A stretch of 64,000 nt of DNA from Pseudomonas profundi. Lineage in GTDB: Bacteria > Pseudomonadota > Gammaproteobacteria > Pseudomonadales > Pseudomonadaceae. Positions within the stretch are counted from its first letter, which is position 1. Each line of letters starts with the position of its first letter. Below the pieces are notes generated by a model. That model was not told where the DNA came from, ran no database searches, and saw nothing but the letters and a program-made list of their open reading frames with translations. The translations under genes and the position numbers were made by a program. The stretch covers positions 1-64,000 of the forward strand of contig NZ_VTPZ01000008.1 in NCBI RefSeq assembly GCF_008638305.1, given 5' to 3'. This document shows positions 1-64,000 of this stretch, piece after piece.

Positions 1-14
1 GCCCCTCCACCCTG

Positions 15-41
15 ACAGGTCCATTTTGGTTTTGGACCTGT
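15..41. repeat. Perfect inverted repeat at window edge
   Basis: A 9-base arm at 15-23 (ACAGGTCCA) is repeated inverted at 33-41 with a 9-base loop. Neither strand has a clear T-tract after it, so it is only a weak terminator candidate, for the TetR gene on the minus strand or for a gene left of the window. It could also be an operator. Positions 42-158 show nothing else I recognise. Confidence 0.4.
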
Positions 42-158
42 GGGAAAACCATACAAGGCGCGACCTGCGGCGATAGCGGTACAACAGCAAAATAAGAAGC
101 CTGGCCCTTGCGCATCATTCCAGCAGCGCACCAGCAAATAAAGCGTAAGCGGAGGTCA

Positions 159-809
159 CTATCTTTGCTGTTCGCTCTCGCTGCATCCCAAAACCACCCC
201 CCGACACATGCGCTCCATCTCCCTCGCCCAACTCTGAATCTCATCCTCCCCAAGCTGCAGCAGGATGCTATAGCGCCGCCCGCCCCATACGGCCAGATGC
301 AGTGCCTCGATTGTTTCGGCGCTGACCGGGCGGGGGAGGTCGTCGCAGGCTTCGAAAACGCGCAGCCACATCTGCTTGAGCTCGACATGCGCGCGTTGTT
401 GATGTTTGTGCTCCGCCACTGTTGGTTCCAGCTCGATCAGCTTGGGATGAAACCAAGGCAGGCCCGAGCGCTCGAGGCCGCACACCAGCTGCAACAAGCG
501 GTGGAGGCGTTCCTCCCAGCTCAGGTCTGTGGGCTCAACCGCCGATTGCTCGACTTGTTGGATAAGCGCCTCGATACAGTGGCGGATATATCCGGAGTGC
601 AAGGCCATCTTGCTGGGGAAATAGTCGTACAGCGTGCCCACGGCAATCCCGCATTCCAGAGCAATGGCGCGGGTGTTGATGCGCTCCCAGCCGTCGCGCT
701 GCCAAATCCGAACATAGGTGTCAAAAATCGCCTGAACGGTGACCTTGGCGCGGGCCTGGGAAGGGCGCTTGAGCGGCTTGGTGCGGGGTTCCGGTGGACG
801 GGTACGCAT
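159..809 (-). CDS. TetR/AcrR family transcriptional regulator
   Basis: The protein has 216 residues with a basic N-terminus and a typical TetR helix-turn-helix at about residues 25-70 (TRAIALECGIAVGTLYDYFPSK), followed by a helical ligand-binding domain of the usual length. Such proteins are dimeric repressors that leave their operator when a small molecule binds. It is divergent from the DUF2855 gene with only 79 bp between the two start codons, so it most likely represses that gene and itself. The C-terminal domain gives no clue to the ligand. The regulator call is secure; the target is inferred from position. Confidence 0.88.
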   Translation of the reverse strand: MRTRPPEPRTKPLKRPSQARAKVTVQAIFDTYVRIWQRDGWERINTRAIALECGIAVGTLYDYFPSKMALHSGYIRHCIEALIQQVEQSAVEPTDLSWEERLHRLLQLVCGLERSGLPWFHPKLIELEPTVAEHKHQQRAHVELKQMWLRVFEACDDLPRPVSAETIEALHLAVWGGRRYSILLQLGEDEIQSWAREMERMCRGVVLGCSESEQQR

Positions 810-888
810 CAGTGATAACCGAACCCGGGGGCAGAGTCGATGGGATACAGTCGTTGCATCTTGGCCTCACTGACAGGAAGGAAGGTAT

Positions 889-2010
889 ATGACTACTGTA
901 ACCCAGCTGCAAACCGATAAATCGGCACTGGAACGCACTCGCATCGTGACGTCTGAACTACCGGCGCTCAAAGCCGGCGAAGCGCTGCTGAAAATAACCG
1001 ATCTGGCGATCACCGCCAATAACATCACCTATGCCGCGTTTGGGGATATGCCCCATTTGCGCTACTGGAGTTTCTTTCCGACCGAAGCTGAGGGTTGGGG
1101 GCACATGCCCGCGTGGGGCTTCGCTGAAGTGGTCGAATCCACGGTTGAAGGTCTGGAGACTGGCGAGCGCTTTTACGGCTATTGGCCCATCGCGACGCAT
1201 CTGGTCATGCAGCCGGTTCGCATCAGCGAGCGCGGATTCTATGACGGCACACCGCATCGTCTGGAGCTGACCTCCGCCTATAACCATTACCAGCGCACCA
1301 CCACCGATGCCGCCTACCGTCCAGAGTACGAACCCTATCAGGCGCTGCTGCGTCCCTTGTTTATTACCTCTTTCATGCTCGCTGACTTCCTCGACGACAA
1401 CAGCTTCTTCGGTGCGAAACAGATTCTGTTTTCCAGCGCCTCAAGCAAGACCGCCTACGGCACAGCCTTCTGCCTGGAGAACCGTGACGACGTGAAACTG
1501 CTGGGCTGGACATCCAATGGCAACCGCGACTTTGTCGACTCCCTTGGCTGCTACGAAAAAGCCGTGACCTATGACGAGCTGGAGTCGCTGGATCCGCAAG
1601 TGCCGACACTCTACGTGGATTTCGCCGGCGATAATGCGCTGCGTGCCCGCGTACATCATCATTTTGGGGAGTCCCTGGTCTACAACTGCTACGCCGGCTC
1701 AGCCCAGTCGCAGGACCACCTCGACCAGGCGGACCAGAACCTGCCGGGACCGCAGCCGCAACCCTACTTTGCCCCCTATCAGATCAAGAAGCGCAACACG
1801 GATTGGGGCCCGAAGGAAGTCACGCGCCGTTTCAACGAAGCGCAACTGGCGTTTATCGGCCGCGTTAGCGATGCAAGCGCGCCGTGGATGAATATCGCTC
1901 AGCATGCCGGGTTCGAGTCAGCCCAGAAGCTGATCGAAGACCTGGTTCTGGGGCGAGTCAATCCGCGCGACGGCCACATCGTCGCGGTAGGTGAGAAAAA
2001 ACAGGCCTAA
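889..2010 (+). CDS. DUF2855 family protein
   Basis: The 373-residue protein matches the DUF2855 family in length and pattern. It opens with a GroES-like start resembling medium-chain dehydrogenases (ALLKITDLAITANNITYAAFG, about residues 30-50) and has a middle segment with SSASSKTAYG where quinone oxidoreductases bind a dinucleotide. The glycine-rich Rossmann motif is degenerate, so enzyme activity is uncertain. A strong ribosome-binding site (AGGAAGG) precedes the ATG. The gene is divergent from a TetR regulator and followed at 120 bp by a VOC protein, which suggests a small inducible detoxification or catabolic unit. No substrate can be assigned. Confidence 0.8.
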   Translation: MTTVTQLQTDKSALERTRIVTSELPALKAGEALLKITDLAITANNITYAAFGDMPHLRYWSFFPTEAEGWGHMPAWGFAEVVESTVEGLETGERFYGYWPIATHLVMQPVRISERGFYDGTPHRLELTSAYNHYQRTTTDAAYRPEYEPYQALLRPLFITSFMLADFLDDNSFFGAKQILFSSASSKTAYGTAFCLENRDDVKLLGWTSNGNRDFVDSLGCYEKAVTYDELESLDPQVPTLYVDFAGDNALRARVHHHFGESLVYNCYAGSAQSQDHLDQADQNLPGPQPQPYFAPYQIKKRNTDWGPKEVTRRFNEAQLAFIGRVSDASAPWMNIAQHAGFESAQKLIEDLVLGRVNPRDGHIVAVGEKKQA

Positions 2011-2129
2011 GCATCAAGTCCTGTTCTTATTCGCCCAGGGAAGGGCGATGATTTGATGAGTTACCTGGCGAGGGGTTGGCGCGCGATCTAACCTGAGGAG
2101 TCGATAATCAAACCGTACAGGTGAACATT

Positions 2130-2567
2130 ATGGAAACTCTGGAAATTTATCGCGGCCGGCTGATCGATCACATCCAGCTCGTGGTACGCGACCTGGCTGC
2201 GGCAGAGCGCTTCTATACGGCCTTGCTGGATGTGTTGGGCGTGCCGCTGGGTGGGCGAGGAGAAGGTTTTTTCTGGGCGGACGAGCTGGTTGTATCAAGC
2301 GCCGATTCGCCAGCGGCGCAGGGTGAGTTGACCGGCCGCCAGCATATCGCTTTTCAAGCGGCTGATTCGGAGCAGGTGGAACGCTGCTACCGTGCTGCGC
2401 TTGCCAACGGCGGTACCGATAACGGCGCACCGGGCGATCGCGAATATCATCCCGGCTACTACGCCGCCTTTGTGCTGGACCCCGATGGCAATAACATCGA
2501 GGTCGTGTATCACGGAGAAGCCAAGCGTAGCGCTCCTTCGGTGCATATCACCTTCGATGCGGACTGA
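2130..2567 (+). CDS. VOC family protein (glyoxalase/dioxygenase fold)
   Basis: A 145-residue protein with a single vicinal-oxygen-chelate domain made of paired beta-alpha-beta-beta-beta modules. Recognisable pieces are IDHIQLVVRDLAAAERFYTALLDVLG near the N-terminus and LDPDGNNIEVVYHG near the C-terminus. The putative metal ligands are His in the first strand and Glu in NNIEVVYH. I chose the ATG at 2130 because AGGTGA lies six bases upstream; a GTG at 2121 is possible. It follows the DUF2855 gene on the same strand and may be co-regulated. Family members include glyoxalases, fosfomycin-resistance enzymes and ring-cleaving dioxygenases, and the sequence does not separate these. Confidence 0.8.
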   Translation: METLEIYRGRLIDHIQLVVRDLAAAERFYTALLDVLGVPLGGRGEGFFWADELVVSSADSPAAQGELTGRQHIAFQAADSEQVERCYRAALANGGTDNGAPGDREYHPGYYAAFVLDPDGNNIEVVYHGEAKRSAPSVHITFDAD

Positions 2568-2647
2568 AAGTGGTCCGGCGCAGCCCTGGCTGGCCGGAGC
2601 GCTCTCAGCCTTCGATTACCGTCTCGGGCAGTTCCTGTCTCGCGCGG

Positions 2648-4456
2648 TCATCGGTTTTTTTCGGCGAGATAAGCGCGCCAGCCACCGAAGCGGGTTATAT
2701 CCTCGGCACCTGCCAGACCGTAAGGCTCGCAGATGAATCCCGTCTCCCACCGGCCATTCTCGAGCTGCACCTTGCCCAGTCCCAGGGGCGCGGGTATCCC
2801 AGTCAGAAAGGACCCCAGTTCACTGCTCGGCAACTCCCAGACTTCGACGTCGATGGCTGCGCCATCTTCTGCCACGCGTACCATACCGGGACGATAGGGC
2901 GGGCCGCCGGCCAGGGCGTAGAGCCGGTAATCAGGTGAGCTGCGGGTGGCTTCGACGAGCCGTCCGCCACGTTGTTGCAGTTGCCAGTTGAGCGGCAACC
3001 CTTCCAGATGGGCACCACAGACAACCAGCCGCGCGCGGTCATTGCGCGCTGGCTGCTGCGGTGGCAGAGCGTTGAGCCGGGTTCCGCCGATCAGTGACAA
3101 CCCGTGCTGACGCTGCAAGCTGGCTGCCAGGCTGAGCAGGTACTGGTCGGTAAAGGCGCGTCCGAACAGCGTGACGCCCCAGGGCAAGCCATTGCCCATA
3201 AAGCCTGCCGGTACAGCGACGGCTGCGAAGTCGAGCATGTTCATGAAGTTGGTGTAGTAACCCAGGTCGGCGTTACGCTTGACCGGTTCGGCGTGCAGTT
3301 CATCCAGCGTCACCGGGCGCGGGAAGGCCGGGGTCAGCACACAATCGAGGTCGGCCATGATGGCATCACAGATGGCCTTGAGCTCCTGCAACCGGTACTG
3401 GGCACGAAACGCCTGCACTGCGGTGGTACCCGGCGCCTGTTCGAGCACGGCGCGAATCACCGGCAGCACCGCATCGGGTTGCTGCTCGATCAGCTCCCCG
3501 GCGACGCTATAACGCTCCGCGACCCAGGGCCCTTCATATAACAGCTTGGCTGCTTCCAGAAAGGGTGCGAAATCAATCTCGACCGCTTCGCCGCCCATGG
3601 CTTGCAGATCGCTGATGGTTTTATTGAACATCGCCGGGCTTTCGGCGCAGCCGAGAAACTCGAGCTGCCGGGGTACACCAAAACGGAAAGCGTTTACTGC
3701 GCCGAAGGCTGAACCGTCGTTCCACAGCGGGTTCTTGCGGCTGTACGGGTCACGCGGATCAATTTTGGCAGTGAGCGCCAGCAGCTGGCTGGCTTCCTGC
3801 GCGGTGGCCGCAAAGTACGTCACACAGTCCAGTGTGCGACAGGCCGGAACCACGCCGGCGGTGGACAGCAATCCCTTGCTGGGTTTGAGCCCGACCAGAT
3901 TGTTCAGCGCGGCCGGCACCCGGCCGGAGCCAGCGGTGTCGGTACCCAGTGTAAAACTGGCCACGCCAAGGGCGACGGCCAGTGACGACCCGGCACTGGA
4001 TCCGCCAGAAGGATAATCCGGATGCACGCTGTTGCGGCATTCACCATAGGGCGAACGTGTGCCGTTAAGTCCCGTAGCAAACTGATCCAGATTGGTCTTG
4101 CCCAGCGGAATCGCGCCAAGGGCGATCAGCTGCTCGACCAGCGTAGCACTGCGGTCCGGGGTGTAGGCGAAGGCGGGGCAGGCGGCAGTGGTTGGCACGC
4201 CTGCCAGGTCAATGTTGTCCTTGATGGCAAAGGGCACGCCGAACAGGGGCAGCTCGGCAGGCTGCTTGCCGTCCAGCGCATCCAGATAGGGCTCCAGTTC
4301 GGCCGGGCTGAGCAGATGGATGAACAGGTTGAAGTCCGGGTTCAGGGCTGCGGCCCGGTCGCGCAGGTTGCGTATCAGTTCGCGTGGGGTCAGCTGACCG
4401 TCGCGGTAGGCGAGGCGCAGGGTGTCCAGACGCAGATCAAAGGTATTTATTGGCAT
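2648..4456 (-). CDS. atzF: Allophanate hydrolase (AtzF-type)
   Basis: This 602-residue enzyme hydrolyses allophanate to two ammonia and two CO2, the last step of the pathway. The amidase-signature domain covers about residues 1-450. It holds the catalytic Lys in AIKDNIDLAG (about 90), the cis-Ser in GGSSAGSSLAVA and the nucleophilic Ser in GTDTAGSGRVPAA. The C-terminal domain of about 150 residues (from VVCGAHLEGLPLN) is the extra domain of full-length AtzF-type enzymes and handles the N-carboxy intermediate. It overlaps the carboxylase gene by 10 bp, so translation is probably coupled. It is the last gene of the guanidine-riboswitch operon. Confidence in the enzyme is high. Confidence 0.95.
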   Translation of the reverse strand: MPINTFDLRLDTLRLAYRDGQLTPRELIRNLRDRAAALNPDFNLFIHLLSPAELEPYLDALDGKQPAELPLFGVPFAIKDNIDLAGVPTTAACPAFAYTPDRSATLVEQLIALGAIPLGKTNLDQFATGLNGTRSPYGECRNSVHPDYPSGGSSAGSSLAVALGVASFTLGTDTAGSGRVPAALNNLVGLKPSKGLLSTAGVVPACRTLDCVTYFAATAQEASQLLALTAKIDPRDPYSRKNPLWNDGSAFGAVNAFRFGVPRQLEFLGCAESPAMFNKTISDLQAMGGEAVEIDFAPFLEAAKLLYEGPWVAERYSVAGELIEQQPDAVLPVIRAVLEQAPGTTAVQAFRAQYRLQELKAICDAIMADLDCVLTPAFPRPVTLDELHAEPVKRNADLGYYTNFMNMLDFAAVAVPAGFMGNGLPWGVTLFGRAFTDQYLLSLAASLQRQHGLSLIGGTRLNALPPQQPARNDRARLVVCGAHLEGLPLNWQLQQRGGRLVEATRSSPDYRLYALAGGPPYRPGMVRVAEDGAAIDVEVWELPSSELGSFLTGIPAPLGLGKVQLENGRWETGFICEPYGLAGAEDITRFGGWRAYLAEKNR

Positions 4457-7400
4457 GTTTCACGGACCTCTTCCAGAACGATTACCCGCTGACCGGCTCG
4501 CACGGCTGAACCGGGCTGAACCCGGACTTCACGTACGATCCCGTCGTGGGGCGCGGTAAGCGGAATTTCCATTTTCATTGATTCAAGAATGACCAGCACG
4601 TCGCCTGCCTTGACGGTAGCGCCGGGCTCAACCTGCACCTGCCACAGGTTGCCGGCAATATGGCTTTCGACACTGTGCTGACCCTCTTCAAGCGGGGCGT
4701 TCTCTTCGGGTTCCGGTGCTGGTTCGATGCTCTGATAGTCGGCCTGCCCGGATGCAATCCAGCGCTCGCGTTCGGCGCTGAACGCGGAGCGCTGCTGGGT
4801 ACGAAAATCCCCGATTTCGGATGCTTCACGGTCGAGAAAGGCCTGGTAGTCAGCCAAGGACAATTCGCTGTGTTCGATCTCGAGGTCGAAGCGGCCGAGC
4901 GGGAAGTCGCGGCGAATGCGCAGCAGCTCGTCAGCGGAAACCGGATAGAAACGAATCTGATCGAAGAAGCGCAGCAGCCAGGGCTTGCCATCAAAGGCCG
5001 CGACTTCGCGGTAGCGGTTCCACATTTGCAGAGTGCGGCCTACGAACTGATAGCCACCGGGACCTTCCATGCCGTACACGCACATGTAGGCGCCACCGAT
5101 GCCCACCGAGTTTTCCGCCGTCCAGGTTCGCGCCGGGTTGTATTTGGTCGTCACCAGACGATGACGCGGGTCCAGGGGCGTCGCCACCGGCGCACCCAGA
5201 TACACATCGCCCAGACCCATGACCAGGTAGCTGGCGTCAAATACTGTGCGGTGTACCGCATCAAGATCGGGCAGATCGTTGATCCGGCGAATGAATTCCA
5301 GGTTGCTCGGACACCAGGGCGCATCCTTGCGCACCGTGGTCATGTATTTCTCGATGGCCAGTTGACAGGCCGGGTCGTCCCAGGACAGCGGCAGATGCAC
5401 GATCCGCGACGGCACCTTGAGGTTGTCAGTCGCACAGACCTGATCCCACAGGCCTGTGATGGTCTCCAGCAGCGACGCGAGGGGTAGCGTCTCCGGCTGA
5501 TAATGCACCTGCAGGGAGCGGATGCCGGGGGTCAGATCGATCACGCCGTTGAGTTCTCTGGCTTCCAGCGCCTGCATCAGTGCGTGCCCGCGAAAACGCA
5601 GCACCAGGTCGAGTTCGGCGTCGCCAATTTCCATCAGCAGGTGGGTGTCGCCGGCCAGCCGCGCAACCAAGCGTTTGTCGTCCTGCCCCAGATCCAGAAC
5701 GATCGGTGAGCACAGTTCAGGCACGGCGAGATCGGCGGCTTGCTGGGAAGGCTGTGGCTGCAGGCTGGCGCATTCCGCGTTCATTGTGCGGGCCAGGTTG
5801 CGGGCAGTATCAACCGACACCGGTACGAACCGGATCTTGTCGCCGGCCTTGAGCTGGCCAAGCTGCCACAGGTCTGCCTCGATGACCGTTACCGGGCAGA
5901 CGAACCCGCCGAGACTGGGGCCATCCGGCCCCAGGATCACCGGCATGTCGCCGGTGAAATCCACGGCACCGATGGCGTAGGGGTTGTCATGAATATTGGA
6001 AGGATGCAGCCCGGCTTCGCCACCACTGTCGCGGACCCACTCGGGGTTGGGACCTATCAGTCGCACACCGGTCCGGCTGGAGTTGAAGTGCACCTCCCAG
6101 GCTGTCGCGAAGAAGGTATTGATGTAGTTATCGGTAAAGTATTCCGGCGCACCATGGGGTCCGTATATGACGCGGATCTCGCGCACTTCCGGGAGATCAC
6201 CCAGCAGCTCGCCTGGCAGGCTTGCACCGACAGATGTGTTCTCAAGCGGGGCCAGGTGCAGTACGTCGCCGGCCCGCAGGGCGCGACCACCGTGGCCGCC
6301 GAACTGGCCGAGAGTAAAGGTGCTCTTGCTGCCCAGGTAGTTCGGCACTTGCAGCCCACCGCGCACGCACAGGTAACTGCGCGCGCCGGTGCCGGCGATG
6401 GTGCCCAGTGTCAGCACGCTGCCAGCCGTTACCAGCAGCGCGGTGGCCATGGGTTGCTCAATACCGTCCAGCTTGACCGGCAGAGGCGCACCGGTCACGG
6501 CGATCACCGCATCGGTATTGAAGCGCAGAGACGGGCCGCTCATGGTTATTTCCAGGCCGGCGGCATCTGCGTCATTGCCCAGCAACGTATTGCCCAGGCG
6601 CAGGGCGCGGCTGTCCTTCGGACCTGAGGGCGGGACGCCGACGGCCCAGTAACCCAGCCGGCCGGGATAGTCCTGCACGGTGGTCTGGGTGCCAGCGCTC
6701 AGCACTTCGAACGTGGTGGCCTGGTATTCCAGCTGTTCCAGGCAACGGGTCCAGGGCGAGCCGCTGGCAAAGGGCGTGTCGGCTAGAATCTGCCGTAAGT
6801 AGTCGCGGTTGGTCTCGACGCCATACAGCGTGGTGTCTCCCAGGGCAGTGTCGAGGCCGGCGCTGGCGGCGTCCCGGGATTCGGCCCAGCTGATTACCTT
6901 GGCAATCATCGGATCGAAATACGGCGGGATTTCGCATCCGGCTTCGACCCAGGTATCAATGCGCAGCTGTCTGCCATCGGCATTCGGGAAGTCGACTGCT
7001 GTGAGCAGCCCCGGGCTCGGTTGAAAGTCGCGACCCGGATCTTCGGCGTACAGCCGCGCCTGAATAGCATGACCCTTGGGCTGCAGCGACTGTGCCAGCG
7101 TGGACAGTGGCGCCAGGTCGCCAGCGGCCAGTTCCACCATCCAGCGCACCAGATCAACGCCCCATACCTGCTCGGTAACGCCGTGCTCGACCTGAAGGCG
7201 GGTGTTCACTTCGAGAAAATAAAACTGCTGGGCATCGCCGTCGTATACAAATTCCACAGTGCCGGCGCTGCGGTACTTCACCGCTTCGCCGAGCTGGATG
7301 GCGGCCTGGCACAAGGCTTCGGCCATGCCGGAGGGAAGATTGGGTGCGGGGGTTTCTTCCAGCACCTTCTGGTTGCGCCGCTGAACCGAGCAGTCGCGCA

Positions 7401-8073
7401 CGCCCAGGGCAATCACCTCGCCCTGGCCGTCACCGAATACCTGCACCTCCAGGTGACGGGCGCGCTGGATGTATTTCTCGATGAATACGCCCGCGTCACT
7501 GAAGTTGTTCTGCCCGAGCCGCTTGACGGCTTCGAAGGCTTCACTGAGCTCTTGTTCGCTGTTACACACCCGCATGCCGATGCCGCCACCGCCAGCGGTG
7601 CTCTTGAGCATTACCGGATAGCCGATCTGAGCGCTGGCGGTCAGGGCAGCATCCAGGCTGTCGAGCAGCTCGGTGCCTTCGAGTAGCGGTACATTGTGCT
7701 GTTTGGCCAGCGCGCGGGCAGTGTGCTTCAGACCGAAGACGCGCAGTTGCTCCGGTGTCGGGCCGATGAAGGCGATACCGACCGCCTCGCAGGCTTCGGC
7801 AAAGGCCGCGTTTTCGGATAAAAACCCGTAGCCTGGGTGAATAGCCTGGACGCCGTTGGCCTGAGCGATGCCGAGTATCTTGTCCACGGCCAGGTAGGTG
7901 CCGGTCGCAGGGCCCTCGCCGAGACTGTATGACTCATCGGCTTGCTGAATATGCAGGCTGGCGGCATCGGCTTCGGAATAGACCGCGACACCTTTCACGT
8001 CGAGTTGGCTCAGGGTACGTAGAATGCGGCAGGCGATGGCCCCGCGATTGGCAATAAGCAGTGTGTCGAACAT
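4447..8073 (-). CDS. Biotin-dependent urea/guanidine carboxylase (probably guanidine carboxylase)
   Basis: A 1208-residue multidomain enzyme. The biotin carboxylase domain with ATP-grasp fold occupies about residues 1-450 (MLKSTAGGGGIGMRV is the glycine loop). The carboxyltransferase part, related to KipA and KipI, spans about 460-1110. A C-terminal biotinyl domain carries ESMKME, with the biotinylated lysine near residue 1167. The family carboxylates urea or guanidine with ATP and bicarbonate. Because guanidine riboswitches lie before the operon and directly before this gene, and two DUF1989 proteins precede it, guanidine is the likely substrate, giving carboxyguanidine. The start at 8073 has a GAGGG ribosome-binding site seven bases upstream. 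An in-frame extension to 8127 would read through the riboswitch and is rejected. The urea-versus-guanidine assignment rests on context. Confidence 0.93.
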   Translation of the reverse strand: MFDTLLIANRGAIACRILRTLSQLDVKGVAVYSEADAASLHIQQADESYSLGEGPATGTYLAVDKILGIAQANGVQAIHPGYGFLSENAAFAEACEAVGIAFIGPTPEQLRVFGLKHTARALAKQHNVPLLEGTELLDSLDAALTASAQIGYPVMLKSTAGGGGIGMRVCNSEQELSEAFEAVKRLGQNNFSDAGVFIEKYIQRARHLEVQVFGDGQGEVIALGVRDCSVQRRNQKVLEETPAPNLPSGMAEALCQAAIQLGEAVKYRSAGTVEFVYDGDAQQFYFLEVNTRLQVEHGVTEQVWGVDLVRWMVELAAGDLAPLSTLAQSLQPKGHAIQARLYAEDPGRDFQPSPGLLTAVDFPNADGRQLRIDTWVEAGCEIPPYFDPMIAKVISWAESRDAASAGLDTALGDTTLYGVETNRDYLRQILADTPFASGSPWTRCLEQLEYQATTFEVLSAGTQTTVQDYPGRLGYWAVGVPPSGPKDSRALRLGNTLLGNDADAAGLEITMSGPSLRFNTDAVIAVTGAPLPVKLDGIEQPMATALLVTAGSVLTLGTIAGTGARSYLCVRGGLQVPNYLGSKSTFTLGQFGGHGGRALRAGDVLHLAPLENTSVGASLPGELLGDLPEVREIRVIYGPHGAPEYFTDNYINTFFATAWEVHFNSSRTGVRLIGPNPEWVRDSGGEAGLHPSNIHDNPYAIGAVDFTGDMPVILGPDGPSLGGFVCPVTVIEADLWQLGQLKAGDKIRFVPVSVDTARNLARTMNAECASLQPQPSQQAADLAVPELCSPIVLDLGQDDKRLVARLAGDTHLLMEIGDAELDLVLRFRGHALMQALEARELNGVIDLTPGIRSLQVHYQPETLPLASLLETITGLWDQVCATDNLKVPSRIVHLPLSWDDPACQLAIEKYMTTVRKDAPWCPSNLEFIRRINDLPDLDAVHRTVFDASYLVMGLGDVYLGAPVATPLDPRHRLVTTKYNPARTWTAENSVGIGGAYMCVYGMEGPGGYQFVGRTLQMWNRYREVAAFDGKPWLLRFFDQIRFYPVSADELLRIRRDFPLGRFDLEIEHSELSLADYQAFLDREASEIGDFRTQQRSAFSAERERWIASGQADYQSIEPAPEPEENAPLEEGQHSVESHIAGNLWQVQVEPGATVKAGDVLVILESMKMEIPLTAPHDGIVREVRVQPGSAVRAGQRVIVLEEVRETCQ

Positions 8074-8080
8074 GGCAGTT

Positions 8081-8092
8081 CCCTCGAGAGGG
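8081..8092 (-). promoter_or_regulatory. Ribosome-binding site inside a small hairpin
   Basis: On the minus strand CCCTC (8092-8088) can pair with GAGGG (8085-8081), and GAGGG is the ribosome-binding site for the carboxylase start at 8073. The element lies directly downstream of the guanidine-II hairpins, so it is a candidate expression platform through which guanidine binding would control initiation. The pairing is seen in the sequence; the switching role is inferred. Confidence 0.45.
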
Positions 8093-8095
8093 TAG

Positions 8096-8140
8096 GCGGG
8101 CCGTCCCGCTTTTATCTTCTGCACCACGGTCGTCCGTGGT
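8096..8140 (-). ncRNA. Guanidine-II (mini-ykkC) riboswitch before the carboxylase gene
   Basis: On the minus strand two GC-rich hairpins lie in tandem. The first has stem ACCACGG/CCGTGGT (8140-8134 and 8129-8123) closing the tetraloop ACGA. The second has stem GCGGG/CCCGC (8109-8105 and 8100-8096) closing ACGG. The linker is 13 nt and A-rich. Two hairpins with ACGR loops closed by G-C pairs are the defining signature of guanidine-II riboswitches, which turn gene expression on when guanidine binds. The element fills the 78-bp gap between the second DUF1989 gene and the carboxylase, with the carboxylase ribosome-binding site just downstream. An internal riboswitch lets the carboxylase and allophanate hydrolase respond separately from the upstream genes. 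Confidence 0.9.
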
Positions 8141-8151
8141 TGGTCGATCAG

Positions 8152-8784
8152 TCAGTCCCAGACCAGCACCTGTGCCGGCGTCGGGTTATAGGCATTGCAG
8201 GGGTTGTTCAGCTGCGGGCAGTTGGAGATCAGCACAATGATGTCCATGTGCGCCTGCAGCTCGACATATTTGCCCGCAGCGGAAATGCCATCTTCGAAGG
8301 TCAGGCCGCCTTCACTGGTCACCGGAACGTTCATGAAGAAGTTGATATTTGCGCCGATATCGCGCTTGTCCAGACGTCCATCAGTGAGGCAGGCGCGCAG
8401 GAAGTTATCCCGGCAGCTGTGCATGTAGCGCTTGTCCAGCGCGTAGCGCACGGTGTTGCTTTCCTGCGCGCAGGCGCCGCCCAGAGTGTCATGCCGGCCG
8501 CAGGTATCGGCGACAATGCTCAGCAGCGGGTTGCCCAGGTTGGAATAGAGCACCGTCCCGGTGGTCAGGTAGACGCGGTTCTGCCTGCGCAGGGTGCGCT
8601 GCGGATCGAAGCGTTCGCGCGGGTTGGCCGCGCTGAAGAACAGGGTATCGACAGCCTGGTTGCCCTCCAGGTCAAGCAGGCGCAGCGTCTGGCCTGCCTT
8701 TATTTCGAACAGGAAGGGCTCACCTGCGGGGATGGTGGCCTGGTAAACGGCGGCTTCGGGATGTCTTTCGCTTGCGGTAATCAT
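8152..8784 (-). CDS. DUF1989 protein UAAP2, probable carboxyguanidine deiminase subunit
   Basis: A 210-residue DUF1989 protein of the 'urea carboxylase associated protein 2' type. The conserved [14 protein letters not shown] block and the later [11 protein letters not shown] and [10 protein letters not shown] segments are diagnostic; the Cys and His are likely zinc ligands. Members of this pair form carboxyguanidine deiminase (CgdAB), which converts carboxyguanidine to allophanate and ammonia. I prefer the ATG at 8784, which has AGGGGAG six bases upstream; an ATG at 8802 overlapping the preceding stop is also possible. It sits between its partner and the internal guanidine-II riboswitch. The family is certain; which Cgd letter applies I leave open. 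Confidence 0.92.
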
Positions 8785-8794
8785 CTCGGCTCCC

Positions 8795-9523
8795 CTAGAC
8801 ATAGAGTCGTTCAGTGTTATGGAAACCCCGGCTATTCTCCGGGCGCGAGGTCCGACAGAGCACGGTAATGCCGTCGCTCTCGATCTGATGCCAGCTGAGC
8901 TGTATTGGGCGCGGATCGTAGGCCGGGTTGGGGTCCATCGGATGCTGCAGGGCGGTCAGAATCACCAGGCTGTCCATGGGCGCATAGAGTTCGATGTAGT
9001 CGCCGGGTTTCGAGTTGCCCGGGGCAAATTCGAAGCAGCCATCGGCGTCCACATTGACCCGGCTGAACAGGTTGAGGGTCATCAGCAGGTCCTGCTGGTT
9101 GAGGTTCCACTTACCCATCTCCACCAACAAATTGTCATGACCGTTGCGGTAGAAACCGTTGCGCAGCTCCTGGTAGCGGCCCTGGCCGTACTTCTCCGCG
9201 GTCTCTGCTGCGTTGAGCACGCCGCCAAAGCTGTCATGCCAGCCGCAACTGTCGGCGGTAATCGCTGCCAGTACCCGGCCCATGTCCGAGTACAGGCAAT
9301 GGCCGGCGGTGAGCCTGGCGGTGTGCTGGCCTTTCAAGGTATCGGGCAGGTTCAGCCGCTCGCTCTTTTCATGCGCGTTGAGCAGCATCAGGCTGACGTT
9401 TGCGTCGCCCTGGGGATCTGTGATGCGTAGCAATTGCCCACGTTTGAGCACGAAGGAGGTATGGCCGCCCCCGGGGACGGTTTCCTCGTACAAGGTGGGA
9501 CGTAGAGTCAGTTCAGCGGTCAT
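8795..9523 (-). CDS. DUF1989 protein UAAP1, probable carboxyguanidine deiminase subunit
   Basis: A 242-residue DUF1989 protein of the 'urea carboxylase associated protein 1' type, paralogous to the gene that follows. Shared landmarks are [22 protein letters not shown] near the N-terminus, the CGWHDSFGG block with probable metal-binding Cys and His, [14 protein letters not shown], and the [15 protein letters not shown] strand. With UAAP2 it forms the deiminase that turns carboxyguanidine into allophanate, the step absent from a true urea pathway. AGGAG lies before the ATG. It follows the ATPase gene by 10 bp and precedes UAAP2 by a similar gap, so it is in the same operon. Confidence 0.92.
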
Positions 9524-9533
9524 GTGAAGCTCC

Positions 9534-10352
9534 TTACGCAGCTGAATTCAGGCTATGGACGATATGTTCAGGTAACGACTCGACAGCGGTGCGGGCAGCC
9601 AGACGATTGCTGTTGAGCGGAATGTCGTAGGTGATGCGGGCGCCATAGGCGTGCGGGGCATCGGGGTCGATGCGCGGCTTGTCGAACACCATCAGCCGCG
9701 TGCCGAGCGTGAACCCTTCGGACAGATCATGGGTCACCATGAAAACGGTCAGGCGGGTCTCCTGCCACAGCTCAAGCAGCAGGCTGTGCATGTCCTTGCG
9801 AATGCCCGGATCCAGCGCGCCGAAGGGCTCGTCGAGTAACAGAATGCGCGGCTTCATGATCAGCGCCTGGGCGATCGCCAGGCGCTGCTGCATGCCGCCG
9901 GATAGCTGCGCCGGGTATTTGTCCAGCGCATGACCCAGGCCCACCTTGTTGAGAATCGCTGCCGCCTGGTCGCGAACATCGCGCTTCGCACGGCCAAACA
10001 GCCTGCCGAACAGCGGCGCTCTGGGGAGTTCCAGGCCCAGCGCGACGTTATCCAGCACGCTCAGGTGCGGTAGCACCGAGTAACGCTGAAAGACTACGCC
10101 GCGGCTGGCGTCGGGCTCGCCTTGGAGAGGCTGCCCGTCGAGCAGGATTTCGCCACGGCTGGGGATTTCCTGGCCCAGCAGCATGCGCAGGAAGGTCGAC
10201 TTGCCGCAGCCGGAGGTGCCGACCAGGGTGCAGAACTCGCCTTCTGCAAAGGTCAGATTCAAGCGCTCCAGGACAACCTGATCGCCGTACTGCTGCCAGA
10301 CGTTTTTCACCTGAATAAAGGGCGGCGGCGTAGCGGGGGTAGTGTCATTCAT
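9534..10352 (-). CDS. ABC transporter ATP-binding protein, guanidine/urea-type uptake
   Basis: The 272-residue ATPase is of the nitrate/taurine (TauB/SsuB) class. It shows Walker A GTSGCGKST (about residue 45), signature LSGGMQQRLAIAQAL, Walker B ILLLDEPFGALD and the switch His in MVTHDLSEG. It powers uptake through the permease encoded upstream. The start at 10352 has GAAGGAG upstream and overlaps the permease stop as ATGA, so translation is coupled. A longer reading frame continues upstream but has no ribosome-binding site and lies inside the permease. The substrate is inferred from the riboswitches and neighbours; annotators usually call this the urea-carboxylase-region transporter. Confidence 0.94.
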   Translation of the reverse strand: MNDTTPATPPPFIQVKNVWQQYGDQVVLERLNLTFAEGEFCTLVGTSGCGKSTFLRMLLGQEIPSRGEILLDGQPLQGEPDASRGVVFQRYSVLPHLSVLDNVALGLELPRAPLFGRLFGRAKRDVRDQAAAILNKVGLGHALDKYPAQLSGGMQQRLAIAQALIMKPRILLLDEPFGALDPGIRKDMHSLLLELWQETRLTVFMVTHDLSEGFTLGTRLMVFDKPRIDPDAPHAYGARITYDIPLNSNRLAARTAVESLPEHIVHSLNSAA

Positions 10353-11164
10353 GACTTGGCTCCTTCGTACCAGGGGAATGCCAGGCGAATCAGGCCGCGC
10401 AGACCGAAGTCCATGGTCCAGGCGAGCAGGGTGATCCAGGCGACGTAAGGCAGGATGACGTCCATGGACATGTAGCGCCGTACCAGAAAGATGCGGTAGC
10501 CCAGGCCGTCGGTGGCGGCGATGGCTTCGGCGGCAATCAGGAACAACCAGGCCGACCCCAGCACCAGCCGCAGGCTGATCAGCAGGCGCGGCAACAGTTG
10601 CGGAAGAATGACCCGCAGGATCAACGTCCAGGTATTGGCGCCGAGGGTCTGTGCCTTGATCAGTAATTCCTGAGGGATCTCTCTGGCGCGCTGTTCCAGA
10701 TCGCGGGCAATGATCGGCGTTATCCCGATCACGATAAGCATTACCTTGGACAGTTCCCCCAGCCCGAACACGATGAACAGGATAGGCAGCAGGGCCAGTG
10801 GTGGAACCATCGATAGCACCGCCAGCAGCGGGGAAAGCGTTGCACTGAACAGCGGGATGGCGCCGGCTGCGACACCCAGACACAGGCCAACCAGGGCGGC
10901 TATGCTCAGGCCGATCGCAATGCGTTGCAGGCTGGATGCAGTGTCCTGCCAGAACAGGTATTCGCCGGTACGCCGGTCCGGCTGCAGCGCCAAATTATCC
11001 ATCGCTGTGGTCATCTGCGCCGGGCTTGGCAACAGTTTGTCGCTCGGGTTGATTTCCAGGCGCTGGGCTGAATAGGACAGGTACACCAGTACCAGCAGGG
11101 CGAAGGGCAGCAGGAGCAGGAGCAGCCTGCCGGGTTTACCGGGGCGGACGTTGATCAGGCGCAT
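10349..11164 (-). CDS. ABC transporter permease, guanidine/urea-type uptake
   Basis: A 271-residue inner-membrane permease of the TauC/SsuC class with about six membrane segments. It carries the cytoplasmic EAA-like loop (LIKAQTLGANTWTLILRVILPQLLP) that contacts the ATPase. It matches the permeases found beside 'urea carboxylase' genes. I chose ATG 11164 (MRLINVRPGK), immediately before the first hydrophobic segment; an in-frame ATG at 11242 gives a 26-residue polar extension without a ribosome-binding site. The site before 11164 is weak (GGGGG), and a leader frame with a strong site ends across this start codon. The gene is the first membrane component after the guanidine-I riboswitch. Its binding protein lies in the divergent operon. 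Confidence 0.9.
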   Translation of the reverse strand: MRLINVRPGKPGRLLLLLLPFALLVLVYLSYSAQRLEINPSDKLLPSPAQMTTAMDNLALQPDRRTGEYLFWQDTASSLQRIAIGLSIAALVGLCLGVAAGAIPLFSATLSPLLAVLSMVPPLALLPILFIVFGLGELSKVMLIVIGITPIIARDLEQRAREIPQELLIKAQTLGANTWTLILRVILPQLLPRLLISLRLVLGSAWLFLIAAEAIAATDGLGYRIFLVRRYMSMDVILPYVAWITLLAWTMDFGLRGLIRLAFPWYEGAKS

Positions 11165-11268
11165 GGCGCTGGCCCCCGCTGTCCGCCAAGGGTACCAGGA
11201 GGTGGGTTGGCAATCGCGGTTCTGTTGCGGCGCGGGACCCATCGTAATTCGGGTGCTGATCGGCGCAT
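11155..11268 (-). CDS. Possible 37-residue leader peptide upstream of the permease
   Basis: An ATG at 11268 has a strong ribosome-binding site (TGGAGG, 11280-11275) right after the riboswitch region. It opens a 37-codon frame that ends with TGA at 11157-11155, overlapping the permease start at 11164 in another frame. The peptide (MRRSAPELRW...) is arginine- and proline-rich and resembles nothing I know. The arrangement suggests translational coupling of the weakly initiated permease to a leader frame. It may instead be chance, or reflect a sequencing or evolutionary frameshift in the permease N-terminus. Confidence 0.35.
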   Translation of the reverse strand: MRRSAPELRWVPRRNRTAIANPPPGTLGGQRGPAPCA

Positions 11269-11280
11269 GTTTGACCTCCA

Positions 11281-11316
11281 GTTTTAGGCATGACGCACGG
11301 AGCTGCGCTCTAAAAC
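11281..11316 (-). promoter_or_regulatory. Inverted repeat between riboswitch and first ribosome-binding site
   Basis: On the minus strand GTTTTAG (11316-11310) is repeated inverted as CTAAAAC (11287-11281), with additional GCGCA/TGCGT pairing inside. It follows the guanidine-I aptamer directly and ends one base before TGGAGG. This position suits an expression platform. I see no terminal T-tract, so control of translation is more likely than transcription termination. Confidence 0.45.
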
Positions 11317-11317
11317 G

Positions 11318-11412
11318 CTATTCTCCCGGGCTTTTGTCCCGCCGTGTAACCTCACTGGAGGTCGCCAACTCTCGGACCAGTCACTCGTGTTGCGAGCCGG
11401 AACCCTAGTCAG
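11318..11412 (-). ncRNA. Guanidine-I (ykkC) riboswitch heading the minus-strand operon
   Basis: The minus strand carries the conserved blocks of the ykkC class in correct order and spacing: CTAGGGTTCCG (11408-11398), ACTGGTCCGAGAG (11381-11369), and a third block at 11347-11322 that starts ACACGGCGGGA and ends AAAAGCCCGGGAGA. The class binds free guanidinium and turns on export or degradation genes. Here it lies about 160 nt before the permease start and so controls the permease, ATPase, both DUF1989 genes, the carboxylase and the allophanate hydrolase. The match to the core is close to perfect, with one base (C for the usual T in GGGATAAAA) differing. Confidence 0.95.
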
Positions 11413-11754
11413 CCATTTTTGATTCGCAGCTTCCTGCACCAGAGACATAGCAATCGCCATGCCAGCGCTCGAAAAAGAGGCGTGGCCTCCCGGTTGGCGT
11501 GTGCTGCGCAGCGTTGAAGGGGTCACTGGTCCGCTGGCCGTGCCCTGTTTTGGGATCAAATAGCGCACCGAGGGCGAGCATTGATGCGCCGTTTTGGTGC
11601 GTTGTTGCCGGCAGAATCAGCTATCGGATGCTTACAGATACTCCGGGATGGGGCACGCCGCGCGTTATCAGTCGATGGGCTGGGTCAATGGTATGAGTCT
11701 TGCTTTATCTCAGACATCACGGCGCTGCTTGGCCGTGTGGCTACATGCTGAGCT
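11413..11754. other. Divergent control region between the two guanidine operons
   Basis: About 340 bp separate the two riboswitches that head the divergent transcripts. Both promoters should lie here, but I could not identify convincing -35/-10 pairs or a regulator site. I see no protein-coding frame with a ribosome-binding site. Confidence 0.5.
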
Positions 11755-11846
11755 TCCCGGGACGACCCGGGGCGATCAGGCAGCAGGTCCAGGCTATTTG
11801 TACCAGACATGTTTGCTCCGTTCGCATTAGTCCTGGACGACCAGGT
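11755..11846 (+). ncRNA. Second guanidine-II (mini-ykkC)-like riboswitch, before the oxygenase gene
   Basis: Two hairpins have the ACGA tetraloop typical of guanidine-II RNAs. Hairpin 1 is CCCGGG (11756-11761), ACGA, CCCGGG (11766-11771). Hairpin 2 is CCTGG (11832-11836), ACGA, CCAGG (11841-11845). The linker is nearly 60 nt, longer than in the copy at 8096-8140 and in examples I know, which is the main caution. TCCTG at 11831-11835 can instead pair with CAGGA at 11866-11870, the ribosome-binding site of the oxygenase gene. Ligand-stabilised hairpin 2 would therefore free that site, an ON switch. The hairpins are seen; the switching is inferred. Confidence 0.8.
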
Positions 11847-11878
11847 GACATCTCGATTATCCGAACAGGAGGTGACCC

Positions 11879-12937
11879 ATGGCGTCTGAAGAGTCGCGCG
11901 CTCGTACCACCCATTCCGCTTTCACCAGCCTCCCGGTTGTAGACGTATCCGGACTGTTTTCGGCCGATCCGGCTGCGCGCATGGAAACAGCCACGCACCT
12001 TGGAAAGGGAGCGAAGGATGCAGGCTTTCTCTATATCACCGGGCACGGCGTGCCCCAGGCACTGATTGACAGGTTGGTGGCCCGCACACAGGAATACTTT
12101 GCACAGCCGATAGAAGAAAAGATGCGTCACTATATCGGTCACTCGAATAACCACAGCGGCTATGTGCCTGAGGGGGAGGAGCAGTTCTCTTCCGGCACCA
12201 TCGACCACAAGGAAGCCTATGACCTCGGGTTTGATCTGGACCAACGCGAGCGTCGCCGACCGATGTTGGGACCGAACCAGTGGTCGGATATGCCCGGTTT
12301 CAAGGAGGACGTAAAAGCCTACTACGATGCGGTGCTTGCCCTGGGCAGTCAGCTGTTCAAAGGCTTTGCGCTGGCGCTGGGCCTGCCCGAGGACGGCTTC
12401 AGCCGCTATGTTACGACCCCACCAAGCCAGCTCCGGCTGATTCATTATCCGTTCAACCCCGACGCGGCAGACCGCCCCGGTATTGGTGCGCACACTGATT
12501 ATGAGTGCTTCACCATCCTGCTGCCGACAGCTCCAGGCCTGGAGGTACTCAACGGCGCCGGAGAATGGATTGATGTACCGCTGGTTGAAGGGGCCTTTGT
12601 CATCAACATCGGCGACATGCTCGAAGTGCTCAGCAACGGGATGTATGTCGCCACCTCGCACCGGGTGCGCAAGGTTGCCGAGGAACGCTATTCGTTCCCG
12701 CTGTTTTGCGCCTGTGATTACGACACGCTGATTGCACCGGTGCCCGAGCTGTTAAGCGAGTCAGCACCGGCGCGTTACGAGCCCGTACGCTGTGGTGACC
12801 ATCTGTTTGCGCAGACGGTGCAGACATTCGGCTACCTCAAGCGCCGCCTCGAAACCGGCGAACTATCGATGCCGGAGGGTGCCCGCGGCCTCGCTTCCTT
12901 TGGACATCAGGGACGCAAGCAGGGGGAAACGGCATGA
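11879..12937 (+). CDS. 2-oxoglutarate/Fe(II)-dependent oxygenase, isopenicillin-N-synthase-like
   Basis: This 352-residue enzyme has the N-terminal DIOX_N part (LPVVDVSGLF, then GFLYITGHGVP) and the double-stranded beta-helix core. The iron ligands are His and Asp of GAHTDYECF (about residue 205) and His of TSHRVRKV. The 2-oxoglutarate-binding Arg-x-Ser is in ERYSFPLF. These enzymes hydroxylate or desaturate small molecules using O2 and 2-oxoglutarate. A strong GGAGG ribosome-binding site and a guanidine-II-like riboswitch lie directly upstream. Related oxygenases, such as the ethylene-forming enzyme, hydroxylate arginine and release guanidine, so a guanidino compound is a reasonable candidate substrate here. 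That assignment is inference from context. It overlaps the next gene by 4 bp (ATGA). Confidence 0.92.
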   Translation: MASEESRARTTHSAFTSLPVVDVSGLFSADPAARMETATHLGKGAKDAGFLYITGHGVPQALIDRLVARTQEYFAQPIEEKMRHYIGHSNNHSGYVPEGEEQFSSGTIDHKEAYDLGFDLDQRERRRPMLGPNQWSDMPGFKEDVKAYYDAVLALGSQLFKGFALALGLPEDGFSRYVTTPPSQLRLIHYPFNPDAADRPGIGAHTDYECFTILLPTAPGLEVLNGAGEWIDVPLVEGAFVINIGDMLEVLSNGMYVATSHRVRKVAEERYSFPLFCACDYDTLIAPVPELLSESAPARYEPVRCGDHLFAQTVQTFGYLKRRLETGELSMPEGARGLASFGHQGRKQGETA

Positions 12938-13881
12938 CGTTGCAGGAATTGCTGGAAAGGTATCCGCAGCGCGCAAGCAGCGGTGTACCAGACTGGATGC
13001 TCGGGTATTTCCGACGCCGCGCTATCAGTTTTGCCAATGGCCAGACTGACACCACCACCACGGTGTGCTGGATTCAGAGTCGCACTTTCACCATCGACCT
13101 GCGTTTGCCAATAGCGCAGGCGCAGCCGCCACACCGGGAATGGGTCGACTACCTGCCTGCAGAGCTTGAGGTGCTCGCCAACTACGAAGGCTGGGCAGCG
13201 GACTCCGAATGGACCGGCGAAACGCTGAGCTGGCATGGCGAATCCTCGCTGCAATTGCACAACCGCTGGCCGGAGCCGGCCCTATTGCAGCGCGTCGGTA
13301 ACTGCATGATCGAGTTCGCACCCAGCGGGGCCTATGTCGAAGACTGGCGCTTGCAGCCGTCGCCTCCTGGGCCCCTGATCGGTTTGAGACTGATCGAGGA
13401 GCGGGATTTGGACACCGGCGTGCGTCGGCATCGCGGTGGCGGGCTTATCATCTGTGGCGACCATGCCGCGCTGGTGCTTGGGCGCGCTGATGATCTCATA
13501 CCGCATAGCGCAAGCGGGTTATTGCGCGACGAGGTAGCCGAGGCCGCTGGCGATGCCGAGCGCCTGGCCCATCTGTTCAACTTCGAGACCTCCGTGGCAT
13601 CGGGTTCGATAACCACGGGCTATCGCGTCGAACATTCGACCTGTCCGGCCCGAGTCGGGCAGATCCTGTGTCCTCTGGATGGATTCGAATATCTCCCCGA
13701 CTCCCATCAGGTCGTTCAGCAACTGACCATCGAGGGCTCGCGCTGTGAACGGCGCTTCGCTGTCGACACTATTGAAGCAGCAATCAGTTTTAAACAGACC
13801 ACCGGCTTCAGCGAAGACGCTGCCGCCTGGTATGACCACGAATCCCCAACCCTGACCCGCTATACCGAGCCGCATTACTGA
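12934..13881 (+). CDS. Unrecognised 315-residue protein in the guanidine locus
   Basis: I do not recognise a family with confidence. The protein has no signal peptide or membrane segment and looks beta-rich. It contains two segments of similar style, ISFANGQTDTTTTVCWIQS then FTIDLRLP (about 30-60) and MIEFAPSGAYVEDWRL (about 125-140), as if built of two barrel-like halves. It also has many acidic, Trp and His residues but no obvious catalytic motif. Its start overlaps the oxygenase stop as ATGA, so the two proteins are made together and may act together. The substrate-binding protein gene follows 42 bp downstream. A role in processing or sensing a guanidino substrate is possible but rests only on position. 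Confidence 0.85.
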   Translation: MTLQELLERYPQRASSGVPDWMLGYFRRRAISFANGQTDTTTTVCWIQSRTFTIDLRLPIAQAQPPHREWVDYLPAELEVLANYEGWAADSEWTGETLSWHGESSLQLHNRWPEPALLQRVGNCMIEFAPSGAYVEDWRLQPSPPGPLIGLRLIEERDLDTGVRRHRGGGLIICGDHAALVLGRADDLIPHSASGLLRDEVAEAAGDAERLAHLFNFETSVASGSITTGYRVEHSTCPARVGQILCPLDGFEYLPDSHQVVQQLTIEGSRCERRFAVDTIEAAISFKQTTGFSEDAAAWYDHESPTLTRYTEPHY

Positions 13882-13923
13882 GGCCGGGGCGGCATCCTTT
13901 TATTGATGCACGAGGTAATTACG

Positions 13924-14997
13924 ATGTTGAAAACGTCAATCTGGAAATGGGCGGCCGTGCTGGCTACCAGTCTGTGCCTGGCAACCGGCGCGGTGGCCAA
14001 CGAGAAGAAGCAGAGTTTCAAGGTCGCCTGGTCGATCTACGCAGGCTGGATGCCCTGGGCCTATGCAGCGGATTACGGCATTGTCGACAAGTGGGCAGAC
14101 AAGTACGGCATCGAGATCGAGGTGGTGAAATTCAACGATTACATCGAGTCGATCAACCAGTACACCATGGGTGCCTTTGACGCCTGCGGCATGACCAATA
14201 TGGACGCTCTGACCATACCGGCGGCTAGCGGGGTGGATACTACCGCGCTGATTCTTGGTGATTACTCCAACGGCAACGACGGCGTGCTGCTGAAGAACGG
14301 CTCCAGCATGGAGGACATTCGCGGTCAGCAGGTCAATCTGGTTGAGCTGTCCGTATCCCATTATCTGCTGGCGCGGGCCCTGGAAGAACATGGCATGTCC
14401 GAGCGCGACATCAAGGTCATGAACACTTCGGACGCAGACGCCGTCGCCTCTTTCATGACGCCGGACGTGACGGCTGCGGCGGTATGGAACCCGCAGTTGA
14501 GCCTGATCAAGCAGCAGTCATCCGATGCAGTCCAGGTATTTGATTCCACCCAGATTCCGGGTGAGATCATCGACATGATGGCGGTCAATACGGACGTGTT
14601 GAAGGCAAATCCGGAGCTGGGCAAGGCGCTGGTGGGGGCCTGGTTCGAGACGCTGGAGCTGATGTCCGGTGATAGTGATGAAGCGAAGGCCGCCCGTACC
14701 TATATGGCCGAGCAAGCGGGAACAGATCTGGCGGGTTTTGACGCTCAGCTGGCTGAAACCATGCTGTTCTACACGCCTGCCGATACCCATGCTTTTGCTA
14801 CCGATCCAGCTCTGCGCGAGACCATGGACAAGGTGCGGTTGTTCTCCTTCGACAAGGGATTGCTGGGCAGTGGTGCGCCCAGTCCGGACGTGGTCGGGAT
14901 GGAGTTTGCCGATGGTTCGGTACTTGGAAACAGCGGCAACGTGCAGTTGCGGTTTGATCCGACCTATGTACGGATGGCGATGGATGGGAAGTTGTAA
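13924..14997 (+). CDS. ABC transporter substrate-binding protein, guanidine/urea-type uptake
   Basis: A 357-residue periplasmic binding protein of the NMT1/taurine-binding type. It matches the binding proteins found beside 'urea carboxylase' genes. A signal peptide (MLKTSIWKWAAVLATSLCLA, cleaved after AVA) leads to FKVAWSIYAGWMPWAYAADYG, and GAFDACGMTNMDAL contributes to the ligand pocket. I chose ATG 13924, with GAGG eight bases upstream, over an upstream in-frame ATG at 13903. It should deliver substrate to the permease and ATPase of the divergent operon. Separation of the binding protein from its transporter genes is unusual for this cluster. It sits third in the operon controlled by the plus-strand riboswitch. 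Confidence 0.93.
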   Translation: MLKTSIWKWAAVLATSLCLATGAVANEKKQSFKVAWSIYAGWMPWAYAADYGIVDKWADKYGIEIEVVKFNDYIESINQYTMGAFDACGMTNMDALTIPAASGVDTTALILGDYSNGNDGVLLKNGSSMEDIRGQQVNLVELSVSHYLLARALEEHGMSERDIKVMNTSDADAVASFMTPDVTAAAVWNPQLSLIKQQSSDAVQVFDSTQIPGEIIDMMAVNTDVLKANPELGKALVGAWFETLELMSGDSDEAKAARTYMAEQAGTDLAGFDAQLAETMLFYTPADTHAFATDPALRETMDKVRLFSFDKGLLGSGAPSPDVVGMEFADGSVLGNSGNVQLRFDPTYVRMAMDGKL

Positions 14998-15011
14998 CGC
15001 GGCGCAATGAT

Positions 15012-15055
15012 GTGATCCGACCCGGTGCATGCTCATCGGGCCGGATTCACTTGTT
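15012..15055 (+). terminator. Probable Rho-independent terminator
   Basis: GTGATCCGACCCG (15012-15024) pairs with CGGGCCGGATTCAC (15037-15050) apart from one bulge and one mismatch, and TTGTTAC follows. It lies in the 70-bp gap between the ends of two converging genes, so it probably terminates the binding-protein operon and may act in both directions. Confidence 0.7.
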
Positions 15056-15067
15056 ACAACGCGAGGT

Positions 15068-15988
15068 TCAGGCGGAAGCCTCGACCTCGTAGTTGGCGTA
15101 CGATTGTTTCAACGTGGCGTGGTTGAGTAGCATCTGTGCCTTGAGCGTAGACCCTGTGGAGTCGTAGATGTGGGTACGTACCCAATACGATTCGGTTCGC
15201 TTGCTCTCGGATAGCGCGACTATCTCGCGGCGAATCAGGTAATCCTCACCTACGAAGAGGGGGCCGTCGATCATGCGAATTTCCTGATCGGCGAACAGGC
15301 CGACTACAGGCTGTTTGACGGGAAAGGCCGCCTGCTTGCTGGTGTATTCAGCGAGCACGCTGACCATCTCCAGTGGAATGATTGCGCGGCCCCAGGGCGT
15401 GGTTTGCGCATCCGAATACCAGGGCGAATTCTCGGTGATCCGTTCGAGTTTCTGATTGAGCGAAAACGGATACAGGTGGCCCATATGCTGGTCCGCATCC
15501 ATCCGCACGTGCTCTTCCTCCGCGCCGCGCATGCCCAATTTCAGCTCAGACAGGATGACCAGCTTCTCCGGCGGGCGCAGTTTGGCCATACGCTCTTCCA
15601 GCAGGGTGGGGCCGTCGTCCGAACCCAGGCTGGCGCTCGCTTCCAGAACCGGTGTGCCATCGGCCTTTTCTGCCCAGCAACGTACCCGATTCGAGCCTGC
15701 GGTGGGCCGTTCGACGAATGCGCGCACCTGCTCACCCTCGACCACCATGTTCTGGAAATGCGAAGAGAAACAGCCGCGCTCGAACCAGGCTTGTCCGAAT
15801 ATCTCGACCAAGAGCGGAACGAACTGACTGAAGTGCGTCGGGCCTTCGATCGGCCCCGCTCGGAAGCCAAGCTTTTCCGCCATGCTGTCGTCGTGGATCG
15901 AGGTATGGCCGCTGTATTCCTGATCGGCCAGCATCTGGCGGGGCTCGCGCAAGGGGCCACAAAGGTAGAGTGGGGAGTCAAAACTCAT
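15068..15988 (-). CDS. MaoC-like hotdog-fold protein
   Basis: A 306-residue protein built like two hotdog domains. The N-terminal part contains GPIEGPTHFSQFVPLLVEIFG, the surface that carries catalytic Asp/His in MaoC dehydratases, and the C-terminal part repeats the beta-strand pattern from FPVKQPVVGLFADQEIRMID. Related proteins hydrate or dehydrate acyl-CoA-like substrates, but I cannot point to a full catalytic pair, so activity is uncertain. The start at 15988 is 31 bp downstream of the nitronate monooxygenase gene, so the two form one transcription unit, perhaps for breakdown of an unusual acyl compound. Confidence 0.72.
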   Translation of the reverse strand: MSFDSPLYLCGPLREPRQMLADQEYSGHTSIHDDSMAEKLGFRAGPIEGPTHFSQFVPLLVEIFGQAWFERGCFSSHFQNMVVEGEQVRAFVERPTAGSNRVRCWAEKADGTPVLEASASLGSDDGPTLLEERMAKLRPPEKLVILSELKLGMRGAEEEHVRMDADQHMGHLYPFSLNQKLERITENSPWYSDAQTTPWGRAIIPLEMVSVLAEYTSKQAAFPVKQPVVGLFADQEIRMIDGPLFVGEDYLIRREIVALSESKRTESYWVRTHIYDSTGSTLKAQMLLNHATLKQSYANYEVEASA

Positions 15989-16019
15989 GGAAATCTCCGT
16001 TGTTATTCTTGACCGCAGA

Positions 16020-16997
16020 TCAACCGTTCAGCATGCCGGCCAGACGATCACGAATCAGGCCTTCAGCTTCGGCCATGATGCGGTCGACCAGTACTTGAAC
16101 CGTGGGCACGTCATTGATGAGGCCAGCCACCATGCCGCAGGACCATGCGCCGGCATCCATCTCGCCGGTTTTCATGATGCGCGGGTAAACGCCTGCTACT
16201 TCCTCGGCGATGTCGGCGAACTTGAGCTCAGAGCCCAGGCGGCGCTCTTTTTCCAGCAGGCGCTCTACCGCTTCGTTGGTCATCACGCGCTCGGTGTTGC
16301 GCAGCGGACGCATGACCAGGCGGGTGTCCAGTTCGCTGGCGGCGACAATCGCTTGCTTTACGTTTTCGTGAACGGGCGCTTCACGAGTAGCAATAAACCG
16401 CGTGCCCATGTTCATGCCGTCGGCTCCCAGCGCCAGCGCAGCAACCAGCGAGCGCCCGTCGGCCATTCCGCCTGATGCGACAAAGGGGATTTCCAGCTCT
16501 TCCGCTGCACGGGGCAGCAGAATGAAGTTGGGCACATCGTCTTCGCCCGGGTGGCCGCCACACTCAAAGCCGTCGACGCTGACAGCATCGCAACCAATGG
16601 CCTGAGCCTTGAGTGCATGACGAACGGCGGTGCATTTGTGGATGACCTTGATGCCTGCTTTCTTCAGCGCAGGCAGATATTTTTGCGGGTTATTGCCGGC
16701 GGTTTCTACGACCTTCACGCCGCCCTTGATGATGGCTTCGATATAGCCGGGGTAATCCGGCTGATTGACTGAGGGCAGGAAGGTCAGGTTGACGCCGAAG
16801 GGCTTGTCGGTCATCTCGTGGCAACGGCGAATTTCTTCGGCAAGCGCCGCCGGATTTGGCTGGGTGAGGGCGGTGATCATGCCCAGGCCGCCGGCATTGG
16901 CGACGGCGGAAGCAAGCTCGGCGTAGCCGACGTGATGCATACCGCCCTGAATGATCGGATGCTGAATACCAAAGAGTTCTGTTATGCGTGTTTTCAT
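16020..16997 (-). CDS. Nitronate monooxygenase (2-nitropropane dioxygenase family)
   Basis: A 325-residue flavoprotein with a TIM barrel. Family landmarks are LFGIQHPIIQGGMHHVGYAELASAVANAGGLGMI at the N-terminus, the FMN phosphate site around FVASGGMADGRSLVAALALGADGMNMGTRF, and CDAVSVDGFECGGHPGEDDV, which holds the usual catalytic His. Such enzymes oxidise alkyl nitronates with FMN and O2; close relatives are FabK-like enoyl reductases, so the exact substrate is open. It is the first gene of a two-gene unit with the hotdog protein. Length is normal for the family. Confidence 0.88.
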   Translation of the reverse strand: MKTRITELFGIQHPIIQGGMHHVGYAELASAVANAGGLGMITALTQPNPAALAEEIRRCHEMTDKPFGVNLTFLPSVNQPDYPGYIEAIIKGGVKVVETAGNNPQKYLPALKKAGIKVIHKCTAVRHALKAQAIGCDAVSVDGFECGGHPGEDDVPNFILLPRAAEELEIPFVASGGMADGRSLVAALALGADGMNMGTRFIATREAPVHENVKQAIVAASELDTRLVMRPLRNTERVMTNEAVERLLEKERRLGSELKFADIAEEVAGVYPRIMKTGEMDAGAWSCGMVAGLINDVPTVQVLVDRIMAEAEGLIRDRLAGMLNG

Positions 16998-17225
16998 GGG
17001 GCCTCTATGCGTGCTGAGAGTCTGTTAGCCGCGGGGGGCAGGCAGATTCATGGAAAAGAGTCTGCCTGATTGTATGACCAGTTCCCGGAAAGTGCCGGTG
17101 ATTGCGGGTATTCAGGGCAGTGATGGCTTGGGCCGCTCTCAAAGGTCTGGCAGCCTCAGACCCATCACGATTGGAGATCTAAATGGAATTGGGCGGACTG
17201 AGAAGTCGTAGCCTAACGCCCACCT

Positions 17226-17545
17226 TCTGGCAGGACTCCGCAAGACGCCGTGAACCCATCCCTGGGGGCTTGGTGAAAACATCCCTGTTTTCAACACTTG
17301 CTCCACCCTGCCAGCCGGCGGGCTTGTTCGGGCATTGGTCTGGCTGAGGCCAGCGACTCTTCGCTGGACGACGCTTGCGGTTGCGTAGTGGTGTGCTGAG
17401 AGCTGATGCCGGTCGCCCGCCGTATGGCAGGATGGCGCAAGACGAGAACCCGTCCCTCGAGGCCTGGTGAAAACATCCCTGTTTTCAACACTTGCTCCAT
17501 CCTGCCAGCCGGCGGGCTTGTTCGAAAATTGGTGTGGCTTGGGCC
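17226..17545. repeat. Two direct copies of a ~125-bp structured repeat
   Basis: Copy 1 (17226-17351) and copy 2 (17423-17545) are close in sequence and start 197 bp apart. Both contain a perfect hairpin TGAAAACA-TCCC-TGTTTTCA followed by an identical run to CCGGCGGGCTTGTTCG. In copy 2 GGCAGGATGG (17426-17435) is matched inverted by CCATCCTGCC (17497-17506), closing the whole unit as a long stem; in copy 1 this stem is partial. No protein frame uses the region. It may be a dispersed intergenic palindromic element or a small structured RNA. The remainder of the gap 16998-17684 shows nothing else I recognise apart from the hairpin listed next. Confidence 0.75.
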
Positions 17546-17626
17546 AAAACCATTCTTTTCAATAGAGCCGAGTAGATCACATCAAGGGTTCAGGCTGGCC
17601 TGAAGCGAGTAAAGCGCACAGACAAG

Positions 17627-17671
17627 GTTCCCCCCTTCGCAGAAGGGGGGCTAGGGGGGATTCGGGGTTGG
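17627..17671. repeat. G-rich hairpin repeat, copy 1 of 3
   Basis: A perfect 9-bp stem CCCCCCTTC-GCA-GAAGGGGGG (17630-17650) is followed by CTAGGGGGGATTC. The same layout recurs at 36462-36506 and 36744-36798. It lies 14 bp past the end of the ABC exporter gene. No T-tract follows on either strand, so a dispersed repeat is a better description than a terminator. Confidence 0.7.
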
Positions 17672-17684
17672 GCTTCTGCTACTA

Positions 17685-19514
17685 TCAATCCTCAGCCAGA
17701 AAACCACCCGACTGCCGAGCCCAGAGCTGCGCATACAGCCCGCCGCGGGCGAGTAGTTCGCTATGACTACCGTCTTCGATGATATTACCCTGGTCCATAA
17801 CAATCAGCCGGTCCATTTCGGCGATTGTGGAGAGTCGGTGGGCGATAGCGATGACGGTTTTGCCTTCCATCAGGGAGTTCAGACTCTGCTGGATAGCAGC
17901 CTCTACTTCCGAATCCAGCGCCGAGGTCGCTTCGTCCAGAATCAGTATTGGGGCATCCTTGAGCATGACGCGGGCAATGGCGATGCGTTGGCGCTGGCCG
18001 CCGGACAGTTTTACGCCACGCTCGCCGACATGCGCGTCGTAGCCCTGACGACCCTTGGCGTCACGCAGGTCCGGAATGAACGCATCGGTTCTGGCGCGGC
18101 GGGCTGCCTGTAGCATCATTTCTTCGTCCGCATCCGGTCTGCCATACAGAATGTTTTCCCGTACTGAGCGGTGCAGCAGGGAGGTATCCTGGGTGACCAT
18201 GCCGATATGCTCGCGCAGGGAGTCCTGGGTAACGCCGGCGATATCCGCCCCGTCGATAAGGATGCGTCCGCCTTCCACGTCATAGAAGCGCAGCAGCAGA
18301 TTGACCAGCGTAGACTTGCCCGCGCCGGAGCGGCCGACCAGCCCGATTTTCTCGCCTGGTCGGATATGCAGATCGAGGTGCTCCATCACGCCGTGACCCT
18401 TGCCGTAATGGAAGCGCACGTCCTCGAACTTGATTTCACCGCGGGTGACTTTCAGCGGCACGGCATCGGGTGCATCTTCGACGACCTGCGGCCGCGAGAT
18501 GGAGTTGATGCCGTCCTGCACGGTACCGATATTTTCGAACAGCGCGGAGACTTCCCAGAGTATCCATTGCGACATGCCCCACAGGCGCAAAACCAGTCCG
18601 ATGGCTACGGCCACGACCCCCACGCTTACCGCTTCATTGACCCAGAGCCAGATCGCGAGCCCGGCAACGCTAAGCAGCAGGATGCCGTTCAGTGCGTAAA
18701 GCGAGACGTTGATCTGGGTGACCAGGCGCATCTGCCGGTAGACGGTGGTCATGAACTCGTCCATGCCTTCGCGGGCGAAGCTGGATTCGCGACCAGCATG
18801 CGAGAACAGCTTCACCGTCTGGATGTTGGTGTAGCTGTCGACAATGCGTCCGGTCATCATTGAGCGCGCGTCGGCCTGGTGTTCGGCAACCTTGCCCATC
18901 ACCGGCACGAAAATGCGCATCAGTAGCAGGTAACCCAGAAACCAGAGCAGCATTGGCATCGCCAGACGCCAATCAGCGATACCGACGACCAGAAGTGTGC
19001 CGAGGAAATAAACGATCACGTAGTTGAGGACGTCAATCAGCTTGATCACACACTCGCGCACGGCCAGTGCAGTCTGCATTAGCTTGGTGGCGATCCTGCC
19101 AGCGAACTCATCCTGGTAGAACGCCATGGACTGGCGCAAAAGATAGCGGTGCACCAGCCAGCGGATGCGCATGGGGAAATTGCCCATCAGCGCCTGATAG
19201 GTCACGAGGGAGTTGGCGAGTACCAGCCCTGGTAGCAGCACCATGACCACCAGCGCCATGGCTGCCAGTTTCCAGCCTTCGGTCTGCAGAAAGGACTCGC
19301 GGTTCTGCTCCGAAAGCCAATCGACGATGTTGCCCAAGAAGCTGAACAGCCATACCTCGGCGACTGCAATACCCGCCATCAGCAGGCCGGCAATCAACAG
19401 ATACGACCAGCTCCCACGCGTAAAATGCAGGCAAAAGGCAAGCAGCGTGCGGGGCGGCTCAGTGGGTTCCTCGGAAGGAAAGGGATTGATACGTTGTTCG
19501 AACCAGCGAAACAT
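17685..19514 (-). CDS. ABC exporter, fused membrane and ATPase domains (MsbA-like)
   Basis: The 609-residue protein is a half-transporter that works as a homodimer or heterodimer. An N-terminal membrane domain with about six helices covers residues 30-340. The nucleotide-binding domain follows, with Walker A GRSGAGKST (about 400), signature KLSGGQRQRIAIARV, Walker B ILILDEATSALD and His in AIAHRLSTI. It should export a lipid, peptide or drug, but no neighbour indicates which. It appears to be a single-gene unit ending at the repeat region. The fold is certain; the substrate is unknown. Confidence 0.9.
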   Translation of the reverse strand: MFRWFEQRINPFPSEEPTEPPRTLLAFCLHFTRGSWSYLLIAGLLMAGIAVAEVWLFSFLGNIVDWLSEQNRESFLQTEGWKLAAMALVVMVLLPGLVLANSLVTYQALMGNFPMRIRWLVHRYLLRQSMAFYQDEFAGRIATKLMQTALAVRECVIKLIDVLNYVIVYFLGTLLVVGIADWRLAMPMLLWFLGYLLLMRIFVPVMGKVAEHQADARSMMTGRIVDSYTNIQTVKLFSHAGRESSFAREGMDEFMTTVYRQMRLVTQINVSLYALNGILLLSVAGLAIWLWVNEAVSVGVVAVAIGLVLRLWGMSQWILWEVSALFENIGTVQDGINSISRPQVVEDAPDAVPLKVTRGEIKFEDVRFHYGKGHGVMEHLDLHIRPGEKIGLVGRSGAGKSTLVNLLLRFYDVEGGRILIDGADIAGVTQDSLREHIGMVTQDTSLLHRSVRENILYGRPDADEEMMLQAARRARTDAFIPDLRDAKGRQGYDAHVGERGVKLSGGQRQRIAIARVMLKDAPILILDEATSALDSEVEAAIQQSLNSLMEGKTVIAIAHRLSTIAEMDRLIVMDQGNIIEDGSHSELLARGGLYAQLWARQSGGFLAED

Positions 19515-19693
19515 CGGGGCAGCCTGTGGGCAAAGCGGAGAGGGTGCGCATTATGGACCCAGGCAAACGGACGGCTCAAGGGGAAGGGGCTGGTAGAGCT
19601 TCGGCGCTGACCCGCCAGAGCCTCGGAGAGACCGATGCGATCAGCTGATGCGCATGCTGAGGCTGATGGCGGGTATTCGTAGGATTAACAGAA

Positions 19694-19717
19694 CGGCCCG
19701 CCAAGCGTGGCGGGCCG
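19694..19717 (-). terminator. Hairpin terminator after the SGNH hydrolase gene
   Basis: A perfect 9-bp stem CGGCCCGCC/GGCGGGCCG with a 6-nt loop lies 16 bp past the stop of the minus-strand SGNH gene. The minus strand continues TTCTGTTAAT, a modest T-tract. Between it and the ABC exporter (19515-19693) is a looser inverted pair, CCCGCCAGAGCCTC and GAGGCTGATGGCGGG. Confidence 0.65.
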
Positions 19718-19732
19718 CAGAGGTAGAACCGA

Positions 19733-20413
19733 TCAGTCAGTCAGCTTTTCAAGCAGCAGGTCTGCCAGTATGCGTGAACCTTCAGCGGTAGGATGGATCT
19801 CGTCATTGGCTATATAACGATCCTCGTTGCCGTTGAAGCGATCGCGGACATCGACGAAGGTGATGCCAAGACCTGGATAGGTTCTGGCTTTGTAATCCAT
19901 GCTGTATTCGTTGATTTCCCTCATTGCCGCAGCATCACCTTTGGCATTGTAATAACCGAGGAAAATGATCTCTTCGATGCCGTCGGCCTGCATCTGCTGA
20001 GCCAGTGACGCGATCTCGTCTTCGAGATCCTGCAGCAGTGGCATGCATTCCCGAAGGGACGGGCTGCAATCATTGAGCTGGATGTCGTTACCGCCGCCGT
20101 TCATGATGACAGTCTTTATGCCGCTTTTTGACGCGTTGTCATATTGCTCTGGAATCGCGTAGCGACGCGAGCAGATCAGGTTCCCGCCGAGCATCTGGCA
20201 GCCTGAACGTGCGTGACTGGTGATGGGTTCGCCCAGGTCGTCTTCAAGATATTCCTTGATGTCACCGCTCAGGGCGAACACTGAATCGCCAATAATCATG
20301 GTATCTGCTGAACCGCTTACCGGCGGGTTGACCGCGTTGGCGGTGCCGATATTCATTAACGTCAGCGCTGCGGTGATACAGACACAGTGCTTGATCCTGA
20401 TCATCAAAGACAT
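19733..20413 (-). CDS. Secreted SGNH/GDSL-family hydrolase
   Basis: A 226-residue protein with a signal peptide ending at TANA (about residue 27). The four SGNH landmarks are present: IGDSVFAL with the catalytic Ser, a Gly in the second block, GGGNDIQLND with the Asn, and NDEIHPTAEG with the Asp/His. These enzymes are esterases or lipases acting on acyl or acetyl esters, here in the periplasm or outside the cell. The start at 20413 was chosen because the signal peptide begins there; the frame extends upstream without a ribosome-binding site. Two Cys pairs suggest disulfides. It is a single gene with its own terminator. Confidence 0.85.
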   Translation of the reverse strand: MSLMIRIKHCVCITAALTLMNIGTANAVNPPVSGSADTMIIGDSVFALSGDIKEYLEDDLGEPITSHARSGCQMLGGNLICSRRYAIPEQYDNASKSGIKTVIMNGGGNDIQLNDCSPSLRECMPLLQDLEDEIASLAQQMQADGIEEIIFLGYYNAKGDAAAMREINEYSMDYKARTYPGLGITFVDVRDRFNGNEDRYIANDEIHPTAEGSRILADLLLEKLTD

Positions 20414-20722
20414 GGTAATTCCTCGGTCTATTATTGGTGGTATTGCCTGGCAGTCGCCGACAGCGCACCTCCAGGCGAGACAAGTTGCGTTATGGCCGGC
20501 AGATAATACTGTGGGAGATAAGTGGTGAAATCCCCCCAAACAGGTGGTTTTGAGCGGCTAACGTCGACGTCTTCGCAAGATTCGTCAGTTTCTGTACGTG
20601 AGCGGGCAAGGTATGGTTTCGGCAGACGGCTACGCGATGAAGCGGCTCCGGCGCCGCTCGTGGTCCTGATCATCCAGAGGTCTCGTCAGTGTTAAAGCAT
20701 CCCTGCAGTGGTAACCTCAGCC

Positions 20723-21556
20723 ATGCCTGAAAGACATTCCGAACCTTTTGCCAAGCGACTCTATCGCTGTTTGAGGCGCCTGCTGATGAACGATGAAGAA
20801 GTACTTCTGGAGAAACTCCGCGATGATTACGGCCAGCTTCGAGTTACCGAAGCTGAGGGTTACCGATTTCTGTATTTTGGTGAGCAGACCGAGCAGAGCT
20901 GCACTTTCGTTGCGGAGCCTGCATGGCTCGAATATGACTACACGCGCGCTATGCTGCTGGGCTGTTTCTGGCAGCCGACGCCGCGCGACACGCTGATCCT
21001 GGGACTGGGCGGCGGCGCGTTGGCGAACTGCCTGATAGAGCATTTCAGGACTGAAAAGCTGACCGCGATCGAACTTCGCCCAGCGGTAGTAGAGCTGGCA
21101 AGTCGCTGGCTGGGATTGACTCAGGATGACCGGTTTTACGTGGGCATTGGGTGCGCTGAGTCCTACGTCAGATCAGCACCGTCAAGTTGTGAACTGTTGT
21201 TCATGGACTTGTATATGGAGGGTGGGATTTCGCGTCTGCAAATGCAGAAGGATTTCTTTCAGGCGTGCCACCGTACGCTGCGGCCGGGTGGAGTGATGGT
21301 GATCAATCAATGGCAGATGGGGGAAACCGGCCAGCCCTATGCTTCGCGGTTGCTGGAGGACCTGTTCGGAGATCAGTATCTGCAGGTGGCAGTGGAAGAG
21401 GGCAATATCCTGTTGTTCGTACCTGCAAGTGGCACGCTGGGTCTCGACCGCGTCGCGATGCTGAACTGGGCTGACCAACTGGAACCGCAGCTCGGGTATT
21501 CGTTGCGGCCCTATATCCAGCTGCTGCGCCGGGCTAATGAGGCGCCGCCGTTATAA
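20723..21556 (+). CDS. Spermidine-synthase-like methyltransferase-fold protein
   Basis: A 277-residue protein with a Rossmann core of the spermidine synthase/SAM type. The nucleotide loop is LILGLGGGALANCLI (about residue 95), with an acidic residue in AIELRPAVVELA and an active-site-like DLYMEGG (about 160). True spermidine synthases have a DxxY-type catalytic tyrosine and polyamine site that I cannot align here, so this may be a polyamine aminopropyltransferase homologue of unknown substrate. The ATG at 20723 has a weak ribosome-binding site; a GTG at 20708 is possible. It stands alone between divergent and convergent neighbours. Confidence 0.75.
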   Translation: MPERHSEPFAKRLYRCLRRLLMNDEEVLLEKLRDDYGQLRVTEAEGYRFLYFGEQTEQSCTFVAEPAWLEYDYTRAMLLGCFWQPTPRDTLILGLGGGALANCLIEHFRTEKLTAIELRPAVVELASRWLGLTQDDRFYVGIGCAESYVRSAPSSCELLFMDLYMEGGISRLQMQKDFFQACHRTLRPGGVMVINQWQMGETGQPYASRLLEDLFGDQYLQVAVEEGNILLFVPASGTLGLDRVAMLNWADQLEPQLGYSLRPYIQLLRRANEAPPL

Positions 21557-21687
21557 AAGCCTGCTTCACCCCGGCTTATACCGACTCTGGTATGCCTTGC
21601 GCATTCAGCGACAATAGCCGCGGCGTTGAACCCTTTGCATAGTAGCTATGCGTGGATTCCGTCTGTCTTTACAGCAACCGCTTCCCC

Positions 21688-22176
21688 TCAAGCAAACTGC
21701 AGCTTACCTGTAAATTTCAACAGATCACCGCAGCGCCGACATTGATAACGCCTGCCGCGGCCTACCCAGGCATGGCGTTGGGGGGTGAAGGATATGGGAG
21801 TAGGGCAGCCGCACTGGTAGTAGTAATGGGTGCGGCGGCGCTCAGGAACGGCATAGTCGTGACAGCGTTTCGGCTCCAATCCGAACACCTCAATCATCAG
21901 GGTCTGCCACTCGATGCCATGGGGGCGGATATTGCCGCCATGCAGGGCGTGCGCAACCAGATGCGCGACTTCGTGGGGGACGGTTTGCAGCAGGAAGTCC
22001 TCCCGATTGTCCCGGTACATGCGCTCGTTGAAACGCAGCAGGTTGCGCCCCAGGTAGGCGACCCCGGCACGTTGTCCACGCAGGTCCAGCGTCACGCGCG
22101 GGCGCACGAATTCCCTGCCCAGACGTTGCTCTGCGCGCTGGTATGCCTGTTCGACTGCTTCGGTAAGAGACTTCAT
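21688..22176 (-). CDS. sprT: SprT family zinc metalloprotease-like protein
   Basis: A 162-residue protein with the SprT domain. HEVAH (in PHEVAHLVAHAL, about residue 75) supplies the zinc ligands and catalytic Glu, and a C-terminal zinc ribbon has CGCP and CRRCGD. SprT-like domains also occur in eukaryotic Spartan proteases that cleave DNA-protein crosslinks; the role of bacterial SprT is poorly known. I start it at ATG 22176 (MKSLTEAVEQAYQ), where similarity to the family begins. It follows the flavodoxin-like reductase gene on the same strand by 55 bp. Confidence 0.85.
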   Translation of the reverse strand: MKSLTEAVEQAYQRAEQRLGREFVRPRVTLDLRGQRAGVAYLGRNLLRFNERMYRDNREDFLLQTVPHEVAHLVAHALHGGNIRPHGIEWQTLMIEVFGLEPKRCHDYAVPERRRTHYYYQCGCPTPISFTPQRHAWVGRGRRYQCRRCGDLLKFTGKLQFA

Positions 22177-22231
22177 TAGTCCATTATAAAACCGAAGCGG
22201 CACGGGCTGTACACACATTGGGGTGAGCGCA

Positions 22232-22699
22232 CTAGAAAATCCCGCTCTCCAGGCCTGCGGCCATGTACAGGCCGAGTTCTTCCGCATCCGTTGCGAAGTC
22301 GCTTCGCCATTCACCTTTGAATGTGAGCGGATCCCGGGCCCAGTTCCAGCGTAACCCGGTGACGATGCTTTCCACGGCGCGCCGGGTTCCTGTGCCGTCC
22401 AGGCCGGCGCGAATGTACAAGGCGCAGGGGAGCCCCTGTTTTTTCTCCAGAACGGGGTAATAACAACGGTCGAAGAAATCCTTCAGGGCACCGCTCATGT
22501 AGCCCAGATTCTCGGTCGTGCCGAGAATAATCCCGTCGGCGGAAAGGACGTCTTCAGGCGTGGCTTCCAGCGGCGGGATCCAGCGCGCCTCAACGTCTTC
22601 GATATCGGGATTCTGTGCGCCGCGCAATACAGCTTCGGCCAGCTGGCGGGTGTTGGCGGAAGGGGCGTGGGCGACAATGAGCAATTGTTTTTGGGCCAT
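22232..22699 (-). CDS. Flavodoxin-fold NAD(P)H-dependent oxidoreductase
   Basis: A 155-residue flavodoxin-like protein. QLLIVAHAPSANTRQLAEAV at the N-terminus binds the FMN phosphate, and GIILGTTENLGYMSGALKDFFDRCYY is the second FMN contact loop of the NADPH-dependent FMN reductase family. It probably reduces quinones or flavin acceptors in the cytoplasm. I start it at ATG 22699, where the conserved strand begins; the frame runs further upstream to 22726. It precedes sprT by 55 bp and may share its transcript. Confidence 0.82.
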   Translation of the reverse strand: MAQKQLLIVAHAPSANTRQLAEAVLRGAQNPDIEDVEARWIPPLEATPEDVLSADGIILGTTENLGYMSGALKDFFDRCYYPVLEKKQGLPCALYIRAGLDGTGTRRAVESIVTGLRWNWARDPLTFKGEWRSDFATDAEELGLYMAAGLESGIF

Positions 22700-23125
22700 C
22701 GAAACTCTCATCTGAACGGAAAACATCGGTGCATTTCAGCCGACCCTAACCAAGTCGACCCTCTATGACCAGCTCCTGCGGTTGTCTCCTCTGTTTCAAG
22801 TATAGATGGGCAGGTATCAGCTATGTCAGGGAACGCACCGGCTCAGAAGTGTCGAACCTGACTTGAGCGGTAAGCGAAGCGGCAGCGCTCAGGCGGGCCG
22901 GGCCTTCGCCGTTCAGCAAGCGATCGCAGGTTTGAGTTTTTTGCTCGCATGATCGATTCCAGCGCGCCATTGCCGGTGCCCGGTACGTAGCAAGACGCTC
23001 GCGAGTCCTGAAAAACACACCACCAGCTGCGGCAGCCGAAGGTTTGTCTGGCTCACTGCAGTTCAGTTCAGCTTTTACAACAGGCTGGGAAATGCTGTCT
23101 GGAACCGGAAGGGGGAAACGGATCC
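22700..23125. other. 426-bp gap between divergent genes, nothing recognised
   Basis: This gap lies between the flavodoxin-like gene (minus) and the MFS gene (plus), and both promoters should be here. I see no RNA signature, palindromic operator or coding frame with a ribosome-binding site that I would defend. Confidence 0.5.
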
Positions 23126-24430
23126 ATGATTCCAATACTGTTGCCCATTGGGGCGCTTTTGTCGGGGATTGGCCTGCTGCTCATGGGCACCGGGCTGTTG
23201 AATACATTGCTGCCCCTGCGCGGCAGTGCCGAAGGCTTCAGTGATCAGACGCTGGGGTTGCTGGGTTCTGCCTATTACGCCGGCTTCATTATTGGCACCT
23301 GGGTATGCCCCAAACTCATCCGGCGCATGGGGCACATCCGCGCCTTTGCGTTCTGCGCCGCAGCGACTGCAGCGTTCATCTTGCTGCATGTGTTGATTGT
23401 CGACGCGGCCTTCTGGTTCGTGCTGCGCGTGCTGACCGGGATAGTGCTGGTGGGCATCTACACGGTGGTCGAAAGCTGGCTGAACTCCGAGGCGCCCTCC
23501 GAGCGTCGAAGCCAGGTTTTCGCGGTGTACATGGTCGTCAACCTCGGGGCGCTTGCCGCGTCTCAACAATTACTGCGATTCGGCAACCCTGTCGGAGCGG
23601 TGCTGTTTGCCGTCGCGGCAATATTCCTGATGGCTGCCATCCTGCCGGTTACCGCGACGCGCCTGCCACAACCGAAAATCTCCCAGACACCCGCGCTGTC
23701 ACTGAAGCGCCTGTGGGCCGCTGCGCCTGTTGCGGTCTCGGGATCGCTGCTGGCCGGGTTGGCCATGGGCGGTTTCTGGGGGTTGGGCGCTGTGTATGTG
23801 AGCCGGCTGGGGATGGATGCAGCAGCGGTCGCAAGCTTCATGTCACTTACCATTCTCGGGGGCATGTTCATGCAGTGGCCGCTGGGATTGCTTTCGGACC
23901 GGATCGACAGAAGACAGGCGCTGGCTATCGTCACCGGCATCGCGGCGGTGGGCGGGTTGTTGATGCTAGTGTTCGCTTCGTCCATGCAGATGTTGCTCGT
24001 CGCGGCGGCCGTATTCGGTGCCGGTGCCTTCGCGGTGTATCCCACTCTTGTTGCGCATCTGATCGACCACCTGCACCACGATGAGATTCTCTCGGGGAAC
24101 TCCGCGTTGCTGATGCTTAACGGCGTTGGTTCGGCTTTTGGGCCGGCATTGGCCGGCTTTCTGATGGGCGTGACCGCGCCGAGTGCGCTGCCACTGTTCT
24201 TTGTGGTGCTGTTCGCGGCTTGCTCCCTGTATGCGTTCTTTCAGGCGCGCAAGTCCAGCGACCGTATCGTCGAGGAACCGGCGCATTTCGTGCCTATGGT
24301 GCACTCAACCGATGCCATGCTCGAGCTGGCGCTGGAAGATCAGGTGCACCCCTCAGAGGCTGAACATCCCCGGCAGTCGGGAGCAGAAGTGCAGGACCCT
24401 GCAGAAGCCGCGGCGGGCAGAGGAGGCTGA
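23126..24430 (+). CDS. MFS transporter, YcaD-like
   Basis: A 434-residue major-facilitator protein with 12 predicted membrane segments. The MFS loop between helices 2 and 3 is WVCPKLIRRMGHIRAF, and the central part has ESWLNSEAPSERRSQVFAVYM, typical of the YcaD/UMF group. The second-half loop is GLLSDRIDRRQAL. The polar tail of about 60 residues is longer than usual. The substrate is unknown. ATG 23126 begins about 12 residues before the first helix, and GGGGGAAAC upstream can serve as ribosome-binding site. The DnaJ-related gene follows on the same strand after a palindrome. Confidence 0.87.
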   Translation: MIPILLPIGALLSGIGLLLMGTGLLNTLLPLRGSAEGFSDQTLGLLGSAYYAGFIIGTWVCPKLIRRMGHIRAFAFCAAATAAFILLHVLIVDAAFWFVLRVLTGIVLVGIYTVVESWLNSEAPSERRSQVFAVYMVVNLGALAASQQLLRFGNPVGAVLFAVAAIFLMAAILPVTATRLPQPKISQTPALSLKRLWAAAPVAVSGSLLAGLAMGGFWGLGAVYVSRLGMDAAAVASFMSLTILGGMFMQWPLGLLSDRIDRRQALAIVTGIAAVGGLLMLVFASSMQMLLVAAAVFGAGAFAVYPTLVAHLIDHLHHDEILSGNSALLMLNGVGSAFGPALAGFLMGVTAPSALPLFFVVLFAACSLYAFFQARKSSDRIVEEPAHFVPMVHSTDAMLELALEDQVHPSEAEHPRQSGAEVQDPAEAAAGRGG

Positions 24431-24435
24431 ATCCT

Positions 24436-24461
24436 GTTGCCGGGATGCGCATCCGGGCAAC
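24436..24461 (+). terminator. Near-perfect palindrome after the MFS gene
   Basis: GTTGCCGGGATGC is followed without a gap by GCATCCGGGCAAC, its inverse apart from one base. It sits 6 bp past the MFS stop. It lacks a T-tract, so terminator function is only possible; partial read-through to the next gene is likely. Confidence 0.45.
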
Positions 24462-24492
24462 GGTAATGGATGGGCGGTGCTAGAATGCCGCC

Positions 24493-25101
24493 ATGACTGT
24501 CACACCCGAAGATCTGCTGCCCGCCGGGTTCGATCAACATCTGCTCTCCGTTCTGGAATCCGCTCCGGAAGGCGTGGACGAGCATGGGTTGATCAAACGC
24601 CTGGCCGCGGATTTTCCGCAGTCGGTCTTTGCCATACCGGGCGTTTTCAGCGATCCATTGCAATTGTTCCGGATGCACTTCCTGCTATTCCATAAATTGT
24701 ATCGGTTGTCCGATGCGCTGAACCCCGCTGGATTGCAATTGCAAATCGGCGCAATGCGAATCGCTATTGTACCCGTCACGGTGTCCCGCCCGGGCCTGAG
24801 GGTGGCCGATCCACTACGTACGTACTATCTGGACTGGCAGCAATGGGCCGCTACCAACGCGGATGAAGTACAGAGGCTACTGGATACATTCTGGTCCCGA
24901 CAGCCGACTGCTCTGGATGGCGAGGTTGAACAGGCACTGGCGCTTTTCGATCTGGAAGCTCCCTCCAGCTTCTCGCAGATCAGGCAGCGCTATCGCACCC
25001 TGATGAGCGCTCACCACCCCGATCGCGGGGGCGACACACAGCTTGTTCAGCGCATCAATGAAGCTTTTTTAATTCTGAAACGCTATTACCCGGCCGTTTG
25101 A
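24493..25101 (+). CDS. DnaJ-related protein with C-terminal J domain
   Basis: A 202-residue protein with an N-terminal DNAJ-related domain (about 1-130) and a short C-terminal J domain (about 145-200). The J domain contains RQRYRTLMSAHHPDRGGDT; the HPD triplet is the contact that stimulates DnaK ATPase. This two-part layout is known in Pseudomonas and other gammaproteobacteria. It should act as a specialised DnaK co-chaperone in the cytoplasm with an unknown client. The start ATG at 24493 is well placed and the neighbours give no functional hint. Confidence 0.87.
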   Translation: MTVTPEDLLPAGFDQHLLSVLESAPEGVDEHGLIKRLAADFPQSVFAIPGVFSDPLQLFRMHFLLFHKLYRLSDALNPAGLQLQIGAMRIAIVPVTVSRPGLRVADPLRTYYLDWQQWAATNADEVQRLLDTFWSRQPTALDGEVEQALALFDLEAPSSFSQIRQRYRTLMSAHHPDRGGDTQLVQRINEAFLILKRYYPAV

Positions 25102-25251
25102 AGTCGCCAAACTCTCTAATCGTCCTGCTTTTTTCCGAACGCTTTTTGACTATAGTCAAGGCAAGGGCTGCGACATACTGTCACAGCCTCGCACCTGCCG
25201 CCGGCCAAGCCGTAGACGACAGGAATGAATAATAAATCGAGGAGCCGCACG

Positions 25252-25851
25252 ATGATCCAACACGTCATGGGATTGTTCACCCACCCTGATCAGGAATGGA
25301 AAGAAATCAAGGGCGAGGAACGCACCATCGGCCCGATGTACCTTGTCCACGTTCTTGTCCTCGCCGCGATTCCAGTCGTATCGGCCTACATTGGCACTAC
25401 GCAGGTGGGTTGGTCGATAGGCACCGTGGATGCGGTCAAGTTAACGCAGGCAAGCGCGCTCTACATGACCATACTGTCCTATATCGCCTTGCTGGCAGGC
25501 GTAGTGGTGATGGGTGCCTTCATACACTGGATGGCGCGCACCTACGACTCCAGTCCGACGCTGAGCGACTGCCTGGTGTTTGCCGCCTATACCGCAACGC
25601 CGTTGTTCCTGGCGGGCTTATGTGCCTTGTATCCAAACCTGTGGCTACTGATGACGGTCGGTACCGCCGCGGTCGCTTACACTACGTATCTGCTGTACCA
25701 GGGTATCCCTATCTTCATGGACATCCCGCCTGAGGAAGGCTTCCTTTTCTCCAGCTCCATTCTGGCCGTTGGCCTGGTAGTGCTGGTCGCGATGATGGCG
25801 ACAGCCGTGATTTTCTGGGGCTTCGGCATCGGTCCGGTTTACCTGCGCTAA
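25252..25851 (+). CDS. YIP1 family inner-membrane protein
   Basis: A 199-residue protein with a short cytoplasmic start (MIQHVMGLFTHPDQEWKEI, the usual opening of bacterial YIP1-like proteins) and five predicted membrane helices. Function is not established for bacterial members. ATG 25252 has GAGGAG seven bases upstream, so I prefer it to the in-frame ATG at 25225. The gene stands alone and ends before two tandem hairpins. Confidence 0.85.
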   Translation: MIQHVMGLFTHPDQEWKEIKGEERTIGPMYLVHVLVLAAIPVVSAYIGTTQVGWSIGTVDAVKLTQASALYMTILSYIALLAGVVVMGAFIHWMARTYDSSPTLSDCLVFAAYTATPLFLAGLCALYPNLWLLMTVGTAAVAYTTYLLYQGIPIFMDIPPEEGFLFSSSILAVGLVVLVAMMATAVIFWGFGIGPVYLR

Positions 25852-25860
25852 CCAGGGCTT

Positions 25861-25889
25861 GTCTGGTGTCTCATTGCGAGACGCCAGAC
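25861..25889 (+). repeat. Hairpin before the terminator
   Basis: GTCTGGTGTCTC (25861-25872) pairs with GAGACGCCAGAC (25878-25889), 12 pairs including one G-U. It precedes the terminator of the YIP1 gene and has no T-tract of its own. Confidence 0.5.
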
Positions 25890-25904
25890 AGGCTCCGGAT
25901 GCAA

Positions 25905-25949
25905 AACGCCCCCTGACGGCCGTCCGGTCGTCAGGGGGCGTTGTTTTTA
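25905..25949 (+). terminator. Strong Rho-independent terminator
   Basis: A 14-bp stem AACGCCCCCTGACG (25905-25918) pairs with CGTCAGGGGGCGTT (25929-25942) and is followed by GTTTTTAT. It terminates the YIP1 gene and insulates ttcA, whose ATG is 58 bp on. Confidence 0.9.
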
Positions 25950-26006
25950 TGGCGCAGTATTTGTGGGTAAAATAGCCGGCTTTATCTCCTTCCGGATTCC
26001 GCTGTC

Positions 26007-26831
26007 ATGTCCACCCTGAGCGTCAACCAGAACAAACTGCAGAAACGTCTGCGCCGCCTCGCTGCCGAAGCCGTTACCGACTACGGCATGATCGAGGAGG
26101 GCGACAAGATCATGGTGTGTCTGTCCGGCGGCAAGGACAGCTATACGATGCTGGACATGCTGCTGCATCTGCAGAAGGTCGCGCCTATCCGTTTTGAGCT
26201 GGTCGCGGTGAACCTTGATCAGAAGCAGCCGGGTTTTCCGGAAGACGTTCTCCCGGCTTACCTTGATCAGGTTGGCGTGCCGTACCATATCCTCGAGCGC
26301 GACACCTATTCCATCGTCAAGGAGAAGGTGCCGGAGGGTAAGACCACCTGCTCGCTGTGCTCGCGTCTGCGGCGCGGCAATCTTTACACCTTTGCCGATG
26401 AGATCGGCGCAACGCGCGTGGCCCTCGGGCATCATCGCGACGATATCGTCGAAACCTTCTTTCTGAACATGTTCTACGGTGGCACGCTCAAGGCAATGCC
26501 GCCGAAGCTGCTGTCGGATGATGGTCGCAATGTGGTGATCCGGCCGCTGGCGTACTGCAGCGAGAAGGACATCGAGGCTTACTCACGGCTGCGCGAATTT
26601 CCGATCATTCCGTGCAATCTCTGTGGTTCACAGGAAAACCTGCAGCGCAAAGTCGTCAAGCAAATGCTGCAGACCTGGGAGCGGGAAAACCCCGGCCGGA
26701 TTGAAAGCATCTTCCGCTCGCTGCGTCATGTGCATCCTTCCCAGCTGGCCGATGCCAAATTGTTCGACTTCGCCAGCTTGAAGATTGACGATCAGGCCAC
26801 CCCACGTTTTCTCAATGTCATGAACGTCTGA
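26007..26831 (+). CDS. ttcA: tRNA 2-thiocytidine synthetase TtcA
   Basis: A 274-residue cytoplasmic enzyme that introduces sulfur at cytidine 32 of tRNA, with ATP and a 4Fe-4S cluster. The PP-loop is [11 protein letters not shown] (about residue 40). The cluster ligands are the two Cys of [12 protein letters not shown] (about 115-120) and Cys of [14 protein letters not shown] (about 205). [12 protein letters not shown] is the second conserved block. Length and motifs are standard. The stop overlaps the start of the Tag-like gene by one base, so the two are translated together. Confidence 0.97.
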
Positions 26832-27511
26832 TGCCTGAACTGCGCAGTTATACCTGGCTGGAAGAGTATTGCCTGAACCGCTTCGGCTCGCGTACTGCGC
26901 TGGAGGCGCGATTGCCGGTGCCGGCAAGTGACAAGCAGCTGCGTCAGCTGAGCAACGACCGCTATCTGTCGACCCTGGCGCTGCGTGTATTCCGCGCAGG
27001 TCTGAAACACAGCCTGGTCGATGCCAAGTGGCCGGCCTTCGAACAAGCGTTCTTCGGGTTCGATCCGGAAAAGGTCGTATTGATGGGCGCCGAGCATATT
27101 GAGCGGATGATGCAGGACACCCGGCTGATACGGCATCTCGGCAAGCTCCGCAGTGTGCCGCGCAACGCCCAGATGATCCTCGATATCAGTGCCGAACAGG
27201 GTTCGATGGGCAACTTCATTGCCGATTGGCCGGTCAGCGACATCACCGGGCTGTGGCGATTGATTGCCCGGCGTGGCAACCAGATGGGCGGATTATCGGC
27301 ACCGCGCTATTTGCGCATGCTCGGCAAGGATACTTTCGTACCCAGCAATGATGTGGTCGCGGCGCTCAAGGCGCAGGGTGTGGTCGATAAGGTACCGAGC
27401 AGCCAGCGTGACCTGGCGGCTACCCAGGACGCGTTCAATCAGTGGCACGCTGAAAGTGGCAGACCCATGTGTCAGCTATCTGTGATGTTGGGCCACACCG
27501 TGAACCATTGA
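26831..27511 (+). CDS. DNA-3-methyladenine glycosylase I-like protein
   Basis: A 226-residue protein of the Tag (adenine glycosylase) fold. SYTWLEEYCLNRFGS is the N-terminal region and NFIADWPVSDITGLWRLIARRGNQMGG lies where Tag has its helix-hairpin and product site. Tag removes 3-methyladenine from alkylated DNA. The Cys/His zinc ligands of E. coli Tag are not evident, so it is a diverged member as found in other Pseudomonas beside ttcA. Its first base overlaps the ttcA stop. Confidence 0.75.
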   Translation: MPELRSYTWLEEYCLNRFGSRTALEARLPVPASDKQLRQLSNDRYLSTLALRVFRAGLKHSLVDAKWPAFEQAFFGFDPEKVVLMGAEHIERMMQDTRLIRHLGKLRSVPRNAQMILDISAEQGSMGNFIADWPVSDITGLWRLIARRGNQMGGLSAPRYLRMLGKDTFVPSNDVVAALKAQGVVDKVPSSQRDLAATQDAFNQWHAESGRPMCQLSVMLGHTVNH

Positions 27512-27573
27512 TCTTGACCGGTTTGTGATGGCAGGGCAGTGTTACGCCCATGATCGGCTATCGAGACTGCTCC

Positions 27574-28062
27574 ATGCGTTTACCGGGTTTGATGATACTT
27601 GCTGCGGCGGTGGTACTGGTGGGCTGCTCCAGCGCGCCAAAAACCCATGCCCCCAATGTTAGCCCGGCCCCGCCTGCACCCTCAGGGCAGGCGTATGACG
27701 ACGTGATTTTCCACGCATTCAGTCTGCTCGGTACGCCTTATCGCTATGGCGGCATGTCTCCTGAGACGGGATTCGATTGCAGTGGGCTTATCAACTACGT
27801 TTATCGCGAATCGGCGGGCGTCAGCCTGCCCCGCACGACCTCCGGGCTCAGCGCATTACCCGCACAGAAATCCGCTCCGTTACAGCCTGGCGATCTGGTG
27901 CTGTTTTCCATGCAGGGCCGCAAGGTCAACCATGCCGGGATATACGTCGGCGACGGTCGGTTCCTGCATGCTCCTAGCACGGGTGGGCATGTACGCGTCG
28001 ACAGTTTGCAAGCCAGTCATTGGCAGCGCTGGTTCAGTGGCTCCCGTCGCGTACTGGACTGA
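27574..28062 (+). CDS. NlpC/P60 family lipoprotein peptidase
   Basis: A 162-residue lipoprotein with signal peptide and lipobox (LVGC, lipidated Cys near residue 17) followed by a short Pro-rich linker. The NlpC/P60 domain has catalytic Cys in GFDCSGLINYVY, His in VNHAGIYVGDGRFLH and a third residue in HAPSTGG. These enzymes cut D-Glu to diaminopimelate bonds in cell-wall peptides, like Spr/MepS. ATG 27574 fits the signal peptide; an upstream ATG at 27550 would spoil it. It follows the glycosylase gene by 62 bp. Confidence 0.92.
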   Translation: MRLPGLMILAAAVVLVGCSSAPKTHAPNVSPAPPAPSGQAYDDVIFHAFSLLGTPYRYGGMSPETGFDCSGLINYVYRESAGVSLPRTTSGLSALPAQKSAPLQPGDLVLFSMQGRKVNHAGIYVGDGRFLHAPSTGGHVRVDSLQASHWQRWFSGSRRVLD

Positions 28063-28080
28063 TCGCTACGACTTGAACCG

Positions 28081-28731
28081 TTAATGCGCGTGTTTGCGCA
28101 GCATTACGACATCCGCGCCTACGATCTCCAACTCCGCGCCCCAGCGCTCAGCCAGCCATTCAAAGGTCTGATCGCTGAAGAAGCTGATATGCGTCAGGTC
28201 ATTCTTGTAATGCCAGCTCTGGAATGCGTGCTGGTCGCGCACGCGCTTGGTCATGATCGCGAGCCAGCCGCCCGGTTTCAGGCATTGCCACAATGGATCC
28301 AGCTCGCACGCCGGCCGTGCCAGGTGCTCGACAACTTCAGTGGCTGTGATGAAATCCCATTGCTGCTCTAGCCGCTCAGGCGCCGGATGATAGTAGATGT
28401 CGTGCAGGGCAACACGATGGCCCTGATCTTCCAGCATGGCGGCAAGCGCCGGGGCAGGACCACAGCCAAAATCCAGACCTTCGCTACCGGGTGCCAGTCG
28501 AGCCAGCAACGGCTCGGCCAGGCGTGACAGAAAGCGGCGGTAGCCAGGCTCATGAGTATCGTTTTGATGCAGATCGTAGATCGCACGTTCGGCCTGGGTA
28601 CCGATGTGGTACTCGCGCGGAACATGCACCAGACCGCAGACGAAACAGTGATGATAGACGCGCCGTCGATCAGTACAGTAAAGCGAGGTCGGCGCATTGC
28701 ACAGCGGACATGGAAAGACGGAGGCATTCAC
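28081..28731 (-). CDS. SAM-dependent methyltransferase with N-terminal zinc ribbon
   Basis: A 216-residue protein. An N-terminal zinc-ribbon-like segment has FPCPLCNAPT and HCFVCGLVHV. The class I methyltransferase core has the SAM loop GLDFGCGPAPALAAML (about residue 85) and ITATEVVEHL. I start it at GTG 28731 because it overlaps the CPBP stop as GTGA; an ATG further upstream would overlap that gene by 60 bp. The substrate is unknown. It is the last gene of a three-gene minus-strand unit (patatin, CPBP protease, methyltransferase). Confidence 0.82.
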   Translation of the reverse strand: MNASVFPCPLCNAPTSLYCTDRRRVYHHCFVCGLVHVPREYHIGTQAERAIYDLHQNDTHEPGYRRFLSRLAEPLLARLAPGSEGLDFGCGPAPALAAMLEDQGHRVALHDIYYHPAPERLEQQWDFITATEVVEHLARPACELDPLWQCLKPGGWLAIMTKRVRDQHAFQSWHYKNDLTHISFFSDQTFEWLAERWGAELEIVGADVVMLRKHAH

Positions 28732-29471
28732 TGGATCGACACCAGCAACAGGGTCAACCCGTTGTACACCGCATGTGCCAGTACGCATAGCCAGAGCTGG
28801 TCATAACGCCAGCGCAGCCAGCCCAGAAACAGCCCCAGCAAACCAATGACCAGAACGCCACCGGGACTGTAGAAGCCGTGCAGTAGCGCAAAAATCAGAG
28901 TCGAAGCCGGCAAGGCGATCAGCATGCCTGGACGGGTCCGCGCCATGGCCTTGAGCAGCCACCCGCGGAAGATGAATTCTTCAGCCGCTGGCACCCAGAG
29001 CACCGCGAGCACCAGCGCCGCCAGCAACCTACCACCGGTCAGCTCGAGCAATGGCGTCACCGCCTGCGGCCTGGCTCCGTCTTCCGGGAGCAATACGCTA
29101 TCGGGTAAACGCAGATCGAACCAGCCAGCAAGCGGGTCGGCGGCATAGACCATGATCGCCGCACCCAGTATCGCCAGCAGCACGCCGCGCACATTCAGGT
29201 GCGAGCCAAACAACCAGCGCAGCGGCGAGTCGGGTTGCAATAGCCAGGCAATAAACAGGCTGCCGAGCATGACGGATGCCGCGAAGAGCGCATCCAGCAT
29301 CAGAAACTGGGTATCGATATGAAACTGGCTGCCGACGAAACGCATGATCCATGCCGCGACATAATGGCTCAGCAAACCAAGGCCACCGTAGAGCACCGCC
29401 AGGCGCACTAGAATGAGACCGTCGTCGAGCGCCGAGCGGCTGGGCCTGGGTAACCTGATGAATTGCAGCAT
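28728..29471 (-). CDS. CPBP family intramembrane metalloprotease
   Basis: A 247-residue membrane protein with about seven helices. The ABI/CPBP motifs are EEFIFRGWLLKA (Glu-Glu and Arg of motif 1), FALLHGFYS (His of motif 2) and LCVLAHAVYNGL (His and Asn of motif 3). These glutamate-type membrane proteases act on lipid-modified or peptide substrates; in bacteria the substrates are mostly unknown. It abuts the patatin gene with no gap and overlaps the methyltransferase start as GTGA, so it is in the same operon. Confidence 0.9.
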   Translation of the reverse strand: MLQFIRLPRPSRSALDDGLILVRLAVLYGGLGLLSHYVAAWIMRFVGSQFHIDTQFLMLDALFAASVMLGSLFIAWLLQPDSPLRWLFGSHLNVRGVLLAILGAAIMVYAADPLAGWFDLRLPDSVLLPEDGARPQAVTPLLELTGGRLLAALVLAVLWVPAAEEFIFRGWLLKAMARTRPGMLIALPASTLIFALLHGFYSPGGVLVIGLLGLFLGWLRWRYDQLWLCVLAHAVYNGLTLLLVSIQ

Positions 29472-30551
29472 CTATAGCGGCTGGATGCGGTCGATCAGCC
29501 GACCGCTATCAACTAGCTCGAGAAACTCATCGCCCAGACGAGCGCTTTCTGCCATTGCCGTGCGCCAATATTTTTCCCGGGCCGCGTCATCATCGAGAAA
29601 CCGGGTGAAGTCCTTGCGATCCGGTAACTTGCCGTAGGGCAGGGAAGCGAGATATTCACGTGACGGCGCTATCAACAGAACATCCTTCAGCTGCTGGAGG
29701 TTACCGCGCCGCCAGGGCAGCGTCTTGTCGAACCAGCCGGGTACAACCCGGTCAACGAAGTGTGGATAAAACACCACTCCGGGTGCCTGGTAGGGCAAAT
29801 CCAGGTGATAGTCCAGCAGCCCACCGTCCCGGTAGGCGCCAGCTGCCATACCGGGAATGTCACGCACGGCCTCCATCACCATCGGAATCGAACCCGATGC
29901 AAGCAAGGCCTGACGCATATTAGCGGCGCTCAGGTGGACGTGACTGCTGGTGAAGTCGAGCAGCTCGGCAAGCGGTGGCTGCAAGCGCGGGTCATGCAGA
30001 ATGACTCGTTCAAAGTAGTGCTTGAGGAAGCGGCGACCCAACAGGTTGGCGCCTATCACCCCGCTCAAGCCAAGCCCGAGGCGAGAACGGGAGTCGTGCT
30101 GCATCAGCCCCAGGCTTCTGACCACCACTACATTCAAATAGTAGAGCGGGTTGCGCAACATTTGCTCGAATTGATCGCCGAGCAGGTCATCGAGCATTAC
30201 GCCGCAACGCAGGCTGATTTCTGCAACGCTGATGCCCCGGGGAAACCGCTGCGTGGTATAGAGCTCCCCCAGTCGCTTCAAGCCGGCAACCGGGTCCGGC
30301 AGACAGGCCGCAGCGAACCGCCAGCTGCCAATCGAGGCGCCGATCAGACTGCGTGGCTGATCGGTGCGCGGAAGCCAGTCTCCAAAGAGCGCCAGGTCCA
30401 GCCCCTGGATACCCAACGCCTTGGGCCCGCCTGCGGCACCGGGAATCATGTGCACGTCCGCAGGTTGTAGTCCGTTCTGGCGGATGTGATCGATGGCGCT
30501 ATGGCCGGCCCGGAGTGTCAGTGCGGGGGAGGGAATGTGGATGGCGACCAT
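29472..30551 (-). CDS. Patatin-like phospholipase
   Basis: A 359-residue protein. The nucleophile elbow is LIGASIGSWRF (G-A-S-I-G, about residue 92), the oxyanion loop is GAAGGPKALG (about 37-46) and the catalytic Asp is in YRDGGLLDYHL (about 240), the Asp-Gly of patatins. It should hydrolyse acyl chains from lipids in the cytoplasm or at the membrane, as no signal peptide is visible. It is the first gene of the three-gene unit and directly abuts the CPBP protease. Confidence is high for the family, low for the substrate. Confidence 0.88.
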   Translation of the reverse strand: MVAIHIPSPALTLRAGHSAIDHIRQNGLQPADVHMIPGAAGGPKALGIQGLDLALFGDWLPRTDQPRSLIGASIGSWRFAAACLPDPVAGLKRLGELYTTQRFPRGISVAEISLRCGVMLDDLLGDQFEQMLRNPLYYLNVVVVRSLGLMQHDSRSRLGLGLSGVIGANLLGRRFLKHYFERVILHDPRLQPPLAELLDFTSSHVHLSAANMRQALLASGSIPMVMEAVRDIPGMAAGAYRDGGLLDYHLDLPYQAPGVVFYPHFVDRVVPGWFDKTLPWRRGNLQQLKDVLLIAPSREYLASLPYGKLPDRKDFTRFLDDDAAREKYWRTAMAESARLGDEFLELVDSGRLIDRIQPL

Positions 30552-30649
30552 GAAAGCGTTAAGTCTCTGTGCATGCCGGGAAAACGATTGGACCGTAATA
30601 TTACACGTCGAGGGGCTACAGGCGCAGCTTTGGGGGCGTTGAGTCGATA

Positions 30650-30818
30650 GGTTGGGTGCGGTAGCCAGACCTGGCGTAGCGCGGGCGCGCTACACCCCCA
30701 GGCTGGCCCGGACTTGCCGTCCTGGGGGTGGTGAGCGCCTAGGGCCGCGTCCGGACTCGCCGACGGGGTGGGTTGCGGTACCAAGGCTGGCGTAGCACAG
30801 GCGCGCTACACCCCCAGG
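30650..30818. repeat. Two ~53-bp REP-like repeats
   Basis: Copies at 30650-30702 and 30766-30818 share GGTTGGGTGCGGTA-type starts and an identical GCGCTACACCCCCAGG tail. Copy 1 contains a perfect hairpin GTAGCGCG-GG-CGCGCTAC (30676-30693); copy 2 retains only part of it. CCCCCAGG (30695-30702) also has its inverse CCTGGGGG at 30721-30728. They fill the gap between the OprD and patatin genes and have the look of repetitive extragenic palindromes. Confidence 0.7.
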
Positions 30819-30824
30819 ATTCGC

Positions 30825-32057
30825 TTACCGCAGCGCGATGGTGTAGTTGAGGATCAGGCGGTTCTCATCTATGGCGCCGGCTACGTCGGAGCGCACCATC
30901 GCGTTACGCCATTGAATCGAAACGTTCTTCAGAGCGCCGCTCTGGATGGTGTAGGTGAAGTCGATATCCCGTTCCCATTCCTTGTCTGCGCCAGCGATAT
31001 CGATATTGTCGCCGCTGACATAGCGCACCAGACCCTTGAGGCCGGGTACGCCGAGCGTGGCGAAATCCAGATCATAGCGGGCCTGCCAGGACTTCTCATC
31101 GGGGCGGCCGAAATCCAGAATCTGGATGTAGTTGGCGACATAGGGGTTACTCAGCGCTATGTAGGGGAACGCGGAGTCGCCATCGCTATGCTGATAGCCG
31201 AGCCGGAAGGTATGCGCACCGGTACCGGCCGAGAGCATCACGGATTTCATCTTGTTGTCGGTGCTGCCGGCTTCGATGTCGCTGTCGAAGTAGGCAAGGT
31301 TGGCACCCAGCTTCCAGTTGCCGAGCGTCACGTTATGCAGCAGGTTGATCATGTTCTGGTCGTAGACACCATCCAGATCACCCCGCCACAGACCCAGCGT
31401 GGTGGAGTCGGGGGACTGGGCGGGAAAAGTATAGGCCCCGCCGAAATAGTTGAAGCGGTCAGATGTGCCGCCAATGTTGGCGATCATGTCTTCGCGATTG
31501 GTGCTGTTCATCTGATTGAATTCGCGTAGCTGCGCTGCCTGTAGCGCCAGGCCGCTGATCTCGTTCATCGTCAGCGCCGCGCCGGTGTAGGTCTGGGGCA
31601 GCAAACGTATGTCGCTGGCCTGCAACACAGGGATAGACGGGGTCAGCCCACCTACTTTGAGTTCGGTCTCGGATATCTTGGCTTTGGCAGTGAAGGTGAT
31701 ATGGCTGTAACTGCCTGGACCTTCGTCCCCCAGTGCGCTGGGAAGCAACGCGGTGCCGGCGTGGTCATCATCTGACGCCAGCTTCAGACCAAGCGCCGCG
31801 TGAACGTCCAGCCCCAGCCCCTGGTCGCCGTGGCTATAGCCGGACTTGCCGCGGAAAATAAAGCCTTGGGCCCACTCTTCGGCCTGTGGACGTGCACCGG
31901 TATCGCGAAAATCCCGATTGAAATAGAAGTTGCGCAGTTGCAGCGAGCCGCTGGCATCGTCAACGAAGGGGGAGGCATGCGCTCCCGGAGAGGTAGGCAG
32001 GGTGAGCGAAAGGGCGACGGCAGCAGCCAGCGCACCGGGTTTACCAAGCTTTTTCAT
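30825..32057 (-). CDS. OprD family outer-membrane porin
   Basis: A 410-residue OprD-type beta-barrel protein with a signal peptide (MKKLGKPGALAAAVALSLTL, cleaved after AHA). The OprD start LQLRNFYFNRDFRD follows soon after, along with repeated Trp/Tyr strands and the terminal strand RLILNYTIALR. OprD channels are narrow and pass basic amino acids or small carboxylates; the specific substrate is not predictable. CAGGAG precedes ATG 32057. It is divergent from the antiporter-family gene with 352 bp between. Note that arginine-type substrates are known for the family, but no link to the guanidine locus can be shown. Confidence 0.88.
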   Translation of the reverse strand: MKKLGKPGALAAAVALSLTLPTSPGAHASPFVDDASGSLQLRNFYFNRDFRDTGARPQAEEWAQGFIFRGKSGYSHGDQGLGLDVHAALGLKLASDDDHAGTALLPSALGDEGPGSYSHITFTAKAKISETELKVGGLTPSIPVLQASDIRLLPQTYTGAALTMNEISGLALQAAQLREFNQMNSTNREDMIANIGGTSDRFNYFGGAYTFPAQSPDSTTLGLWRGDLDGVYDQNMINLLHNVTLGNWKLGANLAYFDSDIEAGSTDNKMKSVMLSAGTGAHTFRLGYQHSDGDSAFPYIALSNPYVANYIQILDFGRPDEKSWQARYDLDFATLGVPGLKGLVRYVSGDNIDIAGADKEWERDIDFTYTIQSGALKNVSIQWRNAMVRSDVAGAIDENRLILNYTIALR

Positions 32058-32409
32058 TATTATTCTCCTGATGGATGGTAGCGAACCGGCATCAGCCGGC
32101 GGCGCCACTCAATAAAGCACGCGTTTGGCATCCCGACCGTAAGACCTTGGTCGAATCCCTGGATAGGGCTGTCTCTTGCGAATGCAGGCGTTAGTACAGA
32201 TGTTGTCGTCAGGCACTGTTCTTGAGCGCTTGCGTGTTGGCTCGGGACGGATCCACTGATTCGCTGGCGGGAATTAGACTTTGGTAGGGTATGGCGCAAA
32301 TAACACCTAGGGGGTCATTTTTTGACAGCATTGGGGCTATGCGGCAGAGTACGCGCCCTTCAGCCAGCGCCGGTCTGGCAGTCTGCAATCAAATACAGGA
32401 ACTCCAACG
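32058..32409. other. 352-bp gap between divergent porin and antiporter genes
   Basis: Both promoters should lie here. A TTGACA hexamer at 32322-32327 (plus) has no convincing -10 partner. I see no coding frame with a ribosome-binding site and no RNA structure I recognise. Confidence 0.4.
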
Positions 32410-33729
32410 ATGAATGCCGTAGTCGTAGCTGTTGCAGTGATGCTGGTGCTGAGCTTGTGCAGGGTGCACGTAGTAGTCGCACTCATCCTCGGGGCGGTAA
32501 CCGGCGGGCTGGTGGGCGGGCTGGGGCTTGAGGCAACGCTGGAAGCTTTCCAGAACGGTCTGGGCAAAGGCGCCAACGTGGCCCTGAGTTACGCATTGCT
32601 CGGCGCCTTCGCTGTGGCGATCGCCAAATCCGGTCTCGCCCATGCACTGGCTGACCGCGCACTGGGCATGATCAACCAGCGCAACGAAGCGGGCCACGGT
32701 CTGCTCAAGATCATGTTGCTGGGTGTCATTCTGGCGGTGGCGTTATCATCCCAGAACATACTCCCGATCCATATCGCCTTCATTCCGCTGCTGGTCCCGC
32801 CACTGCTGATGGTCATGGCCAGGCTGAATCTGGACCGCCGGCTGGTGGCCTGCGTGCTGACCTTTGGTCTGATCACCCCTTATATGTTTCTACCTGTGGG
32901 TTTCGGCGGGATATTTCTGAATGACATCCTGCTGGCCAATCTCACCGAGAGCGGCGCCGATGTCAGCGAGGTCAACGTCATGCAGGCGATGGGCTTGCCG
33001 GCGCTGGGCATGTTGTGTGGCTTGCTGGTGGCAATCTTCATCAGTTACCGCCGCCCGCGCAGCTACGACGTCTCGCGGATCGAGCAAGCCGGCGGGGAGA
33101 GCGTAAGCTATAACCCGCTTTCGCTGGTTGTCGCTCTGCTTGCTGTGGCCGCTGCCTTCGTTGTGCAGTTGCTGCTTGATTCGATGATTATTGGTGCGCT
33201 TACCGGCTTTGTGATTTTTTCCGTGTCCGGCGTGGTGCGCTGGCGTGAAGCGGACGATGTCTTCACCGAAGGCATGAAAATGATGGCGATGATTGGCTTC
33301 ATCATGATTGCTGCGGCCGGCTTTGCCGAAGTCATGCGTGCCACCGGTTCGATCGAGACGCTGGTGGCGAGCTCCGCTGACATGATCGGTAACAGCAAGG
33401 GGCTGGCGACGCTGCTGATGTTGCTGGTCGGGCTGCTGATCACCCTGGGTATCGGCTCTTCATTCTCGACCATTCCCATCATTGCGGCCATCTACGTGCC
33501 GCTGGCGTTGCAGCTGGGTTTCAGCCCGCTGGCGATTGTCGCGCTGGTCGGTACAGCCGCGGCCCTGGGTGATGCGGGCTCGCCAGCGTCGGATTCAACG
33601 CTGGGGCCGACCGCCGGTCTCAACGTGGATGGCCAGCACAACCACATATGGGACACCGTGGTGCCGACCTTCCTGCATTACAACCTGCCACTGATTGCCT
33701 TCGGCTGGCTGGCGGTCATGGTGCTTTGA
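32410..33729 (+). CDS. Na+/H+ antiporter family protein (YuiF-like)
   Basis: A 439-residue inner-membrane protein with about 11 membrane segments. Conserved stretches are [23 protein letters not shown] and, near the C-terminus, [19 protein letters not shown], a signature of the Na+/H+ antiporter family that contains YuiF. Some members transport histidine or other amino acids rather than Na+, so ion exchange is not certain. It ends about 100 bp before argG, leaving room for a separate promoter. Confidence 0.85.
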
Positions 33730-33829
33730 TCGGCATCCGCGCTGTGATTCCTCGCTGCCGGGCGCTAGAATAGCGCCTTTGACCGGCGCTCTCAGCGGCG
33801 ACGGAAATGAACCTTCAAGGGAGCGCGTA

Positions 33830-35047
33830 ATGACTGATGTGAAAAAAGTCGTCCTGGCCTATTCGGGCGGACTGGATACGTCGGTAATTCTCAAGTGGTT
33901 GCAGGACACTCACGATTGCGAAGTGGTTACCTTCACAGCCGATCTCGGCCAGGGCGAAGAGGTCGAGCCGGCCCGCGCCAAGGCCCAGGCCATGGGCGTC
34001 AAGGAAATCTACATTGATGACCTGCGCGAAGAGTTCGTGCGTGATTTCGTGTTCCCCATGTTCCGCGCCAACACCGTTTACGAAGGTGAGTACCTGCTGG
34101 GCACCTCCATTGCCCGACCGCTGATCGCCAAGCGTCTTATCGAAATCGCCAATGAAACGGGCGCAGACGCCATTTCCCATGGCGCTACCGGCAAGGGCAA
34201 CGATCAGGTGCGTTTTGAGCTCGGCGCCTATGCCCTCAAGCCCGGCGTCAAGGTTATCGCTCCCTGGCGCGAATGGGATCTGTTGTCCCGAGAAAAACTC
34301 ATGGATTATGCAGCCAAGCACGACATTCCGATCGAGCGCCACGGCAAGAAGAAATCGCCTTACTCGATGGATGCCAACCTGCTGCACATTTCCTATGAAG
34401 GTGGCGTGCTGGAAGATACCTGGGCCGAGCACGAAGAAGACATGTGGCGCTGGACCAAGTCGCCAGAAGCCGCGCCGGATACTCCGACCTACATCGAACT
34501 GACCTACAGCAAGGGTGACATCGTCGCCATTGATGGCAAACAGATGAGCCCGGCCGAAGTGCTGGCCTACCTGAACAAGGTTGGCGGCGAAAACGGCATC
34601 GGTCGTCTGGATATCGTCGAGAACCGTTTTGTCGGCATGAAATCCCGCGGCTGCTACGAAACTCCCGGCGGCACCATCATGCTCAAGGGGCACCGTGCGA
34701 TCGAGTCCATCTGCCTGGACCGCGAAGTTGCCCACCTAAAAGACAGCCTGATGCCCAAGTATGCCGAGCTGATCTACAACGGTTTCTGGTGGAGCCCTGA
34801 GCGCGTCATGATGCAGCAGATGATTGATGCATCGCAGCTCCACGTGAACGGTGTAGTGCGTCTGAAGCTCTACAAGGGTAACGTCATCGTTACCGGCCGC
34901 AAATCTGACGACTCGCTGTTCGATGCTGCCATCGCCACCTTCGAGGACGACGCTGGTGCCTATGATCAGGCTGATGCAGCCGGCTTCATCAAGCTGAATG
35001 CGCTGCGCATGCGTATCGCTGCTGGCAAGGGCCGTAAATTACTGTAA
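33830..35047 (+). CDS. argG: Argininosuccinate synthase
   Basis: A 405-residue enzyme joining citrulline and aspartate with ATP in arginine biosynthesis. The PP-loop-like [17 protein letters not shown] starts at residue 8; the citrulline/aspartate site is in [15 protein letters not shown] (about 115-130), and the later block has [18 protein letters not shown] 33830 has AAGGGAG upstream; an upstream in-frame start at 33695 overlaps the antiporter gene and is rejected. Length is standard. It is followed by a dispersed repeat and gloA. Confidence 0.98.
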
Positions 35048-35084
35048 AGCCGTAAACACTGCTTGAGGCTGTAGGCTGGAGGAT

Positions 35085-35160
35085 GATAGCCGTGCTGGCA
35101 CGAAGGTTGTCTTCCAGCTTCAAGCTTTCCAGCCCTAAGCCTTTAGCGAGGCTCCGAAGG
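35085..35160. repeat. AGCTTGAAGCTGGAAG-type dispersed repeat, copy 1
   Basis: CTTCCAGCTTCAAGC followed by TTTCCAGCCC lies 3' of argG. The inverse of the core occurs at 38980-39050 and a related piece at 48786-48868, each just past the end of a gene. Confidence 0.55.
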
Positions 35161-35167
35161 AGATTCT

Positions 35168-35572
35168 ATGCGCATCTTACACACCATGCTTCGCGTCGGT
35201 AACCTCGACAAATCCATTGCCTTCTACACCGAGGTGCTGGGTATGACGCTGCTGCGTCGCAAGGATGTTCCCGAAGGTCGATTCACTCTGGCCTTTGTCG
35301 GTTATGGCAACGAAGCAGAGAATGCCGTTCTCGAACTCACCCACAACTGGGACACCGATCATTACGTGCTGGGTACCGGTTACGGGCATATCGCTATCGA
35401 AGTGCATGATGTCTATAAGGCCTGTGAGCAGATCCGCGAAGCCGGCGGCAAGATCGTCCGCGAGCCGGGCCCGATGAAGCATGGCACCAGCGTGCTGGCC
35501 TTCGTCGAGGATCCGGACGGTTACCGCATCGAGTTACTCTCTGGTCGTTCGGAAACACCGAACGCGTCCTGA
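35168..35572 (+). CDS. gloA: Lactoylglutathione lyase (glyoxalase I)
   Basis: A 134-residue metalloenzyme that converts the methylglyoxal-glutathione adduct to S-lactoylglutathione. [25 protein letters not shown] at the N-terminus contains the first metal-ligand His; Glu in [12 protein letters not shown], His in [12 protein letters not shown] and Glu in [10 protein letters not shown] complete the site. The short length and missing insert match the Ni-type E. coli-like class. AGGAG precedes the ATG. It lies between argG and a membrane protein gene. Confidence 0.96.
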
Positions 35573-35592
35573 GCCCTCCCGGGAGCGCAAAC

Positions 35593-36483
35593 ATGTTCCT
35601 CGGTACTGTTGCGCTCGCTCTCCTGATTCTTCTGGCAGTTTCGTTGCTCGTGCGGTCGCGTCGTAAGCGTCTGCACGAGCGCGGCCAGGCCTGCGTGCAT
35701 GAACTCGAGCGTATAGCTTGCCTGCGGCAGTTGCTGGAGCTGGTGCAGCAGCATCGCGGGTTAAGCTTTGGCGAAATGTCGGGCGAGGCCAGTTGGCAGG
35801 CGCGACGCTGGGCAGTCCACCAGGAAATTTCCGCTCAACTGGAACGTTGTCGAGTGCATGAGCGCAGCTTCCAATGCTATCCGGGCTGGCGGCAGGCGTT
35901 GGCTCAGTGGGTACAGATTGAAAGCGCACAGGAACATGAGATCAGTGCAGAAGCTGGCCTGCGTTTGCACAATCGGATGCTGGCGCTATTGCTCGAAGTC
36001 ATCAGGGGCATCGCAGATCGGCATGACCTCGAATGCCTCGGCGGTCTCGCCACGCAGCCTGTCGGGTGTTGGCTGCAGTTGCTCGAGCACACCGAGCTAC
36101 TGGGCCAGGCCCGCGCAATCGGCACGGGCATCATCGTACGTCGCGGAAGTGATTCAGCGCTGCGCACTGAGCTGGAGGCGCTGCGTATACGGATTGCAGG
36201 CCAGGCTTATCTTCCGCTCGCACAACTGCACGCCGACCCGCAGTTACGCCAGGAGATGGCAACCCAAGTGCAGGAGGCCGAAGATTGTCTGGACCGATTG
36301 CTCGAGCTTGTGGACCGGATGCTGGCAGCCGAAGAGGATAAAACGCTGCGCGCGGCAACCTACTTCCAGTCTGCTACCCATGCGATCACTGCGCATCTGG
36401 TACTGGTTGATCAGCTGCTGCAGCGGCTCAGGACGGAGAACCAGTACGCTGAGCGTAAACCGGGCAAACCCGAATCCCCCTAG
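35593..36483 (+). CDS. Membrane-anchored helical protein, possible NIT-like sensor domain
   Basis: A 296-residue protein with one N-terminal membrane anchor (about 3-20) followed by a long, mostly helical, Leu/Glu/Arg-rich body. LLELVQQHRGLSFGEM resembles the first helix of nitrate/nitrite-sensing (NIT) domains, and similar proteins occur in other Pseudomonas. No enzyme motif is visible. The last residues and the TAG stop lie in a dispersed G-rich repeat, so the C-terminus may differ in relatives. It follows gloA by 20 bp with GGGAG before the ATG. Confidence 0.7.
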   Translation: MFLGTVALALLILLAVSLLVRSRRKRLHERGQACVHELERIACLRQLLELVQQHRGLSFGEMSGEASWQARRWAVHQEISAQLERCRVHERSFQCYPGWRQALAQWVQIESAQEHEISAEAGLRLHNRMLALLLEVIRGIADRHDLECLGGLATQPVGCWLQLLEHTELLGQARAIGTGIIVRRGSDSALRTELEALRIRIAGQAYLPLAQLHADPQLRQEMATQVQEAEDCLDRLLELVDRMLAAEEDKTLRAATYFQSATHAITAHLVLVDQLLQRLRTENQYAERKPGKPESP

Positions 36484-36506
36484 CCCCCTTTGTCAAAGGG
36501 GAACTG
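36462..36506. repeat. G-rich hairpin repeat, copy 2 of 3 (inverted)
   Basis: ACCCGAATCCCCCTAG then CCCCCTTTGTCAAAGGGG is the inverse of the copy at 36744-36798 and related to 17627-17671. It supplies the last codons and stop of the preceding gene. The region 36507-36743 between the two inverted copies has no coding frame I can support. Confidence 0.65.
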
Positions 36507-36743
36507 GTTCGCGCGGCTGCGGGTTTGGTTATCGCCTGTGCTTGGTCGCTGCCGTATCGACAGATTTGTCAGCAGTTTTTTGTCGGGGACGATTTAGTTA
36601 TTGCCAGTGGCTAGTGTCCGTTGCCGTCCTCAGAGATCCCTTCAGCAGCTTTTCTGTTGGGGTTGATTTGAGCGGTTGCAGGTTTTCATAATTGCCGGCC
36701 GCACAGGTCTCGCTCAGACACATATCTGCCCGGCTGGCACGAT

Positions 36744-36798
36744 CAAGTTCCCCACTTTGAAAAAGGGGGGCTAGGGGGGATTTCCCGGGTTTGCCGCC
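36744..36798. repeat. G-rich hairpin repeat, copy 3 of 3
   Basis: CAAGTTCCCCACTTTG, AAAAAGGGGGG, CTAGGGGGGATTTCCCGGG forms the inverse of the copy at 36462-36506. The two copies bracket about 240 bp of unassigned DNA, like the ends of a small inverted-repeat element. It ends 2 bp before the dgt stop. Confidence 0.65.
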
Positions 36799-36800
36799 AG

Positions 36801-38129
36801 CTACCCCGGATTGATCCCTCGGATCCGCGCCGCGATATCCGCTGCATATGAATCGGTCATCCCGGCGATGAAATCGATGACCCGCATATAGCTGCTGTAC
36901 AGGTCCCAATCCTGACGTGGCGCGTTGTTGCCCATCAGATCGAGGATGCGCTCATGCTTGAAGCTAAGATGCGCGCCAGTGTGCAGCTCGTTGACGGCGC
37001 CGCAGAAGGCGTCGAGCAGCGTTTCCAGGGTGCTGTAGGCACCAATCTCATGCAGCGTCTTGCGCTTGTCCTGAAATATCTTCCTGCGCGCGATGCTCTT
37101 GGCTTCCAGAACGCAATGGCGCGCCTTGGCGGGCATGTGCTCAACCAGGTCGCCGGGCAATTCGCCAGCGAGCAGGGCGGGTTGCTGATCAACGAAGGCT
37201 TCGGCGGCTGCATTGACCAGATGCTCGATGGCCTTGCCGCGCAGTATCGCCAGTTTGCGGCGGGTTGAATCCTTAGGGCCGAGCAGGCGGTAGGTCTCCG
37301 GCAGGTCGTCGCCGACCAGATCCAGCAGCAGCCCCTCTACTTCGGAATACGCCAGCAACTCCATTTCGAGGCCGTCCTCCAGGTCGATGAGTGCGTAGCA
37401 GATATCGTCTGCTGCCTCGACCAGATACACCAACGGATGCCGCGCCCAGCTGTGCTCGTCCTGGGCGGGCAGGCCGAGCTTGGCGGCGATTTGTTCGAGC
37501 AGCGCGAACTCGCCCTGATAGCAGCCGAACTTGTGTTTTTTGTACCCGGGACTGTCCGCGTAACGCGAGGTCCACGGATACTTCAGATAGGCGCCGAGCG
37601 TGGCGTAGGTCAGTCGCATGCCACCCTCGAACTGGTGATATTCCAGTTGCGTCAGCACGCGAAATCCCTGGGCATTGCCCTCGAAGTTCAGAAAATCCAG
37701 TTTCTGCGCGTCGGTCAGCGGATCCAGCCAGCCCTGAGCCGCGGCCTGATGGAACCAGTGCCGGATCGCATCCTCTCCGGAGTGTCCGTAGGGCGGGTTA
37801 CCGATATCGTGCGCCAGGCAGGCAGCCTGGACAATGACGCCGATGTCTGCGGGTTCACACCATTCGGGCAACTCGCTGCGCAGCATTTCGGCTACGCGCA
37901 TGCCGAGTGAGCGACCGACACAGCCGACTTCCAGGCTGTGGGTCAGACGTGTATGAATATGGTCATTGCTGGAGACCGGATGGACCTGGGTTTTCTTGCC
38001 GAGCCGGCGAAAGGCACCAGAGAAAATGACCCGGTCATGGTCCTTGTGAAAGGGCGTACGCCCCAGTTCATCAGAGCTTGCAACCGGTTTGCCGAGGCGT
38101 TCCCGGCACAGCAGTGTTTCCCAATCCAT
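36801..38129 (-). CDS. dgt: Deoxyguanosinetriphosphate triphosphohydrolase-like protein
   Basis: A 442-residue HD-domain enzyme expected to hydrolyse dGTP or other dNTPs to nucleoside and triphosphate, helping dNTP balance. The metal-binding residues are His in [11 protein letters not shown] (about 55) and His-Asp in [14 protein letters not shown] (about 105). [23 protein letters not shown] is the N-terminal signature. ATG 38129 has GGAG seven bases upstream; a longer frame has no such site. It is divergent from the glutaredoxin-like gene with 126 bp between. Confidence 0.93.
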
Positions 38130-38255
38130 TCCGTTCTCCCCGTATTTGCCCGGAGTATGTGACATGACCGTGGGACTGCCAAGCGTCGGTCGGGATTTAG
38201 CGCGCCGGCAATCCGGAGTAGAATAGCCGGCTTTGCCATAAACCCCGGATCCGTC

Positions 38256-38519
38256 ATGTCCTCTGCGCTGACCATTACTCTGTACGGCACCACCGCCTGT
38301 CATCTATGCGAGGCTGCGGCTGCACTGTTGCAGCCCTTTGCAGGCAACGGCGTGCGGGTTAACGAGGTGGATATCACCGAGGACCCGGCGTTGATGGAGC
38401 GTTACCAGCTGCGTATCCCTGTGCTCAAGCGCGAAGACACAGGCGACGAACTCGATTGGCCGGTGAGTTTCGAGCAGCTGATGCGGTGGTTGTCCGATGT
38501 GATCGGCGAGGAGGCCTGA
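38256..38519 (+). CDS. Glutaredoxin-like protein (DUF836)
   Basis: An 87-residue single-domain thioredoxin fold. The redox motif is CHLC in [14 protein letters not shown] (about residue 13), followed by [23 protein letters not shown] with the conserved cis-Pro. It is the small glutaredoxin-like family, of unknown partner. The next gene starts 3 bp after its stop, so the two are co-transcribed, as commonly seen with YcgN. Confidence 0.87.
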
Positions 38520-38522
38520 GAC

Positions 38523-38975
38523 ATGGCGCAGCGCGTAAGAGACTTCTGGAAGCGCAAGACGCTTGCCGAGATGGATCAGCAGGAATGGGAATCTCTGTGT
38601 GACGGCTGCGGTCTGTGTTGTTTGCAGAAGCTGGAGGACGAGGACGACCCCGCCGCAATCTATTACACCCGCGTCGCGTGCAAGCTGCTGGATCGGGAAA
38701 GTTGTCAGTGCAGTGACTACGCGAACCGGCGCAAGCAGGTGCCGGATTGCATTCAGTTAACGCCCAGGGATGCCAAGGACTTCGGCTGGCTGCCGCCGAC
38801 CTGTGGGTACCGACTGGTAGCCGAGGGCGATGATCTGCCGCCGTGGCATCATCTGGTGTGTGGTGATCGCCAGGCGGTACACAAGGTTGGCATCTCGCAG
38901 GCGGGGCGGATGCTGGCTGAGGACGCGGTGGATGAGGATGATTGGGAGGATCACATCATCTTTCGGGTGGGGTAG
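38523..38975 (+). CDS. ycgN: YcgN family cysteine cluster protein (UPF0260)
   Basis: A 150-residue protein with the Cys cluster of the family: [11 protein letters not shown] (about residue 22), then [17 protein letters not shown] and CIQL. The Cys pattern suggests an Fe-S or Zn centre. Function is not established. It starts 3 bp after the glutaredoxin-like gene. Length is normal. Confidence 0.9.
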
Positions 38976-38979
38976 GGCC

Positions 38980-39050
38980 AAAAGATGGAGGCTAGAAGCT
39001 TGAAGCTGGAAGGGCCAAGCTGGGTTGTTGGTTGGTTTTCTGCGGCGGTT
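38980..39050. repeat. Dispersed repeat, copy 2 (3' of ycgN)
   Basis: GAGGCTAGAAGCTTGAAGC then TGGAAGGGCCAAGC and TTGTTGGTTGGTTTTCTGCGG. Read on the minus strand, 48868-48786 after metG has the same order: GAAGCTGGAA, TTGTTGGCTGGTTTTTTGCG, then a C/G-rich end. The gene-proximal, poly-T-containing layout hints at a mobile terminator-like unit. Confidence 0.5.
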
Positions 39051-39127
39051 TGGGCGGTGGAAGGGCAGTATTCTGGAGGTCCGGCTGGGATTAACAGGCT
39101 GCGCCGGCGCACCGGCGCAACCTGGCC

Positions 39128-39895
39128 CTACTGACTGATCTGCAGCTCGCGCAACTTGGTATACAGATAGCGAACCTGGTCGTACTCGAAGGGGCTGTCC
39201 AGCGCACCATAGCGGAAGGGCGTCCGGTAGCGCAGATCGACGGCCTGCAGACCGTAGGGCCACTTGTGTTCGTTCTTGTGCTCGCGGTTATTGAGGAAAT
39301 CAACCTCATCCTGAATGGCCCAGTCTCCCAGACGCCCCGTGCCGTCACGCAGGGAAGAGGGTCCGAGGAAAGGGATGACCAGATAAGGGCCGGGCGGTAC
39401 GCCATAGGTCCCCAGTGTCTGGCCAAAATCCTCTGATTCCTGGGGCAGCCCCATTGCCTTGGCTACATCGAAAATTCCCAGAACGCCGAGCGTCGTGTTC
39501 AGCAGCAATCTTGATGTGGTGCGCGCGCTTTTCTGAATACGACCCTGCGCAAGACTGTTGGCCAGATTAGACACATCACCCAGGTTGCTGAAAACGTTCG
39601 AAACGCCGGTGCGAACGAAGCGCGGCGTTGCCCACACATATCCTCGAACGACCGGCAGGTACACATACTCATCGAAGCGCGCATTGAAGCGATAGACTCG
39701 ACGGTTGAACCCTTCGATAGGGTCCTGCACCTCCAGCGCGCGCAGGCTTGAGCGTTCGAACTGGTATTCGGTGGCTTCGCGATTGATCTCCAGACTGTCC
39801 AGCGGATCATGGTATTGCGGCGCTTCGGTGGGCTGAGCCTGAACGCCGGTGGTAGCCAAAAGGGCGAGTACACCCGCAGTTGCTAACTTATTCAT
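39128..39895 (-). CDS. mlaA: MlaA/VacJ family protein with signal peptide but no lipobox
   Basis: A 255-residue VacJ-domain protein. DPLDSLEINREATEYQFERSSLRALEVQDPIEGFNRRVYRFNARFD begins the domain, with the family's DPxEGFNR-type motif, and the middle FSNLGDVSNLANSLAQGR is conserved. MlaA normally sits in the outer membrane as a lipoprotein and removes mislocalised phospholipids with OmpC-type porins. Here the signal peptide ends ALLATTGVQAQP and has no Cys, so it looks like a soluble periplasmic or porin-anchored form. It overlaps the upstream hydrolase gene by 8 bp (ATGAATAA), implying coupled expression. Confidence 0.88.
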   Translation of the reverse strand: MNKLATAGVLALLATTGVQAQPTEAPQYHDPLDSLEINREATEYQFERSSLRALEVQDPIEGFNRRVYRFNARFDEYVYLPVVRGYVWATPRFVRTGVSNVFSNLGDVSNLANSLAQGRIQKSARTTSRLLLNTTLGVLGIFDVAKAMGLPQESEDFGQTLGTYGVPPGPYLVIPFLGPSSLRDGTGRLGDWAIQDEVDFLNNREHKNEHKWPYGLQAVDLRYRTPFRYGALDSPFEYDQVRYLYTKLRELQISQ

Positions 39896-41186
39896 TAGGG
39901 GTGCCCTCCACGAAGGAAAGAATGCGCGCCACGACGTCCTTGTGTTGAAGATTGCCGCCATGTCCGCCACGTGGATACAGGAATGCCCGTTCGCCAAATA
40001 GCTGCACAAGGTATTGATAATCCTCGCGGGTGAGAATGAAGTCGTCAGCATTGGTCACCACGGCGATATCGGAATTGTCCCGCAGATAGTCTTCAATGCT
40101 GCGCAGGCTGGATTCCTGCGACATGTCTTCGATGCTCTGTTCAGCGTTGCGTGTTTGCCAGTCGGGATACAGCTGGGTCTCCATGTAGCACCTGAAATTG
40201 CAGAACAGTGCCTGGCGCAGGTAAGGCGTCAGCGAGGTACTGACCTTGAGCTTCTGGTCGACCGGGACGTAAAGGCCGCCCTGGGTAATCACATCCGACA
40301 TAAAGCTCAGATCAGCCGCGGCGAAGCGGAACACCGCGCCGATCAGCATGGCCAGCTCGGCATCGGTCAGGGCGTCGTCCGAGGCCTGGATGTCGGCAAA
40401 CAGCCCGGCCTGAACATCGATAGTGCCGCGCCTGGCGTAATAGCGCGAAAGCTTATCGAAGATGTGCTCGTAGAAACTGTCGGTGCCGTCTACGCCTTCA
40501 ACGCGGGTATAGGGCAAGGCGTCGAGGCGCGTGACCGAGGTGTAGAGGTCGACGGGCGGGTTCAGCAGCACGATTTTAGAGAAATCGAACTGGCCAAGCT
40601 GCTGATCCAGTTCCCCTACAAACGCCGCATTCAGGGCGCCGAGGCTGAAGCCGGCCATATGGTATTCGGTGATTTCGATGCCCTTGGTTTCGCGGGCTTC
40701 CTCGACAGCCATGGACATGGCGGTATGCAAATCACGTGCGTCGCGCCGACCGAGACCGGGCAAGCCGGAACGCGATGCGGCGGCTATGAAGTCATGATTT
40801 GTCGGCGAGGACAGCACAATCACATGCATGCCGGCTTGCCAGAAAACCCGCTTCAGATAGTCCATGCGGGCAGTATCGAAACCGGAACCCGTGCCGGCAA
40901 TCAGGAACATCAAGGGAGCCGGTTGGTCCTGCCACGCTAGCCTGAAATCCAGCTCATGGAAACCGGAAAGAATGGGCGGGAGGGTCCGATCGGGCAACAC
41001 CCGAACGGACAAATCGTCCTGTTGAACATCGACTTCTGCGGGAACGGGCGCCGCCTGCTGCGGCGGCGTACTCGCGATGGTCGCCATGAAGGCGTTTTCT
41101 TCGCTATAGCTGAAGTCCTCAGCCTGGGCGGCGTAATTTCCGAACAGCGCAAAACTCAAGGTTGCAGTTGCTATGATTCTTTTCAT
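39888..41186 (-). CDS. Exported alpha/beta hydrolase
   Basis: A 432-residue protein with a signal peptide cleaved at AQA (about residue 22). The hydrolase core has an oxyanion-type loop FLIAGTGSGFD (about 95), the nucleophile elbow MAGFSLGALNA (Ser about 176), a likely catalytic Asp in VVTNADDFILT and His in RGGHGGNLQ. Substrate is unknown; an ester or lipid in the periplasm is reasonable. AAGGAAAT precedes the ATG. It is translated just before, and overlaps, the lipobox-less MlaA, so the pair may act on the same lipids; that is inference. Confidence 0.82.
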   Translation of the reverse strand: MKRIIATATLSFALFGNYAAQAEDFSYSEENAFMATIASTPPQQAAPVPAEVDVQQDDLSVRVLPDRTLPPILSGFHELDFRLAWQDQPAPLMFLIAGTGSGFDTARMDYLKRVFWQAGMHVIVLSSPTNHDFIAAASRSGLPGLGRRDARDLHTAMSMAVEEARETKGIEITEYHMAGFSLGALNAAFVGELDQQLGQFDFSKIVLLNPPVDLYTSVTRLDALPYTRVEGVDGTDSFYEHIFDKLSRYYARRGTIDVQAGLFADIQASDDALTDAELAMLIGAVFRFAAADLSFMSDVITQGGLYVPVDQKLKVSTSLTPYLRQALFCNFRCYMETQLYPDWQTRNAEQSIEDMSQESSLRSIEDYLRDNSDIAVVTNADDFILTREDYQYLVQLFGERAFLYPRGGHGGNLQHKDVVARILSFVEGTPNE

Positions 41187-41319
41187 ATTTCCTTCCGGTT
41201 GAATGCGCCGACTATAACCCGAACGAGAGCCTCGAATGCGTCCTCTTTCGGTCAGGCCGTCGTCGTTTCGTCCTGCAGTTGCGAAACGTCAGCAGACCCT
41301 GGGCCAACCGGTATGTTGA

Positions 41320-41538
41320 TCAGGCATGCATCATCGGCTGAGAGGTCCTCTCCCTGCGCAACAGCTTGCGATATTCAATCCGCTGCCAGAGCCGTTCATG
41401 GAAGTAATAGGCAACAGTATTCACAGCTGGTTCAACAAGCGCAACCGCACCCCCCAGCAACCAGCTACCGGTCATGGCGTAGACCACGCAGAACGCGATG
41501 GAGAAATGCATTAGCGCAAAAGTAATTGTCTTGACCAT
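41320..41538 (-). CDS. DUF2061 small membrane protein
   Basis: A 72-residue protein with two membrane segments. ITFALMHFSIAFCVVYAMTGSWLLGGAVALVEPAVNTVAYYFHERLW is the DUF2061 signature almost in full. Function unknown. A palindrome resembling a Fur box lies 20-45 bp upstream of its start. It stands alone with 130 bp before the next minus-strand gene. Confidence 0.82.
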   Translation of the reverse strand: MVKTITFALMHFSIAFCVVYAMTGSWLLGGAVALVEPAVNTVAYYFHERLWQRIEYRKLLRRERTSQPMMHA

Positions 41539-41542
41539 GGAA

Positions 41543-41579
41543 CACCTCGTAATGAATAAGAATCATTCTTGATGAGGTG
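41543..41579. promoter_or_regulatory. Fur-box-like palindrome upstream of the DUF2061 gene
   Basis: AAGAAT-C-ATTCTT (41558-41570) is a perfect inverted repeat with the look of a Fur site (GAATAAGAATCATTCTTGAT). It is nested in a larger pair, CACCTC (41543-41548) and GAGGTG (41574-41579). The position just before the start codon suits a repressor site. The region 41580-41768 shows nothing else recognisable. A Fur call is tentative. Confidence 0.35.
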
Positions 41580-41768
41580 ATGCTAGGGGTTGGCAGCCGG
41601 GCAAGCAAAAAGAAAACAACAATGGGTGCGATTGGCTTCACTAATCGCCGGAATGCGGGTCAGCACCGCGAGCATAGAGGCCGTGTGCGGCAGCGCAGCG
41701 CGAGGCCGGGGCGGGTAGGGTGCGCCTGGAAACAAAAGCGGAAGGGGGTGAGCCCTTCCGCCTGTACG

Positions 41769-41948
41769 TTATTCGAAGTCGTAATCGGTCAACTGTTTCT
41801 GCAGTCGGCGTTCCTCAAGATAATTATCGATCAGACGCCGTTTGGTCAGACTTGCCTTGGAGTTAGGCGCTGAGTCAGTCTCTGGCGCGTCATCCTCCTC
41901 GACAAAATCATCATCATCCAGTTCCAGTTCAACTTTCGCTTTGGCCAT
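41769..41948 (-). CDS. PA3496-like small acidic protein
   Basis: A 59-residue protein that is too short for most gene finders. The N-terminal half is very acidic (ELELDDDDFVEEDD); the C-terminal half is basic and helical (KRRLIDNYLEERRLQKQL) and ends DYDFE. The same two-part protein lies next to nth and the rnf genes in other Pseudomonas (PA3496-like). Function unknown. It lies 109 bp after the nth stop on the same strand, so it may be in the tail of the rnf-nth transcript. Confidence 0.85.
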   Translation of the reverse strand: MAKAKVELELDDDDFVEEDDAPETDSAPNSKASLTKRRLIDNYLEERRLQKQLTDYDFE

Positions 41949-42057
41949 GACTCAACTCCACTATGAAGATGCCATTTGCGCACCTTATAGCGGCTGGCTG
42001 CGATCAGCGGAAATAGAATTTTTCAATCAAACCGGAAGAAAAGGACCAAAAGGCCGG

Positions 42058-42693
42058 CTAGTCCTCGGTCTTTGCCTTGTATTCGCAGAGATCTTCGATG
42101 CGGCAGCTACCGCACAGTGGCTTGCGCGCCTTGCATACGTAGCGACCGTGGAGAATAAGCCAATGGTGCGCATCGACCAGAAATTCCCTGGGCACGTGTT
42201 TGAGCAGCTGCTTCTCTACCTCGACCACGTTCTTCCCCGGGGCGATGCGCGTTCGGTTACTGACCCGAAAGATATGCGTGTCCACCGCCATTTCCGGATG
42301 CCCAAAGGCCGTGTTCAAAACCACGTTGGCGGTCTTGCGTCCGACACCGGGCAGGGCTTCCAGCGCAGCGCGATCCTCTGGGACCTGGCCACCATGAAGA
42401 TCAATCAACATCTTGCAGGCGGCGATGACATTGCGCGCCTTGGTGTTGTACAGGCCGATGGTCTTGATGTACTCGGAAAGGCCCTCCACGCCCAGGGCAT
42501 GGATGGCCTCAGGCGTGTTGGCGACCGGGAACAGCCTGGCGGTCGCCTTGTTGACGCCGACATCGGTTGCCTGCGCTGATAGGGTTACCGCCACCAGCAG
42601 TTCAAAGGGTGTGGTGAACTCCAGCTCGGTGGTGGGGTTCGGGTTGTCTTCGCGCAGGCGCCGGAATATTTCGTAGCGTTTGGCTTTGTTCAT
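42058..42693 (-). CDS. nth: Endonuclease III
   Basis: A 211-residue base-excision-repair glycosylase/AP lyase for oxidised pyrimidines. The helix-hairpin-helix is [18 protein letters not shown] with the catalytic Lys, and the catalytic Asp is in [13 protein letters not shown]. The 4Fe-4S cluster ligands are [17 protein letters not shown], the C-x6-C-x2-C-x5-C pattern. Its start overlaps the rnfE stop as ATGA, a linkage conserved in gammaproteobacteria. Standard length. Confidence 0.98.
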
Positions 42694-43403
42694 CCAATCG
42701 TTCCGGTCACTCGCACGCGTTTGCCACCGGCTGCCGGCTGCGCTGCCTGTGCTGCGGCGCGCTCCGCGACCTTGGCATCGATAGTGTTTTTCAACGCGAT
42801 CAGCAAACCCATGAAGACGAAGGCACCTGGCGGCAGGATAACGAACAGCACTTCCTTGTAGTTGGGGAACACGACGATGCGCCAGTCAGCTGCGAACGGC
42901 CCCAATAGCAGGTCCATGCCGCTGAACAGCGTGCCGTAGCCGATCAGCTCGCGCAGTGATCCCAGTACCAACAGCACCAGGGCAAAGCCGAGGCCCATCA
43001 TGAAGCCGTCGAGCAACGAGGGCAGCACCGGGTGCTTGGCCGCGTAGGCGTCAGCCCGGCCAAGGATGGCGCAGTTGGTCACAATAAGCGGAATGAAGAT
43101 GCCAAGGATCTGGTACAGCTCGTAAGTGAAGGCCTGCATCAGCAATTCGACGCAGGTGGTCAGTGCGGCAATGATCATGACGAAGGCGGGCAGTCGCACC
43201 GCATCAGTGACGGCGCTGCGGATGATCGATACGGCGAGGTTTGAACCGGTCAGTACCAGTATGGTAGCGATGCCCAGTCCCAGCGCATTGACGGCGGTGC
43301 TACTCACGCCGAGCAGCGGGCACAGGCCCAGCAATTGAACCAGCCCGGGATTGTTGTGCCACAAGCCGTCAGCGGTGATATCGGAAAACTTGGTGCTAGC
43401 CAT
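42690..43403 (-). CDS. rnfE: Rnf complex subunit RnfE
   Basis: A 237-residue membrane subunit of the Rnf ion-translocating electron-transport complex, which couples electron flow between ferredoxin and NAD to an ion gradient. Six membrane helices are predicted; [24 protein letters not shown] and [24 protein letters not shown] are hallmarks shared with NqrD. The C-terminus has an Ala-rich tail. ATG 43403 overlaps rnfG by 8 bp; an upstream frame is inside rnfG. It is near the end of the rnfABCDGE-nth operon. Confidence 0.96.
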
Positions 43404-44049
43404 TGGCAGGCTCCTGGTTGGACAGCTCAAGCAGGCTGTCGCGGTTTTCATCGAAATATTGCAACGCGCGATAAACGGCCTGCACCACGGCGCGCGGTGT
43501 GATGGTTGCGCCGGTGAACTGGTCAAAGGCGCCGCCGTCCTTGCGCACACCCCAGTTCTCCGGGGCAGGCATGCTCAGGCTCTTGCCGTCAAAGCTCAGG
43601 ATCCACTCGCTCTTTGCAAGCTCGACCTTGTCCCCCAGGCCAGGGGTTTCCCGGTGATTGAGAACACGCACTCCGGCCAGCTCGCTGTTAGCGCGAATGC
43701 CGACCAGCAAATCGATACGTCCGCTGTATCCATCCGGCGCAACCACCGGCAGGATGACCGCGACGACTTCCCCGTCCTGCCTGCCGCGATAGGCTTCAGC
43801 AGGGCCGCGCAGATTCAGAAACTCCCGATCATCCACCACGAAAGTGTCGTTGAGCATGTCATTGTCATGCTGCTCGTCGGGCAGGATTTCAGTCAGCGCG
43901 CTCATCTGCGCGCGGCGTATTTCTTCCGCGATACGGTCGGCGGTACTCTGCTGGGTCACTGCAATCAGCCCGACAGTGACCATGGCAAAGATACCCAGGA
44001 TGATGCTGTTGCGCGCCACCGAGTGGCCGGCTGTGGCTGGATTTTCCAT
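43396..44049 (-). CDS. rnfG: Rnf complex subunit RnfG
   Basis: A 217-residue subunit with one N-terminal membrane helix and a periplasmic FMN-binding domain. FMN is attached covalently to the second Thr of TGATITP, near residue 182. The [13 protein letters not shown] segment follows the helix. ATG 44049 directly precedes MENPATAGH; a longer frame overlaps rnfD. It starts next to the rnfD stop and ends overlapping rnfE. Confidence 0.95.
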
Positions 44050-44050
44050 A

Positions 44051-45118
44051 TCAGTCAACCTTGCCCATGCCGCGCTCGGCCTTGCGATGGCCATAGGTGC
44101 GCGGAGTGGTGTAGTAATCGATGGTCGGGGCGGTGAGGTTCATCAGCAGAACGGCGAAGGCCACCGCATCGGGATAGCCGCCCCAGGCGCGAATCACATA
44201 GACCAGCACGCCGACACCGGCGCCGAAGACTATCCGGCCCAGTTTGCTGGTGGCGCAGGACACCGGATCGGTAACGATGAAGAATGCACCGAGCATGGTC
44301 GCGCCACTGAACAGGTGAAACATGGGCGATCCGTTCGAATCGGAGCCGCTACCGCCCCAGAACAGCAAACTCATGATCGCCAGCGCAGCCAGCATGCCCA
44401 ACGGTGCATGCCAGGACACAATGCGCTTGTAGATCAACAACAGCCCGCCGGCCAGATAGGCCAGGTTGATCCACTCCCAGATATTCCCGCCCAGCGTTCC
44501 GAACACGGGTTGGCTGGTAGCGAGTTCGTTGATGGTCAGCCCGCTGTTGGTCTTGAGGATATCCAGCGGGGTGGCATGCGCCCAACCATCGATTGCCTGG
44601 GCGGAGAAGCCGAATACCTGGCGTAGCGCGTCAAGCAGGCCGAGCGTGGCGGAGACGTCCGGTATGCTTTGTTCGATGCCGCGCCAGGCTGCCCAGGAGG
44701 TCATCTCCACCGGAAAGGATATAAGCACCACCGCGTAACCAAGCATGGCCGGGTTGAAGGGATTCTGCCCAAGTCCACCGTACAGCTGTTTACCGAACAC
44801 GATGGCGAAGCTGGCGGCGATTACGACCAGCCACCAGGGCGACAAGGGTGGTAACGCCAGCGCCAGTAGCCAGGCCGTTACCAGTGCGCTGCCGTCCGTG
44901 ACGAAGAACGACACCGGCCGTTTGCGTAATCTGAGAATCAACGCCTCAACGCCGAGGGTAACAACACTGGCCAGAATGATATTGATCAGCGTGCCGAAGC
45001 CAAAGAACCAGGTCATGGCCAGCACGCCGGGCAAGGTCGCCGCAACCACCCAGAGCATGATGGTCTGGGTGCGGTTGTTGCCCCGTGCGTGGGGCGAAGT
45101 CATGCGAACCAGCGCCAT
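44051..45118 (-). CDS. rnfD: Rnf complex subunit RnfD
   Basis: A 355-residue membrane subunit with about ten helices. FMN binding is expected at Thr of WAHATPLDILK (about residue 183). GLGQNPFNPAMLGYAVVLISFPVEMT is the conserved middle block shared with NqrB. Its start overlaps the rnfC stop by one base, and rnfG follows with no real gap. Length is standard. Confidence 0.95.
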   Translation of the reverse strand: MALVRMTSPHARGNNRTQTIMLWVVAATLPGVLAMTWFFGFGTLINIILASVVTLGVEALILRLRKRPVSFFVTDGSALVTAWLLALALPPLSPWWLVVIAASFAIVFGKQLYGGLGQNPFNPAMLGYAVVLISFPVEMTSWAAWRGIEQSIPDVSATLGLLDALRQVFGFSAQAIDGWAHATPLDILKTNSGLTINELATSQPVFGTLGGNIWEWINLAYLAGGLLLIYKRIVSWHAPLGMLAALAIMSLLFWGGSGSDSNGSPMFHLFSGATMLGAFFIVTDPVSCATSKLGRIVFGAGVGVLVYVIRAWGGYPDAVAFAVLLMNLTAPTIDYYTTPRTYGHRKAERGMGKVD

Positions 45119-47487
45119 CAGTCAGTCTCCTTGCTGGCCATATGTTCGGCCAGGGCCTTGGCGGCCGTGTTCAACGCTTCTTTGGTGCGATCCAGCTCAG
45201 CCTGCGCTGCACCGGTATCGGCGTTGGCTTCCTGCGCCTGCTTGAAAGATTGCTCGGCTTTTTTATAAGCTGCTTTGGCCATGGCCAGCTCGGTTTTGCG
45301 CTGACGCGTTGCTTCATCGATGGGTTTCTTGTCGACACGCTCACGCTCCGGTACAGGCTGGCTGGTATTGGCCTCCGCCTGCTCAAGTGTGTGCAGAGCC
45401 TCGGTCAATATGTCCCGGCAGCGTTCCACTTCTTCCTGTAACGCGGGGTCATCCATATTGTCAGCCTGTGCGCGCTCGGCTTTCTTCAGCGCGGCCTTGG
45501 CCATTGCTGCGTCGAGCTTGGCCTTTTTCAGGTTTTCGTCCACCGGTTTTTTCGCTGCGGTTTCCTTGGGCAGACGCGCTTCGGCTACCGCGACCTGCTC
45601 GCGCAGGGCGTAGATTTCCTTTTCCTGCTCTTCGGTTGGCGTATCGCCGGCAGCGCGCTCAGCCTTTTTCAGACTGGCCCGTAGCATGGCGGCTTCAATC
45701 TTCAGCCGTTTGGTTTCGTCATCCGCTCCGGCCGAAGGTGCCGGAGTGGCTTTTACCGAGGCTTCACCAAGGCTGGCATCGAAGCGCTGCTGCGCCTCGC
45801 GCCAGGCCTGCTCCAGCACCGGCACCTGTGCCTTGAGCTCCGCGTTGTCCGGATTGGCTGCGACCTGCTTCTGGGCTTTCTTCAAAGCCATCTGCGCCGT
45901 GGCAGCGGCAATCTTCAGTTGTTTCTGCTCGGCGTTCAGGCCTGCTGGCTTTTGCGCTGTTACGCGGGCAACGTCCGGTTCGGCTGGAGCAGGGGTGTCA
46001 GGCGAGGCTGTTCCGGCTTCCTTGGCCGCTTTCATGCGTGCGGCCTTGTCGGCGCGGGCCTTGCGGTCGGCTTCCTTCTGCTCGGCTTCGCGTTGCAAGC
46101 GCTGCTGGCGCTGCTCGAAACGCTGTTTGGAATGCTCGGCCTTGTGCTGCTGCAGTTCCAGGGCGCGGATTTCAGACTTGCTCGCACGGTAGTACTGAAC
46201 CAGCGGAATGCTGCTGGGGCACACATAGGAACAGCAGCCGCATTCAATACAATCAAACAGGTTCAGGCGTTTGAGCTGGTCGTATTCCTTGCCCAGCGCA
46301 AACCAGTGCAGCTGTTGCGGCAGCAGCATTGCCGGGCAGGCTTCGGAGCACAGACCGCAGCGTATGCAGGGCTGCGCGACGGGCGGCGGCGGTAATTCTT
46401 CGAGCGTGCCGGCGAGCAGGCAATTGCTGGTCTTGATGACAGGGGCGTCCATGCTCTGCAGGGTAAAGCCCATCATCGGGCCGCCCATGACCAGTCGATA
46501 CAACCGGTCCGGTTGCAGGCCGGCAAATTCGAGCAGATCGCGGATCGGCGTTCCGATCAGCGCCTCGACATTGGTGGGATGCGTCAGGGCTTCACCGGTC
46601 AGCGTGGTTATACGCTTGATCAATGGCTGGCCGAGGATGATCGCATCGTGAATAGCCAATAGCGTGCCGATGTTCTGACAGACCATGCCGATGTCGGCAG
46701 GCAGCCCGCCGCTGGGTACTTCCTTGCCGGTCAGGATCTGGATCAGCTGTTTCTCGCCACCGGAGGGATATTTGGTCGGAAAGGGGACGATGCGTATGTC
46801 ACGCTCGCCTACCGCTTCACGCATCGCGGCGATGGCTTCAGACTTGTTGTCTTCGATGCCGACCAGTACTTCCTCGGGGTGCAGGATGTGCCTGAGGATT
46901 TCGATACCGGCCACGATCTCCGTCGCCTTGTAGCGCATCGCCGTATCGTCGGCAGTGATGTAGGGCTCGCATTCGGTGCCGTTGATGATGAGCGAGTGAA
47001 TCTTCTGCTCCGGTCGCGCATTGATCTTGACTGCAGTCGGAAAGCCCGCACCGCCCAGACCACTGATGCCGGCCAGACGGATCATCTCCAGCAGGGGCGC
47101 GGATTCCAGTGCCCGAAAATCACTGATCGGCTCGAGGTCAGTCCATTCATCCTGGCCATCGCTCTCGAGCGTAATCGCCCATTCCTCCAGCCCGGAGGCG
47201 TGGGGGTAGGGCGCGGGCCCGATGGCACTGACAGTGCCGGAGGTCGGAGCATGCAGCGGGCAGCTGACCAGCCCGTTGGCTTCGGCCAGGAGCTGGCCTT
47301 TAAGCACCCTGTCACCAACGCTGACGACGGGTTCGGCACGCGCGCCGATATGCTGCTGTAGCGGGAGGATCAGGCGTGCCGGCAATGGCGCAACTTCAAG
47401 CCCGTTGGCAGTGGACTGGTGCTTGTTTTCCGGCGGATGGATGCCACCGGGAATATCCCAGATCTTGATCGGCGTAGCTTGGGTCAT
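45118..47487 (-). CDS. rnfC: Rnf complex subunit RnfC with long repetitive tail
   Basis: A 789-residue subunit. Residues about 1-430 form the NADH/FMN-binding core ([13 protein letters not shown], then the [12 protein letters not shown] block). Two 4Fe-4S motifs follow: [17 protein letters not shown] and [17 protein letters not shown]. The C-terminal ~330 residues are Ala/Lys/Glu-rich helical repeats, with [10 protein letters not shown]-type units recurring. The tail length varies among gammaproteobacteria and probably forms a coiled coil. The start ATG 47487 overlaps rnfB as ATGA. It is the peripheral subunit that takes electrons from NADH or passes them to it. Confidence 0.95.
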
Positions 47488-48068
47488 GCGGCGCCTCGCT
47501 GGGCGTCGGTAGCGATCAGGGTTTTGCCAGGCAACGGATAATCCCACTTCCAGTTTTGCGGTGTAGTCGGCAGCGGCAACATGTCGATGCAGTCCACCGG
47601 GCAGGGTTCGACACACAGGTCGCAACCGGTGCATTCATCAACGATGACGGTATGCATCTGTTTGGCGGCGCCGAGTATCGCGTCGACCGGGCACGCCTGA
47701 ATGCATTTGGTGCAGCCGATGCATTCGGCTTCGCGAATATAGGCAACCATGCGCGGCTTCTCTTCGCCGTGCTCGGCATCCAGCGGCAGTGGTTCAACGT
47801 CCAGCAGATCAGCCAGCGCCTGGATGGTGGCTTCACCGCCGGGCGGGCATTTGTTGATCGGCTCGCCACCGTTGGCGATGCCTTCAGCGTAGGGCTTGCA
47901 GCCGGGATGACCACACTGGCCGCATTGTGTTTGCGGCAGCACGGCGTTGATCTGGTCGACGATGGGATCCCCTTCAACCTTGAAGCGAATCGCGGCGTAA
48001 CCGAGGATTGCGCCGAATATCAGCGCCAGGCCAAGCAGTACAAGGATGGCTGTAACGACAATGCCCAT
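47484..48068 (-). CDS. rnfB: Rnf complex subunit RnfB
   Basis: A 194-residue ferredoxin-like subunit with an N-terminal membrane helix (about 3-25). The first Fe-S block has [19 protein letters not shown] with a further Cys in INKCPPGG; two bacterial ferredoxin motifs follow, [16 protein letters not shown] and [16 protein letters not shown]. It is the entry point for ferredoxin electrons. It starts 2 bp after the rnfA stop and overlaps rnfC. A polar tail of about 30 residues ends the protein. Confidence 0.96.
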
Positions 48069-48070
48069 GC

Positions 48071-48655
48071 TTATAACCTTATGAGTCCGGTGAAACCCAT
48101 GAACGCCAAGGACATCAGGCCTGCGGTGATCATGCCGATGGCCGCACCGCGGAAAGGTGTCGGCACGTCGGCGATGGCGATGCGCTCACGCAGGCCAGCA
48201 AACAGGATCAGGATCATGGAAAAGCCGACCGCTGCGCCGAGGCCGTAGAAAGCTGACTTCATGAAGGTCTGTTCGGCGCGGTTGGTGTTCAGCAGCGCTA
48301 CGCCGAGCACGGCGCAGTTGGTGGTGATCAGCGGCAGGAAGATGCCCAGCACGCGATACAGCAGCGGGCTGGTCTTGTGCACCACCATCTCGGTGAACTG
48401 CACGACGACGGCAATCACCAGAATGAAAGAGATGGTGCGCAGGAACTCCAGCTCGAAGGGCACCAGAATGTACTGGAACGTGAGGTAACTGAGAATCGAC
48501 GCCAGCGTCAGCACGAAGGTAGTTGCCATTGACATGCCGATGGCCGTTTCCAGCTTGCCGGACACGCCCATGAATGGACAGAGCCCGAGAAACTGCACCA
48601 GTACGAAGTTGTTGACCAGTATGGTACTGACCAGGATCAGAGCAAATTCCGTCAT
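48071..48655 (-). CDS. rnfA: Rnf complex subunit RnfA
   Basis: A 194-residue membrane subunit with six predicted helices, homologous to RnfE and Nqr[31 protein letters not shown] and [18 protein letters not shown] are the paired half-helix motifs that hold the membrane 2Fe-2S site with their Cys residues. It is the first rnf gene, 213 bp past metG. The gap holds a dispersed repeat and room for a promoter. Confidence 0.96.
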
Positions 48656-48785
48656 GTCATCTAACCGTGTTTGAAGTCGCTGGGAAACATGGGTCAGGTC
48701 GCCTATCGTGCCCTGGCCGCGTTACTGCCGGCCTGTCCAGGACACGCTGTGAATCAGGTCCCTCTCAGCAGGCATCCCGTATTGT

Positions 48786-48868
48786 TCTATGTCCACTGTC
48801 CTTCGTCGCCCGAACGAGCGCAAAAAACCAGCCAACAACGCCGATCTCTCCGTTCCAGCTTCCAGCCC
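48786..48868. repeat. Dispersed repeat, copy 3 (3' of metG)
   Basis: On the minus strand directly after the metG stop: GGGCTGGAAGCTGGAACGG, then GTTGTTGGCTGGTTTTTTGC, then GTTCGGGCGACG. The same order occurs on the plus strand after ycgN (38980-39050). A TTTTTT run suggests terminator activity, but the stem is not convincing. Confidence 0.5.
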
Positions 48869-50935
48869 TTATTTGACCCGCTGTCCCGGCTTGGCGCCCG
48901 TATCGGGACTGAGCAGGTAGATTTCTTCGCCGCCGGGCCCCGCCGCCAGTACCATTCCTTCAGATACACCGAACTTCATCTTCCGCGGCGCCAGGTTGGC
49001 TACGTAAAGCGTCAGGCGACCTTCGAGTTTGCTCGGGTCGGGATAGGCGCTCTTGATACCTGAGAATACGTTGCGCTTGGCATCGCCGATATCGAGCGTC
49101 AGGCGCAGCAGTTTGTCCGCGCCTTCAACAAATTCGCATTTCTCGATCAGTGCAATGCGCAGATCAACGGCGGCGAACGTATTGAAATCGATCTCGTCGC
49201 CAATCGGCTCCTTGGTCAATTCGCCATTGCCGGTGGCTACTGTAGCTGCGGCAGCCTGTTCGGTAGTGGCCGCTTCCAGGTCTTCTTTGGATGCTTCGAC
49301 CATGGCTTCGATTCTGGCCGGCTCGATGCGCGTAAGCAACGGCTTGAACGGATTCAACTGGTGATCGGCGAGCAGTGTTTCGTGGCTCTTCCAGGTCAGC
49401 TCGGGCACGTTGAGGAAGGCCTCGGCATCGGTCGCAAGGTGCGGCAGGACCGGCTTGAGAAAAATCACCAGCTGACGGAACAGGTTGATGCCCAGCGAGC
49501 AGATCGCCTGCACTTCATCCTGCTTGCCTTCCTGCTTGTTCAATGCCCAGGGCGCTTTATCGGCAATGTAGGCATTGGCCCTGTCCGCCAACCCCATGAT
49601 GTCGCGCATGGCCCGGGCAAAGTCACGTTTCTCATAGGCATCTGCAATGCCGGGCGCGGCCTTGGCAAAGGCCTCGGTCAGCTCAGGAGCGGGGTTCGCC
49701 GCGACCATCACGCCTCCGTTGCCCTTATGGATGAAGCCCGCACAGCGGCTGGCGATGTTGACTACCTTACCGACTAGATCGGAATTGACCTTCTGGACGA
49801 AATCTTCAAGGCTCAGATCCAGATCTTCCACGCCGCGGCCCAGCTTGGACGCGTAGTAGTAGCGCAGGTATTCAGGCGACAGGTGCTCAAGGTAGGTGCG
49901 CGCCTTGATGAACGTGCCCCGGGATTTGGACATCTTCTGTCCGTTGACCGTCAGGTAACCGTGCACGTTGACCGCAGTAGGCTTGCGGAAACCCGCCCCC
50001 TCGAGCATCGCCGGCCAGAACAGCGTGTGAAAGTTGATGATGTCCTTGCCGATGAAGTGATACAGCTCGGCGGTGGAGTCGGCGCCCCAGAAGGCTTCGA
50101 AGCTCAGTTCTGGACGGCGCGCGCACAGATTCTTGAAACTGGCCATGTAGCCGACCGGCGCATCCAGCCATACGTAAAAATACTTGCCCGGCTCGCCTGG
50201 AATCTCGAAACCGAAGTAGGGCGCGTCACGGCTGATATCCCATTCGTGAAGACCTGAATCCAGCCATTCGGAAATCTTGTTTGCCACTGACTCCTGCAAG
50301 GCCCCGCCGCGGGTCCATTGCTTGAGCATGTCGGAGAAGTCCTGCAGGCGGAAGAAGAAATGCTTGGAGTCGCGCAGTACCGGGGTGGCACCGGAGATGG
50401 CCGAGCGCGGCTCCTTCAGTTCGGTCGGCTCGTAGGTAGCGCCGCACTTCTCGCAGTTGTCACCATACTGGTCTTCAGCCGCACATTTGGGGCACGTGCC
50501 CTTGATGAACCGGTCAGCCAGGAACATCTTCTTCTCGGGATCAAAATACTGGGTCACCGAGCGGGTGCTGATATGGCCAGCGTCTTTCAATCTTTCATAT
50601 ATAAGCGAAGACAGCTCGCGATTCTCTTCCGAATGCGTGGAATGATAATTGTCGAAATCCACGAGAAAATCGGCGAAATCGGCAGAATGCTCCGCTTTCA
50701 CGTTATCAATCAGCTGCTCAGGCGTGATGCCTTCCTTTTCGGCACGCAACATGATGGCCGAGCCATGGGCGTCATCGGCACACACGTAAATGCACTGATT
50801 ACCGCGCAGCTTCTGAAAACGCACCCACATATCGGTCTGAATGTACTCGAGCATATGCCCCAAATGGATCGAACCGTTGGCATAGGGCAGGGCGCTGGTT
50901 ACAAGAATCTGGCGTTGGCTGGCATTCTGAGACAT
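48869..50935 (-). CDS. metG: Methionyl-tRNA synthetase
   Basis: A 688-residue class I synthetase. The HIGH motif appears as HLGH in [16 protein letters not shown] (about residue 24) and the KMSKS motif as [10 protein letters not shown] (about 335). Zinc-binding Cys pairs [18 protein letters not shown] lie in the connective domain (about 145). An anticodon-binding domain and a C-terminal OB-fold tRNA-binding domain (from about 585, [21 protein letters not shown]) complete the long form. It precedes rnfA, as in related genomes. Confidence 0.98.
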
Positions 50936-51124
50936 GGGCGTTTGGGTACTTTCCGGTTAGCTGATGAAAGGGGGGCGATGATAGCAGAAGGGGACGGGCG
51001 GGGGTATGGCGGGCATGGTGCCGAGCGTTGCGTTAACGCATCAGACAAGGTGATTATGGGTAATGCCGGGACGTTGCTCCTGTGCAACCGAACAGCAGCC
51101 TCAGGCAGTCATGGGGACGACTCA

Positions 51125-51152
51125 AAAGACTCGGCCCCTATGGCGGGGCCAG
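51125..51152 (-). terminator. Terminator after the entericidin gene
   Basis: On the minus strand GGCCCC-GCCATA-GGGGCC (51150-51133) is followed by GAGTCTTTTGAG. It lies 27 bp past the entericidin stop and suits Rho-independent termination. Confidence 0.7.
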
Positions 51153-51176
51153 GTCCTTGGCAGCTACTAATACATT

Positions 51177-51323
51177 TCAGTAGTTGCGATTCTCGCGTGA
51201 TTCTTCCTCAATGCCTTCGCCCGCCGCTTCGATGTCCTGGCCCGCGCCTTCCATGGTGTTGCAACCGGCAACAGCAAACAGCAGGGTGATACTCAACAGG
51301 AATGTTCTGGTTACTAGGTTCAT
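51177..51323 (-). CDS. Entericidin-like small lipoprotein
   Basis: A 48-residue lipoprotein missed by length cut-offs. MNLVTRTFLLSITLLFAVAGC is a signal peptide with lipobox (VAGC); the mature part NTMEGAGQDIEAAGEGIEEES follows the entericidin A/B pattern NTxxGxGxDIxxxGxxI. Entericidins are small envelope lipoproteins, described as toxin/antidote in enteric bacteria, though the role in Pseudomonas is unclear. GAGGAT precedes the ATG, and a terminator follows. Confidence 0.88.
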   Translation of the reverse strand: MNLVTRTFLLSITLLFAVAGCNTMEGAGQDIEAAGEGIEEESRENRNY

Positions 51324-51430
51324 GATTTATCCTCGATTGGAGAGTTATTGGATTGCTCTCACTGCTACTGACAGCGAGGCGGTAAAACCGTTCATCGAGT
51401 CAGTTTGTTGTCGGGACAAGCCCGGCGGTG

Positions 51431-52078
51431 TTATTGCCGGTTGGCCATGGTGGTTACGTAATCGGCTATGAATACTCGCCCTTCGAAGAACCTGTCATCG
51501 AGGCTGCCAGTGGCAACAACCTCGTCTCCCGTTTCAAGTTGTTGATAACCCTCATCGTCCAGCGGATTGTTAGTCATCTCGTCCACTGCGACGGTGATTA
51601 GCCGGGTCCCGGTGCTGATCTGGAAGGTTTCGTCTTCGCGGTCTATGGCGGTGACCGTCCCCTGTATCGAGGTGGCGCCTTCTATGATCGGGTAGGTAAC
51701 CGGAGCGAAGGTTCGCTGTACGCGCGTCGTTTCGTCATCGACAGGGTTGGCGAAAAAATAGGTTCCGATGTTTTCCACAAAAACGCTACTTGCTTCGATG
51801 CTGGTGGCCTCAAAAAAATCGTCGTCAATCATGCCGTCTACGGTGACACGATCCCCCGTGACCAGTTTGTAACCGTCAGCGTCCCGATCGTTGTCATCCA
51901 TTTCCACGATGACCGTGGCGTCGCCGTAATCGAGAGTGAAGGCGTTGGGGCTGACGGCTTCGACCGTGCCGCTGATGCTTATCCAGCTGTCGTCCGGCAT
52001 CTGTTGCGGATCCTGTGCCCACGCTGAAGCAGACAGAACTGCAGCACTGCAAGCAGTGATTAGGTCTTTTCTGTTCAT
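51431..52078 (-). CDS. Exported protein with two OB-fold-like repeats
   Basis: A 215-residue protein with a signal peptide (MNRKDLITACSAAVLSASAWA). Two similar units follow. One is ISISGTVEAVSPNAFTLDYG...VDGMIDDDFFEATSIEASSVFV; the other is TSIQGTVTAIDREDETFQIST...ATGSLDDRFFEGRVFIADYV. Both follow a beta-barrel pattern with DDxFFE near the end, like DUF5666-type OB folds. The acidic character fits a periplasmic small-ligand or metal role, but function is unknown. It is next to the entericidin gene with 107 bp between. Confidence 0.7.
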   Translation of the reverse strand: MNRKDLITACSAAVLSASAWAQDPQQMPDDSWISISGTVEAVSPNAFTLDYGDATVIVEMDDNDRDADGYKLVTGDRVTVDGMIDDDFFEATSIEASSVFVENIGTYFFANPVDDETTRVQRTFAPVTYPIIEGATSIQGTVTAIDREDETFQISTGTRLITVAVDEMTNNPLDDEGYQQLETGDEVVATGSLDDRFFEGRVFIADYVTTMANRQ

Positions 52079-52355
52079 CTGGTGTCTCCTCGTTTCGTTG
52101 GAGCGCGGGGCGAGTCCTCTGTCAGCAAGCCTCATGTTCCGGTTTCGGACTGCCCGTTATTTTTACGTCACTGGCTGGCTCTGCAAGTTCCGGAAAATTC
52201 TGGACGCTCATCAGAATCTGACCCTGCGCGAGCGTGAGCGGTACGCCCCGAATGAAACTCTGCGCTGAGCCCGGCGGTCCTAGCTTCCCTAGACCCCGGG
52301 GTATGTCTTGTCCCGAGTCCACAGCCGATCAGGCTCACCATCAGGAGTGGTCCAT

Positions 52356-53318
52356 ATGGAAACTTTATGCGCCGATGTAGCACGTATCGAACGCTACGAC
52401 AGCTCAGCACGGGAATATACGCTGGCGATCATTGTCGACGAGGACCATGCTTCCCGGATAGCACTGGAAGGTGGGCAGCACGCCTGGCAGTCCACGCTGC
52501 GCTATGACCGCCTCTACCGGAACCTGGATCCTGCGACCGGTAAGGTGGCATTCAGATTCGAAGATGTCCCGGCGGCGCAAGGCGGCGAATATCAGCTAAT
52601 GAGCTTGATAGCCGAGGCTGGCCGTGGTGCGGAGTTTTCCGAGCTGGTGATGTTCGGCAAACGTCTGGTTACCTTTGATGATCGTACCGGGCTGGTATGT
52701 GAGGTGCGTGACAAGAATCAGCTTGTGCCCAGGCATATCCTCATGACCGGGAGTGGGGACGAGGAATTCAAGGGCTTCAAATCGGAATGGGCGACACTTC
52801 AAGACGATGACCTGGTCGTCGGCAGTCACGGCAAGAAGCCGACCGAGGAATGGGTCAAGGTATTGGATCGCAGCTACGGCCTCAAGAGCGTCGACTGGCG
52901 TGAGCGTTACCAGAAGATGCGTGAGGCGTTGCAGGTTGGCGAGCATGGCTATGTCATCCATGAGGCTGCCGAGTGGCATCCCTATCGCCGGGAATGGCTG
53001 TTCTTTCCGCGCAAGGTGTCTTCAGAGCCGTTCGATGAAACCATTGACGAGCGGGAGCGGGGCAACAACAAGCTGCTGATCGCAAACGAAGACTTCAGTG
53101 ATATCCGCGTCATCGCGGTAGGTGAGCGCGTGCCTGAACGCGGTGTTTCGTCCTTCAAGCTTCTGCCGGGGCATCCGGACGAATGCGTCGCCCTTAAAAG
53201 TGTCGAGATTGGCGATCGCACCGAGAGCTATCTGTTCTGCTTCAATCTGGACGGAACAATATTGAAAGACGACACGTTTATCGGAGACTACAAATGCGAA
53301 GGGCTGGAAATCCTCTGA
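52356..53318 (+). CDS. Apyrase family protein (calcium-activated nucleotidase-like)
   Basis: A 320-residue protein with the five-bladed propeller pattern of apyrases related to human CANT1. Matching blocks are FSELVMFGKRLVTFDDRTGLV (about 88-108), FKGFKSEWATLQDDDLVVGSHGKK (about 136-160), EWHPYRREWLFFPRKVSSEPFDE (about 205-228), DERERGNNKLLIANEDFSDI (about 232-252) and VSSFKLLPGHPDECVALKSVE near the end. These enzymes hydrolyse UDP, GDP and other nucleoside diphosphates with calcium. No signal peptide is visible, unlike the secreted animal enzymes. GGAG lies eight bases before ATG 52356. Its reaction here is inferred from the family. Confidence 0.85.
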   Translation: METLCADVARIERYDSSAREYTLAIIVDEDHASRIALEGGQHAWQSTLRYDRLYRNLDPATGKVAFRFEDVPAAQGGEYQLMSLIAEAGRGAEFSELVMFGKRLVTFDDRTGLVCEVRDKNQLVPRHILMTGSGDEEFKGFKSEWATLQDDDLVVGSHGKKPTEEWVKVLDRSYGLKSVDWRERYQKMREALQVGEHGYVIHEAAEWHPYRREWLFFPRKVSSEPFDETIDERERGNNKLLIANEDFSDIRVIAVGERVPERGVSSFKLLPGHPDECVALKSVEIGDRTESYLFCFNLDGTILKDDTFIGDYKCEGLEIL

Positions 53319-53651
53319 GTTCCAGGAAGGCTGTTGAATGGTCGCACTTGCCCTGTGCCGTCTGCTCAGATGAGGGTGGGCGTCGGCGGAGATCGGAATC
53401 AATCGAGACGATCACTGTCCCAAAGGGAGACTGATCGCAGCATAATCAGAAACCAGGTATTACCGAGGGAGCCAGAACCGGTCAGCTGAGGTTGAGTGGC
53501 CGATACCCCGCAGTCAGGCAGCTCCAGCGAGCGTAACGGTAACAACAGGCGCCCTGGTCGTTATGGAGGTAGCCGCCATCAACATCGCAGTCATCTGTTT
53601 TCTTGTCGCAACGGGTCATGATCGCTGGCCCATCAGCTCCGAACGCGCCCT
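53319..53651. other. 333-bp gap before the oxidase operon, nothing recognised
   Basis: The promoter of the cytochrome oxidase genes probably lies here. I see no strong hairpin, RNA motif or coding frame with a ribosome-binding site. Confidence 0.45.
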
Positions 53652-54752
53652 ATGACGTTCCGATGCCGGAACGTACTGGTGTTGGCGGCGGCATTGGTAG
53701 CCGAATCCTCGATAGCCAGCCCGCCCAATCAGACAGCGCTTGTGCCCGCCAGCGATCAGGCCGCCGGTATTGCTTCGTTATGGATGGCGATGTTGGTCGG
53801 AGGCTGCCTGATCTTTGTCGCGGTGATGTTGATTCTTGCACTGGGTTTGTGGCGCGCGCGGCGACAAGAGCATCGGTTATCTCATCTTGCCAGTCGCAAC
53901 CTGGTAATCGCCGCTGGCGTGGCCGTCCCGTTGGCGGTGCTGATCGCACTGGTGGCAGGTAGCCTGTTTCTGGGCAATAACATCTCATCCAGGCCACCGG
54001 ATGGCGCGTTGCATATCGAAGTCATCGGTTGGCGCTGGTGGTGGGAGATCCGCTATCGGGATTCCCAGGGCGAACTGATCGCCACCACTGCCAATGAAAT
54101 CCATGTGCCAGTGGATAGGCCGGTACGATTGTCGCTGACCTCCGAAGATGTGATCCATAGCTTTTGGGTGCCCAACCTCCACGGCAAGACCGACTTGGTA
54201 CCCGGCCAGACCAACAGCAGCTGGTTTACCGCCAGGCGAGCCGGCACCTTTCATGGCCAATGCGCAGAGTTCTGCGGCACGCAGCACGCGCTGATGGGCT
54301 TCAGGGTGATCGCTCAATCGGCAGCAGAATTCGAAACCTGGCTCGCGCAGCAGGCGCAGCCCGCGCGTCGGGCGGATTCACCTATGCTGCGGCGTGGTCG
54401 AGAAGCCTTTGTTTCCGCTGGCTGCGCTAGCTGCCATGTGATTCGCGGCGTTACGCCGCCGGCTCTGGCGAACGCAGTCAAGACTGACAGCAAGAATCCG
54501 CTTTCTGCTGACGTCCGCAGCTTGAGCAAGGCCCGGACTGCAGCCAGGGATAAACCGGTACCTGCGCCAGATCTGACCCATTTCGGCTCTCGCCTGACGC
54601 TCGCCGCAGGAACGCGACCCAATACGGCAGGCCACATTGGTGGTTGGATATCCGATCCGCAGGGCATCAAGCCGGGGGTCTTGATGCCGCCGACAATGCT
54701 CGAGCCAGGCGAACTGACCGCCTTGATCGGGTATCTGCAGAGCCTCCGTTGA
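53652..54752 (+). CDS. ctaC: Cytochrome c oxidase subunit II, caa3-type with heme c domain
   Basis: A 366-residue subunit II: signal peptide, two membrane helices (about 40-65 and 85-105), and a cupredoxin domain with the full CuA site. The ligands are His in VIHSFWVPNLHGK, Cys/Glu/Cys in CAEFCGTQH, then His and Met. After it is a fused cytochrome c domain (CASCH, Met in VLMPPTML). This form takes electrons directly from a cytochrome c. An extra ~35 residues (ANAVKTDSKNPLSADVRSL and on) separate CASCH from PDLTH compared with relatives I recall. It heads an operon with ctaD and ctaE. Confidence 0.95.
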   Translation: MTFRCRNVLVLAAALVAESSIASPPNQTALVPASDQAAGIASLWMAMLVGGCLIFVAVMLILALGLWRARRQEHRLSHLASRNLVIAAGVAVPLAVLIALVAGSLFLGNNISSRPPDGALHIEVIGWRWWWEIRYRDSQGELIATTANEIHVPVDRPVRLSLTSEDVIHSFWVPNLHGKTDLVPGQTNSSWFTARRAGTFHGQCAEFCGTQHALMGFRVIAQSAAEFETWLAQQAQPARRADSPMLRRGREAFVSAGCASCHVIRGVTPPALANAVKTDSKNPLSADVRSLSKARTAARDKPVPAPDLTHFGSRLTLAAGTRPNTAGHIGGWISDPQGIKPGVLMPPTMLEPGELTALIGYLQSLR

Positions 54753-54786
54753 CGTTAACCCGTTGCTGACAGAACAAGGACCGCAC

Positions 54787-56703
54787 GTGAGCCAAGTGAC
54801 AGCCAATATGCCCGAATCCGCATCGTCAGCGCCTTCGGAACAGGCCACTGCCGAGCTGAACCGGACCTGGGCCTCCCCAGCCGGGTTCTTCGGCTGGTTT
54901 ACGCACGTCAACCACCGCAAGATCGGCTTCCGCTTCATCATGACCTCCCTGGTCTTTTTCGTGTTGGCCGGGGTGCTGGCGCTGCTGATGCGTTTGCAAC
55001 TGATTACGCCGGAAAACAGCCTGATGGGACCGGAGCTGTTCAACCAGCTGTTTACCATGCACGGCACCACAATGATGTTCTTCTTTGCGGTGCCGATCAT
55101 GGAGGGGCTGGGCATTTATCTGGTGCCGCTGATGATCGGAACGCGGGACATGTGCTTCCCGCGTCTGAACGCGTTCGGCTACTACGTGTATCTCATCGCC
55201 GGTATCGTTCTCTATCTGTCGTTGTTCCTTGGAATGGCACCAGCGGCCGGCTGGTTTGCCTACGTGCCGCTGGCCAACGATATGTTCTCGCCGGGCAAGG
55301 GCATGGATATCTGGACCACGATGATCACCTTCATCGAGCTGTCGGCGCTGACCGCAGCGGTGGAGTTGATTGTCACCATCTTCAAGCAACGGGCGCCGGG
55401 TATGTCGCTTGATCGCATGCCGCTGTTCGTCTGGGCGATTCTGGTGATGTCCTTCATGATCGTGTTTGCCATGCCGACGGTGATGGTCGGCAGCATCCTG
55501 CTGATGCTCGACCGTACCCTGATGACCCAGTTCTTTGTGGTCGCCAGCGGAGGCGAGCCGTTGCTGTGGCAGCATCTTTTCTGGTTTTTCGGGCACCCCG
55601 AGGTGTACATCATTTTCGTGCCGGCCCTCGGGGTTCTGTCGGCAATCATCACTACCTTTACGCACAAGCGTCTGTTTGGCTATACGGCAATGGTGCTGTC
55701 TCTGGTTGCCATTGGCTTCGTTTCCTTCGGCCTGTGGGTGCACCACATGTTCACCACGGGCTTGCCGCATCTGGGGCTCAGTTTCTTCACCGGTGCCAGT
55801 GCCATGATCGCCATACCCAGCGGTGTGCAGATCTTCTGCTGGATCGCGTCGCTATGGGGCGCACGCATCCGTTTCGCGACGCCCATGCTGTTCGTTCTGG
55901 GGTTCTTCGCGGTCTTCGTGATCGGCGGGCTGACGGGTGTGATGGTGGCGTCGATCCCCTTCGATATGCAGGTACACGACACCTATTTCGTGGTCGCACA
56001 TTTCCATTACGTATTGATTGGCGGGGCAGTGCTGCCGTTGTTTGGCGGCATCTATTACTGGTATCCCAAGGCGACCGGCCGGCTGATGTCCGAACGGCTC
56101 GGGCGCTGGAGTTTCGCGCTGATCTTCATTGGTCTCAATGCCACCTTCTTCCCCATGCATCAGCTGGGGTTGGAGGGTATGCCGCGGCGTGTGTATACCT
56201 ATCTGGAAACCATGGGGTGGGGGAACCTGAACCTGTTCATCAGTCTCAGCGCCTTTGTTCTTGCGCTGGGTTTCGGACTGACCTTTCTGAACATGTGGAT
56301 GAGTCGTTCACGCGGGACGCCTGCCGGCCCGAATCCGTGGGACGCCGACTCGCTGGAATGGGCAACCGACTCGCCACCGGCCAACTACAATTTCCGGCAC
56401 ATTCCGGTCGTGCGTAGCGGAACGCCGCTATGGGACGACGCCATTGCCAACGAGCGCCAGTTTGTCAGTGGGCTGCGCAATGACCGCCGCGAAGTGCTGG
56501 TGACCACGCTGGTGGATGCAGAGCCGCAGGCCGTGGTGATATTGCCCCAGCCGACCATTTGGCCGGTTTTGCTTGCCGTGGCGGTGAGTATCGGTTTCAT
56601 CGGAACGATATTCAGCCCATGGGGGTTCTGGCTCGGCTTTTTCCTCAGCTTCTGGATGATCGTCGGCTGGTTATGGCCACGCCGGCCGTGGCAGGAGAAT
56701 TGA
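54787..56703 (+). CDS. ctaD: Cytochrome c oxidase subunit I
   Basis: A 638-residue subunit I with 12 core helices plus extra C-terminal helices. The heme a/a3 and CuB ligands are present: His in MHGTTMMFFFAVPIM, the FWFFGHPEVYIIFVPALG block with the cross-linked Tyr and the Glu of the D channel, and HDTYFVVAHFHYVL. HPEVY marks an A1-type oxidase. The start GTG 54787 has AAGGA six bases upstream; a TTG further upstream is rejected. Length is typical of caa3 subunit I carrying a C-terminal extension. Confidence 0.96.
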   Translation: MSQVTANMPESASSAPSEQATAELNRTWASPAGFFGWFTHVNHRKIGFRFIMTSLVFFVLAGVLALLMRLQLITPENSLMGPELFNQLFTMHGTTMMFFFAVPIMEGLGIYLVPLMIGTRDMCFPRLNAFGYYVYLIAGIVLYLSLFLGMAPAAGWFAYVPLANDMFSPGKGMDIWTTMITFIELSALTAAVELIVTIFKQRAPGMSLDRMPLFVWAILVMSFMIVFAMPTVMVGSILLMLDRTLMTQFFVVASGGEPLLWQHLFWFFGHPEVYIIFVPALGVLSAIITTFTHKRLFGYTAMVLSLVAIGFVSFGLWVHHMFTTGLPHLGLSFFTGASAMIAIPSGVQIFCWIASLWGARIRFATPMLFVLGFFAVFVIGGLTGVMVASIPFDMQVHDTYFVVAHFHYVLIGGAVLPLFGGIYYWYPKATGRLMSERLGRWSFALIFIGLNATFFPMHQLGLEGMPRRVYTYLETMGWGNLNLFISLSAFVLALGFGLTFLNMWMSRSRGTPAGPNPWDADSLEWATDSPPANYNFRHIPVVRSGTPLWDDAIANERQFVSGLRNDRREVLVTTLVDAEPQAVVILPQPTIWPVLLAVAVSIGFIGTIFSPWGFWLGFFLSFWMIVGWLWPRRPWQEN

Positions 56704-56704
56704 C

Positions 56705-57310
56705 GTGCGCGAACGCTTCGTAATCGATGTCGGTGACTTCTCACGCTTCAATCCCGGCCCGCAGGCGCCGGTCTGGTGGGGAATCCTGGGGTTGGTGGTG
56801 ATTGAGGCCACCGTCATCATGGCGTTTATCGCCACCTATTTTTATCTGCGCCTGATGGCCCCCGCCTGGCCGCCGGAGGGTGTCGAGCCGCCGCCCTTGT
56901 TGCTGCCGTCAATCTCCGTTGTGCTGCTGCTCGGAAGCTCTATGACCATGCAGTGGGGCAGCAAATGCATCGAGAACGAGCAATACAACCGGTTCGTTGT
57001 CGCGATGTTCACCTCGGTCGGGCTGGCCTGCACGGTGCTGATGCTCCGTTGGCAGCAGTTCCAGGAGTTGGGCGTGCCCTGGGACGAACATGTCTACGGC
57101 TCGATTGTCTGGACGATCATGGGCTTCCATTTCGTGCACTTGATATCCGCCGCCGCCGGGACGCTGGTAGTCGGGATTCTGGGAATCAAGCGTTACTTCA
57201 ATCCGCAACAGAAGATTGGCGTGGTGGTCGACACGCTGTACTGGAATTTCGTGAGTCTGGTGTGGATTCCGCTGTATCTGGTTGTTTATTGGGTGCCGAG
57301 ATGGCTGTGA
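56705..57310 (+). CDS. ctaE: Cytochrome c oxidase subunit III
   Basis: A 201-residue subunit III with five predicted helices, the short form that goes with caa3 subunit I carrying extra C-terminal helices. WWGILGLVVIEATVIMAFIATYFYLRL is near the N-terminus and FHFVHLISAAAGTLVVGILG is the conserved block. It starts with GTG at 56705, 1 bp after the ctaD stop, so it is co-translated. It stabilises the oxygen-reducing core. Confidence 0.9.
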   Translation: MRERFVIDVGDFSRFNPGPQAPVWWGILGLVVIEATVIMAFIATYFYLRLMAPAWPPEGVEPPPLLLPSISVVLLLGSSMTMQWGSKCIENEQYNRFVVAMFTSVGLACTVLMLRWQQFQELGVPWDEHVYGSIVWTIMGFHFVHLISAAAGTLVVGILGIKRYFNPQQKIGVVVDTLYWNFVSLVWIPLYLVVYWVPRWL

Positions 57311-57343
57311 ATGGGCCGTCGGAGATCATGAGCGGAGGCTGTT

Positions 57344-57724
57344 GTGACTGACAAGCGTGCCGATGTGAACAGCGGACCTGGTGTCCTCGCGCTGACTGCA
57401 GGCTGGGGATTGGCCGTCGCGGCCTGGGGCCTGCATCTGGCGATCAGCTATAGCATTGTCGAGTGGTACTGCAACCGGGGTGGGGATTACGCACCGCAGA
57501 GCATTTCGCTGGTTTTGAATATCGTCGCCCTGTGCATGCTGATCCTCGCCGGGGCTGGGCTGTACCTGGCCGGGCGCAATTTGCGTGCGGTCCGGCAGTT
57601 GGGGCACGAAGCCAGCAGTCGCAGCCGCTTTCTGGCGACTGGCGGTCCGCTCATCAGCGTCTTGATGCTGGGCGTGATTGTCATGCAGAGCGTACCCAAC
57701 CTGGTACTGAGCCCATGCCAATGA
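57344..57724 (+). CDS. Small membrane protein in the oxidase operon
   Basis: A 126-residue protein with three predicted helices (about 15-35, 55-80 and 98-118). It begins with GTG at 57344 and overlaps ctaG as ATGA. HLAISYSIVEWYCNRGG and a Cys near the C-terminus are features that recur in small proteins of caa3 clusters, but I do not know a function. It may be an extra subunit or assembly helper for the oxidase. Confidence 0.7.
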   Translation: MTDKRADVNSGPGVLALTAGWGLAVAAWGLHLAISYSIVEWYCNRGGDYAPQSISLVLNIVALCMLILAGAGLYLAGRNLRAVRQLGHEASSRSRFLATGGPLISVLMLGVIVMQSVPNLVLSPCQ

Positions 57725-58641
57725 GCCGTTCATGCCTGATGGTGATGCTCGCTCTGGTAGCCACACCGAGCCATGCCCACCTGGTTGGGCCGGCGAGCAG
57801 CGAATTTCATTGGTGGCATGTGGATCCCGTTGCGGTGGTTCTGCTGCTTGTCATGGCTGTGGCCTACGCCATTGGCATCAAGCAACAGGGTCGCCGAGCG
57901 CAGGTCGATGCGGCGGCCTTCAAGCGTCGTCAACTGTATTTCTGGGCGGGTTGGCTGACGTTGGTGATCGCTCTGGCTTCGCCACTCGACCCGCTGGGTG
58001 AGCAGCTATTTGCCGCGCACATGCTGCAACATGAAGTGATGATGCTGATCACTGCGCCGCTGCTGATATTGAGCCGCCCCGGCGCGGCGATGCTGCGTGG
58101 GTTGCCACGCGTTGTCGGGCGCGGCACGGGCGCCATGTTGCGCGGCAACGGTCTGCGCTGGTTCTGGTCCTGGCTTGCCACGCCGCTGGTTGCCTGGTTG
58201 GTGCATTTTGCGGTGCTATGGGGCTGGCATCTGCCTGTGCTGTTTTCTGCTGGCCTGGAAAATACCTGGATTCATGCGCTGCAGCACCTGAGCTTTTTCT
58301 GGGTGGCATTGCTGTTCTGGTGGGCGTTGGTACGCGCGCGTCAGAATGGCTCTGCGGTGGGGGTGCTGTATTTGTTCACCACCGCTGTGCATGCCAGCGT
58401 ACTCGGCGCATTGCTGACGTTCTCGCCGGAAGTCTGGTACGCGCCCTATCTGCAGACAGCCCCCGAGTGGGGGCTCAGTGCACTGGAAGATCAACAGCTG
58501 GGCGGCTTGATCATGTGGATGCCATCCGGGCTGGTATACGTTGCGGCGGCGCTTTTCGAAGTTGCCAGCTATATGCGCAACAGCGCCCGTCGCGCGGCGC
58601 AGATCGACAGCGCGAGAGGAGCTGATCATGCGCAGCAGTAG
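57721..58641 (+). CDS. ctaG: Cytochrome c oxidase assembly protein CtaG (caa3 type)
   Basis: A 306-residue membrane protein of the caa3_CtaG family, a copper-insertion helper distinct from Cox11. It has about seven helices, with His-rich blocks HLVGPASSEFHWWHVDP near the start and LFAAHMLQHEVMMLI and WHLPVLFSA in the middle. ATG 57721 overlaps the upstream stop (ATGA); ATG 57715 is two codons earlier. No heme A synthase or Surf1 gene is in the window. Confidence 0.85.
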   Translation: MSRSCLMVMLALVATPSHAHLVGPASSEFHWWHVDPVAVVLLLVMAVAYAIGIKQQGRRAQVDAAAFKRRQLYFWAGWLTLVIALASPLDPLGEQLFAAHMLQHEVMMLITAPLLILSRPGAAMLRGLPRVVGRGTGAMLRGNGLRWFWSWLATPLVAWLVHFAVLWGWHLPVLFSAGLENTWIHALQHLSFFWVALLFWWALVRARQNGSAVGVLYLFTTAVHASVLGALLTFSPEVWYAPYLQTAPEWGLSALEDQQLGGLIMWMPSGLVYVAAALFEVASYMRNSARRAAQIDSARGADHAQQ

Positions 58642-59038
58642 GGCATTGGCGGTGCCGCTGCGTCGCCTGGCCAAAGGCATTCGACCAGTGCTCGTGCTGC
58701 TGACGGCTGCGACGCTGGCAGGCTGCCCGGAGCTGGATTGGGGAACAGGCAAATCCGAAGTGCAGGCGCAGAAAGGCGCTCAGCTGATACGCGATTATGG
58801 ATGCGGTAGCTGCCACCGGATCCCCGGAATAACCGGGGCGGACGGGCTGGTCGGGCCGAGCCTGGAATTGATCGGCCGGCGGGCCTATCTCGGCGGCGTG
58901 GTACCTAACCAGCCGGAGACCATGGTGCGCTGGCTGATGGATCCGCAGGGAGTGGACCCGCGTACCGCAATGCCGAACCTTGGGTTGGCCGAAGATGAGG
59001 CCAGAGCCATTTCGGCTTATCTGGACACACTGAAGTGA
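58628..59038 (+). CDS. Lipoprotein-like monoheme cytochrome c
   Basis: A 136-residue protein. A signal with lipobox-like TLAGC (Cys about residue 32) suggests lipid anchoring in the envelope. The heme site is CGSCH in DYGCGSCHRIPGITG, with distal Met in AMPNLGL. It closely resembles the C-terminal domain of the next gene. It overlaps ctaG by 14 bp, so it is part of the oxidase operon and probably an electron donor to the CtaC heme domain. Confidence 0.88.
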   Translation: MRSSRALAVPLRRLAKGIRPVLVLLTAATLAGCPELDWGTGKSEVQAQKGAQLIRDYGCGSCHRIPGITGADGLVGPSLELIGRRAYLGGVVPNQPETMVRWLMDPQGVDPRTAMPNLGLAEDEARAISAYLDTLK

Positions 59039-59048
59039 TTGGAACGAA

Positions 59049-59930
59049 ATGATTATCTTGCGACGCAAGAAGCCGAGTGTCTACGTAGTGGCTACGTTGT
59101 TTGTGCTGATGCTGCTTGGCATCGTGGGCGGCGTGTTGTTCGTCTATCTGGGCTTATACAACGTCTCGGCCTTGAAACAGCACACCCAGCCAGTGTATGC
59201 GGTAGTCGACAAGGCGCTGCGCGCATCCATCAGTCAACGTGCGGAGGAAATCAACGCGCCGCCGCTCGACGGCTTCGACTGGCAAGGCGAGGGCCTGCGC
59301 CTGCATCGGGACAACTGTGTGCAGTGCCATGGCGCTCCGGGCGTAGCCCCTGAAGCCTTCGCGTTGGGTATGACGCCGGTGCCCGCAGCGAATGCCCGCA
59401 TGGCACGCGAACGCAGTGTCAGCGAGCTGTACTGGGTGATCAATCACGGGATCAAGATGACCGGCATGCCGCCGTGGAAATATCGGCTGAGTGAACGCCA
59501 GATGTGGAGCGTCGTTGCCTTCATCAAGCAATCGGCGTATCTGAGCGCTGAGGATTACCAGAAGCTTGTTGCTTCGCTCGACACGCCGGAATCCAGCGGC
59601 GGGGCTGCGGCTTCGCCTGCACGCGCATCAACCGGCGAAACGCCGGAGGAGAGAGGTTCTCTGGCAGTACAACAATATGGCTGCGTAACCTGCCATGCCA
59701 TTCCGGGCATTACCGGGGCTGCCGCGCATGTCGGGCCACCATTGGGCGGTATCGCCAATCGTGCGTTCATTGCCGGTGTGCTACCGAATACGCGGGAAAA
59801 TATGATCCACTGGATCCGCTCACCCCAAGAGATAGACCCGCTCAGTGCCATGCCCGGGCTGGGTGTGACCGAAGAGGATGCCGAGAATATGGCCAGCTTT
59901 CTGGCAACCTTGAAGGACAAGCGGCCCTGA
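59049..59930 (+). CDS. Di-heme cytochrome c
   Basis: A 293-residue membrane-anchored protein with one N-terminal helix (about 10-35). Two cytochrome c domains follow: CVQCH (about residue 97) with Met in TGMPPWK, and CVTCH (about 218) with Met in AMPGLGV. A 25-residue Ala/Ser/Gly-rich linker separates them. The second domain repeats the single-heme protein encoded just before (GITGA, then NTRENMIHWI, then SAMPGLG). It is the last gene of the oxidase operon and should donate electrons to CtaC. Confidence 0.9.
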   Translation: MIILRRKKPSVYVVATLFVLMLLGIVGGVLFVYLGLYNVSALKQHTQPVYAVVDKALRASISQRAEEINAPPLDGFDWQGEGLRLHRDNCVQCHGAPGVAPEAFALGMTPVPAANARMARERSVSELYWVINHGIKMTGMPPWKYRLSERQMWSVVAFIKQSAYLSAEDYQKLVASLDTPESSGGAAASPARASTGETPEERGSLAVQQYGCVTCHAIPGITGAAAHVGPPLGGIANRAFIAGVLPNTRENMIHWIRSPQEIDPLSAMPGLGVTEEDAENMASFLATLKDKRP

Positions 59931-59939
59931 TCGTCGTAC

Positions 59940-60638
59940 CTAGCCATCCTGGCCTATAGCGTAGGCGACAGCTTCGTTGACATGGATTTGGGTCGTGTCA
60001 TAAAGCGGCACCTTGCTGTGCTGTTGCTGAACCAGCAAGGCGATCTCCGTGCAGCCCAGGATGACGGCCTGGGCACCCTGGTCAGCCAGCGAATCAATCA
60101 CAGCGAGATACCGGGTTCGCGACTGATCGTTGACGATGCCCTGGCAGAGCTCCGAGTAGATGATGTCATGTATCAAGGCCCGATCCTGTGCCTCCGGTAC
60201 CACCACGTCTATGCCTTGCGCTTCGATGCGCTCCCGGTAGAACGCGTGTTCCATGGTGTAGCGCGTGCCGAGCAGGCCGGCCCGGCTTATGCCGTCGGCT
60301 TTCAGGGCGCGAGCCGTGGCGTCCGCGAGATGCAGGATGGGTATGTCGATCCGTTGCTGAATCGCAGGCGCCACTTTGTGCATGGTGTTGGCGCAGATGA
60401 GCAGAAAATCCGCACCGGCCGACTGCACAGCCACTGCGGCATCGCCGAGCAACACTGCGGCCTGATCCCAGTGGTCTCTTGCTTGCAGTTCGGCAATCTC
60501 CGCGAAGTCGACGCTATGCAGGAGAATCCTGGCTGAATGCAGGCCACCGAGTTGCTGGTTTATCCCCCGGTTCAGGGCGCTGTAGTAGCTTTGGGTGGAT
60601 TCCCAACTCATCCCGCCGAGCATGCCGATCGTTTTCAT
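59940..60638 (-). CDS. Aspartate/glutamate racemase family protein (YgeA-like)
   Basis: A 232-residue enzyme of the Asp/Glu racemase superfamily. MKTIGMLGGMSWESTQSYY starts the protein; the two catalytic Cys are in LLICANTMHKVA (about residue 83) and VILGCTEIALL (about 194). YgeA-like enzymes racemise homoserine, aspartate or related amino acids without cofactor. Its gene converges on the oxidase operon with a 9-bp gap. Substrate is open. Confidence 0.9.
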   Translation of the reverse strand: MKTIGMLGGMSWESTQSYYSALNRGINQQLGGLHSARILLHSVDFAEIAELQARDHWDQAAVLLGDAAVAVQSAGADFLLICANTMHKVAPAIQQRIDIPILHLADATARALKADGISRAGLLGTRYTMEHAFYRERIEAQGIDVVVPEAQDRALIHDIIYSELCQGIVNDQSRTRYLAVIDSLADQGAQAVILGCTEIALLVQQQHSKVPLYDTTQIHVNEAVAYAIGQDG

Positions 60639-60754
60639 GAAAGCTCCCTTGTAATCAGTTTCACGTTAGGCTTTTGTTGCCGAGACAGATCAGCATAGTT
60701 CGACGGGCGGCAATGCGGGGTAAATCTGTCCAGCGCGGCGTGCGTCGGGCGGGG

Positions 60755-62749
60755 TCACGGAAGCTCCAGTCCGCCGGCGTCCCGGTGCAACTGGCGCAGC
60801 AGATCACCCAGCTGACTGATGTTGGCTCTGGCTGACTCAAGCTCGGTGAGCTGTTCAGGTGTCAATAAACGTTGGGCGCCTTGATCCAGTGATTCAAGCA
60901 AATCCAGAAGCTCACGCTGCCGCGCGCCGCTAGTCTCTCTCAACGCCTGCCATTCCCCAGGTTGGGGTAGCCCATAACCATCAGGAAGCAGTTGTGCAGG
61001 ACTGCTCAGAAAGCTGCTCTCCACCATTGCCTGGCGCATGAAATCCGCCGTCTCGCTGAGATCCGGGTCAGCCAGGCGGTCCCCGGATAGATACCGCTCT
61101 TTCAGTTCATGCCTGATTGTCAGTGCCAGGCGATGCAGCGCCGCCTGTTCCAGCAGCAGCAACGCCGCTGCAGTACGGTAATCCGCTTTGGCAAACCAGC
61201 GTTGACGATCACCGGCGGACCAGTCCAGCCAGTCCTCGACTGCGTTCGGCGGCACTTCAAGCCGTTCGCGTACCACGGAATACATCTGCTGATAGCGCTC
61301 GCGATAGGAATCGAAATACCAGCCTTTGCGCAGCGCTTCGCTGCGGTTTTGCAGCACCGAGGTATCGGCCATTCCGCGGGCTTCGAGGCTGCTCAACAAG
61401 CCGATGGGCGTGATGCTGTCGAGGTCGCGCAGTGCCTGATGATCACTGCCGCTGCGTAGTAGCTTCAGGGTTTCCACTGCACAGTTATTGGAGATGAAGT
61501 AATAGGTGCCGTCATAGCTCCAGTGCATTTCCGCGGCGCGCCCGGCCAGGCTGATCTGTTGAGCTCTACTCAGACGCAGCGGGATGGAGCTCAGACTGCG
61601 TAGCTCCTGTTTGGTGTATTCGTCTACCACCTGGTTCAACGGCAGCAAAAACAGCCGGGAAGGGTAGTTCCCAATCAACCCATCCCAGCTGGACAGTTGC
61701 ACATCATTGACGAAGGCTCGAAACGACAGCACCAGATGATGCTCAAGATCGAGCAGACACTCTGGTCCGCGAGGCCGGCCTGGCGCACACATAACCAGGC
61801 GCAGCATGCTGTGCCCCCAACGGCTGGCCCAGGCGTCGTTTGGTTCGGCAAGCAGATAATGCACTTGATAAATGCGCTCGGGATCCAGCCAGCCTAGCGC
61901 AGGGCTGGAGGAATCAAGGCCGGCGTTTATGAAGGGTAGTTCATTGGCACAGTTCTGTTCGAAGCGCGGTGCCCAGTCGAAATGCCTGGCAAAATATGCA
62001 TGCAGCGCAGGGCGACGGCAGCGGTATTGCGGGTCCGACAGGAAATACTCCAGATTGACGGCCACGAACTCCCGCGGACTGGTCAGTTCATAGTCGTCAG
62101 GCGTACGGGCCAGTTGGCGATTTTCCGCTTCTCTCTGCCCACGTGCGCCAACCTGTTCCGGCCAGCCGGCCAAGTCGAGCAGCCGAGGATCATCACTGAG
62201 CGTATATCGCCGGCTGATCTGGCCACGGCATTCTGAGGGCAACCCGATATCGCCCAGGGCGTCGTGCTGAGCCTGACAACGTCGCAGTAGTCGCTGGTGG
62301 TCGTCCGACACGTACAGGCCACGGTCATAGAAGTGCGCGATTTCATGCACGAGGGTAGCGACCAGTTCGCGCTGCAGGGTGTCATGGGTGCGTCCAGCCG
62401 GCAGAATGGCGTCATCGCCCGCTATCAGTGCTGGCAGAAACTGGCGGTTGAGCTGCACCTGGCCGCCTGGCGTGGCGCGCCCGATTACTTGGGTGGGCAG
62501 GGTGTCTATCCATTCCACGGTTATCTGGCGGTCCAGTTGCTGGACCAGCTGAGGCGGCAGGATAGTGCTGGTGTGCTCGAGCAATGTGCGGCTAGCTGCT
62601 GCTTCTTCAGGGGTCAACGGGCCGTCAGCCAGATGCCATTCAAGCGCAGCCTGTGCCGGACTGGTTGCCCAAACAAGCGCTAGCAGCCCGGCGCAGCGAA
62701 GAGCCAGACGGATCAGGCGACCGCGCTGCAGCTGCCGGGCGCTACTCAT
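60755..62749 (-). CDS. DUF4105 protein with N-terminal zinc-peptidase-like HExxH
   Basis: A 664-residue exported protein (signal peptide ends AQA, about residue 34). The N-terminal part has VHEIAHFYDRGLY, a gluzincin-type HExxH with a possible third ligand in the FVAVNLEYFLSD helix. The middle part from IYQVHYLLAEPNDAWASRWGHSMLRL is DUF4105, with the Cys/His pair of a lipid- or peptide-cleaving fold in YYFISNNCAVETL. Related Pseudomonas proteins are linked with the DUF2388 family, as here: the DUF2388 gene lies 25 bp upstream. Function unknown. Confidence 0.83.
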   Translation of the reverse strand: MSSARQLQRGRLIRLALRCAGLLALVWATSPAQAALEWHLADGPLTPEEAAASRTLLEHTSTILPPQLVQQLDRQITVEWIDTLPTQVIGRATPGGQVQLNRQFLPALIAGDDAILPAGRTHDTLQRELVATLVHEIAHFYDRGLYVSDDHQRLLRRCQAQHDALGDIGLPSECRGQISRRYTLSDDPRLLDLAGWPEQVGARGQREAENRQLARTPDDYELTSPREFVAVNLEYFLSDPQYRCRRPALHAYFARHFDWAPRFEQNCANELPFINAGLDSSSPALGWLDPERIYQVHYLLAEPNDAWASRWGHSMLRLVMCAPGRPRGPECLLDLEHHLVLSFRAFVNDVQLSSWDGLIGNYPSRLFLLPLNQVVDEYTKQELRSLSSIPLRLSRAQQISLAGRAAEMHWSYDGTYYFISNNCAVETLKLLRSGSDHQALRDLDSITPIGLLSSLEARGMADTSVLQNRSEALRKGWYFDSYRERYQQMYSVVRERLEVPPNAVEDWLDWSAGDRQRWFAKADYRTAAALLLLEQAALHRLALTIRHELKERYLSGDRLADPDLSETADFMRQAMVESSFLSSPAQLLPDGYGLPQPGEWQALRETSGARQRELLDLLESLDQGAQRLLTPEQLTELESARANISQLGDLLRQLHRDAGGLELP

Positions 62750-62774
62750 CCTGATACGGCAGATCAAGGTTCAT

Positions 62775-63092
62775 TCAAAGTGCCAGGATGGCGGCGGCCA
62801 ACTGCATATCACTTGCTTCGAGATCCGGTAACGCGCTGCGAATATGCGCCAGAGCTGCTTCCAGGCGCACGCCGCGGACACCGCCGTCGCTGCCGACGAA
62901 GCTTGCTGCGTCTTCGCGCGCTTCCAGAACCACCTTGTCATCGCCGACCGAAGAGGTGACGTCGCTGGTTGCCTCAACGGTGTTGGCGAGCGACGAGCCG
63001 ATGGCATCGGTGGTTCCGATGAAGCTGCTGGCGGTAGCCGCGCCCGACAGGCCCAGAACACCTGCCGCAATAAACATGGTTAGACGATGCAT
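62775..63092 (-). CDS. DUF2388 exported protein
   Basis: A 105-residue Pseudomonas-type protein with a signal peptide cleaved after ATA (about residue 22). The DUF2388 body is SSFIGTTDAIGSSLANTVEATSD, EAREDAASFVGSDGGVRGVRLEAAL and SDMQLAAAILAL. Function unknown. It is 25 bp upstream of the DUF4105 gene and probably shares its transcript. Confidence 0.87.
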   Translation of the reverse strand: MHRLTMFIAAGVLGLSGAATASSFIGTTDAIGSSLANTVEATSDVTSSVGDDKVVLEAREDAASFVGSDGGVRGVRLEAALAHIRSALPDLEASDMQLAAAILAL

Positions 63093-63450
63093 GGTAAATC
63101 CTCGAATAAATGAGACGGATCAGGCCAGGGGCCTGGTGCGCGTCGCGCTGCTTGTACACGCCGCCTGTGGATCATACCCGTTTCGCCAAAGCATTCGAAA
63201 CCTGACAGGCGAGACAGGGAGCACGAGCGGGTGGTTGAGGGGCAAATGCACATCATGTGTAAGCGACCAAACCGCTGCGTAGCCAGGCCAGGTATGGCCA
63301 TTTAACGTCAGGCGTTCGCAACCGCAGGGTTGATCGTTGCTAACGACGTCACATTTATGAAAGACAGCTGTGTCTGCAGAGGACGTATTTTTTATGCTAC
63401 GCGGTATGGATCTGCATCGCGCATGAGGCGCGATGCTGGAAAAGGGCAGA
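63093..63450. other. 358-bp gap between divergent genes, nothing recognised
   Basis: This gap separates the DUF2388 gene (minus) and the response regulator (plus). I see a short palindrome GACAGCTGTGTC near 63363 but no convincing promoter pair or RNA. Confidence 0.4.
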
Positions 63451-64000
63451 ATGGACATGGGTTCTAAACGGGTTCTGATAGTCGACGATTCGCGCTCGGC
63501 ACGCCACGTCTTGAAACGCCAGCTAAAGCAGCACGGACTCGTAGTGGATGAAGTGGATTCAGCCGAAGACGCTTTGCAGTATCTTCTGTATCGAAGACCG
63601 CACGCTATTTTCATGGATCACACCATGCCGGGCATGGATGGCTTCCAGGCTGTACGCATCATCAAGGGCAACCCCGCCACCGGGATGATCCCCGTCATGA
63701 TGTACACCTCAAAGGAGGGGGGCGACGTTTTTCTCGGTCAGGCCAGGGCTCTTGGTGCCGTCGGGGTGATTCCCAAGGGCATCGAGTCTGCAGACCTGGC
63801 TGCCGCGCTGGATTCGCTGAAGTTGCTGGAGCCGGAGGAAGAGCCGGCGCCTGTTCAGAAGATTGCAACCGAAACAGCTGGTGCGCCTGCTGTGGCGGCG
63901 GAAGCCGAGACGCTCGGGCGCGAGGCGGCAGAGGAGGCGATGTTCAGGTTTATGCGGCCGCATCTGGACGCCCATGCACGCCGAATGCAGTCAATCGTCA
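63451..64000 (+). CDS. Response regulator receiver protein, truncated by window end
   Basis: The first 183 codons are visible. The receiver domain has VLIVDDSRSARHVL with the acidic Asp pair, the phosphorylated Asp in AIFMDHTMPGMDGFQ, Thr/Ser in MMYTSKEG and Lys in GVIPKG. An acidic Ala/Glu-rich linker follows, then MFRFMRPHLDAHARRMQ at the edge, which could start a second domain. I start at ATG 63451 (AAGGG upstream); in-frame ATGs at 63433 and 63457 are possible. The output function lies outside the window. Confidence 0.85.
   Translation, partial: MDMGSKRVLIVDDSRSARHVLKRQLKQHGLVVDEVDSAEDALQYLLYRRPHAIFMDHTMPGMDGFQAVRIIKGNPATGMIPVMMYTSKEGGDVFLGQARALGAVGVIPKGIESADLAAALDSLKLLEPEEEPAPVQKIATETAGAPAVAAEAETLGREAAEEAMFRFMRPHLDAHARRMQSIV

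Follow-up and report, generated by a model that had tools for sequence, protein, structure and literature searches.

A probable methylguanidine-demethylation unit with a guanidine-II-like leader beside the guanidine carboxylase operon of Pseudomonas profundi

Organization of the locus

The window, that is, the whole stretch of 64,000 nucleotides of Pseudomonas profundi DNA that was analysed, carries two divergent groups of genes (Table 1). The group on the plus strand consists of mgdH, mgdL and the gene of an ABC substrate-binding protein. The start codon of mgdL (ATG, 12934–12936) overlaps the stop codon of mgdH (TGA, 12935–12937), which gives an ATGA coupling. The three-gene unit described in the initial annotation, comprising an oxygenase, an ATGA-coupled 315-residue protein and a binding protein, is borne out by the ORF positions and the domain matches. 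An alternative TTG start is open at 13903 in the ORF of the binding protein. A promoter and terminator scan of the region 11250–15100 returned nothing beyond chance.

The group on the minus strand encodes a complete guanidine carboxylase pathway. The genes gca, cgdA, cgdB and atzF are all present together with guanidine riboswitches, and the family matches and the guanidine-I (Gd-I) and guanidine-II (Gd-II) motifs confirm that a complete guanidine-degradation operon lies divergent from the oxygenase unit. No binding-protein gene was seen in this operon. The binding protein encoded downstream of mgdL matches TIGR03427 at 528 bits (cut-off 334), and it is the single match of its kind in its own genome.

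Table 1. Features of the mgdH region in the window
Feature	Position	Strand	Details
atzF, allophanate hydrolase	2648–4456	-	TIGR02713
gca, guanidine (urea-type) carboxylase	4447–8070	-	TIGR02712, 1885 bits
Guanidine-II riboswitch before gca	8097–8141	-	42.4 bits
UAAP2 (CgdB)	8152–8802	-	TIGR03424
UAAP1 (carboxyguanidine hydrolase subunit CgdA)	8795–9523	-	TIGR03425
ABC ATPase	9534–10358	-	within ORF 9534–10883; NCBIfam matches at ORF residues 182–409
ABC permease	10349–11242	-	Pfam BPD_transp_1
Guanidine-I riboswitch	11321–11419	-	88.3 bits
P1 hairpin of mgdH leader, ACGA loop, guanidine-II type	11755–11772	+	core CGGGACGRCCCG
P2 hairpin of mgdH leader, ACGA loop	11832–11845	+	33 nt before mgdH start
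Probable Shine-Dalgarno region of mgdH	11866–11873	+	CAGGAGGT, from sequence
mgdH, probable methylguanidine hydroxylase	11879–12937	+	352 aa; Pfam DIOX_N and 2OG-FeII_Oxy
mgdL, probable N-(hydroxymethyl)guanidine lyase	12934–13881	+	315 aa; D55/R57 = published D49/R51
ABC substrate-binding protein, mgdHL-linked group	13924–14997	+	357 aa; TIGR03427; tree

The oxygenase MgdH and its partner MgdL

A MgdH/MgdL pathway was described by Sinn et al. in October 2025 for Vreelandella boliviensis, in which a gene pair beside gca acts on methylguanidine and demethylates it to guanidine (PMC12508155). The pathway proposed as new in the initial annotation is therefore not new in kind. In the following, the published type denotes proteins in the published gene arrangement (L059 and L149), not the V. 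boliviensis sequences themselves. These two loci, found in the surveyed order, carry gca, mgdH and mgdL in one run, and the Asp and Arg of their MgdL lie exactly at positions 49 and 51.

The product of mgdH belongs to the 2OG/Fe(II) oxygenases, as is evident from its Pfam domains and from the residues H205, D207, H261 and R270, which are invariant in all nine aligned proteins and which we take to be the HxD...H motif and the 2OG-binding arginine of this family. Its gene adjoins mgdL and is linked to guanidine carboxylase genes. MgdH-like proteins with 50–58% identity were found in other gene contexts, so the substrate is not fixed by family identity alone. The structure model of MgdH (pLDDT 67) is too poor for the pocket to be read.

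The MgdL of the window matches no family of Pfam or NCBIfam. The residues D55 and R57 are invariant in 14 aligned MgdL-like proteins, a selection of those at hand with 27–59% identity to the window protein, and they align to D49 and R51, which are essential in the published enzyme (PMC12508155). The 315-residue partner, previously regarded as unrecognised, is without a family match in these databases, but it is related to the published lyase and, judged by its sequence, a probable N-(hydroxymethyl)guanidine lyase. Its identity to the proteins of the published arrangement is only about 27%. The AlphaFold2 model (pLDDT 86.4) predicts a beta-barrel with lipocalin-like matches. Foldseek gave one match at E ≤ 0.001, yet with a TM of only 0.14–0.15; the lipocalin-like 4qrl ranked fifth, with a probability of 1.00 and a TM of 0.71 by target length. 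On a second look the best match of the model was yeast Hri1 (Z 14.2 over 200 residues, rmsd 3.4), and this nearness of the predicted MgdL fold to Hri1 is new here. Among the PDB sequences MgdL had no match up to E 10, and the only match of an MgdL profile was at chance level (E 0.12), Hri1 not being among the matches.

The leader RNA of mgdH

The region 11755–11845 ahead of mgdH forms a leader with two ACGR hairpins, which have GC-rich stems and are separated by a 59-nt linker. In a permissive Rfam scan the leader scored 22.7 and 13.1 bits against RF01068, each match covering one of the two hairpins. We name it Gd-II-like and do not assign it to RF01068, because the gathering score of 32 is not reached. 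The riboswitch control claimed initially is supported by this two-hairpin leader of guanidine-II-like form, which is kept upstream of mgdH in relatives; its scores lie below the Rfam threshold. The 64-kb window contains the P1 core CGGGACGRCCCG twice, against 0.02 occurrences expected, the second being part of the known Gd-II before gca; it contains the P2 core CTGGACGRCCAG once (0.03 expected). Most relatives share the P1 core; in L005 and L006 inspection by eye showed G-C replaced by A-U, with both strands of the stem changed. The P2 core reads CUGGACGRCCAG in most relatives and has UUGG/CCAA in L012, where both sides of the pairs are changed, likewise by eye. The linker measures 57 nt in L001, 58 nt in L051 and 8–30 nt in the remaining 20 of the 23 leaders. 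For L043–L054 the position of the mgdH start was set close to the tblastn match, and the spacing between P2 and the start codon is therefore approximate. A nine-row alignment of the leaders was of poor quality, partly owing to the incomplete row of L002.

A stringent two-hairpin pattern matched 11 times in 390 genomes, always directly before mgdH, and its reversed control gave no match. A looser pattern (GGACGRCC twice) matched in 167 of the 390 genomes and was dropped, its reversed control being equal or higher in many of them. This specific two-hairpin leader of mgdH is new here. In minimum-energy folding of single sequences the ribosome-binding region, in the window a part of the probable Shine-Dalgarno region, pairs with upstream sequence. 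Since the pairing partner varies among the loci, we can only infer a switch mechanism.

Distribution of the mgdH–mgdL unit

The ATPase stretch 9534–10358 served as a query in the search of relatives. In all, 23 stand-alone mgdH loci with an mgdL partner were counted, and 22 of them have the Gd-II-like leader. The 23rd, L011, is leaderless and has no guanidine genes within 12 kb in its incomplete annotation. L013, L055 and L137 are not counted; the last encodes a MgdH of the stand-alone clade and lacks both mgdL and the leader. The locus counts do not represent independent events, as they include the near relatives L052–L054, L047–L049 and L004/L008. Full-length Gca was found in all six genomes in which it was sought. 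The survey of other genomes suggested initially gave a positive outcome: there too the oxygenase is associated with leaders that resemble guanidine riboswitches and with guanidine genes. The stand-alone mgdH–mgdL unit in Pseudomonas-like and other Proteobacteria is new here. In Pseudomonas saliphila (L001) the three proteins of the unit share 92–96% identity with those of the window.

Related oxygenases elsewhere, for example in L013 and L148, have a TIM-barrel protein as partner in place of MgdL, a partnering that is also new here, and none of the 12 TIM-partnered loci has the leader. In the MgdH tree the enzymes of the stand-alone units form a clade (99/96) separate from the published type, which groups weakly (84/73) with the TIM-partnered enzymes. 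Of the positions that separate the groups, eight are alike in the window clade and the published type and differ in the TIM-partnered enzymes, two are alike in the published type and the TIM group and differ in the window clade, and five further ones are peculiar to the published type; for this count L013 and L148 were excluded from the TIM group and L014, with a presumed TIM gene, was included. A binding-protein gene is present in 10 of the 23 loci. In the tree the binding protein of the window groups with the other mgdHL-linked ones (99/96), and the single group they form is new here. Binding proteins linked to gca are present, for example, in L101 and L104. A second binding protein of L048 falls outside both groups of this tree.

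Of 399 genomes from the order to which L005 belongs, one (G573) was found to encode a MgdH-like protein. One genome has MgdL and no MgdH match. The oxygenase matched 331 plasmid records, mostly with less than 40% identity among the matches listed. No MgdL relatives were found in viral contigs.

Proposed pathway and alternatives

In our reading, the unit very probably serves to demethylate methylguanidine. MgdH would hydroxylate the methyl group of methylguanidine with O2 and 2-oxoglutarate, and MgdL would act as a lyase on the resulting N-(hydroxymethyl)guanidine, releasing guanidine and formaldehyde. Guanidine would enter the neighbouring carboxylase operon and formaldehyde would be oxidized. 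Two genes score over the TIGR02818 cut-off, which speaks for the module only weakly, since genes of this type are common. The binding protein may load guanidine or methylguanidine onto the permease and ATPase encoded by the opposite operon. The leader is proposed to respond to methylguanidine and guanidine as an ON switch of the guanidine-II type. Methylguanidine would then induce its own demethylase, and the product guanidine would induce the carboxylase operon through Gd-I and Gd-II. The earlier idea of a guanidine-releasing 2OG oxygenase that feeds the adjacent degradation operon is, as far as the sequences indicate, most likely right. The positive feedback loop by guanidine proposed with it is dispensable. 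Guanidine-II switches bind methylguanidine and guanidine similarly well (PMC12508155; PMC5486947), and induction by the substrate therefore suffices.

The same chemistry might act on another N-alkyl guanidine, such as dimethylguanidine, or on a larger N-alkyl or guanidino compound, guanidine still being released. This is distinctly improbable, although the separate clade of MgdH and the low identity of MgdL to the published type speak for it, as do the acceptance of N,N-dimethylguanidine by the published MgdH (PMC12508155) and the fit of agmatine into the guanidine-II pocket (PMC5486947). Against it, the window clade goes with the published type at eight of the group-separating positions as opposed to two, the published MgdL has a narrow specificity for N-(hydroxymethyl)guanidine, and the published Gd-II did not respond to dimethylguanidine (PMC12508155).

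It is very improbable that arginine, homoarginine or a related compound is hydroxylated beside the guanidino nitrogen, with spontaneous release of guanidine and positive feedback. The closest solved chain to MgdH, 9ovh_A (E 8.8e-61), bears the name of an ethylene/succinate-forming enzyme, which favours such a reaction; the reaction would leave the conserved lyase-like partner unexplained, and the binding protein belongs to the "putative urea" family TIGR03427 and not to an arginine type. This substrate, put forward in the initial annotation, is demoted by the MgdL partner and the published specificity (PMC12508155). Methylguanidine, which was on the list of compounds suggested there for assay, is likelier in view of the published pair and the lyase-like partner.

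A merely coincidental neighbourhood of an oxygenase unit with no functional tie to guanidine is scarcely credible: five loci (L002, L003, L004, L008 and L009) have no gca operon within about 10 kb of mgdHL, but all five have the leader and their genomes carry a gca operon elsewhere.

Implications

With the demethylation module as the preferred reading, the 2025 pathway, for which the genera Vreelandella and Salinisphaera are named (PMC12508155), extends to further Proteobacteria, Pseudomonas-like ones among them, where it has a leader and a binding protein of its own. The same paper asks if methylguanidine truly serves as a nutrient in nature. The stand-alone units make this testable, as well as how cells tell methylguanidine from guanidine. 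The mgdH leader provides an additional form for riboswitch searches, and MgdL may hint at a function for the Hri1 fold family. A bolder suggestion, which we regard as rather unlikely, is that the leader of the stand-alone units represents a distinct guanidine-II subclass (P1 CGGG/CCCG, P2 CUGG/CCAG) preferring methylguanidine over guanidine and that the linked binding proteins are methylguanidine importers. To our knowledge, such a leader would be the first methylguanidine riboswitch. Methylguanidine would then be a regular environmental nutrient. In a companion suggestion, MgdL and the TIM-barrel protein would be two unrelated partners of MgdH relatives that perform the same lyase-type step. 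In the portions of the literature searched, no described methylguanidine-specific variant or TIM-barrel partner was recognised.

Comparison with known systems

Yeast Hri1 (YLR301w, PDB 3rby; PF16815) is the top fold match of the MgdL model, and three of ten tested MgdL-like proteins, which are distant and mutually similar, match PF16815 below its cut-off. Hri1 differs in sharing only 12% identity with MgdL, and the window MgdL has no PF16815 match.

The mgdH leader has in common with the guanidine-II (mini-ykkC) riboswitch, RF01068, the two GC-rich hairpins with ACGR loops and the position ahead of a gene related to guanidine, close to the ribosome-binding site. It differs in its sub-cut-off scores and in its linker, which lies outside the reported range of 7–40 nt (PMC7544219). 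The P1 core by itself is present in the ordinary Gd-II of gca as well, whereas all occurrences of P1 CGGG/CCCG followed by P2 CUGG/CCAG in the scan of 390 genomes lie immediately ahead of mgdH.

Like the MgdH/MgdL system of V. boliviensis, the window combines a 2OG oxygenase and an uncharacterised partner with guanidine carboxylase genes and guanidine riboswitches, and the catalytic Asp-x-Arg of MgdL is conserved. In V. boliviensis the pair lies between gca and atzF in one operon (PMC12508155), whereas in the window it stands apart in a divergent unit that has a Gd-II-like leader of its own and the binding-protein gene; the MgdH belongs to a separate clade and the MgdL is distant.

Gene content and probable assignment to the MgdH/MgdL pathway

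The gene layout of the initial annotation, with a 2-oxoglutarate (2OG) oxygenase, an ATGA-overlapping 315-residue protein and an ABC transporter binding protein in one unit, was borne out. The divergent carboxylase operon was also confirmed; it contains a guanidine-I riboswitch, genes for a permease, an ATPase, UAAP1 and UAAP2, a guanidine-II riboswitch, and carboxylase and allophanate hydrolase genes. Two ORFs lie past the oxygenase unit: a 306-aa one without a Pfam match and a 325-aa one, which we take to resemble nitronate monooxygenase.

The general idea that guanidine is released into the carboxylase operon is probably right. The pathway had been put forward as a candidate new one, but one of the same kind is already in print: the available text of Sinn et al. 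(Nat Commun, October 2025; PMC12508155) describes the demethylation of methylguanidine in two steps by MgdH and MgdL of Vreelandella boliviensis. The oxygenase and the 315-residue protein of the window are most likely such a pair. The MgdL of that organism requires D49 and R51, according to the same text (PMC12508155). The published type, with gca, mgdH and mgdL in one run, is represented here by proteins of the loci L059 and L149. These are two genomes from one family of the surveyed order; the run goes straight on into atzF in L059, as in the published arrangement, and other genes intervene before atzF in L149. In both MgdL proteins, residue 49 is Asp and residue 51 is Arg. The aligned residues of the window MgdL, D55 and R57, are invariant across the 14 MgdL-like proteins aligned, and in this alignment the window protein shares 27% identity with the published type.

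For MgdH, the group-separating positions favour a link between the window clade and the published type by 8 to 2, and 5 more are peculiar to the published type. Several observations count against the assignment. In the MgdH tree (40 rows) the clade of stand-alone units (99/96), located outside a gca operon run, is separate from the published type. The window MgdH is 56–57% identical to the published type, no higher than to enzymes partnered by a TIM-barrel protein (50–58%). The MgdH of L137 belongs to the stand-alone clade and has neither partner nor leader, and one genome, that of L005, has mgdL without mgdH, a search for MgdH giving no match.

Distribution of the genes

MgdL relatives were found at 9 loci among genome contigs, in 3 of 72,556 plasmid records and in 18 of the 390 genomes of the window's order. 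In this order, 23 of 390 genomes hold 27 loci for MgdH-like proteins (E ≤ 1e-80); mgdL is adjacent in 15 of them (13 stand-alone, 2 after gca) and absent in 12. In the order of L005, a MgdH-like match occurs in 1 of 399 genomes. The mgdHL genes adjoin the gca operon in L001 (Pseudomonas saliphila), L006 and L007, and lie apart from it in L002, L003, L004, L008 and L009. Full-length Gca was present in all six genomes in which it was sought (those of the latter five loci and L005), and five neighbourhoods were inspected. At the Acinetobacter plasmid locus L012, atzF, a carboxylase gene and UAAP2 are annotated within 13 kb. The SMR-family transporter of this plasmid may, judging by family function, be a guanidine exporter. 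The locus annotation of L011 (Novosphingobium) contains no atzF, carboxylase or UAAP2 gene. The long inverted repeat of L028 has a weak microRNA-family score on both strands, below the cut-off, and is probably a repeat element or due to chance.

Coordinates of features at the surveyed loci
Locus	Position	Feature	Context
Window	15068-16997, minus strand	two ORFs past the unit	both kept in L001
L005	10001-10930	mgdL, mgdH absent	Gd-II-like leader; divergent from gca operon
L012	12891-13220	SMR-family transporter gene	directly after mgdL
L013 (Paraburkholderia)	9099-11038	TIM-partnered oxygenase	xylose-isomerase-like TIM barrel instead of MgdL
L138-L148		TIM-partnered oxygenases (49–60% identical to the window MgdH, L013 included)	xylose-isomerase-like TIM barrel instead of MgdL
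L028	3662-3767	long inverted repeat	3′ of mgdL
L055	5013-6774	distant MgdH-like/MgdL-like pair	~39% and ~31% identical over matched parts
L137	6394-7419, reverse complement	MgdH, stand-alone clade	no mgdL or TIM-barrel match in the 14 kb inspected; no leader

The mgdH leader and proposed induction

Two hairpins with ACGR loops, P1 and P2, precede 22 of the 23 mgdL-partnered stand-alone mgdH genes, the exception being L011, as well as the orphan mgdL of L005. Their cores are CGGG/CCCG (P1) and CUGG/CCAG (P2) in nearly all loci. They are changed in P1 of L005 and L006 and in both hairpins of L012, with both sides of the pair altered each time. The exact pattern with a linker of 8–38 nt matched once in each of 11 of the 390 genomes, always directly 5′ of mgdH; the reversed-pattern control gave 0 matches in 390 genomes. 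Since these cores also occur in the window and in L051, with longer linkers (59 and 58 nt, respectively), all 13 stand-alone loci of the order survey have the leader. The hairpin pair is absent from 12 of 12 TIM-partnered loci, L013 having one lone weak hairpin.

At the gathering score, Rfam called no leader in L001–L007, L025–L034, L043–L048, L050 and L051. A permissive scan of six loci, including L010, a copy of the window, gave 18.9 to 26.5 bits for guanidine-II (RF01068) at the mgdH leaders. No guanidine-I riboswitch was seen before mgdH on the mgdH strand in Rfam scans of the window and of the loci scanned at the gathering score.

Guanidine-II switches bind methylguanidine, according to the available text of PMC5486947 and PMC12508155, and the latter describes the guanidine-I switch of V. 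boliviensis as not binding it. This difference suggests a two-stage induction by methylguanidine first and guanidine second: the substrate would switch on mgdHL and uptake, and guanidine would then switch on the carboxylase operon.

The binding protein

No binding-protein gene was seen in the carboxylase operon of the window, and the genome (4.2 Mb, 56 contigs, completeness 100) gave a single match to the binding protein, namely that of the oxygenase unit. Both units thus probably share one common importer. A homologous gene follows mgdL in 10 of 23 loci (L001–L004, L008, L043–L046 and the window), at a distance of ~650 nt in L004 and L008. In a tree rooted at the midpoint only, the 10 mgdHL-linked proteins fall on one side of a branch (99/96) and 12 gca-linked ones on the other. 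A gca operon that includes a binding-protein gene of its own occurs in five genomes (L101–L105), and four of them, all except the L009 genome, also carry the mgdHL-linked one; the window genome has the mgdHL type only. A separate ligand preference of the mgdHL-linked proteins is plausible.

Predicted MgdL fold and distant relatives

The MgdL structure model (10 sequences, pLDDT 86.4, pTM 0.87) matched yeast YLR301w (Hri1) best (Z 14.2, 200 residues, 3.4 Å), lipocalin-like barrels ranking below it (Z 11.1 and lower). Pfam HRI1 gave no match to the window MgdL and matched 3 of the 10 MgdL-like proteins tested, distant ones from related loci, below the cut-off (E 2.1e-5, 4.8e-5 and 0.042).

L056, L057 and L058 each encode, at about 5.9–6.7 kb, a distant MgdL-like protein that contains the Asp-x-Arg motif and matches HRI1 weakly; ABC transporter genes adjoin it in all three. 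In L056 a creatininase gene (TIGR04448) lies beside the MgdL-like gene, and a neighbouring ORF resembles an isochorismatase. Two of the three genomes lack a MgdH-like match at E 1e-80; the third, G100, has a TIM-partnered MgdH-like protein elsewhere. The distant pair of L055 is followed by ABC transporter genes, and an ORF ~3.5 kb upstream of it resembles an arginase-family enzyme.

TIM-barrel-partnered oxygenases

The TIM-partnered oxygenase system is the most open lead of the analysis. In the order survey, 11 of the 12 MgdH-like loci that lack mgdL have a neighbouring gene for a TIM-barrel protein similar to that of L013; PF01261 was found in the TIM-barrel proteins of L144 and L013. The TIM-barrel partner is possibly a lyase unrelated to MgdL. 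In L013 the TIM/oxygenase pair adjoins a gca operon with guanidine-I and guanidine-II riboswitches, and the pair of L148 lies on either side of a gene for a guanidine-type binding protein, which shares 52% identity with the window protein. At the group-separating positions, the oxygenases of L013 and L148 keep 7 of 8 and 6 of 8 window-type residues, respectively. The locus analysed in detail, L144, additionally has genes for an arginase-family protein that resembles guanidinobutyrase (best PDB match 3nio, E 9.3e-165), for a binding protein of family 3 and for a class II aldolase; ORFs with starts resembling those of L144 genes occur in L138 and L143.

Comparison with the published system

In V. 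boliviensis, the available text places the genes for MgdH (a 2OG oxygenase) and MgdL (a hypothetical protein) between gca and atzF (PMC12508155), whereas in the window they form a separate unit divergent from the gca operon. What is new here is the gene arrangement, the leader and a binding protein that may be specialised, which makes the system a variant of the published pathway.
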